The notes beneath the pieces are model-generated. The model saw nothing but the letters and a program-made list of their open reading frames with translations. It searched no databases and was not told the DNA's origin. Source: a virus. Taken from it: a DNA stretch of 29,875 bases. Location: the IMG/VR virus record IMGVR_UViG_3300017951_000076, positions 1 through 29,875 of that record. One strand, written 5' to 3'. This document shows, one piece after another, positions 1-29,875 of this stretch (the stretch's first letter is position 1; every line of letters starts with the position of its first letter). The position numbers and the translations under genes are program-made.

Positions 1-121
1 CTTGGTCAGGTTTAATTTGGCCTAAAAGTTGTTCAGAATTTCTTTTAATAGAGGTAAGTTGATTCTTTACATTTGCTGAATCAACATGGCCGTCCTCTCT
101 AAATTGCTTGAATGATTTCAT
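1..121 (-). CDS. Partial protein with capsid-targeting-like N-terminus
   Basis: An open frame starts with ATG at 121 and runs off the left edge, giving 40 visible residues with no stop. Its start overlaps the TAA stop of the gene before it in a TAATG arrangement, so translation is probably coupled. The first residues, MKSFKQFREDG, resemble the leaders of the neighbouring genes and the T4 internal-protein leader MKTYQEFIAE. No (I/L)xE cleavage site is obvious soon after it. The visible part is polar and shows no domain. A virion-internal role is inferred from the leader and its position in the late block. The function of the rest cannot be judged from this window. Confidence 0.7.
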   Translation of the reverse strand, partial: MKSFKQFREDGHVDSANVKNQLTSIKRNSEQLLGQIKPDQ

Positions 122-429
122 TATGAGTCTATATCTATTTCGCCGTCATACTTACCTTGTTTAATATGTCCTTCATATTTCATAAGACCTATGTATGCAT
201 CATTGATATTTTCCCAAACATATGTGACTGTATCTACTGTATTAGGATATTGTAAGTCGGCGTGTAGTTTGTCTGCTTGTTCTAAAGCTTTTTTGATTTT
301 TGCAATTTGTTTAAGTTCTTTATTTCTATCAAATTGCTTACCATCATGTTTACTTTTTCTCTGATAATTACCATTGTATCCTAGCTTTTCTTGTAGGCCT
401 TCTTTTCTCATTTCCTTAAATGTTTTCAT
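121..429 (-). CDS. Small basic protein with capsid-targeting-like leader
   Basis: This 102-residue protein is rich in Lys, Asn and Asp and has no membrane segment. It begins MKTFKEMRKEGLQE, which resembles the T4 internal-protein leader, and LQE could be a gp21-type cleavage site. The middle is predicted helical and the C-terminus is acidic. The gene lies 5 bp after the 319-residue gene and its TAA stop overlaps the ATG of the next gene. The start at 429 is preceded by a weak purine-rich ribosome site. I do not recognise a family. A small internal head protein is the best contextual guess, but the function is unknown. Confidence 0.7.
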   Translation of the reverse strand: MKTFKEMRKEGLQEKLGYNGNYQRKSKHDGKQFDRNKELKQIAKIKKALEQADKLHADLQYPNTVDTVTYVWENINDAYIGLMKYEGHIKQGKYDGEIDIDS

Positions 430-434
430 TTTTC

Positions 435-1394
435 TTATTCCATAGCCTTAATTGCTGCCAAAGCATCTTTTTTAGCCTTAGCATCTTGTTTGGCATTAAG
501 TTTTTCTACTGCCTTTCTGATAAGTTCTAGTCTCTTAGCCTTTTCTTTTGGACTTAGAGCTTCTTCGACTTCTTCTTTGAAATTCAATCCAAGTCTTTTC
601 TCATGTTTTTTGAGAAGTTGTGAAATCGTCATGTTTTTATTTGATGAATCATCAAAATCATCAGCGAGTAAATCATCTGATAGATATTTTGCATCTAACT
701 CTCTACCTATCTTCTGTCCTTCAGGTGAACCAACTTTTACATTTTGTTTACCTTTGAGGAGTTTTTGCATTCCTGCAATTGCTTTCTTTTTCTTTGCAGG
801 ATTGTTATCAAAGATACCAATCGCCATTGTGCCTTCTGATAATTCTCTATCTAAAAAATCATCAAATTCATCAGGGTCATCTGTTTTAATTTCTCCATTA
901 TCAAATGCCCACTTATATAAATCATCTTCAACATTTTTTGGCAAGTCTTTATTTCTTTTTACAAAATTATCAATATGCCTTTTATGTTTTCTTATAAGAG
1001 CTTTCCATTTAGGGTCACGAATACCTTCTTGTACTGATTCGTTGGCCTGTCTGAGTGCATCTTTTACGATAGGATCATCTCCTAATCCCCGTTTCATTGC
1101 TTCGATTTTCTTATAAGCTCCAGTCATGTTACCACTCATGTCAAGAGCAATCTTAACGGCTGCAGCAACTAGAGACGCTGGGAACTTACTTCTGTATTTT
1201 TCTCTAAGTTGTTTAAATTTCATAGCTTCCTCTGTTTTAAATCCATGTTTCTTTTTTAAGATGTTCATTGCTGTAGCCATCTTAACTGATTTCCAATCCT
1301 TACCATATAAATCTTTAAATGCCTTATCTGATAGTGATTGTGCAATCTTTTCTAATTCTTTTTCCCTCGCAGGAGTTAATACAAAATCGCTCAT
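435..1394 (-). CDS. Lysine-rich helical protein of the late block, unknown function
   Basis: This 319-residue protein is highly charged, rich in Lys, Asp and Glu, and looks mainly helical. It has no signal peptide or membrane segment. The C-terminal 60 residues are a Lys/Ala/Glu-rich helix, probably a coiled coil. Unlike its neighbours it starts MSDFVLTPAREKEL and lacks the MKSF-type leader. An internal stretch near residues 275-285 (NFKEEVEEAL) is only vaguely similar to that leader. The ATG overlaps the upstream stop as ATGA (1391-1394), so it should be translationally coupled. It could be a structural or core protein. I recognise no catalytic motif, and the assignment to virion assembly rests on context alone. 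Confidence 0.75.
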   Translation of the reverse strand: MSDFVLTPAREKELEKIAQSLSDKAFKDLYGKDWKSVKMATAMNILKKKHGFKTEEAMKFKQLREKYRSKFPASLVAAAVKIALDMSGNMTGAYKKIEAMKRGLGDDPIVKDALRQANESVQEGIRDPKWKALIRKHKRHIDNFVKRNKDLPKNVEDDLYKWAFDNGEIKTDDPDEFDDFLDRELSEGTMAIGIFDNNPAKKKKAIAGMQKLLKGKQNVKVGSPEGQKIGRELDAKYLSDDLLADDFDDSSNKNMTISQLLKKHEKRLGLNFKEEVEEALSPKEKAKRLELIRKAVEKLNAKQDAKAKKDALAAIKAME

Positions 1395-2755
1395 ACCTTT
1401 TTGGCCAGATCAGCATCTGCAGTAGACCATGTCTTACCTTTAGTGATAAACGAATTTACTCTAGCAAGGCCCCACTGCACTGGTGTTGTACCGGGTCTAT
1501 GTCCGGTTCTCCAGGCAGCGACACCTCTGTCAAAAACTTGTTTTAATATACCATATGCAATTCCACTCTTGTCAGCCTTCTTCATAAGTGCTGCCTTAGT
1601 GTCTTGTTCTGTTACCATATAGTCTTCAAATGTGATGTATTCTGCCATTTCGCCATACATCTTTTTAAATTTCTTTGTATATTGTGATGGTTTTGTTTCT
1701 GCTGATTTATCTCCTGGTGCAGGTTTGTATGCTCTAGGATCATCATCGTCCATCTTTGCTTGTTTTGCAAACTGCGCGTGTCTTTTAGATGCAGTTGATT
1801 TTGAAAGTTTACCGTCTGGTGAATCGTCTTTGTAATAATTGCTTTTCTTTCTTTTCTGTGCGACGGTCATTTTTTCTCTGACTTGTTGACCTGGTGTTTC
1901 TTTCTTCCATCTATCCGTGAGTTTCTTTGTTCCCCATTCACCAGCCATAGTTTCTACTGATTCAAGCCAAACTCTTTTTCTTTCATCATTTACCTTAATC
2001 ATAAGATAATTAGGGCCTCGGGTAATTACCTTACCTACTTCTTTTGTTTCTTTAATGCGAACTGTATCTCCAACATTATATAGATTTCCTTCTATATATT
2101 CTTCCCTTGTTTCGGATACTGTAGGTAATTCTATATGCTGTCTGAACGATTCTTTCTTTAATCCCATTCCTTTACGAACAGCGTAATATAAATCTTGTGG
2201 GTTATAATTTTTAGGTAATCCTTGTGCAAACTTTTGAAGTGATCCCTCTGCAGCAGCCAATCTCATTTTAGAAGCACTCATGCCTGATACATCATCTTTA
2301 TCGGGGTCTCTATCCCCAGCTGATACAACTCGTATGGCTCCTTCAAATTGGTAGAAACCATGTCTTGCATCTACGCCGTTATATTTGTTTAATAGGATAT
2401 CAAATTCTTTTATTCTATCAGATCCTACAACCATTGTGACTTTGGTAAATCCTTGGTCATATAATTTTACACATATATCCAATGCGTTACGAACATCAGG
2501 ATCAGCCATAACATTTCGTGCATGTTTAGGGAACATCTTACGAATGAATTTAATTTTTTCTTTGAATTGTAATGGATTCTTTTTAGGGTCGACTGACTTA
2601 GATGAATATATACGATAAACGCCCGAACGAGCTACTTTCTTTAATGTATCGAATAATTTTTCGTGCCCAATAGTGGGTGGATTAAAACGGCCAAACACAA
2701 AAGAAACTTCTTTTGTTGATTCCGTTACATATGTACTGAATGACTTGAGTTGCAT
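1391..2755 (-). CDS. NMN-adenylyltransferase-like protein with DUF5824-like C-terminus and repeated head-targeting-like segments
   Basis: This 454-residue protein has three visible parts. Residues 16-170 look like an HxGH-superfamily nucleotidylyltransferase: FGRFNPPTIGH at 21-31 is the nucleotide-binding motif (TxGH variant) and SASKMR at 160-165 is the usual C-terminal ISTxxR-type motif. NMN or another nucleotidyl acceptor is possible. Residues 223-268 look like a small beta-barrel (KOW/SH3-like). Residues 385-454, with KSGIAYG, AAWRTGHRPGTT and QWGLARVNSF, match my memory of DUF5824 in marine phages. The leader MQLKSFSTYVTE and internal segments at 202-215 (SFRQH...VSE) and 375-383 (TFEDYMVTE) resemble T4 capsid-targeting leaders with cleavage sites. 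A GAGG ribosome site precedes the ATG. The adenylyltransferase call is good; the packaging role is inference. Confidence 0.85.
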   Translation of the reverse strand: MQLKSFSTYVTESTKEVSFVFGRFNPPTIGHEKLFDTLKKVARSGVYRIYSSKSVDPKKNPLQFKEKIKFIRKMFPKHARNVMADPDVRNALDICVKLYDQGFTKVTMVVGSDRIKEFDILLNKYNGVDARHGFYQFEGAIRVVSAGDRDPDKDDVSGMSASKMRLAAAEGSLQKFAQGLPKNYNPQDLYYAVRKGMGLKKESFRQHIELPTVSETREEYIEGNLYNVGDTVRIKETKEVGKVITRGPNYLMIKVNDERKRVWLESVETMAGEWGTKKLTDRWKKETPGQQVREKMTVAQKRKKSNYYKDDSPDGKLSKSTASKRHAQFAKQAKMDDDDPRAYKPAPGDKSAETKPSQYTKKFKKMYGEMAEYITFEDYMVTEQDTKAALMKKADKSGIAYGILKQVFDRGVAAWRTGHRPGTTPVQWGLARVNSFITKGKTWSTADADLAKKV

Positions 2756-2774
2756 TTATATCCTCGGTATCCCA

Positions 2775-4019
2775 TTAGCCTGGATTGTCCCAGCCTTTTA
2801 TAATATCTTTGCTGAAATTATTGGCAGAAAATTCCATACGGTCTACCAATTTAACAGCACCACCTTCCATTCGATCTATGGCAACAAAACCTTCGGGGTT
2901 GGTTACTCTAAATCCGGATGTTGTTTTTACAAACGTACCAATTTTGCTTAGTTTGTTTAGTTTATTTATAATAATTAATTTACTATTTATCACAAAATTC
3001 TGTAAATCAAAGATTAATTGTAGGTTTTTTAAGTTGGATTTATTAAAAAACTTTAATAATTCATCTCGTTTTGAAATCTGTACATCTTTACCTTTCTGTG
3101 ATGAACGCTTATCTATTTCTTTTGCATATCTATCTGTTACAAATTGGATTAAACCTTTGGCATGTTTAGCTGTATTGGAGACGCGTTCTCCTTTACGTAC
3201 CATAGAGTTATTATAGATATTAATAATTAAATTTAATTCCTTATTTGACTCCAGCTCTTTAAGTGTACTACTTGCAATCTTTTGAAATATCTTACCAGCG
3301 GCAGATAAATTATTATTAAGTATTTGAGTTTCTTTTGCAGTAAGAGTTGCTGTACCAGATAAATCAGGTAATGCAGCATCTACCATCCAAACATCTTTTG
3401 ACTTTTTAAGTTTTGGTACGATTTCTTTACCAAACTCTGCTTTCATTGTTTCAAATGTTGCTCCACTGTATGTTGTATGCCAGACAATTCCGATCTTAGC
3501 AGAAGTAATTTCTTTAGCAAGAGGGATATCAGCAGGAATAGCATAAACGATGGTATTAGGGTGAAAAGTAATATGATTAATTCCATTAATTTTTTCCTTT
3601 TTCAAGTCAGCACTGTCAAACATAAAGTCGCCTTGAATGACTCCTTTAATGCCTAAATCTTTAAGTGAATCAAAAGCCAAGATTAGTTTCTTTTGTAAAT
3701 CTCCAGATGTATCTGCTTTAATATCATCATGTGATTTATATACCTTAGGATTCTTTGCAAATATACCTTTCTTTGCCACAAAGAATTTTCCATCGGTTGG
3801 ATCCTCTCCAGCAAATACAGCAGGAGCTCCATCCCATTTAACGGTAATATCTACTGGAGCCTTTGAACTACCAGATAACATATCACGCAAAGACCTAAGA
3901 GCAAGAATAGCTTGTCGCGCACCTTTAACACCACCATCAAGAATTAAATCCTCTATGTGAGTCATATGAGTATTCTTTGCGGCTTCTGTTAATGGTGTAT
4001 ATGTTTTAAATGATCTCAT
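2775..4019 (-). CDS. KxDG nucleotidyltransferase / ligase-like protein (DUF6267-like) with capsid-targeting-like leader
   Basis: This 414-residue protein carries the signature order of covalent nucleotidyltransferases (ATP-dependent DNA/RNA ligases and capping enzymes). Motif I is KWDG at 61-64, where the Lys would be adenylated. A motif III-like strand is GVIQGDFMF at 126-134, a motif IV-like EGFVAI is at 376-381, and a motif V-like VKLVDR is at 389-394. Motif spacing is unusual, with a long helical insert between III and IV, so activity is not assured. I recall this family as DUF6267 of marine T4-like phages. The N-terminus MRSFKTYTPLTE then AA looks like a head-targeting leader ending in a gp21 cleavage site. 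The ATG overlaps the upstream stop as ATGA. The substrate is unknown. Confidence 0.85.
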   Translation of the reverse strand: MRSFKTYTPLTEAAKNTHMTHIEDLILDGGVKGARQAILALRSLRDMLSGSSKAPVDITVKWDGAPAVFAGEDPTDGKFFVAKKGIFAKNPKVYKSHDDIKADTSGDLQKKLILAFDSLKDLGIKGVIQGDFMFDSADLKKEKINGINHITFHPNTIVYAIPADIPLAKEITSAKIGIVWHTTYSGATFETMKAEFGKEIVPKLKKSKDVWMVDAALPDLSGTATLTAKETQILNNNLSAAGKIFQKIASSTLKELESNKELNLIINIYNNSMVRKGERVSNTAKHAKGLIQFVTDRYAKEIDKRSSQKGKDVQISKRDELLKFFNKSNLKNLQLIFDLQNFVINSKLIIINKLNKLSKIGTFVKTTSGFRVTNPEGFVAIDRMEGGAVKLVDRMEFSANNFSKDIIKGWDNPG

Positions 4020-5470
4020 TTGTATAATGCCTTAAATTCGTTTGTCATTGTTGCCATAAATGATGGTGCTGATCTGAAGTTACCCTTATATCTGAGTGTA
4101 ATATGACATGCTGGAATGTTTCCAATTAATAAATCAAAGTGTAACATTGCTGCTCCTGCACCTGGTTCATATGCTTGAACTTTATTTGGAGTAGGTCTTA
4201 TTGATGTTCCACCTTGGGAAAATAAATCATCAAGTTTTGTTGTGACGGTATTAATATCCTTAAACTCTCCCTTTTCTACAACTACACCTTTTGATGGGCC
4301 GTAATCACCCACACCTGTAACCAGAGCAAAATCAAAGTTGACTTTCTGTAAATCTTTTAAATCTGCTTTAAATATTAATTGAACTAATTGGTTAGCAATC
4401 ATGTCTTTGTTTTTAATAATAATATCAGACATCTGCTTAAATAAAGATTTATTTGAACCTTTTAATTCTGAATTAATAATACTATTATCTATTCTTTGAA
4501 TATAGTTTTTCCAATTCTTTGTATTAGGCCTTTTCTTTTTCATATCAAGTTTTAATTCAGGCGAAAGTGCACCCATTTTTTTAGCCTTGGCAAGAACTCT
4601 TAAATAAAACATACCAGCTCTTTTATCGAGTTCTGCCATCATTTTATTGAATTTTTTATCCTTAAATAATGTAGCAAATGATTTGTTAATTAATGTTGGA
4701 TCGGTTTCTGTAAGCCTTTTCTTTTTCTTTAATGATACACCAAGGAATTTATTTCCTTTTTTAACAATAAAGTCAGAGGAATTAAAGTCAGCCATACCAT
4801 GTTTAGTAATCTGAAACTGTTTTACATCATCGTCCCAAGATTGACCTGTAAGATAAACCTTATCTGCACTACCATAACCTGCAGCATGAACAGTATTTGC
4901 GGCTGAGATTGCCTGTGCTAGATTTGAATAATCACCACCCATAGAAGCCACCATACCTGGTGTATAACCTTTTGCTTTTCCTAATTGTGCCTTACAATCT
5001 TCTATTAAGGCATCCATTTCATCTGAATTAGTTACCTTTGGTATTTTTGGGAAAATACAAAGAAGGGCTGTCATTAATTCATTTGGATCATCACCAGCAG
5101 CACTTCTTTTACCATTTGGTCTTAAATTACAATAGACATATCTGTCCATGTCTTTGTATTTAACAGCAAAGTCTTTTTCTACTCTATCTGGTGCGGGTTT
5201 TACTCTTTCGAGTTCTGGGTGTTGGTCAATGATTTTATTGGCCAATTGAGAATATTTTGAACGTTCTTTGTCGTCCATGAGAATTGATATACCAACCTTT
5301 TTGGAGTTGGACTTACCTGATCGTTTATCAAGTTCAATCTCTGTATTAATGGTTCCAATACTGTCATCAATATCGGAAATAAGTTGGAGAGCAAATGCGT
5401 CATCATTCTCATCGTACTTTAGGTTAGCTAAGTCCTCGAATATGTTAGAATGTTTTATAAATGATTGCAT
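4016..5470 (-). CDS. PD-(D/E)XK nuclease-like protein with capsid-targeting-like leader
   Basis: I place the start at the ATG at 5470 (484 residues) rather than the in-frame ATG at 5482. The upstream ATG forms part of a good GGAGAA ribosome site, 6-7 nt before the chosen one. The resulting N-terminus, MQSFIKHSNIFED, matches the leaders of the next genes, and IFE is a possible gp21-type cleavage site. The middle has a pattern typical of restriction-type nucleases: NELMTALL (Glu131), then SSDFIV (Asp233) and VSLKK (Lys248), an E...D...SxK core. The family identity is by motif only and the metal site is unproven. The gene is first behind the dual promoter at 5492-5519 and is coupled to the ligase-like gene. 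Confidence 0.8.
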   Translation of the reverse strand: MQSFIKHSNIFEDLANLKYDENDDAFALQLISDIDDSIGTINTEIELDKRSGKSNSKKVGISILMDDKERSKYSQLANKIIDQHPELERVKPAPDRVEKDFAVKYKDMDRYVYCNLRPNGKRSAAGDDPNELMTALLCIFPKIPKVTNSDEMDALIEDCKAQLGKAKGYTPGMVASMGGDYSNLAQAISAANTVHAAGYGSADKVYLTGQSWDDDVKQFQITKHGMADFNSSDFIVKKGNKFLGVSLKKKKRLTETDPTLINKSFATLFKDKKFNKMMAELDKRAGMFYLRVLAKAKKMGALSPELKLDMKKKRPNTKNWKNYIQRIDNSIINSELKGSNKSLFKQMSDIIIKNKDMIANQLVQLIFKADLKDLQKVNFDFALVTGVGDYGPSKGVVVEKGEFKDINTVTTKLDDLFSQGGTSIRPTPNKVQAYEPGAGAAMLHFDLLIGNIPACHITLRYKGNFRSAPSFMATMTNEFKALYK

Positions 5471-5491
5471 ATAATTCTCCATTTAATAGGT

Positions 5492-5519
5492 ATTATAACA
5501 CTATTTATAAAAATGTCAA
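5492..5519 (-). promoter_or_regulatory. Sigma70-like promoter before the internal-protein block
   Basis: On the minus strand TTGACA (5519-5514) is followed after 16 bp by TATAAT (5497-5492), with a TG one base before the -10 box. It belongs to the same family as nine other promoters in the window. It lies 20-50 bp before the ATG at 5470. A late-type box sits inside its spacer. Confidence 0.75.
5502..5509 (-). promoter_or_regulatory. T4-type late promoter TATAAATA nested in an early promoter
   Basis: The octamer TATAAATA, the T4 gp55-type late promoter box, reads on the minus strand about 30 nt before the start at 5470. This leaves room for a short leader with the GGAGAA site. It fits late expression of virion-associated proteins. 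It lies wholly inside the spacer of the sigma70-like promoter. Confidence 0.7.
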
Positions 5520-5521
5520 CA

Positions 5522-5698
5522 CTATGCGTTGTAAAAAGGATTCGGTACTATGTTCCCCTTATCGTCATAACAGATAATTTTAGCTTGATGTAATCTGTTG
5601 ATGGTTTCTTCTGCTCCTACCTTTAATCCCTCTTTACGAGAATAATAGGAACATCCGAATAAACAAATAGTGAATATAATAAAAGATGATATTTCCAT
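5522..5698 (-). CDS. 58-residue lipoprotein-like or membrane peptide
   Basis: This small open frame begins MEISSFIIFTICLFGCSYYS. It has one short hydrophobic N-terminal segment ending in LFGC, which resembles a lipobox (cleavage before Cys16). A charged helical part and a hydrophilic tail ending PNPFYNA follow. The ATG overlaps the TAA of the 49-residue gene (TAATG), so it is likely coupled, as no strong ribosome site is seen. It ends just upstream of the promoter at 5492-5519. A small inner-membrane lipoprotein, perhaps connected with lysis (spanin-like) or exclusion, is possible. I do not recognise a family. Confidence 0.65.
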   Translation of the reverse strand: MEISSFIIFTICLFGCSYYSRKEGLKVGAEETINRLHQAKIICYDDKGNIVPNPFYNA

Positions 5699-5847
5699 TA
5701 GTCTTTTATTCTTTCTATTTCTGTTTTGTATCCTTTCTTTCTCATACCCATTTCAAATATCATTGCGGGTTGGAGATCAGCATAGATATATTCGGCTACT
5801 AGTTTTTTCTTATCCCATGCTTTAACTTTAAACATTCTATAACTCAT
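5698..5847 (-). CDS. 49-residue hypothetical protein
   Basis: This small basic protein (MSYRMFKVKAWDKKK start) follows the 92-residue gene with an ATGA overlap at 5844-5847 and ends in a TAATG overlap with the next gene. That arrangement on both sides supports a real coupled gene rather than chance. The sequence reads as a short beta strand, then a helix (LVAEYIYADLQPAMIFEMG) and a basic tail. No motif or family is recognised. Its function is unknown. Confidence 0.6.
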   Translation of the reverse strand: MSYRMFKVKAWDKKKLVAEYIYADLQPAMIFEMGMRKKGYKTEIERIKD

Positions 5848-6122
5848 AGAAGAGCCTCAAATTGGTCAAACATACCTGGGTTATCATTTATTACCCTTCG
5901 TATATTTCTTTTAATGGTATCTACATCATCTGTATAACCAGCCTCTTCTGCCTTTTCGATTCTTGCCTTGACTTTATCAAAGTCGAATTTAAAGGGATCA
6001 TCATACACTACTGGTTTCCATTGCATAAAAGTAAGAGTAAAAGGATCGATTCCTTTATACTTCCATCTACTTTTAGACTTGGAAATAATTTTTGTTTCTT
6101 CTTTTGTCACTTCTTCGCTCAT
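5844..6122 (-). CDS. 92-residue hypothetical protein coupled to DNA ligase
   Basis: This charged soluble protein has a Lys/Glu-rich N-terminus, a central FTLTFMQWKPVVYDDPFKFDF section and a helical C-terminus (IEKAEEAGYTDDVDTIKRNI). The ATG overlaps the ligase stop as ATGA (6119-6122) and its own stop overlaps the next start in the same way. It therefore lies in the ligase operon run from the promoter at 7777-7805. No signal peptide, membrane segment or catalytic motif is seen. I recognise no family; an accessory replication or repair role is only a contextual guess. Confidence 0.7.
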   Translation of the reverse strand: MSEEVTKEETKIISKSKSRWKYKGIDPFTLTFMQWKPVVYDDPFKFDFDKVKARIEKAEEAGYTDDVDTIKRNIRRVINDNPGMFDQFEALL

Positions 6123-7372
6123 AATTTTTCTCCTGGTTCAAAGCCTCTAAATGTTTTAAATCGTGGGAATCTCAATGAATATGTTCCATCTTGGTTCTGA
6201 GAAATAGAATCTGCTTTTATTTCTACCATTTGATGTAACACATCTTCTTGATTAGCCCAAATTGCATCTCGTAACTCATCTGTAAGACCAGACCCGACAT
6301 TTACCTTAATAGGAACATCATAATCAATGCCTTCACAAACAAGTGCACCGGTAGTATTTATAAATTTCCCTTGGCCCTCTTCAATGGCTTCTACCATTAA
6401 GGTGACTTCGATATAAGGTTTAATTTTAAACCACGCGTTGCTTCTTTTACACTCGTATAAACCATTGACTGGTTTAACCATAATCCCTTCCATACCATTA
6501 TCAATAGCATGTTTGTTTAATTCTTTAAATTTCTGTTGACCTTGTTCGGTATCTAGGTTACATCTATCGTATCCGACAACCTGTACACATGGATCAAAGT
6601 TTAAATTTTCTAGCCCTTTCTTCCTTTCTGTGAGTCCAACTGCTGAACGTCCATTTTGGAATTCAGTAATGGTAAGCATATCAAACAATGCAAGGTATGC
6701 GTCGTCCGTTTTTGCGCCTTCCTTTCTGTGAACTTGCCTCATAAGAGATTGGAAGTCCTTACTCATGACTTCTCCATCAAAAACAAATTCGTTAAATTCT
6801 GGTTTACTGAACGCCTCTTCAATGTGAGGGAAGTTGGTAAGTTGTTTACCGTTTCTACTGTAAATAGTAGCAGTATTATTTTTAACAATCACCAAAGCTC
6901 TAACACCATCGTATTTGTATTCGATATAACAATCACCTGTCATGTGTTTATTGTTTTCTCCATTAGAAGCCAACATGCACTGAAATTTAGGAATATCAAT
7001 TCCACATTTGGTAAGTGTCTTTTCTGATACACCACACTTTAGGTCTTTCATTAATATTCTGCGATACCAGAAATTCCATTCATCTGCAGTAGCAAGAGAG
7101 ATTAAAAAATCAATTAGTTCTTTTGCTGCATTTCCTGTTGATGTGCGATTAATAAATTTCTTTGCTATGGCTTCAAACTGTTCATATGGAAGTCCTGGCC
7201 CATCTGTTTCTGAAATAGGTATCTGTTTAATACCAAAGGTTGTATATGAATCAAGTGCAAGTTTACACCCTTGAACAAATTCCGTGTGGGATAGATTATC
7301 TGTAATAACTTGCTCTTTAAAGAGTCTACTGTTATCTGATTCCAATTTTTGAATTATTTCAAAGGGCTTCAT
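6119..7372 (-). CDS. 30: ATP-dependent DNA ligase (T4 gp30 type)
   Basis: This 417-residue enzyme would seal nicks in phage DNA during replication and repair, acting through a Lys-AMP intermediate. All core motifs are visible: motif I KYDG at 153-156 (Lys153 adenylated), motif III FDGE at 198-201, motif IV EGIMVK at 295-300 and motif V FKIK at 315-318. An N-terminal helical DNA-binding region (1-130) and a C-terminal OB-fold region (about 325-417) flank them. T4 gp30 is 487 residues, so this is a compact version. A GGAGTATAAT ribosome site precedes the ATG, and the gene lies 1 bp after the 56-residue gene. The identification is secure at the family level; the number 30 is by T4 analogy. Confidence 0.93.
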   Translation of the reverse strand: MKPFEIIQKLESDNSRLFKEQVITDNLSHTEFVQGCKLALDSYTTFGIKQIPISETDGPGLPYEQFEAIAKKFINRTSTGNAAKELIDFLISLATADEWNFWYRRILMKDLKCGVSEKTLTKCGIDIPKFQCMLASNGENNKHMTGDCYIEYKYDGVRALVIVKNNTATIYSRNGKQLTNFPHIEEAFSKPEFNEFVFDGEVMSKDFQSLMRQVHRKEGAKTDDAYLALFDMLTITEFQNGRSAVGLTERKKGLENLNFDPCVQVVGYDRCNLDTEQGQQKFKELNKHAIDNGMEGIMVKPVNGLYECKRSNAWFKIKPYIEVTLMVEAIEEGQGKFINTTGALVCEGIDYDVPIKVNVGSGLTDELRDAIWANQEDVLHQMVEIKADSISQNQDGTYSLRFPRFKTFRGFEPGEKL

Positions 7373-7373
7373 A

Positions 7374-7544
7374 TTATACTCCGTGGGTCATGTGCTCATA
7401 ACCTTCATCACAATTTTCTAATTTCTTACCACACATGCAATACTCTTCCTCTTCTCTGGTTGGAGCACCGACAATGTTACGAATCTGATCCTCTGTTAGA
7501 GGTTTGTAAGCACTTAATTTTTTTAATTCTGCAATAGGATCCAT
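7374..7544 (-). CDS. 56-residue protein with a Cys cluster
   Basis: This short frame reads MDPIAELKKLSAYKPLTED and then a C-terminal part with CMCGKKLENC and nearby His residues (EHMTHGV), which could bind zinc. It starts in a TAATG overlap with the 67-residue gene and ends 1 bp before the ligase start, so it is firmly embedded in the ligase operon. The final codons also carry the ligase ribosome site (GGAGTATAA). The family is unknown. A zinc-knuckle-like protein is suggested by the three Cys and late His only. Confidence 0.7.
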   Translation of the reverse strand: MDPIAELKKLSAYKPLTEDQIRNIVGAPTREEEEYCMCGKKLENCDEGYEHMTHGV

Positions 7545-7747
7545 TATTGTGGTCCCTCCGGCCAGGCCTCAAACCTTTGAAAAACTAATTTATCTCTTAG
7601 CCTATCCATATCTGCAAAAGCAAGAAATTCATCAAATGAATCTGCCATTGGTGTAATACCTAGTTCTTTAACTACGGCCATTGAGGACATTTCACTGACA
7701 TCATCAGCAATCCTTTCGAGGATTTGTGTGTTGATTTCGTTCGACAT
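7544..7747 (-). CDS. 67-residue hypothetical protein, first gene of the ligase operon
   Basis: This small acidic protein (MSNEINTQILERIADDVSEM) is largely helical in appearance, has no membrane segment and ends in a Trp/Pro-rich tail (EAWPEGPQ). An AAGGAG ribosome site lies at good spacing before the ATG, and the consensus-type promoter at 7777-7805 lies just upstream. It is coupled to the Cys-cluster gene by TAATG. I do not recognise a family. Its promoter-proximal position suggests high early or middle expression, perhaps a small regulator or host-interaction protein. Confidence 0.7.
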   Translation of the reverse strand: MSNEINTQILERIADDVSEMSSMAVVKELGITPMADSFDEFLAFADMDRLRDKLVFQRFEAWPEGPQ

Positions 7748-7776
7748 TTTATACTCCTTATTTAATTTATAGGTAT

Positions 7777-7805
7777 ATTATATCAAAGAAAACCCGATTT
7801 GTCAA
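7777..7805 (-). promoter_or_regulatory. Consensus sigma70-like promoter for the ligase operon
   Basis: TTGACA (7805-7800), 17 bp, then TATAAT (7782-7777), with TGA before the -10 box and an A-rich tract with GTG before the -35 box. It is a perfect match to both consensus hexamers, 30 nt before the ATG at 7747. Confidence 0.9.
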
Positions 7806-7827
7806 CACTTTTTTGAAAAAAGTTAAA

Positions 7828-8487
7828 TTAAATTACATCATCTAAGGGAAATATCTTATAAATGACATCAGCACAGGCCTTTGCTATCTCCATGTGCTCT
7901 TTTTGTGTACCATTTTCAGCCCTTAGTTGAATATAATGTACCCAAGAACGAAGTGTACCATTTACATACATACGGCTCATGGTAAGGCCTTCTGGTAATA
8001 CTGCCCTTGCCTGTTCTTTGGCAATTCCAGCTTCGATGGCCCATTCATATGCTCGTTTACATCTTTCAATAATTACTTCTTGGTATGATTCCCAGATATA
8101 GTTTATTGAATCTTCGTATTGTAATTCGATACTATTCTGTCGGTTCTTTGGGTCTTGTAATCTAGCTTCTCTTGTGACGAAACTGAGATCGGTCGTGGGA
8201 TCCGCATATCGTTGACTAAATTCTTGGAAAGAAAATGATCTGTGGCGTAATATCTGTCTTGCAATATCCCTTGTGGTTTCTATTTCAAGACAAACACTTA
8301 CCATTTCAAGCGGTGACCAATGTTTGTTTTTGATTAGATATTTGACTAGCTTCTCAGCCGTTTTTTCGTTCTTTTGATTTTCGGGATTTGATACCCGTGC
8401 ACAAAAGGCAACCAGCTGAAGAATATCGTCTGGTAATTCTGCACCTTCAGCTGGTTGAGTGTATGATATAAGTTTCACACTAAACAT
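7828..8487 (-). CDS. thyX: FAD-dependent thymidylate synthase
   Basis: This 219-residue enzyme makes dTMP from dUMP using FAD, NADPH and methylene-tetrahydrofolate. The ThyX signature RHR-X7-S is present as RHRSFSFQEFSQR at 81-93. Conserved surrounding elements include HWSPLE (56-61) and the Arg/Ser-rich C-terminal VNGTLRSWVHYIQLR. The length is normal for the family. It is the last gene of the run that contains uvsX and gp41 and ends just before the ligase-operon promoter. An AAGAGA site precedes the ATG. It supplies thymidylate for phage DNA; nothing in the sequence suggests a changed base specificity, although the window also encodes a DNA-base-type glycosyltransferase. Confidence 0.95.
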   Translation of the reverse strand: MFSVKLISYTQPAEGAELPDDILQLVAFCARVSNPENQKNEKTAEKLVKYLIKNKHWSPLEMVSVCLEIETTRDIARQILRHRSFSFQEFSQRYADPTTDLSFVTREARLQDPKNRQNSIELQYEDSINYIWESYQEVIIERCKRAYEWAIEAGIAKEQARAVLPEGLTMSRMYVNGTLRSWVHYIQLRAENGTQKEHMEIAKACADVIYKIFPLDDVI

Positions 8488-8506
8488 AAAATAATTCTCT
8501 TTTAAG

Positions 8507-8683
8507 TTATTTCTGTTCCATTACTAATGTATATACACCCCAGAGCAATCCTGCCCATGCGAGTAGTTTTGCCAGTCCTCCAAATAGAATAACTGATCCG
8601 CAAATAGCAATTAATGAAAGGCCATCCCAAGAAGTTCTTTCGCCCAATCTTGCGACTACCCAATTTTTTACTACGTTTAACAT
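8507..8683 (-). CDS. 58-residue two-segment membrane protein
   Basis: The start at 8683 is chosen over a longer frame because GGAGAA lies 7 nt upstream, fused to the TAG stop of gp41. The protein has an amphipathic start (MLNVVKNWVVARLGERTSWDG) and then two hydrophobic segments, about 22-38 and 40-54, with a short turn between them. It resembles a small membrane protein commonly seen in marine T4-like phages. The function is unknown; holin-like or membrane-anchoring roles are possible. Its position between gp41 and thyX indicates co-expression with replication genes. Confidence 0.75.
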   Translation of the reverse strand: MLNVVKNWVVARLGERTSWDGLSLIAICGSVILFGGLAKLLAWAGLLWGVYTLVMEQK

Positions 8684-8693
8684 ATATTTTCTC

Positions 8694-10085
8694 CTATACT
8701 TTAAAGTTGGCAAAGGTATCTTCCGAATCCCTATCGCCGAACCTATTTATCGGTTTATCAGGCACAGGGTCTGCCACTAGGTTTGCCTGTGCTGATTCCT
8801 CTACATCATATAATTTCATGCGGGAACGATCTATGCCAATTACAAATCGTCTGTACTTGGTTGGATCGTTATATCGATTTTTCAATTGCTTTACCAATAT
8901 TTGGCCTAATTCCTCAAGCTCCTCTGTTGATATTAGAGCAAACATAAGGTCTGCCGTTGCTGGTAAACCAAATGATTCAGATGTATCCTCTAGTCCGACA
9001 TCGGTATTTGAATACCCAGACCTTGTGGTCTGTGTTGCCGATACTATTGGAACATTGAATTCCACTGCCAATCCACGGAGTTCTTCCGCGATGGCTTTAA
9101 TGTATGAATAACTATTTATACTTCCACCCAGCCCTCTCATACGGCTTGATGAACATATATTTAAATAGTCAATAAAGATAATGTCTGGTTTAAAGTTCTT
9201 TTTCATTTTGAGCTCTTTCAATAGAGCTCTGAAATGGCCCGTGTGAGCCGCTCCTGTCGGATATTCTTTAATGATGAGTTTACCTATGGCTGATTTGGCA
9301 ATGTTGCTGATTTTATCTTCAAAAACATTTTTAGGCAACCTTTCCAATTGCTCTATAGGTAAGTCCATTAGGTTTGCATCTATTCTCTCTGCAATCCTTT
9401 CTTCTGCCATTTCCATAGTTATATATAAAACATTTTTACTCTGGCTGAGTGTAGATGCCGCACAATGACACATAAATAATGACTTACCCACACCAGTTCC
9501 AGCCAGTGCAATATTTAAAGTTTTATTTGGTAAACCACCCTTTGTGATTTTATTTAAGTAATCCAAGTCGAATGGTATTCTGCTTTCTTTCTTGTTATAA
9601 AATTCAAATCGGCCATCTGAATCGTCTATGTAATCATGCCCGATTTGTTGGTCAAACGATACACCTATTGCTTCTGATAAGATTTCTGGGATAGAACCTT
9701 CGGTAAGGTCTTTGTTTTTACCATCAATAATCTGTATGGAATCCATGATCGCATTATAAACAGCTCTATCACGGCACCATTTTTCAGATTCCGATATAAG
9801 GTAATCAGTGTCAATGTCGGATCGTTGTGATATTTCACTAATAAGTGCAGATGCATCTTGTAAGGTCTCACTTGGTGCACTCGCCTTGGGTAATTCAAGA
9901 CTGAGTACCTTTGCTGTTGGTAGTTTATTATGTTTGCCAACAAACTTCACAATTAAATCAAAGACAATTCTGTGACCGCCTTCAAAGTAATCTTTTTTAA
10001 TATAAGGAATTACCCGTCTGCAATACTCTTCGTTATTGAGCAGATGATTCAGTATGTGTGTTGGTAGTTGATTCGTTATGTCCAA
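8694..10085 (-). CDS. 41: Replicative DNA helicase, DnaB/gp41 type
   Basis: This 463-residue hexameric 5'-3' helicase would drive the phage replication fork with primase and polymerase. An N-terminal helical domain (1-145) is followed by a RecA-type ATPase domain. Walker A is GTGVGKS at 196-202, Walker B-like IIFIDYL lies in the central region, and a sensor-type SATQTTRSGY follows. The acidic C-terminus (DSEDTFANFKV) is typical of partner-binding tails. The only plausible upstream start is TTG at 10085, since a stop lies two codons before it. It has poor ribosome-site spacing and overlaps the 120-residue gene by 53 bp, so the exact start is uncertain. It lies in the order uvsX-120 aa-gp41. 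Confidence 0.93.
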   Translation of the reverse strand: MDITNQLPTHILNHLLNNEEYCRRVIPYIKKDYFEGGHRIVFDLIVKFVGKHNKLPTAKVLSLELPKASAPSETLQDASALISEISQRSDIDTDYLISESEKWCRDRAVYNAIMDSIQIIDGKNKDLTEGSIPEILSEAIGVSFDQQIGHDYIDDSDGRFEFYNKKESRIPFDLDYLNKITKGGLPNKTLNIALAGTGVGKSLFMCHCAASTLSQSKNVLYITMEMAEERIAERIDANLMDLPIEQLERLPKNVFEDKISNIAKSAIGKLIIKEYPTGAAHTGHFRALLKELKMKKNFKPDIIFIDYLNICSSSRMRGLGGSINSYSYIKAIAEELRGLAVEFNVPIVSATQTTRSGYSNTDVGLEDTSESFGLPATADLMFALISTEELEELGQILVKQLKNRYNDPTKYRRFVIGIDRSRMKLYDVEESAQANLVADPVPDKPINRFGDRDSEDTFANFKV

Positions 10086-10395
10086 TTCCTATCTGTGCCT
10101 CATTATTTTCTAGGGAGTCCGAAATTATAAACTGTAGGACTGCTCCTAAATAATTGTTAAAATCCTCGTCCTTCTGTAGATATTCATAATCATGTTCTGC
10201 TGGGTCTTGGATACTGTAAGTGAAAGATAATTTTGCTGTATCATTAGCTTTATCTTCCTTAATACTTACCTTACCATAAACCAGAATAACATTCTTGAAT
10301 TTACCAGTGAGGAGTTTGACACCATAAAAATCTGCCAACTCCCCGCTTTCGTTTTCTACAAGAGTGTAATCTTTATTGGTTATATTATATACCAT
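10033..10395 (-). CDS. 120-residue hypothetical protein between uvsX and gp41
   Basis: This protein is mostly beta-rich to about residue 70 (NVILVYGKVSIKED, KLSFTYSIQDP), then helical (FNNYLGAVLQFIISDSLE), with a Ser/Thr-rich tail that overlaps the gp41 start. It begins 1 bp after the uvsX stop with the ATG in a TTTATT-AT context and a GAGGAATAAA ribosome site that includes the end of uvsX. It has no membrane segment. A similar small gene sits at this place in marine T4-like genomes, as far as I recall. A role with the helicase or recombinase is plausible, but no family is recognised. Confidence 0.8.
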   Translation of the reverse strand: MVYNITNKDYTLVENESGELADFYGVKLLTGKFKNVILVYGKVSIKEDKANDTAKLSFTYSIQDPAEHDYEYLQKDEDFNNYLGAVLQFIISDSLENNEAQIGIGHNESTTNTHTESSAQ

Positions 10396-10396
10396 T

Positions 10397-11452
10397 TTAT
10401 TCCTCTTGTAAAGTGCTTTCTATATCAACTTCAAGTAAAGGTTTGTGTCCAATCTGATAATAAGACTTGATGAATTTTTTGAAATCTGTTTCATTAAAAA
10501 TAGGATCCCAGAACTCTTTTGTAAGAGTATCCTTTTCTCTGACTTTAGGATCCAAGATTTCACCTGTTGCATGGTCTACCCTTGCGTACCAACCCATAGA
10601 AGGTTTGGTTACATAACCACCAGCAAGTCCTACTTCAAGTAAGCCACCGTATGGTGATATACCGCCTTCCCATGTTACTGATACAGGAATTTTGGATTTT
10701 TCTTTTACAAACCTAGATTTTTCCACATTAATCACAAAGTTGTAACCTTGGACTTCTGCACCTTTCTTCTGTTGTTGCCTACCGATAATCCAAATGTTAT
10801 CAGCTGAGTAATATATACCCGTTCCGCCTGATACAATTGATTTAGGGAATAATCCAATTTCTTGGTAAGTATGATTGACGGCGAGAAGTGGAATGTTCTT
10901 CATTGTAAGATAAGGAGTGACCATTCGGAACAATCCCTTCAACGCCTTGGCTCTTGACATATCAGCCACTGACTTTTCATTAAGAGCATCTTCTAGTTCT
11001 TTCTTCGATGCAAGGTTACCAATAGAATCAATGACAATTACAACTTTATCTCCTCTCTCGATTTCATCAAGTTGATTAACCAAATCAAATTTAAGTTGTT
11101 CTACATCTGTAATTGGAGTATGTAATACTCTAGATGTATCGATTCCAAATGCCTCAAAGTATGACTGAGGTGATCCAAATTCTGAATCATAAAATAACAT
11201 TACAGCATCTTCGTGCTCTTTCATGTACGCCGCTGCCATAAGTAGGGCGAATGATGTTTTAAAGTGTTTACTTGGTCCTGCAAGAACAGTAAGACCAGAT
11301 GTAAGTCCACCATCAATGTCGCCTGATAGAGCAACATTTATCATGGGTACGGTTGTGGTAACCATATCCTTTTCTGTAAAGAACACAGATTTTTCCAACA
11401 CTTCTGTTGCTTTAATCTTGGAGTTCTTTTTGAGTTTGTCCATTACTGACAT
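10397..11452 (-). CDS. uvsX: UvsX RecA-like recombinase
   Basis: This 351-residue strand-exchange protein would form filaments on single-stranded DNA and support recombination-dependent replication. Walker A is GPSKHFKTS at 59-67 (the GxxxxxKT form of phage UvsX). The Walker B strand KVVIVIDSIGNL and the loop PLLAVNHTYQ follow in the expected order. The acidic C-terminus (VDIESTLQEE) resembles the RecA/UvsX regulatory tail. The length is close to T4 UvsX (391). A GGAGAAAATT ribosome site is fused to the TAG stop of the preceding 54-residue gene. The order bS21-small gene-uvsX-gp41 puts recombination and helicase genes in one unit from the promoter at 11913-11941. Confidence 0.95.
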   Translation of the reverse strand: MSVMDKLKKNSKIKATEVLEKSVFFTEKDMVTTTVPMINVALSGDIDGGLTSGLTVLAGPSKHFKTSFALLMAAAYMKEHEDAVMLFYDSEFGSPQSYFEAFGIDTSRVLHTPITDVEQLKFDLVNQLDEIERGDKVVIVIDSIGNLASKKELEDALNEKSVADMSRAKALKGLFRMVTPYLTMKNIPLLAVNHTYQEIGLFPKSIVSGGTGIYYSADNIWIIGRQQQKKGAEVQGYNFVINVEKSRFVKEKSKIPVSVTWEGGISPYGGLLEVGLAGGYVTKPSMGWYARVDHATGEILDPKVREKDTLTKEFWDPIFNETDFKKFIKSYYQIGHKPLLEVDIESTLQEE

Positions 11453-11461
11453 AATTTTCTC

Positions 11462-11626
11462 CTATAATAAATCTTCTGAATATTCCAAATCCTCTTCCAG
11501 TTGAGCGACATGGAGAGCAAATTCGATATCTGTTCCGATACCATCGGCTACGGCCATCTTGGCAAATTCTTCCATGTCAATCTTAGACATGCGTCTGAAC
11601 ATTTCCACTAACATTTTCATATCCAT
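11462..11626 (-). CDS. 54-residue acidic helical protein
   Basis: This small frame reads MDMKMLVEMFRRMSKIDMEE and ends with an acidic helix (VAQLEEDLEYSEDLL). It is Met-rich and has no membrane segment. A GGAGATAATT ribosome site precedes the ATG, and the bS21 stop lies 2 bp upstream. Its TAG stop is the first part of the uvsX ribosome site, so spacing supports a genuine gene. I do not recognise a family. It may modulate a neighbour (UvsX or ribosome), but nothing in the sequence proves this. Confidence 0.75.
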   Translation of the reverse strand: MDMKMLVEMFRRMSKIDMEEFAKMAVADGIGTDIEFALHVAQLEEDLEYSEDLL

Positions 11627-11628
11627 AA

Positions 11629-11886
11629 TTATCTCCTAAATCCTTTAGGCAGATTAGATATTTCTTGCCTCATTAGTTTTTGGTGTTGGCGAATAGCCTC
11701 TTTCTTTTTTCTGCGTCTTTTGGCAGTAGGTTTTTCGTAAAATTCTCTTTTACGGCACTCTTGGATAATTCCAGCTCTTTCTACGGCCTTACGGAATTTT
11801 CTAAGTGCAACATCAAAGGGCATCGGCCTTGCTGGCCTTTTATCCCTAGGATTTCTTTTTCTTGGTTTTAAATCAATACTTGGCAA
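11629..11886 (-). CDS. rpsU: Phage-encoded ribosomal protein bS21
   Basis: This 85-residue basic protein is a homologue of small-subunit protein bS21, which sits near the anti-Shine-Dalgarno end of 16S rRNA and affects initiation. The family core is clear: [17 protein letters not shown] at 23-39, then [15 protein letters not shown] at 46-60. It has an N-terminal extension of about 20 residues ([15 protein letters not shown]) relative to E. coli bS21 (71 residues). The start is TTG at 11886, 6 nt after GGAGAA, with no better ATG. The gene is first behind the promoter at 11913-11941 and leads into uvsX. bS21 genes are known in pelagiphages and other phages; replacement of host bS21 is the likely but unproven role. 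Confidence 0.93.
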
Positions 11887-11912
11887 TTTCTTCTCCTATA
11901 GTTATAATGTAT

Positions 11913-11941
11913 ATTATATCACCTTTTCATCAGAAAGTAAA
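11913..11941 (-). promoter_or_regulatory. Extended -10 promoter for bS21-uvsX-gp41
   Basis: TTTACT (11941-11936), 17 bp, TATAAT (11918-11913) with TGA directly before the -10 box. The -35 box is four of six and is preceded by AAAACAC, as in the promoter at 17215. It overlaps the last codons of the cytidylyltransferase gene. Confidence 0.75.
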
Positions 11942-12360
11942 GTGTTTTCTGTAACTCTTTTTCGTAAATCACTTGTTGAAAATCTGTGGTCTCGTTTGTT
12001 AAAATAAAACTCTATATCTCTTTGGCGACATAGGTCTTTACCTGTAAAGTCTTTGTCTCGATATTCTTCTCCCATAATTTTTACATCTATGTGATACATT
12101 GAAAGTATATCAAGAAGGTCGTCTTCGGTATTGTATACGAGAATTTCATCAACATATTTAATGGCCGCAAGTTGGGCTTGTCTTTCTACAATTGATTGGA
12201 CTGGTTTGTTCTTTTCGGGTCTGTCTACTGATGGGTCATTTTGTAATGCACAAATAAGGTAATCACATGCAGTCTTTGCTTCTCTTAACATAGCAACATG
12301 ACCTGCATGTAGCAGATCAAATGTTGATGCCGTGATTCCTACTTTTATTGACTTGTCCAT
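11914..12360 (-). CDS. Glycerol-3-phosphate cytidylyltransferase-like enzyme (TagD/RfaE-C type)
   Basis: This 148-residue nucleotidyltransferase has the HxGH motif in GITASTFDLLHAGHVAML (8-25) and the second motif RFSTSDLR near 126-133. This is the size and layout of single-domain CTP:glycerol-3-phosphate or ADP/CDP-sugar transferases. It would activate a small phosphorylated alcohol or sugar with a nucleotide. The true substrate cannot be read from the sequence. It overlaps the GIY-YIG gene by 16 bp, suggesting coupled translation. With the epimerase, dehydrogenase and glycosyltransferase upstream it fits a surface-sugar or modification pathway. Confidence 0.85.
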   Translation of the reverse strand: MDKSIKVGITASTFDLLHAGHVAMLREAKTACDYLICALQNDPSVDRPEKNKPVQSIVERQAQLAAIKYVDEILVYNTEDDLLDILSMYHIDVKIMGEEYRDKDFTGKDLCRQRDIEFYFNKRDHRFSTSDLRKRVTENTLLSDEKVI

Positions 12361-13016
12361 AACTCTATAGCTTTATCTACAGTTAATCCATTAACAACGA
12401 CCATTTCTCCTTCTGCTGAAAGAGTATATTCTGACTCGTTATCTTTTACCCATTGGTCTCTTAGTTCTTCTCTTTTTGATGAAGCAAATTTTACTTTCAC
12501 AATAGGAACAAACCCATCGACTTCTGGAATAATTGTTAGCATATATTCTATGCCACCGACAGTAGATGCATAATAGGTAAATGAATTACCACTTGCATTC
12601 ATACCCTTAATATGATCCTGAATTTCTGGGTGTTCATTAAAGAACCTCATTGATTCCTTAACAGGATTGATTTGTTCTTTCTTCCATTCTTGATATAGGT
12701 CATCAAGTCTTTCTGGTTTCCATAGGTTTCCATATCTACCCGAAACACTATTCAGTTTAGGATTAGTAATCGCAATGATTGCTGCTTCTGCGGCAAAAGA
12801 TGCAATTTCTTCTGCTGGTGTTGATTTGGCATACTTCTCTAGGTTTCTACCTAAGATATAAAGATTTGCCGGGTCTTGATTTTTTTCTTTTACATGAGCT
12901 AGACAACGTGTGCCCACCCCTTTACCTATATATTCTGCTTGACCACTTAGTCCTTCAGGATAATATCCATAAACGTATGATCCAAGTGTTTCCATGTATG
13001 CTTTAGGATAAGCCAT
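12345..13016 (-). CDS. GIY-YIG family endonuclease
   Basis: This 223-residue protein has an N-terminal GIY-YIG domain: YVY at 14-16 (GIY position), YIG at 29-31, Arg37 and His41 in GTRCLAHV, and Glu77 in FAAEAAII as the metal ligand. The arrangement resembles the LEM-3-like branch. The C-terminal part (about 105-223) is not recognised; it has a FTYYASTVGGIEYML segment and a beta-rich end. Phage GIY-YIG enzymes include homing nucleases and T4 endonuclease II (host DNA breakdown). No intron or free-standing homing context is seen, so host DNA degradation is possible. GGAGAAAAATT precedes the ATG; its promoter is at 13041-13069. Confidence 0.8.
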   Translation of the reverse strand: MAYPKAYMETLGSYVYGYYPEGLSGQAEYIGKGVGTRCLAHVKEKNQDPANLYILGRNLEKYAKSTPAEEIASFAAEAAIIAITNPKLNSVSGRYGNLWKPERLDDLYQEWKKEQINPVKESMRFFNEHPEIQDHIKGMNASGNSFTYYASTVGGIEYMLTIIPEVDGFVPIVKVKFASSKREELRDQWVKDNESEYTLSAEGEMVVVNGLTVDKAIELWTSQ

Positions 13017-13040
13017 AATTTTTCTCCATAATAAAGTTAT

Positions 13041-13069
13041 ATTATATCACATTTTATTCAGGTTGTAAA
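13041..13069 (-). promoter_or_regulatory. Extended -10 promoter before the GIY-YIG gene
   Basis: TTTACA (13069-13064), 17 bp, TATAAT (13046-13041) with TGA before the -10 box. It lies 25 nt before the ATG at 13016, and its -35 region is within the last codons of the nuclease gene upstream. Confidence 0.85.
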
Positions 13070-13476
13070 CCTTTTTCTGCAAGTTTTTGCCTATTTTTCA
13101 TATGATTCTGTTCAACTAGATCTTTATTTTCTCCGTGATAGGCAACAGCATGTCCCTCTTCGATCATTTTCTGGTTTACATTTACCTCAACATCACCATC
13201 AAACATGACAAATAGTTCCCCTAAAATTCTACCGAATTTGCCTTTATCGTGTGATACCAATCGCACTTCGCCTAAACTTAGAATATCTTTTAGATATTGC
13301 TTTGATAATTTACCATAAAATTTTTCAGTTAAATCTCTTGTTCTTGATTCAGGTGTATCGATGCCCATAAGCCTAATTCTTTGCTTCTTATAGGTCATAC
13401 CGAAACCCAAATCAATATCTGCATCAACGGTATCGCCGTCAACTACTCTCGTTACATTAATTTTATACTTATACAC
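13054..13476 (-). CDS. Staphylococcal-nuclease-like (thermonuclease) enzyme
   Basis: I choose the GTG at 13476 (140 residues, MYKYKINVTRVVDGDT), since GAGG lies 6 nt before it and the domain starts there. A longer in-frame ATG exists at 13554. The SNase/OB-fold motifs are present: VVDGDTVDADIDLG, RIRLMGIDTPESR (metal- and phosphate-binding Asp, Glu, Arg) and GKFGRILGEL with the second catalytic Arg. No signal peptide is visible with the chosen start, so it probably acts in the cytoplasm. It would cut DNA or RNA with Ca2+, perhaps in host nucleic-acid breakdown. It overlaps the Zn-finger gene by 8 bp and shares its late promoter. Confidence 0.88.
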   Translation of the reverse strand: MYKYKINVTRVVDGDTVDADIDLGFGMTYKKQRIRLMGIDTPESRTRDLTEKFYGKLSKQYLKDILSLGEVRLVSHDKGKFGRILGELFVMFDGDVEVNVNQKMIEEGHAVAYHGENKDLVEQNHMKNRQKLAEKGLQPE

Positions 13477-13645
13477 AATTTTCCTCGTATTGATGTTTAA
13501 ATTCTGATGTGGTGTCAATTCCTGCAGTATAACACCCTCTGCAGCATTGACCACAACCTTCTACATACCCAAATCTATAATCGATATGAGTATCTTTTGT
13601 ATATTCGGTTTCACAACCGCATATTACACATTTATCTTTTTCCAT
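13469..13645 (-). CDS. 58-residue Cys-rich zinc-binding protein
   Basis: This small protein reads MEKDKCVICGCETEYTKDTH, then GYVEGCGQCCRGC and a hydrophilic tail ending ENCV. CVICGC and CGQCCRGC supply two or more Cys pairs, typical of a treble-clef or zinc-ribbon fold. The HIDYRFGYVEG(x)GQ part resembles small Cys proteins of other marine phages. The start lies directly behind the late promoter box at 13656-13663 with AAGGATATATT as the ribosome site. The stop overlaps the GTG of the nuclease gene, so the pair is likely coupled. The role is unknown; regulation or nucleic-acid binding is plausible. Confidence 0.8.
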   Translation of the reverse strand: MEKDKCVICGCETEYTKDTHIDYRFGYVEGCGQCCRGCYTAGIDTTSEFKHQYEENCV

Positions 13646-13654
13646 AATATATCC

Positions 13655-14170
13655 TTATTTATAAAATAGATGATTGTCTATGGTAGTTACCCTTTCCAAA
13701 TCATCAGCCCAATAGGGATAAACAAAATCGGCATGATACCAAAGTGATCCCTCTGTAATGTCTGGATAATCTCCATTTAAAACTGCATCAGCAACTCGTA
13801 TAGATTTTACCCATGTAATTGAATCAACAGGCTCATCTGGTTTACCATCACAGAACCAACTAAATTGGCACTGATGTTTTATAGGAACCAAATTACCTTT
13901 CCAATTTTCTTTCATCTTTGCTTGATATACAACTTCACATATTGTATTTGGAAATTGTAAATCATCTACTCTATTCATTACAACATTACTTACAGCAACC
14001 TGTCCTGCAAAAGACTGATTTGCTGCTTCGTGATAAATGTTTAGAGCCAAACAATATCTGTCTCCATTTTCATCAGAAGCTTCTGCAGGTTGTGTTACAA
14101 ACAATAATAAAAATACTCCTAGTATTACCCAACCGATATATAATAATCCCTTATCCTCATCGTCTCTCAT
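13655..14170 (-). CDS. SleB-type cell wall hydrolase (endolysin candidate)
   Basis: This 171-residue protein has one N-terminal hydrophobic segment (about 10-27, LYIGWVILGVFLLLFV) followed by QPAEASDE, which is a signal peptide or signal-arrest-release type anchor. The rest matches the SleB/Hydrolase_2 family: YCLALNIYHEAANQSFAGQVAVSNVVMNRV with the catalytic Glu in YHEA, and LWYHADFVYPYW near the end. It would cleave peptidoglycan in the periplasm and cause lysis, with export by the N-terminal segment. The ATG overlaps the epimerase stop (ATGA). Its stop codon is embedded in a late promoter for the next genes. No holin is certain nearby. Confidence 0.87.
   Translation of the reverse strand: MRDDEDKGLLYIGWVILGVFLLLFVTQPAEASDENGDRYCLALNIYHEAANQSFAGQVAVSNVVMNRVDDLQFPNTICEVVYQAKMKENWKGNLVPIKHQCQFSWFCDGKPDEPVDSITWVKSIRVADAVLNGDYPDITEGSLWYHADFVYPYWADDLERVTTIDNHLFYK
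13656..13663 (-). promoter_or_regulatory. T4-type late promoter TATAAATA overlapping a stop codon
   Basis: TATAAATA reads across the final codons and the TAA stop of the SleB-type gene, 11 nt before the ATG at 13645. A standard late start point would give a very short leader. It fits late expression of the Zn-finger and nuclease genes. Confidence 0.55.
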
Positions 14171-15027
14171 TTTACCCCCTTTAGGCTTTCGTTAATATAA
14201 TCTGGAAGGGAATGTCTAGGTTCCCATCCAAGTTGTTTGGTTTTATCCGTAACTAGATGTGCGTCCATTCTGTTACCATCTTTTACAGGGGTGAATAAAG
14301 CATTGGCACCAAGCATTTCTACTAGGTCGAGTATCGTGTATTTTTCATCACTACCGATACCAAAGCCGTCGCCCTCACCAAGAAAACCAACTTTAATTAA
14401 ACCATTTACAATATCGTCAATATGTGTAAAATTTCTGTATTGTGTACCAGGACTTGTTACAGGTAAATCCTTGTGGCCACCTTTAACAATATTTAAAAAT
14501 TTACCCACGACTGTAGCATATTTGCCAGTGGATATTTCATTACCGCCATAAACATTATAAAAATACACAATAGCATAATTTAAGCCATGCCATTTAGCAT
14601 AATGTTGGAGTAATTCTGTGTTCTGTTTCTTTGTGTATGCATAAGGACTCACATCAGAGTCAATTGCAAATTTGGTTGATGAACCAGAATATATCAGTTT
14701 CGCATCTTGTTGTTTTGCAAAGTCTAATATATAGGGAAAGCAATGGTAATTATAATCCATTACTTTATCATAGTCTTCGTATGATTGCTCTACTCTAGCA
14801 TACTCGCCTAGATGGAAAATATAATCAACTCGTTTCTCATGATTACCTAGAGCTGGTTCAATATCTCTTGGAGTACCATAATAATAATGACAGCCTTTGT
14901 GTTCATTATCATGTGTACCACTAGAGTAATTATCAAATGAAATTACATCATGCCCTAGATGTAATAGTTCTTTTATTAAGTGGGAACCAATAAATCCCGC
15001 ACCACCTGTTACAAGTATTCTAGCCAT
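14167..15027 (-). CDS. NAD-dependent sugar epimerase/dehydratase (extended SDR)
   Basis: This 286-residue protein has the Rossmann motif TGGAGFIG (7-14) directly at the N-terminus and the catalytic Y129-xxx-K133 (YAYTK). Upstream SGSS (114-117) supplies the Ser. It resembles UDP-glucose 4-epimerase and related NDP-sugar epimerases/dehydratases; the exact sugar cannot be fixed. The start at 15027 has no ribosome site and lies only about 3 nt after the expected start point of the promoter at 15037-15065, so the message may be leaderless. It forms a sugar block with the dehydrogenase upstream, and is coupled to the SleB-type gene downstream. Confidence 0.9.
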   Translation of the reverse strand: MARILVTGGAGFIGSHLIKELLHLGHDVISFDNYSSGTHDNEHKGCHYYYGTPRDIEPALGNHEKRVDYIFHLGEYARVEQSYEDYDKVMDYNYHCFPYILDFAKQQDAKLIYSGSSTKFAIDSDVSPYAYTKKQNTELLQHYAKWHGLNYAIVYFYNVYGGNEISTGKYATVVGKFLNIVKGGHKDLPVTSPGTQYRNFTHIDDIVNGLIKVGFLGEGDGFGIGSDEKYTILDLVEMLGANALFTPVKDGNRMDAHLVTDKTKQLGWEPRHSLPDYINESLKGVK

Positions 15028-15036
15028 AATATTTAT

Positions 15037-15065
15037 ATTATATCACATCCTTTTCGGTTTGTCAA
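15037..15065 (-). promoter_or_regulatory. Consensus extended -10 promoter placed on a start codon
   Basis: TTGACA (15065-15060), 17 bp, TATAAT (15042-15037) with TGA before the -10 box. The expected start of transcription is near 15030, three bases before the ATG at 15027. A TATAAATA octamer at 15030-15037 overlaps it and is probably fortuitous. Confidence 0.85.
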
Positions 15066-15068
15066 CCA

Positions 15069-16265
15069 TTAATTGTTATTAAATACATCACGCGTGTAGA
15101 CTTTATCGCGGACATCCAAGAGTTCTTTATCCATTCGATTAGTGATAATCACATCCGATTCTCGTTTAAACTGATTCAAATTAGATACCAATTCACCATT
15201 ACAGAATGGTCCATCAAAATCTAGTTCTGGTTCATGGATTATAACCTTTATAGATTTAGGTAATTTTTCAATTACACCTTGTATTGCAGAGCTTCTAAAA
15301 TTATCAGAACCAGACTTCATAATTAATCTGTAGACTCCAACAGTTCTTGGTTTACGGTACATAATTCTGCGCACCACCCAATCCATACGAGAATCATTAG
15401 AATCAACAATTGCAGATATGATATCACTAGGTAATTTGTTTTTAGTATATAGAGCTTTTAACTGTTTTGTATCTTTAGGAAAACAGTATCCACCGTAACC
15501 AAATGATGGGTTATTATAATGTCGGCCAATTCTTTTATCCCAACCAACACCTTCAATAATATCCCTAGGGCTTAAATCGAATCGTTCTGCAAAAATATCG
15601 AGTTCATTAAAGAAGGCCACACGCATGGCTAGATAACCATTTGCAAATAATTTAATGGCCTCAGCCTCTTTGGTACCAGTATAAATTACTGGAGGTTCTG
15701 GATAATTGGGAATAATAACCCCTTTAAGTACTTTTGCAAAATATTCTGCTTCTGTATCTCTTTCACCAATTACTATTCTTGTAGGCCTTAGAGCATCCCA
15801 TATCGCAGTGCCTTCTTGTAAAAATTCTGGGCAAAATATAATACCACTGGTAAAATATTTTTCTCGCATTTCATCTACAAACCCAACAGGAATAGTAGAC
15901 TTAATAATAATGGTAACATCTGATTTACCATAATTCTCACTGGTACACACATCAGCAATAACTTTTTCTACCGATGATGTATCGAATGAATCTGTTTCAG
16001 GATCATAATTTGTAGGTGTACACACAATAACAAACTTAGGATCATGAGCAATATAGGCCTCGGATGTTGAACTAACAGCTCTAAGGTTACAGTAAGGACC
16101 CATATATGTTTCAATATCTCTATCCAAAATAGGCGATTCACCATTATTAATTTTCTTGACTTTTTCTTTGTCTATTTCTAATAGAACTACATTATGTTTT
16201 TGAGCAAACATTACTGCATTTGCCATTCCGACATATCCAGCACCTACTACAGTTATATTCAACAC
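15069..16265 (-). CDS. UDP-glucose/GDP-mannose 6-dehydrogenase family enzyme
   Basis: This 398-residue enzyme oxidises an NDP-hexose to the NDP-uronic acid using two NAD+. The Rossmann motif GAGYVG is at 8-13, a conserved KST (122-124) and EFLQEG (147-152) follow, and the catalytic Cys261 is in GYGGYCFPKD (256-265), with EAIKLFAN (202-209) as the central helix. The start is GTG at 16265 behind GGAGATTATACAA, fused to the primase-like TAG stop. UDP-glucose is the usual substrate, but GDP-mannose or UDP-N-acetyl sugars are alternatives. With the epimerase downstream and glycosyltransferase upstream it would make a uronic acid for surface or DNA glycosylation. Confidence 0.93.
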   Translation of the reverse strand: MLNITVVGAGYVGMANAVMFAQKHNVVLLEIDKEKVKKINNGESPILDRDIETYMGPYCNLRAVSSTSEAYIAHDPKFVIVCTPTNYDPETDSFDTSSVEKVIADVCTSENYGKSDVTIIIKSTIPVGFVDEMREKYFTSGIIFCPEFLQEGTAIWDALRPTRIVIGERDTEAEYFAKVLKGVIIPNYPEPPVIYTGTKEAEAIKLFANGYLAMRVAFFNELDIFAERFDLSPRDIIEGVGWDKRIGRHYNNPSFGYGGYCFPKDTKQLKALYTKNKLPSDIISAIVDSNDSRMDWVVRRIMYRKPRTVGVYRLIMKSGSDNFRSSAIQGVIEKLPKSIKVIIHEPELDFDGPFCNGELVSNLNQFKRESDVIITNRMDKELLDVRDKVYTRDVFNNN

Positions 16266-16277
16266 TTGTATAATCTC

Positions 16278-17207
16278 CTATAATGAATTTTTATAAACAT
16301 ATTCCAATGCCCTTTCTGCTTCTTTATCTAGCGGCCTTTTGGCATACCAATTACCCGTGTCTAGGTCTAATGCACGACACAAATAAGCAATTTCTTTTGC
16401 TGTTATGGGGTATTTAGCCTTGATTGCATTCCCAGCCAAGGCAACCATTATCTGATACATTTTATGATACCACCCAGAGCCTGTAATGACTCTGTATTCT
16501 TGTTCCAGCTGTTTGGGAAAGAACGGACAATCATGATATGAAGTCCATTTAACCTCTGTATTTGTAAGCTGGTTTTTCATATGTTCCATCATGGCTTCTT
16601 GCATCTTTTTAGGAAGTCGATCGAACATAGTATTTGATGACCGTTCTACATATTCGTGCTTATTCATCACTATTGTAGGGTCAAGATAATCACCTGGGCT
16701 TGAAAAAATAAAGTTATAAGCACCTTCGTAGAAACCAGGCAAATAATACATACGAGATAGGTCTTTTGTTTGAATATCACCAACCTCGCCAAGTTCTTTA
16801 TTCAGAGCAAACCAAAAGTGTTTGATTTCGTGTCTTTGTATATCTCTTTTAAGAGGAAACACTAATCTGAATTTAGGCTGATCTGGTAGAGAAGATGCTG
16901 TAGAATAACAAATAAAATAATGATTCTTGCATTTCTTTTGAATCCATTCTTTAACTTCTAGCACATCACCTTCGTAATCATCTACATCAACGGCGCACCA
17001 GCCTCCCCATGCAGTAACATTATCATTGGCCCTTTTGGTACCTTTTAGATAAACTGCAGGTGACATTAATTCGGAGTCCTTCTTGGACTTTCTTTTCTTT
17101 TTTGACATAGCGAGAAGAGCCTTTTCAAAGGCCTCAAAATCAGGTAAATCAATAATGTGATCTGTTGCCGTGTCAAACAGCGATGTAAATAATGTGCCTC
17201 GTATCAT
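16278..17207 (-). CDS. Archaeo-eukaryotic primase (AEP)-like protein candidate
   Basis: This 309-residue protein contains elements of the AEP superfamily. WCAVDVDDYEGD (70-81) fits the hhDhD catalytic motif. HYFICYSTASS (96-106) is at the place of motif II but lacks the usual His. FRLVFPL (113-119) and DLSRMYYLPG (149-158) match the recurrent R..PL and D.sr..ylPG patterns. The C-terminal part (about 235-309) resembles a PriCT-like helical region. It could be a primase or a degenerate relative. The ATG at 17207 lies at the expected transcript start of its promoter, with no ribosome site, so it may be a leaderless message. An internal Met34 is an alternative start. Confidence 0.65.
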   Translation of the reverse strand: MIRGTLFTSLFDTATDHIIDLPDFEAFEKALLAMSKKKRKSKKDSELMSPAVYLKGTKRANDNVTAWGGWCAVDVDDYEGDVLEVKEWIQKKCKNHYFICYSTASSLPDQPKFRLVFPLKRDIQRHEIKHFWFALNKELGEVGDIQTKDLSRMYYLPGFYEGAYNFIFSSPGDYLDPTIVMNKHEYVERSSNTMFDRLPKKMQEAMMEHMKNQLTNTEVKWTSYHDCPFFPKQLEQEYRVITGSGWYHKMYQIMVALAGNAIKAKYPITAKEIAYLCRALDLDTGNWYAKRPLDKEAERALEYVYKNSL

Positions 17208-17214
17208 ATAATGT

Positions 17215-17243
17215 ATTATATCATAAATTGGTCAAGATGTAAA
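17215..17243 (-). promoter_or_regulatory. Extended -10 promoter abutting the primase-like start codon
   Basis: TTTACA (17243-17238), 17 bp, TATAAT (17220-17215) with TGA before it. The ATG at 17207 begins 7 nt after the -10 box, that is, at about +1/+2. The promoter overlaps the end of the glycosyltransferase gene, and the stop codon of that gene lies within it. Confidence 0.8.
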
Positions 17244-18400
17244 GTGTTTTTTGAATTATTTTTATATTTGGATATTGCTTCTACCAAGATGGTATCTAGT
17301 TTAGTTTGATATGCTCTTTCTGAGCATTTATTATAGCATGAATCTGATATTGCCTGTCTTGTTCCAATTGTCATATTGGACCACTCTTTGACTTTGGCTA
17401 TAACATCTTCTTTGGTTTCATATACGTACACATACTGTTGCATATGTTTTTCTACCATTTCTTGTGCTGGATGGCGGCCTTGATAGCCTTTTACTATAAT
17501 CGGTACCCCTCTCGATAATGATTCCAATGATGTAATGGTAAACGAATCCACTGGATGGAGTCCTACGAATGTGCACACACTTTTGGCAATATTATCCATT
17601 ATCTCCGAATGGTCTATATCGAATTTGTTTACTCTAGGAAAAGCATTATATACCTCTAGATTCTTTTTAACATATTCAGCATTCTTACCATCGTTTGCTA
17701 CATAGTTTACTGTGGTATATACCTCACTCGTAATATCGGAACCGTCAAGCAGTTTGTGTATTAAAAATGTACTCTTTTCTGGTGAGGCCGCAGATACATG
17801 CCTTACCACATTATCGTGTTCTACAGCTTGAAACCTAGGAACAGCTGAGGAAAATAAGAAATTGTCTGGTACTGGTGTTTCATCAAATGTCCATGCTGTT
17901 CTGCGCATGTTATAATAATCAACTGTCCTAGAAGCATGGTAATCTGACACACATAATAGATAATGACCTCGTTCTACAAATTCTGCAATGGTATTTGCAC
18001 TCATTAAATCGGACCAGAAACCAGGTATCGAATGTGAATTATAAATGATTGGTATATCAAAGTTCATTAGTTTCTGGTATAATTTATTGTTAAAAATCCA
18101 ATTGGAATAAATTACATCAGGTTTAAAGTCAAGTAAGGCTTTGAACATAGTTTCCTCTATGTGTTGCCTTTTTATTTTCTCGTATTCTTTTACGGTATAT
18201 TCAGAGGGTATTTCTTCTTTATAATAATCCACATCATCAATGTATTTGTGTAAGTCAGTAAATCCTGCCCACATTCGCACATCATGACCCAAACTTTTAA
18301 GAGCATTGTATTGCATTAATTGAGCCGTATCGACTCCTGACACTCTTTTATTATAAGAGAAATAAGCTTTATTACCGTAAGGTAGTATATAAACTCGCAT
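17216..18400 (-). CDS. GT-B type glycosyltransferase
   Basis: This 394-residue protein looks like a GT4/GT1-family retaining glycosyltransferase with two Rossmann-like domains. The N-terminal domain has SYNKRVSGVDTAQLMQYNALKSLGHDV, where GVDT is the acceptor-side loop typical of the fold. The C-terminal domain has the nucleotide-sugar binding region FTITSLESLSRGVPIIV, with the conserved Glu of an Ex7E-like motif. The donor and acceptor are not readable. The ATG overlaps the 108-residue gene stop as TAATG. It is adjacent to a DNA-type glycosyltransferase and sugar-nucleotide enzymes, so it may modify DNA, a virion protein or host glycans. Confidence 0.8.
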   Translation of the reverse strand: MRVYILPYGNKAYFSYNKRVSGVDTAQLMQYNALKSLGHDVRMWAGFTDLHKYIDDVDYYKEEIPSEYTVKEYEKIKRQHIEETMFKALLDFKPDVIYSNWIFNNKLYQKLMNFDIPIIYNSHSIPGFWSDLMSANTIAEFVERGHYLLCVSDYHASRTVDYYNMRRTAWTFDETPVPDNFLFSSAVPRFQAVEHDNVVRHVSAASPEKSTFLIHKLLDGSDITSEVYTTVNYVANDGKNAEYVKKNLEVYNAFPRVNKFDIDHSEIMDNIAKSVCTFVGLHPVDSFTITSLESLSRGVPIIVKGYQGRHPAQEMVEKHMQQYVYVYETKEDVIAKVKEWSNMTIGTRQAISDSCYNKCSERAYQTKLDTILVEAISKYKNNSKNTLHLDQFMI

Positions 18401-18726
18401 TACTCAATCACTTCATCAATTTCAAAATCGTCCATTTGGTCTTCTCCTACATATCGCATAAGAGAGTTTGCCTTTTTATCAAGCGCAGGATACCAAAGTG
18501 CTTTGGTTTTCTTTGTAACAGTCTGGCCAATTTTTTGTGCAAACTCAAGAAGATCCTCTTCACATCTGAATCGGACATTGATCATCTTCCAAGATTCATC
18601 AGAAGGCTGATTAAACTCAGGCATATCGTCCCACTCGTAAGGAGTTTGCTCTTCTTCTTGACCAGCCATAACAAACAAGTTTTCTGGCTGATAATTTAGG
18701 GTTTTGTTATTACGCTGTCCCGCCAT
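18400..18726 (-). CDS. 108-residue protein of a widespread phage family, unknown function
   Basis: The N-terminal 45 residues are low-complexity and acidic (EEEQTPYEWDDMPE). The C-terminal domain reads WKMINVRFRCEEDLLEFAQKIGQ then KKTKALWYPA, a combination I have seen in many phage proteins of unknown function, sometimes next to modification enzymes. There is no membrane segment. GGAGAAGAAA precedes the ATG, which overlaps the end of the TET-associated-type glycosyltransferase by 17 bp, and its stop is in a TAATG overlap with the next gene. A role as partner of the glycosyltransferase is a guess from context. Confidence 0.75.
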   Translation of the reverse strand: MAGQRNNKTLNYQPENLFVMAGQEEEQTPYEWDDMPEFNQPSDESWKMINVRFRCEEDLLEFAQKIGQTVTKKTKALWYPALDKKANSLMRYVGEDQMDDFEIDEVIE

Positions 18727-19654
18727 TTTCTTCTCCTTTTAATTTTACTAATTTAAGTCCATAGTTATTAGGACCTTTAGGTATATTTAGTCCTGCTTTT
18801 AACTTTGGTTTTTCAGTTCGTTGGAAATCATGATAGTTAATATGATGATGCCAACGGCCCCATTTTTGAGTTATCTGAACACAGTCTGGGTGTTGTGCAT
18901 ATAGTGATTCTGCAAATTCCCTTCTATGGTCAAACTCTTCTCCACTTCGTGTCTGTACATTACCAGGGTTGTCAATGTTATAAACTGCCTTGGTATTACC
19001 ACCTTTCATTGTCATACTAGCAATTTTACCACATAGAAATGCATTGAACAAGTACGTATGGTATCCAGCTTTCATGACTCGTAATGATAAGTCTGTATCT
19101 TCATTGTATTTACCACGCCAGTATAAGTCTGGGAATATATCGTTTGATAAACAGATGCAACTATAAATCCTTGTATTCCAATAATAAGGTGGGCGCTTGG
19201 TACTTGCTGGTGCAAAGAAGGCATAGTTCATACCAAACATTTTAAGGCCTTCATACCTATCAGCAAAGTCTTCACATACCCTAAAACAAGTTCCGTTAAG
19301 AACCTTTGTTTTCTTGTTATTGTGTAACCTATACATGTGTTGGATATTATCATCTAGTATCCAGTGTCTTTCATGTCCTTCTTGTTTTGAGTGCCACCAG
19401 ACAAAGTTTCTAGCAGGAATTGATCCACCATATAAACCTGTAACATCACAAGGTTTTGCCCATAAAGGATTTTCCCTAAAATCTGGTGGTAATACCAGAA
19501 TGTTATCAGGATCAATGACAGCAGAATAATCACTATATTCAGAACCCTCAATGACTATCTTGTATGGCACATTAATATTCTCTAAGGTCTTTACTGTCAG
19601 TCTCGTATCAGCACGACCTTTGGAAATAATGTATATTGGATATTTCGGTTGCAT
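18710..19654 (-). CDS. TET-associated-type glycosyltransferase (DNA base glycosylation candidate)
   Basis: This 314-residue protein starts PKYPIYIISKGRADTR. SKGR at 11-14 and the later GSIPARNFVW (77-86) and HWILDDNI (97-104) are the hallmarks of the TAGT family, a GT-A-fold group described next to TET/JBP enzymes in phages. Members are predicted to glycosylate hydroxymethylated DNA pyrimidines. DDN at 101-103 would bind metal and donor. C-terminal GKYNEDTDLSLRVMKAGY is the second conserved metal/substrate region. No TET or base hydroxylase is in this window. The ATG overlaps the stop of the 91-residue gene (TAATG). The family call is good from motif memory; the DNA role is inferred. Confidence 0.82.
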   Translation of the reverse strand: MQPKYPIYIISKGRADTRLTVKTLENINVPYKIVIEGSEYSDYSAVIDPDNILVLPPDFRENPLWAKPCDVTGLYGGSIPARNFVWWHSKQEGHERHWILDDNIQHMYRLHNNKKTKVLNGTCFRVCEDFADRYEGLKMFGMNYAFFAPASTKRPPYYWNTRIYSCICLSNDIFPDLYWRGKYNEDTDLSLRVMKAGYHTYLFNAFLCGKIASMTMKGGNTKAVYNIDNPGNVQTRSGEEFDHRREFAESLYAQHPDCVQITQKWGRWHHHINYHDFQRTEKPKLKAGLNIPKGPNNYGLKLVKLKGEENGGTA

Positions 19655-19929
19655 TATGTTACAATTTTATTACTTGGTACGGCAATACCAGATTTCATTT
19701 GTCTGATATTATCAATAAGTTCTTCTTTTGGGGTAACTACAAAGACGACAAACCTGTCACTAATTGTAATACCTTTATCGGCTTCTGTATAGGCCATAAA
19801 AGGCATAAAACCTAGACGGCCTTCTCCAGCAGGAATAAGACTGAATCCATTTTTAATTTTAATGGCTCCTGCGATTTCTTCTACATCACCAATAATTTCC
19901 TCACCCGAGGATAATCTAACTAGTTTCAT
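19654..19929 (-). CDS. 91-residue beta-rich protein (possible Sm-like fold)
   Basis: The protein begins MKLVRLSSGEEIIGDVEE, then alternates strands (IKIKNGFSLIP, GFMPFMAYTE, GITISDRFVVFVVTP) and ends with a helical/extended tail. A short N-terminal strand with a conserved SGE and the repeated-strand layout suggest a small barrel such as the Sm/LSm type, but this is a pattern impression only. GGAGAAAAAAA and the promoter at 19951-19979 lie just upstream, so it opens the operon that includes the TAGT-type and GT-B enzymes. A similar small protein occurs in marine T4-like phages, as I recall. The function is unknown. Confidence 0.75.
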   Translation of the reverse strand: MKLVRLSSGEEIIGDVEEIAGAIKIKNGFSLIPAGEGRLGFMPFMAYTEADKGITISDRFVVFVVTPKEELIDNIRQMKSGIAVPSNKIVT

Positions 19930-19950
19930 TTTTTTTCTCCATTTTGGTAT

Positions 19951-19979
19951 ATTATATCATATTTAGACATGCTTGTAAA
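19951..19979 (-). promoter_or_regulatory. Extended -10 promoter for the glycosyltransferase operon
   Basis: TTTACA (19979-19974), 17 bp, TATAAT (19956-19951) with TGA before it, placed in the 53-bp gap after gp43. The ATG at 19929 is 21 nt past the -10 box. Confidence 0.85.
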
Positions 19980-19982
19980 CCC

Positions 19983-22481
19983 CTAGCCGAAAAAATCTTC
20001 AATAGTGTTAATTTCCTCTGTATTCCAGCCGATTGCCTTGAAGATAGGTTCGATAGGATCCAAGAATGTCTTTTCAAATTGTGTTTCATAATCTATATAG
20101 TCATGCAGTCCAAACTCTTCTGGCAGATATTGGGTAAATCCAATAACATTTTCTTTGATTGGATTTGGTGTTCGCAGATATACAAATTTGATTTTATCGC
20201 CATTACGAATAGGTTCAAACCTTTTGGTAATGCCTTTTTCTTTTATCTGTCTGTTGTGTAGTAGTGCCGCACGCACATGGATTGGCGTACCTTTCTTGTA
20301 AATAGTTTCGGCAGAAGAGTACTCTGTAACATTGGAAACGCCACGAGGAAAGGCAACTTCATGCGGTGGCAGTGTGGCAAAGTATTGTTTAAATTGGTCG
20401 ATAGCCTTTTGGGTAAGTTTTTCGTCACCAGTCAGAATCACCTTGAATATTTCCTTTAGGGCCTCTCGGCAAGGAGCCGGTGTAGATGATTTGATGGCCT
20501 CAATACCCATGATTTTCATTTTAGGTTTCTTGTATCGGACACCCTCGTTATCGAACACATTTAGGATATATCGTTTCTTGGCCGTCCAGATACCACGGTC
20601 TGCGATGGCCTCACGTTTCATAACCATACGGTTCTCGATTCCGCCCATAGTGGCAAACAAGCGATCGTATGATTTCTGTAGGACTGGTTCTAGTTTTTCT
20701 TTGGCGACTTTGTCTAGGAAGTCCACTGGGTTGGCAGGATTGACTTGTTTTACCAAGTCCGACATATTTACATAAAGTGAATCTGTATCAATAGCGATAA
20801 TGTAATCCTTATCTGTACCCATAATCTTGTTTAGGTATTGGTTAAGGGCAACTTCTGCCCATCTGATAGTGAGTTGGCCTGATAGAGTAATGGCCTCGGC
20901 GATTCTCTGATCGAAGAATCTGAAGTATCTGTTACCCATCGCGCCATAAAGTGAGTTAAGTAGAATTTTAATAGCCATCTGTTGATTTTCGGCGACGGCA
21001 ATTCTTCGTTCTATGTCATACACTTTCTGTTTATCGGCAGAATCCACTGTTTGTAATTCTTGTTCGGCCTTAAGCATTTCTTGTTTTATGACTACCCTTT
21101 CACTGTACATATCGTCAACCAATGTAGGCATCATGCCTTTTTTATCTGTTCGGAATAACTGGCCATTACCACCTACGGCCTTGCCATAATTATTTAGACC
21201 TGCACCTTTTAGGATATTGTCGATATTAATGTTAATGACTTCTCCGTTTGATATGGTTTCGGGCGACATATTGTATTGCATAATAATAGATGGATACAGA
21301 GAGTTAAGGTCGAACGAAATAACATGGTCGTGTAAACCAACCTGAGGTTCTTTAACATAACCACCAGGGTAGGCAGACTTGACTTTTTCTTGACCGAATG
21401 GCATTGCAATTTTCTTATCGGCAAGATAACGATAGATAATGGATTCCCATATCACGGTTACGCCAAATGTATCGCCATAGTTTACGCCACCTTTATACGC
21501 CATGGTCATCATTAAGGTAATCAGACCCATCTTGTCCTCTAGGCGATCTACCAACTCCACGTCTTTGATATTATAGTCAATAAATTTTTGGTGATCATTC
21601 TTGTAAAGAGTATGGAGTGTGCCGTATTCTTCGTATGACAATTTCTTTTCGCCAAGAATAACATTTGCAATGTGATCCAGTTTATAGGATTCTTGAGCAG
21701 TGTAGGTATATTTTTGGAATAATTCTAGGTAGTCGGCAGTTGATATACCTTTAATATCGTAGGCAGTCTGATATCTGTTCATCATTTTAACAGATCGTCT
21801 GTCAATCATATTCCAGGGGCTGAACCGTTTGGCATTATCCTCACCAAGAATTTTGATTGTACGATTAATTAGGTAGGGAATATCAAAGAAGGTTACGTTC
21901 CAACCTGTAATAACATCTGGGCAATTACTAGGCAAAGACCAATGGTTAATAAAGTCCAGAAGCAGTTGGGCCTCTGTATCAAATTTTTTGTAGATAACGC
22001 GATTGGTTTTCATTATGGTTTGGGATACATCATATTCGCCTAGGCCCCAAACATAGTAGGTATTATCAATATTGTTTTTGATTGTGATCGAGATAATTGG
22101 ATTGTTTGCCTCTTCTGGTTCTGGGAATCCATCATCAGAGGCAACCTCGATATCGATTGTGGTTACATTAATTAGGTTACGATTAAATTCGATTGTGCCG
22201 GGGAATTCGTCATTGATAAAGGAAGTGATATGTCTTTCGTTACCAAAGATTTGGCGACCGGCAGTTTGTTTGTTTTGATCAATCCATTCTTTGGCCTCTT
22301 TCATGGACTCGAACTTGATAGGGGCACATGGAGTGCCAGTTAGGGAAGTCCATTCACCTTTAGGCGAATTGACAAATAAGGTTGGTTGGTATTTGATTTT
22401 TTTGGTTATTTTCTTACCGTTTTCTATGCCACGGTAGAGAAGCATGTTGCCATAACGAGTTACATTAGTGTAAAATTTCAT
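19983..22481 (-). CDS. 43: Family B DNA polymerase gp43
   Basis: This 832-residue replicative polymerase has intact proofreading and polymerising sites. Exonuclease motifs: Asp110/Glu112 in TIDIEVAS, Asp200 in GWNVTFFDIPY, and Y303-xxx-D307 in YNIKDVEL. Polymerase motif A is FDLNSLYPS (390-398), motif B KILLNSLYG (505-513), and motif C IDTDS (564-568) with both Asp residues. The C-terminal TIEDFFG is a clamp-binding type tail. It is slightly shorter than T4 gp43 (898) and shows no intein or split. Its promoter is at 22517-22545, and an intrinsic terminator insulates it from the Hsp20 unit. Works with gp45, gp44 and gp62 encoded upstream. Confidence 0.97.
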   Translation of the reverse strand: MKFYTNVTRYGNMLLYRGIENGKKITKKIKYQPTLFVNSPKGEWTSLTGTPCAPIKFESMKEAKEWIDQNKQTAGRQIFGNERHITSFINDEFPGTIEFNRNLINVTTIDIEVASDDGFPEPEEANNPIISITIKNNIDNTYYVWGLGEYDVSQTIMKTNRVIYKKFDTEAQLLLDFINHWSLPSNCPDVITGWNVTFFDIPYLINRTIKILGEDNAKRFSPWNMIDRRSVKMMNRYQTAYDIKGISTADYLELFQKYTYTAQESYKLDHIANVILGEKKLSYEEYGTLHTLYKNDHQKFIDYNIKDVELVDRLEDKMGLITLMMTMAYKGGVNYGDTFGVTVIWESIIYRYLADKKIAMPFGQEKVKSAYPGGYVKEPQVGLHDHVISFDLNSLYPSIIMQYNMSPETISNGEVININIDNILKGAGLNNYGKAVGGNGQLFRTDKKGMMPTLVDDMYSERVVIKQEMLKAEQELQTVDSADKQKVYDIERRIAVAENQQMAIKILLNSLYGAMGNRYFRFFDQRIAEAITLSGQLTIRWAEVALNQYLNKIMGTDKDYIIAIDTDSLYVNMSDLVKQVNPANPVDFLDKVAKEKLEPVLQKSYDRLFATMGGIENRMVMKREAIADRGIWTAKKRYILNVFDNEGVRYKKPKMKIMGIEAIKSSTPAPCREALKEIFKVILTGDEKLTQKAIDQFKQYFATLPPHEVAFPRGVSNVTEYSSAETIYKKGTPIHVRAALLHNRQIKEKGITKRFEPIRNGDKIKFVYLRTPNPIKENVIGFTQYLPEEFGLHDYIDYETQFEKTFLDPIEPIFKAIGWNTEEINTIEDFFG

Positions 22482-22516
22482 ACCGAATAGGTCACCTTTT
22501 TAATAATAATATGTAT

Positions 22517-22545
22517 ATTGTATCACATTTTGCACGATTTGTCAA
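22517..22545 (-). promoter_or_regulatory. Promoter for DNA polymerase gene 43
   Basis: TTGACA (22545-22540), 17 bp, TACAAT (22522-22517) with TGA before the -10 box and AAAAAAGTG before the -35 box. It lies directly behind the terminator at 22558-22586. Confidence 0.88.
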
Positions 22546-22557
22546 CACTTTTTTGAC

Positions 22558-22586
22558 AAAAAGGTTGGGGGTAATTTCTTACCCCC
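22558..22586 (-). terminator. Rho-independent terminator after the Hsp20 unit
   Basis: On the minus strand a perfect 8-bp stem, GGGGGTAA paired with TTACCCCC, closes a GAAA tetraloop (22586-22567) and is followed by AACC and a TTTTT tract. It separates the 42-residue gene from the gp43 promoter and is the only convincing intrinsic terminator in the window. Confidence 0.88.
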
Positions 22587-22597
22587 GCATGAATTAA

Positions 22598-22726
22598 TCA
22601 GAATGAGAGATTTGCCAGATAGATGGTCATTGGCGCTAGCCCTATTGTGACTACCGTTATAATTACCATTTCTAGGGTCTCTCTTACATCATCATATTTC
22701 ATAAACATTTTTATAATGTCCATCAT
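22598..22726 (-). CDS. 42-residue single-span membrane peptide
   Basis: This small frame starts MMDIIKMFMKYDDVRETLEM and then has one hydrophobic span (VIITVVTIGLAPMTIYLANLSF) at the C-terminus. GGAG lies 9 nt before the double ATG, and part of this ribosome site can pair in a 6-bp inverted repeat (CCAGTA/TACTGG) with upstream leader. The gene sits between hsp20 and a strong terminator, so it is the last gene of that unit. No family is recognised; a small membrane effector or lysis-related peptide is possible. Confidence 0.65.
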   Translation of the reverse strand: MMDIIKMFMKYDDVRETLEMVIITVVTIGLAPMTIYLANLSF

Positions 22727-22781
22727 GAGTTGTTTCTCCAGTAAAAAAGTTTAGTACTTATCTACTGGGTGTTCGCTGATA

Positions 22782-23237
22782 CTAGCCTTTCAAAAAAGAT
22801 TTTTTCTTTGATGCCCCAGCAGACCCTATATCGATCTTCCTAGGACGCTTTTCTTCAGGAAGTTCTACTCTGGCATACACCACTAGTATTCCATCCTCCA
22901 GATCAGCACCATCAATTACGACAAATTCTGAGAGTCGGAAGCTCTTCTCAAATTTGCGAGATGAAATGCCCTTATATGCGTAATCACGCTCATCTTTTCC
23001 AACTTCACCTTTGACTTTTAGAATACCGTCTTTAAGCTCGACATCTATATCATCTTTAGTGAAACCTGCCACAGCGAGTTCGATCAGGAATTTTTCCTCA
23101 TCGACTTTTACTACATTGTGTGGTGGGTAGTTATCAGTTCCTGACCTAGCACTTTGGTGGATTCTTTCGAGATCCTCAAAGAGTGTGTCAAAACCAACGA
23201 AGAGTGAACGCGGAACGTTCAAAGTATTTCTTACCAT
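22782..23237 (-). CDS. Hsp20/IbpA small heat shock protein
   Basis: This 151-residue chaperone has the alpha-crystallin domain at about 38-140: NVVKVDEEKFLIELAVAGFTKDD, then GILKVKGEV, YAYKGISSRKFEKSFRL and DGILVVYARVELPEE. The short N-terminal arm (TLNVPRSLFVGFDTLFEDL) is typical of IbpA-like oligomers. The C-terminus is basic and lacks a clear IxI motif, with only KIDIG nearby. It would hold unfolded proteins, perhaps during capsid assembly or host stress. AGGAGGACATAAAA is the strongest ribosome site in the window. It has its own late promoter and 5' hairpin upstream, which fits late, high expression. Confidence 0.94.
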   Translation of the reverse strand: MVRNTLNVPRSLFVGFDTLFEDLERIHQSARSGTDNYPPHNVVKVDEEKFLIELAVAGFTKDDIDVELKDGILKVKGEVGKDERDYAYKGISSRKFEKSFRLSEFVVIDGADLEDGILVVYARVELPEEKRPRKIDIGSAGASKKKSFLKG

Positions 23238-23270
23238 TTTTATGTCCTCCTATAAATAGCAAGGTTAAAC

Positions 23271-23293
23271 GAGACCCGAACCCTCGGCATCTC
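23271..23293 (-). promoter_or_regulatory. 5' leader hairpin before hsp20
   Basis: The minus strand can form GAGA-TG-CCGA, tetraloop GGGT, TCGG-G-TCTC: two 4-bp stems with a 2x1 internal loop. It begins about 7 nt after the late box, so it would lie at the very 5' end of the late transcript. Its layout matches the hairpin at 25709-25733. Confidence 0.6.
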
Positions 23294-23299
23294 TACATT

Positions 23300-23307
23300 T
23301 ATTTATA
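23300..23307 (-). promoter_or_regulatory. T4-type late promoter for hsp20
   Basis: TATAAATA reads on the minus strand in the 75-bp gap between regA and hsp20, 63 nt before the ATG at 23237. The intergenic location and the absence of another nearby promoter make it a credible late promoter. Confidence 0.7.
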
Positions 23308-23312
23308 CAGGT

Positions 23313-23741
23313 TTACTCTTTAGTTTGTGAGTTTCCTATATTATATTTTGGACACAATTCCCATTGATTTTTTTCTTTAAAAGGAATAAACTTTATTTGT
23401 CTCAATGGAGCCAACGGTTGAGCATTTGCTGGTGTTACAATTGAAACCAGTCCCCAATCCGCTAAGAGAGTAGCAATTGTGTTCCTTCTCTCAATATCAT
23501 TCTGTACCAGATTGGATGGTTTCCCATCTAGTAAGAATAATTCCTTAAAGTGTACTATAAAATATCTGCCCTGTTTGTGTAGAATGTGGCAGGACTGATA
23601 TAGCTTTTGATCTTTGCGAGAGGCAACACCTATTCGTGTAAGTGTTTCTCTGATTTTTAGAAAGTCGTCCGGTTCGTTAAGGGATACCTCAAGCATTTTA
23701 GCCGGAGACCAATCGTGAATTTCAATATTTTCGTTTTCCAC
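23313..23741 (-). CDS. regA: RegA translational repressor
   Basis: This 142-residue RNA-binding protein represses translation of early phage messages by covering their initiation regions. It closely follows T4 RegA (122 residues): FLKIRETLTRIGVA, LYQSCHILHKQGRYFIVHFKELF, RRNTIATLLADWGL, and ending PKYNIGN. The frame begins with GTG at 23741 behind AAAGGA and adds 15 residues before MLEVSL, where T4 RegA starts. The internal ATG (23696) has no ribosome site, so the longer form is preferred but not certain. It overlaps gp62 by 20 bp, keeping the T4 order 44-62-regA. Likely targets include the replication genes here. Confidence 0.94.
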   Translation of the reverse strand: MENENIEIHDWSPAKMLEVSLNEPDDFLKIRETLTRIGVASRKDQKLYQSCHILHKQGRYFIVHFKELFLLDGKPSNLVQNDIERRNTIATLLADWGLVSIVTPANAQPLAPLRQIKFIPFKEKNQWELCPKYNIGNSQTKE

Positions 23742-24105
23742 CTTTATAAATCCTTTGTTTCAATATTTCAAGTTCTTCATTACTAAATAATGGTAATACA
23801 GATTTAGCCTTTTCATTACTGTAACCATAATATTCTTTAATTAATTCCAAGTTGTCGATGTCTTGTGGTTTAATCCACTTGGACCATCTTTTTCTTTTCT
23901 TAATTATATTTATAAAAAAATCGTACTGAAGACGGGCATCCAAGTGATGATATTTATTCATTTCATTTGCAAATAAAATTGTATCTTGGTACATGGATAA
24001 ACCACGGTTAATTATAAAGGCGTTATAATCCTTTTCGGAAATATCGTCAACCATAATACCTTTCTTGTTATAGGTAATATCGTTTATATATTCAAATGGA
24101 CTCAC
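23722..24105 (-). CDS. 62: Clamp loader small subunit gp62
   Basis: This 127-residue protein lies directly after gp44 with an ATGA overlap, as in T4. NRGLSMYQDTILFANEMNK and LQYDFFINIIKKRKRWSKWIK resemble gp62 proteins of marine T4-like phages, and the KRxRxxKW section is comparable with T4 gp62. It is much shorter than T4 gp62 (187 residues). It would form a 4:1 complex with gp44 and load gp45 on primer ends. The assignment rests on motif resemblance plus the fixed gene order 44-62-regA. Confidence 0.87.
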   Translation of the reverse strand: MSPFEYINDITYNKKGIMVDDISEKDYNAFIINRGLSMYQDTILFANEMNKYHHLDARLQYDFFINIIKKRKRWSKWIKPQDIDNLELIKEYYGYSNEKAKSVLPLFSNEELEILKQRIYKGGKRKY

Positions 24106-25040
24106 TTAAACCTCACTCCAGCCATGATTTCGGTGCAACATGCAACCATATTGAGTTCATGATCTGCCACAAAACTGTTCTTGTACTGATAATCCGCAAG
24201 TATTAGCACGACCTGTGGGATACTTGCTGGTTCAATATAATCGTACATATTATCATAAATCTTCCTAAACATAGCAGCAGGCTCTACGTCTATGTTATCG
24301 GTAACCCACTGACGCATCTTTTTGAAGTCCTTGGCTTTCATTGCTGACATAAGGTCTTGGATAGATACTTCGGAAAGTGTAACCAATATACCAGAGTCAA
24401 TAATACCAGATAATGAATATCGTTGTAATTCATTTAGGACTCTACGAAAGTCTGGAAAGTGTTTAATGATAAGTTCTGCAAGAACGGGTTTCTCGTACTC
24501 TACATTTTCTTTGTCGAGTATTTCTGATACCCTTTGCATAAACTGACCAGCCATAGGTTCTCGTTCTTTCTTAGGAATTGCAAATTCAACCACACTGCAT
24601 CGTGAATGTAGTGGTTCAATGATTCTGTTTTTGAAATTACAAGTCATGATGAATCTGCAGTTATTGCTAAATTCTTCTATGAACCCTCTGAGTGCAGGTT
24701 GGGTGGACTGGGGATTCAGGTAGTCTGCCTCGTCCAGAATCACAACCTTGTATCCACCCTGTAAGGAAACCGTTGAGGCAAAGTGTTTGATTTTATTTCT
24801 GAGAGTATCAATATTACCCTCTTCTGATCCATTAATAATAATGTAATCAAGTCCGAGTTCTTCACAAATGGCTTTTGCCACTGTTGTTTTACCAATACCA
24901 GCAGTTCCTGTAAATAACAGATTCGGCAATTCACCTCCTTTAAGAATCTGTTTAAATGTATCTTTAAGCGATTTAGGTAAGATGGTATCTTCGACTGTTC
25001 TCGGTCTGTATTTTTCTACCCATAAAAATTCTTCACGCAT
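24102..25040 (-). CDS. 44: Clamp loader ATPase subunit gp44
   Basis: This 312-residue AAA+ ATPase opens and loads the sliding clamp. Walker A is GTAGIGKTT at 45-53, Walker B VILDEAD at 100-106, sensor 1 in MTCNFKNRI (132-140), and the arginine-finger SRC at 146-148, as in clamp-loader subunits. The N-terminal WVEKYRPRTVED is the classic RFC/gp44 start. A GGGAGG ribosome site precedes the ATG, which overlaps the DUF2693-like gene by 8 bp. It is coupled to gp62 by ATGA. All catalytic residues are present. Confidence 0.96.
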   Translation of the reverse strand: MREEFLWVEKYRPRTVEDTILPKSLKDTFKQILKGGELPNLLFTGTAGIGKTTVAKAICEELGLDYIIINGSEEGNIDTLRNKIKHFASTVSLQGGYKVVILDEADYLNPQSTQPALRGFIEEFSNNCRFIMTCNFKNRIIEPLHSRCSVVEFAIPKKEREPMAGQFMQRVSEILDKENVEYEKPVLAELIIKHFPDFRRVLNELQRYSLSGIIDSGILVTLSEVSIQDLMSAMKAKDFKKMRQWVTDNIDVEPAAMFRKIYDNMYDYIEPASIPQVVLILADYQYKNSFVADHELNMVACCTEIMAGVRFK

Positions 25041-25296
25041 TTGTTACCTCCCATGATATAACGGTTGAAAGTCGGAAAGACCTCCAGGCCTTTTTATCCA
25101 ATGCCCAAGCAACAAGATGATCTGATGCTGGATCGAAGGATTTAATTTCTGTAGTAATTCCGTTTTCTGTTAAGACTTTTGGATCGAGTGTACAAGGCAT
25201 TACCCTGATTTCGTCCGTGTTAATTTTTTTGAAGGTAACGGTTACGATTCCGTCCCTGAGTGATTCGATTAATTTTGTGACTTCATTTGTTTGCAT
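25033..25296 (-). CDS. DUF2693-like small SH3/beta-barrel protein
   Basis: This 87-residue protein has the pattern GIVTVTFKKINTDEIRVMPCTL, then HLVAWALDKKAWRSFRLSTVISWEV, seen in a common marine phage family described as DUF2693 or SH3-barrel-like. The family often serves as a small nucleic-acid or protein adaptor, but its role is not established. A weak GGAA ribosome site lies 8 nt before the ATG. The leader contains the large structured RNA at 25317-25399, so expression of this gene and of gp44 (8-bp overlap) may be controlled by it. Confidence 0.8.
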   Translation of the reverse strand: MQTNEVTKLIESLRDGIVTVTFKKINTDEIRVMPCTLDPKVLTENGITTEIKSFDPASDHLVAWALDKKAWRSFRLSTVISWEVTNA

Positions 25297-25316
25297 AATA
25301 ATTCCATAATATAGGC

Positions 25317-25399
25317 GGTCCGATCGGTTATGTATATACTACAACGGCCTCTTCGTGGGGTAACCGGTGGACCAGAACCACCGATCGGACCATTCCCCA
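25317..25399 (-). promoter_or_regulatory. Structured RNA element in the DUF2693-gp44 leader
   Basis: The 114-bp gap 25297-25410 holds perfect 12-bp arms (25380-25391 and 25317-25328; ACCGATCGGACC type) enclosing a 51-nt loop. Inside, GGTGG/CCACC (25378-25382 with 25366-25370) competes with the end of the outer stem, TGTA/TACA forms a small hairpin, and TGGGG just before the stem can pair with CCCCA in the loop (25395-25399 with 25356-25360) as a pseudoknot. There is no T-run after the stem, so it is not a terminator. No tRNA T-arm is visible. It looks like a cis-regulatory or processing structure. Confidence 0.75.
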
Positions 25400-25410
25400 A
25401 ACACAATATC

Positions 25411-25674
25411 TTATTCAGATACTTCTTCTACTGTAGGTTCATCTACAGCTGGTTCCTCAACTGGAACTGCACCTTGTGGCTGTTCACCTTTAGGAGCAGC
25501 AGCATTTAAAAATGTTACCACTCTGTTTCTCAAACCGCCAACGGCTTCTAGTTCAGTTCCTTCGAACCCGCCTCTTCGCGATACGATGTCAATGATTTGA
25601 ACCATTGTCGCAATATCTTGAAGTGACAACTGAGGGTTTTCCTGTCCCTCTACAGATTTTACTTCTTCAGTCAT
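25411..25674 (-). CDS. 87-residue conserved marine phage protein, unknown function
   Basis: The core reads LSLQDIATMVQIIDIVSRRGGFEGTELEAVGGLRNRVVTFLN (17-58), a helical pair I recall from many marine T4-like phages. A low-complexity acidic tail rich in Pro, Val and Glu follows. GGAGAAAAC precedes the ATG. It is behind both the gp45 unit promoter and a late promoter at 25771-25778, so it may be made early and late. Its role is unknown; a small structural or transcription-related protein is possible. Confidence 0.82.
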   Translation of the reverse strand: MTEEVKSVEGQENPQLSLQDIATMVQIIDIVSRRGGFEGTELEAVGGLRNRVVTFLNAAAPKGEQPQGAVPVEEPAVDEPTVEEVSE

Positions 25675-25708
25675 GTTTTCTCCTTTGCAAAGCTTTAGAC
25701 TAATTTAA

Positions 25709-25733
25709 AAGAGCTCCACCATTGGACACTCTT
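25709..25733 (-). promoter_or_regulatory. 5' leader hairpin after the gp45 late promoter
   Basis: AAGAG-TG-TCCA, tetraloop ATGG, TGGA-G-CTCTT, followed by TTTTAAATT. The 2x1 internal loop and tetraloop copy the hsp20 leader hairpin at 23271-23293. A weak terminator for the gp45 message is an alternative, since a short T-run follows. It lies 35 bp before the 87-residue gene. Confidence 0.55.
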
Positions 25734-25770
25734 CCCATTATCCCCATAATTAAATGAGAATTTGTTATTG

Positions 25771-25778
25771 TATTTATA
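25771..25778 (-). promoter_or_regulatory. T4-type late promoter overlapping the gp45 stop codon
   Basis: TATAAATA overlaps the last codons and the TAA stop of gp45, about 100 nt before the 87-residue gene. The sequence downstream is an untranslated leader with a hairpin. Confidence 0.6.
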
Positions 25779-26442
25779 CACCATAGGTTGATGTTTTTTC
25801 TAAAGCGATAAAATAAGTTACAGGTTTTGTTTTATTTACCCACTTAGAGATTAACCTTGATGAAATAAACACATCATAATCACCATCAATAAGCTTTAAA
25901 TTAGCAATATTCATGATGAAATTAAAATCGGTTGCACTAGGATTAGTACCGACTTCAAGTTCAAAGGTATTTGCAGATGCATCTTTAAAGTCAAATGCTT
26001 TTAGTTTTACAACTCCATCTTTACCTTCGAGTGCAACATCAATATGCCCTAGTACAGATGCTGCCTTTTTAAGGCTACCCAAAGCTTCTGCAGTAAGTGT
26101 AATATTCACTTCTGTTTCTGGCATTGTGATATCCTTATCTGGCGATGTAAGAATACTTGGTTCAGCAAAGAAGTATCTTACCTTCTGTGAACTGTTACTC
26201 ATTACAACGGCATTATCTTCAAACGAAAGTGTTGCCCCATCCACTAAGCCATGAATAGCAAGAAATTCGTTTAAATCATAAATTCCCATATCCTTTGGGA
26301 AATCCTCTACAATGTCTGCGACTGCCAAAATATTTTTAGCCTCAGAGATTGTTTTTAGTTTTTGCCCAGGCTTTAAAACGATGTTGGAGTTAATTCCAGC
26401 AAAGTTTGCAAGTAGGGCTTCAGTATCTTTCGATAATTGCAT
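25774..26442 (-). CDS. 45: Sliding clamp gp45
   Basis: This 222-residue processivity factor forms a trimeric ring around DNA, tethers gp43 and activates late transcription in T4. The N-terminal LSKDTEALLANFAGINSNIVLKPGQ and MGIYDLNEFL (82-91) match the T4 gp45 pattern, and the length fits (T4: 228). It contains mainly alternating strands, as expected. A TAGGAGAAG site precedes the ATG, and it has its own promoter at 26469-26497. Together with the TATAAATA boxes it implies a gp45-dependent late system, but gp33 and gp55 are not seen in the window. Confidence 0.94.
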   Translation of the reverse strand: MQLSKDTEALLANFAGINSNIVLKPGQKLKTISEAKNILAVADIVEDFPKDMGIYDLNEFLAIHGLVDGATLSFEDNAVVMSNSSQKVRYFFAEPSILTSPDKDITMPETEVNITLTAEALGSLKKAASVLGHIDVALEGKDGVVKLKAFDFKDASANTFELEVGTNPSATDFNFIMNIANLKLIDGDYDVFISSRLISKWVNKTKPVTYFIALEKTSTYGV

Positions 26443-26468
26443 TTTCTTCTCCTAAATTAGTAGTTACC

Positions 26469-26497
26469 ATTATATCAAAGATTGACTGTCTTGTCAA
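26469..26497 (-). promoter_or_regulatory. Consensus extended -10 promoter for gp45
   Basis: TTGACA (26497-26492), 17 bp, TATAAT (26474-26469) with TGA before the -10 box. The -35 box and spacer are written in the last codons and stop of the upstream DUF3310-like gene. Confidence 0.88.
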
Positions 26498-26801
26498 CAC
26501 TTTTTAAATTGGAAATGGTTTCCACATTATTATCATTTGAGTCGTGTATATGTAAAGCAATAACAGCATAGTGTAGGATTTTCATTAGGTCTTTCCTATT
26601 GTAACCATCTTTCTTACCATACCTTTGAGCATATTTTAATACATTACCCAATGCAAAACCCATACCATGGCCACAATCAATAATAAATTCCGTAGACTGA
26701 AATTTATTTTTGCTGTAGTGACTATCATAGGTTTTGTCAACATAACTTTGGAGCTCTTGGATAAGAGCTCTCTCGTTAAACTTATAATCTTTATCTGTCA
26801 T
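26475..26801 (-). CDS. DUF3310/SaV-like protein
   Basis: This 108-residue protein has the core FIIDCGHGMGFALGNVLKYAQRYGKKDGYNRKDLMKILHYAVIAL (about 39-83), matching the GN(x)lKYxxRxgkK...DLxKaxxY pattern of DUF3310, a phage family often annotated as nucleotide kinase without proof. The N-terminal part is helical and charged. The start overlaps the ATPase stop (TAATG at 26801), so it is coupled. The function is not established. The C-terminal codons also carry the gp45 promoter. Confidence 0.75.
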   Translation of the reverse strand: MTDKDYKFNERALIQELQSYVDKTYDSHYSKNKFQSTEFIIDCGHGMGFALGNVLKYAQRYGKKDGYNRKDLMKILHYAVIALHIHDSNDNNVETISNLKSVDKTVNL

Positions 26802-27967
26802 TATAATTCCTCTGGTTCAAATTTTTGATATTCACCTGTTACTTCATCTGTTGCAAGAGGATCAATACCTTCGTCAACCTTACTGTAAAGATCAAGGAAG
26901 GCAACTTTGGTATCATCATCAAATCGAGCAATACACATTTCGATTGATTTCATTCTATCTTTGAAGATGGAATAGGTCTGTACAATGTGACACAGCCTTC
27001 TGGTTGAAATGACTTCGTCAACGCCATCATCAAAGAATGTTTTACGGATAATATCAGCCCAGGTTACCAGTTTATCTGCAAAACCTAAATCTGTTTCTCC
27101 GAATTTTTCCATGTGTTTTACGACAATCTTTGTTTCGATTGTGCGAGATGGAAACTGTTGGTCGATTGCGACTGTAAACCTTTCCAAGAAAGCATCATCA
27201 ATAATTGATGCCGCAGTAAACCTACCATCTTCTGAGCCTTTACCTTTGGTATTGGCAGTTGCGATTACATTAAAACCAGGTGCTGGTTTAACGATCTCGC
27301 CAGTCTTTTTGACTAGGACTGGTTTACCTTCAAGGATACCTTGTAAACACATAATCTTGTTTGTTGCTCTGTCAATCTCGTCAAGGAGAAGAACCGCGCC
27401 ATTTTCCATAGCCTTAAGGACTGGGCCTTTGGCAAAAACTGTTTCACCATTAATCAGCCTGAAACCACCAAGCAAATCATCTTCGTCAGTTTCTGGGTTA
27501 ATCTGGACTCTGATAAACTCTCTGTTAAGTTTAGCACAGGCCTGTTCTACCATAAAGGTCTTACCATTACCTGATAAGCCAGAAATATAAACTGGGTAGA
27601 ACATTTCTGATTTGATCATTTTAACCACATCATGAAAAGGACCCCAAGGAACGAAGGTTTCGTCTTTGACGGCATATGTCTTTTCTTCATTTACAATTGA
27701 TTGCATTTGAGCAACATTTGCATTAGGCATAGCAGCTGCAGAATTTTGTGGCATATTTTCCCTTATAGGTATGATCACACCAGATAAATCGTATGTACCA
27801 ATCTTGACTCTGGTGTCTGGGTCAAGTAATGGGTAGAAATCAGGGCCTCTAAAGCCTAGAGCCTTTGCTGTTTCTACAATTGTAGCTTTTCTAAATTGAG
27901 TTTCATCGGGGTATCTTGTAGCAAGTTCCTCGACAATTCTTTTGGTTGAGATTTTCAAATCATTCAT
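26801..27967 (-). CDS. MoxR/CobS-type AAA+ ATPase
   Basis: This 388-residue ATPase has Walker A GLSGNGKT at 130-137, Walker B LLLDEID at 193-199, sensor 1 FNVIATANT at about 228-236 and an arginine-finger region in DDAFLERF. This is the CobS/MoxR pattern; homologues in cyanophages are commonly labelled cobS. An N-terminal 100 residues of unknown fold precede it (GFRGPDFYPLLDP looks structured). MoxR ATPases act with VWA proteins to remodel partners, and a VWA protein is encoded directly upstream. Real cobalamin synthesis is not supported by other genes. The promoter at 28003-28031 drives it. Confidence 0.92.
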   Translation of the reverse strand: MNDLKISTKRIVEELATRYPDETQFRKATIVETAKALGFRGPDFYPLLDPDTRVKIGTYDLSGVIIPIRENMPQNSAAAMPNANVAQMQSIVNEEKTYAVKDETFVPWGPFHDVVKMIKSEMFYPVYISGLSGNGKTFMVEQACAKLNREFIRVQINPETDEDDLLGGFRLINGETVFAKGPVLKAMENGAVLLLDEIDRATNKIMCLQGILEGKPVLVKKTGEIVKPAPGFNVIATANTKGKGSEDGRFTAASIIDDAFLERFTVAIDQQFPSRTIETKIVVKHMEKFGETDLGFADKLVTWADIIRKTFFDDGVDEVISTRRLCHIVQTYSIFKDRMKSIEMCIARFDDDTKVAFLDLYSKVDEGIDPLATDEVTGEYQKFEPEEL

Positions 27968-28002
27968 AATATAATTAACTCCTTATCATTTAATATAGGT
28001 AT

Positions 28003-28031
28003 ATTGTATCACGCCTTGCAGCGTTTGTCAA
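28003..28031 (-). promoter_or_regulatory. Promoter for the AAA+ ATPase gene
   Basis: TTGACA (28031-28026), 17 bp, TACAAT (28008-28003) with TGA before the -10 box and AAAAAAGTG before the -35 box. It lies 36 bp before the ATG at 27967. Confidence 0.88.
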
Positions 28032-28050
28032 CACTTTTTTGAAACTTTTT

Positions 28051-28272
28051 TCACTTTTTTTTATCGTATATGCTCCTTACAATAAAAACTCTTACATAAG
28101 CCGCAACTGTCATAAACATTGTGCTGTATGTGGCCACCCAAAATGGGTCTACTATTTTTAAAACATCTATAAGCCAATATAAGAAGACAATCTGCAATGG
28201 GTAGTTAATTACCAAACCCGAACCAACTACCGTTGCAGTTTCTTTATGTCTTTGTCTTATATTTTTATGCAA
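28051..28272 (-). CDS. Small two-span membrane protein (DUF7220-like)
   Basis: I choose the TTG at 28272 (73 residues, MHKNIRQRHKE), 6 nt after a GGAG in the VWA gene; a further TTG at 28284 is possible. After the basic RQRHKETATVVGSG start there are two hydrophobic segments, about 20-36 and 42-60, then RVFIVRSIYDKKK. The basic start, two spans and VR(x)FIxRxIY ending recall small phage membrane proteins termed DUF7220. The function is not known. It overlaps the VWA stop by 8 bp and ends before the ATPase promoter. Confidence 0.72.
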   Translation of the reverse strand: MHKNIRQRHKETATVVGSGLVINYPLQIVFLYWLIDVLKIVDPFWVATYSTMFMTVAAYVRVFIVRSIYDKKK

Positions 28273-29875
28273 CAGCCGCTCCAAATTTTGTCATAATGAC
28301 TTTGTTCAGCTTCTTAGACTTTGAGAATTTCTTAAATGCATTTCTGATTTGGCCGTCGGTTGCATCATCACTAACCTCAAATTCATCAGCGTCTGTTGCC
28401 AGATGTTTGCCATCCTTTAATACATAGTAGGTATCAAAGCCGTAAACATTATTAAATTCGACACACTTATTTTTTCTAAATTCAGTTCTGCAGTCCTTTT
28501 GGAAACTGGAATCCCAATATGCCTCTCTATTAATCTCGTAATTAATGTCTGCAACTCTTTGGTTAAAGTGATGATTGTCTCCCATAAAGAAGCAGATATT
28601 GTTTGTGCCATATCTCTTACGAATATTTTCTGTAAGGGCTGTTTGTAACTCCTTACGGCCGCCATAATCTCTACTTTTAAAATCTAGCCTTTTACCATCT
28701 ATGATCATAGTTGTTTGAGAGCTGTAACTGTGATACCCGTCACCTCTTGCATCAGGATATGTAACTCTTAAATGGTCACCATCTCCATCGGAGAATACCA
28801 CAAAGTTTACCTTTTGAGCTTGGTGCTTTATTTTAAAGTTCTTGACTAGGTAATGTGAAGCCATTAAAGCCTGAATTAATGGAGTTGAACCTAACTGTTC
28901 AGCTTTTCCTTCTTGGAAAAACAATTCATGGTTATAGTAGTCCGTAGAAAGAGAATCCATTCTTGCAATAAGCCATTTCATTGCTTCTTTAAAGTCTGCT
29001 TTATTAAGAGCAGAAGAGATTAATAATGGCATCTGAACATTTCCAACTTCAACATGATAAGCTGGTAAAGCCAAATCTGAGTTATCTCTCCACGATCCAG
29101 TAAAAGCATATACCTCAAAAGGAATATTGACACCCTTACAGAACATGATTGTATGCATTAATTGATCCAATACATGTGGTAGTGATCTCTGCATAGAGCC
29201 TGAGAAATCAATTAGCATTAACATACCGTGGTCTTTTGCATCTGCAAGTCTTGTTGTTTGTAAGAAAATATCGTCATGCGTTTTGTATGACCAAAGCTTA
29301 TTAACATCTAATTTACCAGTCCTTGCTGTTGTAGCCTTTTGATAACGATATGCTGCCTTTTTCATTTCAAATTCTTTTATTGCAATGGAAACGGAACCTT
29401 TAATTTTTCTTAGGTATTCTTTGTACCTTTCATCACCCTCAAGAGCTCTTGCAGGTTTTAGATATTCATACTCTTGCATAATACGCTTAAGAATTGATGT
29501 TCTGTCAGCCATAAGGTCTTTATGATCGATAATCATATAATCAAGAGCTGGTTTACTGAGGTCTCCAATAACCTTTACGGCCTCACCTTTCTCGTCTCTG
29601 TCGACTAAAGTTCTTTCCATTGCTCGATAAATTCGATCGGTCAAGGAAACATCTTCCTCTATTTCTCCGGCTCCTGATTGAGTCGTTTCCTCTGAATCAG
29701 ACTGTTGAGCCTCTTCTGACTCTGCATTCTCTTCAGCACTAGGAGTTGGCTCATCCTCTTGTTCTTGATTTTTTTCCTCTGATTCATAATCGTCATGCCC
29801 CATATTGAAGTTATCTTCATCGGTACCAGATTCTTCGCTCTGTCCGTTAGATGGTTGTGGTTGTTGTATTAATTC
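28265..29875 (-). CDS. VWA-domain protein (CobT-like), 5' end outside the window
   Basis: The frame stays open to the right edge, 24 codons beyond the first internal ATG at 29803, so 536 residues are seen and the start is missing. The visible N-terminal 75 residues are acidic and low complexity (Glu, Gln, Ser). A helical middle follows, then a von Willebrand A domain: the MIDAS motif LIDFSGSMQ (about residues 222-230 of the visible protein), later VVFSDGDGDH. The C-terminal 200 residues are mixed with several strands. This arrangement is CobT-like and pairs with the MoxR/CobS ATPase downstream. Metal-dependent binding by MIDAS is predicted; the client protein is unknown. Confidence 0.9.
   Translation of the reverse strand, partial: ELIQQPQPSNGQSEESGTDEDNFNMGHDDYESEEKNQEQEDEPTPSAEENAESEEAQQSDSEETTQSGAGEIEEDVSLTDRIYRAMERTLVDRDEKGEAVKVIGDLSKPALDYMIIDHKDLMADRTSILKRIMQEYEYLKPARALEGDERYKEYLRKIKGSVSIAIKEFEMKKAAYRYQKATTARTGKLDVNKLWSYKTHDDIFLQTTRLADAKDHGMLMLIDFSGSMQRSLPHVLDQLMHTIMFCKGVNIPFEVYAFTGSWRDNSDLALPAYHVEVGNVQMPLLISSALNKADFKEAMKWLIARMDSLSTDYYNHELFFQEGKAEQLGSTPLIQALMASHYLVKNFKIKHQAQKVNFVVFSDGDGDHLRVTYPDARGDGYHSYSSQTTMIIDGKRLDFKSRDYGGRKELQTALTENIRKRYGTNNICFFMGDNHHFNQRVADINYEINREAYWDSSFQKDCRTEFRKNKCVEFNNVYGFDTYYVLKDGKHLATDADEFEVSDDATDGQIRNAFKKFSKSKKLNKVIMTKFGAAVA

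Follow-up and report, generated by a model that had tools for sequence, protein, structure and literature searches.

A late gene cassette of a marine T4-like phage probably encodes enzymes tagged for carriage in the virion

Five of six consecutive genes at one end of a viral DNA fragment start with similar short segments, which raises the question whether these are targeting leaders of the T4 type (CTS) and, if so, what the proteins behind them do. The genes, P1 to P6, lie on the minus strand at positions 1–5470 of the window, i.e. the whole analyzed stretch of 29,875 nucleotides, and the source phage is a marine relative of T4. CTS-borne cargo is already known from T4 itself; what is new here is a modular, enzyme-rich cargo in Kyanoviridae-type phages. 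A preliminary description of the window had pointed out the similar starts, and all five leaders, in T4-CTS register, were recovered in frame.

P1 (4016–5470; 484 aa; phrog_3060 family) carries the profile-assigned leader MQSFIKHSNIFE at 5435–5470. Its reading frame reaches 5482, where another in-frame ATG lies four codons upstream; the start at 5470 is preferred because GGAG precedes the ATG at this position only. P2 (2775–4019; 414 aa) belongs to DUF6267 (PF19782) and begins with MRSFKTYTPLTE (3984–4019; profile and family conservation), followed by A after the predicted cut. P3 (1391–2755; 454 aa), a putative nucleotidylyltransferase with a C-terminal DUF5824 domain, begins with MQLKSFSTYVTE (2720–2755; profile), followed by S after the predicted cut. 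The product of P4 (435–1394; 319 aa) matches no family and has no N-terminal leader (MSDFVLTPAR..); a class-B leader within it, MKFKQLREKY at 1194–1223, corresponds to the N-terminus of free-standing homologues (MKFKELREKYRSKYPAS). P5 (121–429; 102 aa) starts with MKTFKEMRKEGLQE (388–429). P6 (2–121) is cut by the window end after the first 40 of its 140 residues, the full length being known from the overlapping contig L007 (99.9% identity over 5570 b), and has its leader, MKSFKQFRED, at 92–121.

In T4, CTS residues 4 and 7 direct targeting, and residues 8 and 10 processing (PMC9026906). The cassette leaders follow the register F/Y4-F/Y7-E10 of T4 IPII/IPIII (MKTYQEFIAE), with F4 and Y7 in P2, F4 and F7 in P6, F4 and M7 in P5, and F4 and H7 in P1; in P3 the key residues are equally spaced, but displaced by two positions, and the class-B leaders (MKxFKxLR) of P5 and P6 diverge from the T4 form past position 7. 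The profile used to score leaders was built solely from T4 internal proteins and cyanophage cargo detected by mass spectrometry, leaving out the window and its close relatives. In the window, p values were 6e-4 for P3 and for P5, 0.011 for P6, 0.015 for P2 and 0.086 for P1, and the cassette leaders ranked 1, 2, 3, 5 and 6 among about 42 genes (hypergeometric p=4e-5). The P1 leader alone falls short of significance; those of its homologues are far clearer (MRGFKTFIPED, MLGFKQFIPED). In two whole related contigs, G001 and G003, the four best genome-wide scores all fall within this cassette. At a cut of p=0.001 the profile was passed by 264 of 3355 unique proteins, with 3.4 expected, and these fall into 29 unrelated body clusters. 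A looser pattern, M.{1,5}[FY]..[FYILMV].{1,3}E, had been dropped in favor of the register-true profile; it had no association with virion detection in phage S-CREM2 (5/14, p=0.32).

The preliminary description had proposed aligning leaders across homologues, and such alignments support it. A motif [ILVMF]xE stands at most 6 residues ahead of the enzyme domain in 37/37 complete P2 homologues (shuffled sequences: mean 5.4, maximum 12), and a leader is present in 29/31 P3 homologues and in most P1 homologues. Among the closest P2 and P3 homologues are those of Methylophilales phage Melnitz. Position 4 is F in 23/28 members of the P1 family and F or L in 37/38 of the P2 family, the latter having Y at position 7 in 26/38. 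Control families carry no leader (DNA ligase 0/7, DnaB helicase 0/18, ThyX 0/12). The leaders end in [ILVF]xE, more closely VTE, IVE or LSE in the P3 family and IPE, LNE or MTE in the P1 family, and thereby match the ends predicted for the gp23 propeptides of these phages, [ILV]xE|[AT] (ISE, LTE, LNE). The search for a gp21-like protease of matching preference had also been proposed earlier; a gp21-type protease (Peptidase_S77) is encoded in 10/12 related records, the window itself being a fragment without head genes.

The late promoter noted earlier ahead of the cassette was borne out by conservation. The octamer TATAAATA lies at 5502–5509 on the minus strand, 32 nt upstream of the P1 start, and of 22 homologous loci 21 have an exact copy no more than 80 nt ahead of P1; it is a real late promoter on this criterion, and late expression is predicted from it. 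In the window, a perfect TTGACA-16-TATAAT overlaps the octamer; as a shared element this sigma-70 promoter was rejected, as it is not conserved among the homologues.

Cyanophages offer a natural experiment, since they hold a tagged and an untagged neighbor in a pair that is changed in the present lineage. Their P3 homologue, a cytidylyltransferase, is tagged in 73/73 cases and the adjoining P2 homologue (DUF6267), unlike P2 here, in 0/73, so that on sequence the tag behaves as a module. Tagged cytidylyltransferases with the same type of leader have been detected in published virion proteomics of S-SM1 (T4-GC190), S-SZBM1 (S-SZBM1_140), S-CREM2 (gp154) and S-SCSM1, with predicted leader ends at FLTE, FLNE or FIIE, and the enzyme has also been detected in virions of S-CBWM1, a non-T4 cyanomyovirus. 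The earlier statement that these families lacked description is thus wrong for P3, since virion proteins homologous to it were described from cyanophages in 2010 and once more in 2022–2023; no paper was found which connects this location to a leader. The untagged DUF6267 proteins of S-SZBM1 and S-CREM2 are missing from the published virion lists. Loss of the leader with retention of the enzyme, named at the outset as evidence against packaging, does occur for P1 and P2 in cyanophages, yet because untagged P2 is undetected in virions there, its leader loss fits a detachable tag rather than a refutation.

Of the six proteins of S-CREM2 with the highest leader scores, five (gp154, gp14, gp6, gp13 and gp136) are virion proteins, and score and virion detection are associated (Fisher p 0.002–0.008, S-CREM2 being left out of profile training). 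Carry-over during CsCl purification was considered possible by the S-CREM2 authors (PMC10665884), and just 2–3 peptides of the enzyme were found in S-SZBM1 and S-CREM2. That the cytidylyltransferase in these virions is a co-purified contaminant, its shared leader having no role in packaging, nevertheless appears quite improbable in view of independent detection in S-SM1, S-SZBM1, S-CREM2, S-SCSM1 and S-CBWM1, the association of leader score with detection, and the missing leaderless neighbor. The correspondence is not complete: S-SZBM1_191 (105 aa) has a perfect leader (MKSFKSFLSES) yet is missing from the 30-protein virion list, and untagged hypothetical proteins also appear in such lists. 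The Cas9-like virion protein gp12 of S-CREM2, with LRFASFMAEA at residues 17–26, was not counted, as its start is uncertain. We know of no cleaved N-terminus for any tagged marine protein.

A short motif of this kind might instead be an N-terminal helix docking to another partner, such as tail, membrane or replisome, its likeness to the T4 CTS being convergent, and leader-like stretches do occur within P3 and at some C-termini. We regard this as very improbable, since the register matches the two targeting residues that T4 requires, the leader terminates like the gp23 cleavage site, and tagged proteins are found in virions, none of the five top-scoring ones of S-CREM2 being annotated as a tail protein.

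Capsid carriage by means of a T4-type leader, as first proposed, is thus a well-supported prediction, which draws on the T4 register, the gp23-like [ILVF]xE end, the gp21-type protease of relatives, the late promoter and the published mass spectrometry of tagged homologues. Given this tag and the presence of tagged ocean-phage proteins in virus particles, the phage probably ships ready-made enzymes together with its DNA. The genes would be transcribed late from the conserved TATAAATA promoter; the leader, with F, Y or L at CTS positions 4 and 7, would bind the prohead core as in T4, and the enzyme would therefore be built into the head. A gp21-type protease would then cut after hydrophobic-x-E, at a site matching the gp23 propeptide ends, and free the enzyme inside the head, the mature protein would be carried in the virion, as the tagged cyanophage homologues appear to be, and it would enter the host along with the DNA. 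We assign this reading of the cassette as prohead-targeted cargo, from late expression to entry, a probability of about three in four. Injection of the enzymes with the DNA is inferred by analogy with T4. The leader would be a detachable tag whose cargo varies by lineage, P1, the RNA-ligase-like P2, P3, P5 and P6 being the putative tagged proteins here and, among these families, only the P3 homologue in cyanophages.

The closest parallels are T4 IPI, IPII and IPIII (MKTYQEFIAE / MKTFKEF..TITE), which share with the cassette, on sequence comparison, a leader length of 10–19, aromatic residues 4 and 7, the hydrophobic-x-E end, unrelated bodies behind a common leader and an encoded gp21-type protease; cleavage and injection are predicted for the cassette. 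The T4 proteins, however, are small basic inhibitors or of unknown function, present in about 360 copies each, whereas the cassette bodies are larger, enzyme-like and from marine phages. T4 Alt, likewise an enzyme, travels in the head and is ejected into the host, but it is an ADP-ribosyltransferase, and homology to P1–P6 was not seen. The propeptide-bearing ejection proteins of giant phages such as SPN3US, which belong to a different phage group, resemble the predicted cassette cargo in that they are described as head-packaged and processed by a prohead protease (PMC7411985, PMC10052503).

P2 looks like an RNA ligase. The motifs KWDGAP, QGD, EG[FY]VAI and K[LI]VD[RK], each present in 32/32 homologues (K61xDG, QGD131, E376GFV and K390 in P2), correspond to motif I (KxDG) and motifs III, IV and V of the RNA ligase/covalent nucleotidyltransferase superfamily, which upholds the earlier label of a KxDG nucleotidyltransferase. 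In structural alignments of the predicted model (pLDDT 73), the motif I lysine is in register with the catalytic lysines of REL1 (Z 6.2), Rnl2 (6.0), Trl1 (6.0) and NgrRnl (5.0), all at Z <8 with helical decoys ranking above. P2 differs from these four in lacking sequence-level similarity and in a long helical insertion that separates motifs III and IV. Foldseek gave no match to PDB below E 0.6, and among viral models mostly other DUF6267 and DUF6267-cytidylyltransferase proteins.

By its motifs, P3 is assigned as an HxGH nucleotidylyltransferase with candidate substrates only: GRFNPPTxGH and MSASxxR are each invariant in 22/22 homologues, and CTP_transf_like (PF01467) scores 23.1 bits against a cut-off of 21. 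The earlier label "NMN adenylyltransferase-like" stands as to the enzyme class and not as to the substrate, no curated NMNAT model coming near its cut-off (E 0.01–0.1; best E 0.014, 14.6 bits vs 397). Residues 23–124 of P1 have a predicted nucleotidyltransferase fold of the Pol-beta type (Z 9.0–9.8 over about 95 residues vs GLD-2, TUT7, CutA and cGAS); the canonical catalytic residues (GS..DxD) were not seen in the alignment. Its C-terminal half has an invariant SD237..SLK252 (SSD/ASD..GxSLKKK in 27/27 homologues) resembling a variant PD-(D/E)XK site, with no match to a PD-(D/E)XK family or fold, and "nuclease-like", as P1 had been called, is unproven. Sequence searches of P1, P2 and P3 against solved structures gave nothing useful.

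P4 to P6 are small and without enzyme signatures in family searches; in phage records, P4 had one weak match and P5 none. Together with the influence of T4 IPIII on head assembly (PMC9026906), this would suit leaders that mark prohead-core building blocks, the proteins being incidental passengers that aid the scaffold and their enzyme domains serving a late intracellular function. Such a role is unlikely, since a scaffold needs no active site, whereas the catalytic motifs are invariant in 32/32 P2 and 22/22 P3 homologues, and the tagged virion proteins of S-CREM2 include a SAM hydrolase, a kinase and a nucleotidylyltransferase.

For enzymes delivered with the DNA, any function is speculative; they would most likely act at once upon entry, modifying RNA ends or nucleotide cofactors, for instance to counter defenses that cut tRNA or deplete NAD. 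T4 Pnkp and RNA ligase 1 heal such cut RNAs later in infection. As a tentative possibility, P1, P2, P3 and a kinase of relatives may form a virion-borne RNA repair kit healing host or phage RNAs cut by tRNA-targeting defenses at entry. The P2 motifs and its register with four RNA ligases, the P1 fold, a leader-bearing P-loop kinase with polynucleotide-kinase similarity in relatives' cassettes and a PAP2 phosphatase fused to P1 in loci L134/L135 point in this direction; against it, the P2 fold scores are modest (Z 5–6, model pLDDT 73), the kinase also fits a zeta toxin and adenylate kinase, and its gene was not seen in the window or L007. Restoration of NAD by P3, acting as an NMN adenylyltransferase against NAD-depleting defenses, is a slightly weaker candidate. 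It draws on the invariant motifs, weak similarity to NMNAT models and the fact that cyanophage homologues have been annotated as NMNAT in the literature, but the models remain far from cut-off, the P3 profile found no PDB match, and the fold family holds many other nucleotidylyltransferases.

We offer as doubtful the wider proposal that marine T4-like phages use a general, evolvable loading tag, gained and lost by enzymes, to assemble lineage-specific head kits (RNA ligase, nucleotidylyltransferases, P-loop kinase, SAM hydrolase, protein kinase, RimK-like ligase) which act against host defense at the very start of infection, before phage gene expression, the cassette being a virion-borne RNA repair kit. 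If the tag works as proposed, sequence would be enough to predict, by ten residues, the proteins that a T4-like ocean phage loads into its head, the recurring nucleotidylyltransferases and kinases in cyanophage virions would become a testable rule, and pre-made counter-defense enzymes could be listed across some of the sea's most abundant phages.

Inside P3, ahead of DUF5824, lies a leader-like stretch, YITFEDYMVTE (1607–1639; p=0.21 in the window). A free-standing DUF5824 protein of C48C1 starts similarly with MITFKKYLEE, and only 5/20 DUF5824 linkers reach p<=0.05 for an internal leader; homology of internal and free-standing leaders is suggestive. In HTVC008M, the profile found no leader excess, and leaders, if any, may be shorter or shifted; its DUF6267 starts with MYNDLLVED|KNTH. 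UvsW of relatives has no leader; as a lone case, UvsW of C48C1 opens with MKDYSHFMVEA.

The fragment of 29,875 bases encodes UvsX, a DnaB-type helicase, a polymerase, a clamp loader, gp45, RegA, an ATP-dependent ligase and a ThyX-like protein, and its best relatives are Phage C48C1, Methylophilales phages Melnitz, Pelagibacter phage HTVC008M and cyanophages; gene content and relatives therefore indicate a T4-like marine myophage of the Kyanoviridae type. Six genes (P1–P6) lie head to tail on the minus strand at positions 2–5470, the P1 start at 5470 being preferred over a longer ORF (5482) because GGAG precedes 5470 only. The preliminary description proposed that enzymes behind short leaders, likened to the T4 capsid-targeting sequence (CTS), are packaged in the head, and the leaders it quoted are indeed present at the starts of five of the six genes. 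A leader profile trained on T4 IPI, IPII and IPIII and on virion-detected cyanophage proteins, with window sequences excluded, ranked P3, P5, P6, P2 and P1 first, second, third, fifth and sixth among about 42 window genes. Placing five of six in this way has a chance probability of 4e-5; the P1 leader taken alone was not significant in this set. The top four scores genome-wide in G001 and G003, two long related contigs, all fall within the cassette. P5 and P6 carry looser, class-B leaders (MKxFKx[LIMF]R), also found internally in P4, which begin like IPI but as a class appear less certain than the main type. A contig overlapping the window at 99.9% (L007) contains the complete P6 (140 aa) and extends the cassette (5450–11012) with a weak BTLCP-like match, an additional class-B leader, MKDFFKLRESARLEEK (7725–8189), and a class 3 lipase (10248–11012).

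T4 IPII and IPIII start with MKTYQEFIAE, and IPI with MKTFKEF. Targeting by the T4 CTS is set by residues 4 and 7 and processing by residues 8 and 10, with propeptides of 10–19 residues (PMC9026906). The marine leaders share the identical register, and their ends, [ILVF]xE, equal the predicted gp23 propeptide ends of the same phages (ISE/T, LTE/A, LNE/T and INE/T; slash, propeptide end). A gp21-type protease, for which the preliminary description suggested a search, is present in 10 of 12 related records; on the fragment itself no head protease was found. Of 22 loci, 21 have the exact late-promoter octamer TATAAATA no more than 80 nt upstream of P1, in most cases between −26 and −50. The window has nine such octamers on P1's strand across its 29.9 kb, so the probability of chance occurrence there is small. 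In the window a perfect sigma-70 sequence overlaps this octamer; the relatives are without it.

Relatives were gathered from IMG/VR with P3, P1 and cyanophage homologues as queries. In homologues of the window lineage the leader is almost universal, though its residues differ: P3 homologues keep F..Y/F..E in 29/31, P1 homologues have F at position 4 in 23/28, and P2 homologues show [ILVMF]xE at most 6 residues before the domain in 37/37, versus 5.4 in shuffles. Leaders of the P2 family include MKKFTSYLAES, MRSLKGYLSEA, MRRLSNYTPLHEA and MLSFKRQLIAEA, each immediately followed by a conserved KNTHMTHIEDL. Ligase, helicase and ThyX from the same loci gave zero leader matches. Among 3,355 unique proteins of the fetched loci 264 exceeded the leader cut (3.4 expected), forming 29 clusters with unrelated bodies; as loci were fetched via cassette genes and related phages recur, the cluster number is safer than 264. 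Outside the cassette, a RimK-like ATP-grasp ligase begins with MINFNGYITEE (contig L162, 15690–17114; G001 counterpart, 123215–124639), and the C48C1 UvsW helicase (L001, 19419–20918) begins with MKDYSHFMVEA, a strongly scoring leader absent from UvsW of all relatives.

In cyanophage-lineage loci, the cytidylyltransferase bears the leader in 73/73 non-redundant N-termini and the DUF6267 protein, the P2 family, in 0/73, its domain beginning at codon 2 or 3 in the commonest forms; in the window lineage DUF6267 is tagged in all. S-SZBM1 (_141) and S-CREM2 (gp87) have DUF6267 proteins that lack the tag, and neither protein is in the published virion lists. Retention of an enzyme without its leader had been named beforehand as evidence against packaging, and formally the cyanophage DUF6267 proteins display it; the pattern is nevertheless that predicted for a detachable loading tag.

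P3 homologues have been found in virions of S-SM1 (T4-GC190; PMC3037559), S-SZBM1 (_140; PMC9146016), and S-CREM2 (gp154; PMC10665884), and are reported for S-SCSM1 and S-CBWM1 (PMC9602691); all three whose sequences were read carry a leader (MKKFSAFLNEA, MRFRQFIIEA and MKNFSSFLTEA). With a profile free of S-CREM2 sequences, the top six S-CREM2 scores included gp154, gp14 (kinase), gp6 (SAM hydrolase), gp13 and gp136; five of the six are in the published virion list, the remaining one being a 55-aa ORF. Score and virion detection were associated at two cuts (Fisher p 0.008 and 0.002). S-SZBM1_191 has a good leader, yet is absent from that phage's shallower virion list (30 proteins). The S-CREM2 genes gp6–gp15 (L081, 3837–13331) form a virion-detected non-structural cluster, several with T4-type leaders. 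Among its products are the SAM hydrolase, the kinase, a protein of 78 aa and a Cas9-like one (LRFASFMAEA at residues 17–26); the cluster looks like a cargo island, perhaps for anti-restriction.

The KxDG noted previously in P2 proved invariant: K61xDG, QGD131, E376GFV and K390 occur in 32/32 homologues and correspond in pattern to motifs I, III, IV and V of ligases. In structural alignments of the P2 model (pLDDT 73), the residues aligned first place K61 over REL1 K87, T4 Rnl2 K35, Trl1 K148 and NgrRnl K170 (this last number from the entry title). As Z is a modest 5–6, P2 is a good candidate RNA ligase, short of proof. GRFNPPTxGH and MSASxxR, each in 22/22, identify P3 as an HxGH nucleotidylyltransferase; the NMN specificity first suggested for it is supported by zero curated models. 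P3 carries a fused DUF5824; in other phages this domain stands alone and then has a leader itself (MITFKKYLEE in C48C1, MKDFKAFFNEA in G001). P3 homologues without DUF5824 have leader-like C-terminal ends, LSFRDFKDEL and VDFKQFMLKDK (L053, 4426–5379; L072, 5795–6772). P2 and P3 homologues match phrog_455 (764 positions) in tandem, which suggests their fusion in some phages. P1 residues 23–124 resemble Pol-beta type nucleotidyltransferases (Z 9–9.8) with the usual catalytic residues missing, followed beyond residue 124 by a conserved SSD..SLKKK similar to a variant nuclease site. P1 homologues of about 720 aa (L134, 3314–5479; L135, 1859–4021) have a PAP2 phosphatase between leader (MKSFLKKINEE) and P1 domain. 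In many relatives the cassette includes a P-loop kinase that bears a leader and somewhat resembles polynucleotide kinase.

A conserved late promoter and T4-register leader, cleavage-type ends, a protease gene in relatives and tagged homologues published in virions are the basis for the scheme we propose: leader-bearing proteins would bind the prohead core, leader cleavage would release the enzyme inside the head, and the cargo would be ejected. Speculatively, it might counter defence by repairing cut RNA or restoring nucleotides. T4 CTS cargo, and the CTS as loader of various proteins in T4-like phages, are already known; among open papers on capsid targeting and cyanophage the sole match was the T4 review cited above (PMC9026906), and an earlier mention is possible. 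What is new here is that the leader is linked to enzymes of marine phage virions and is gained and lost as a module, and that the cargo includes an RNA-ligase-like protein.

The window also encodes a TET-associated glycosyltransferase (TAGT; 18710–19654, minus strand; PF20691, E 1e-36), by which the phage probably glycosylates modified cytosine. T4 also does so, by a different route, and its IPI protects glycosylated modified-cytosine DNA against type IV restriction, which adds interest to tagged cargo in the window. A second, small cytidylyltransferase-like protein without leader (MDKSIKVGITASTFDLLHAGHVAM; 11914–12360, minus strand) is encoded close to epimerase, UDP-glucose dehydrogenase and glycosyltransferase genes, and a Staphylococcal-nuclease-like protein (PF00565, E 2.5e-16) at 13054–13554 on the minus strand.
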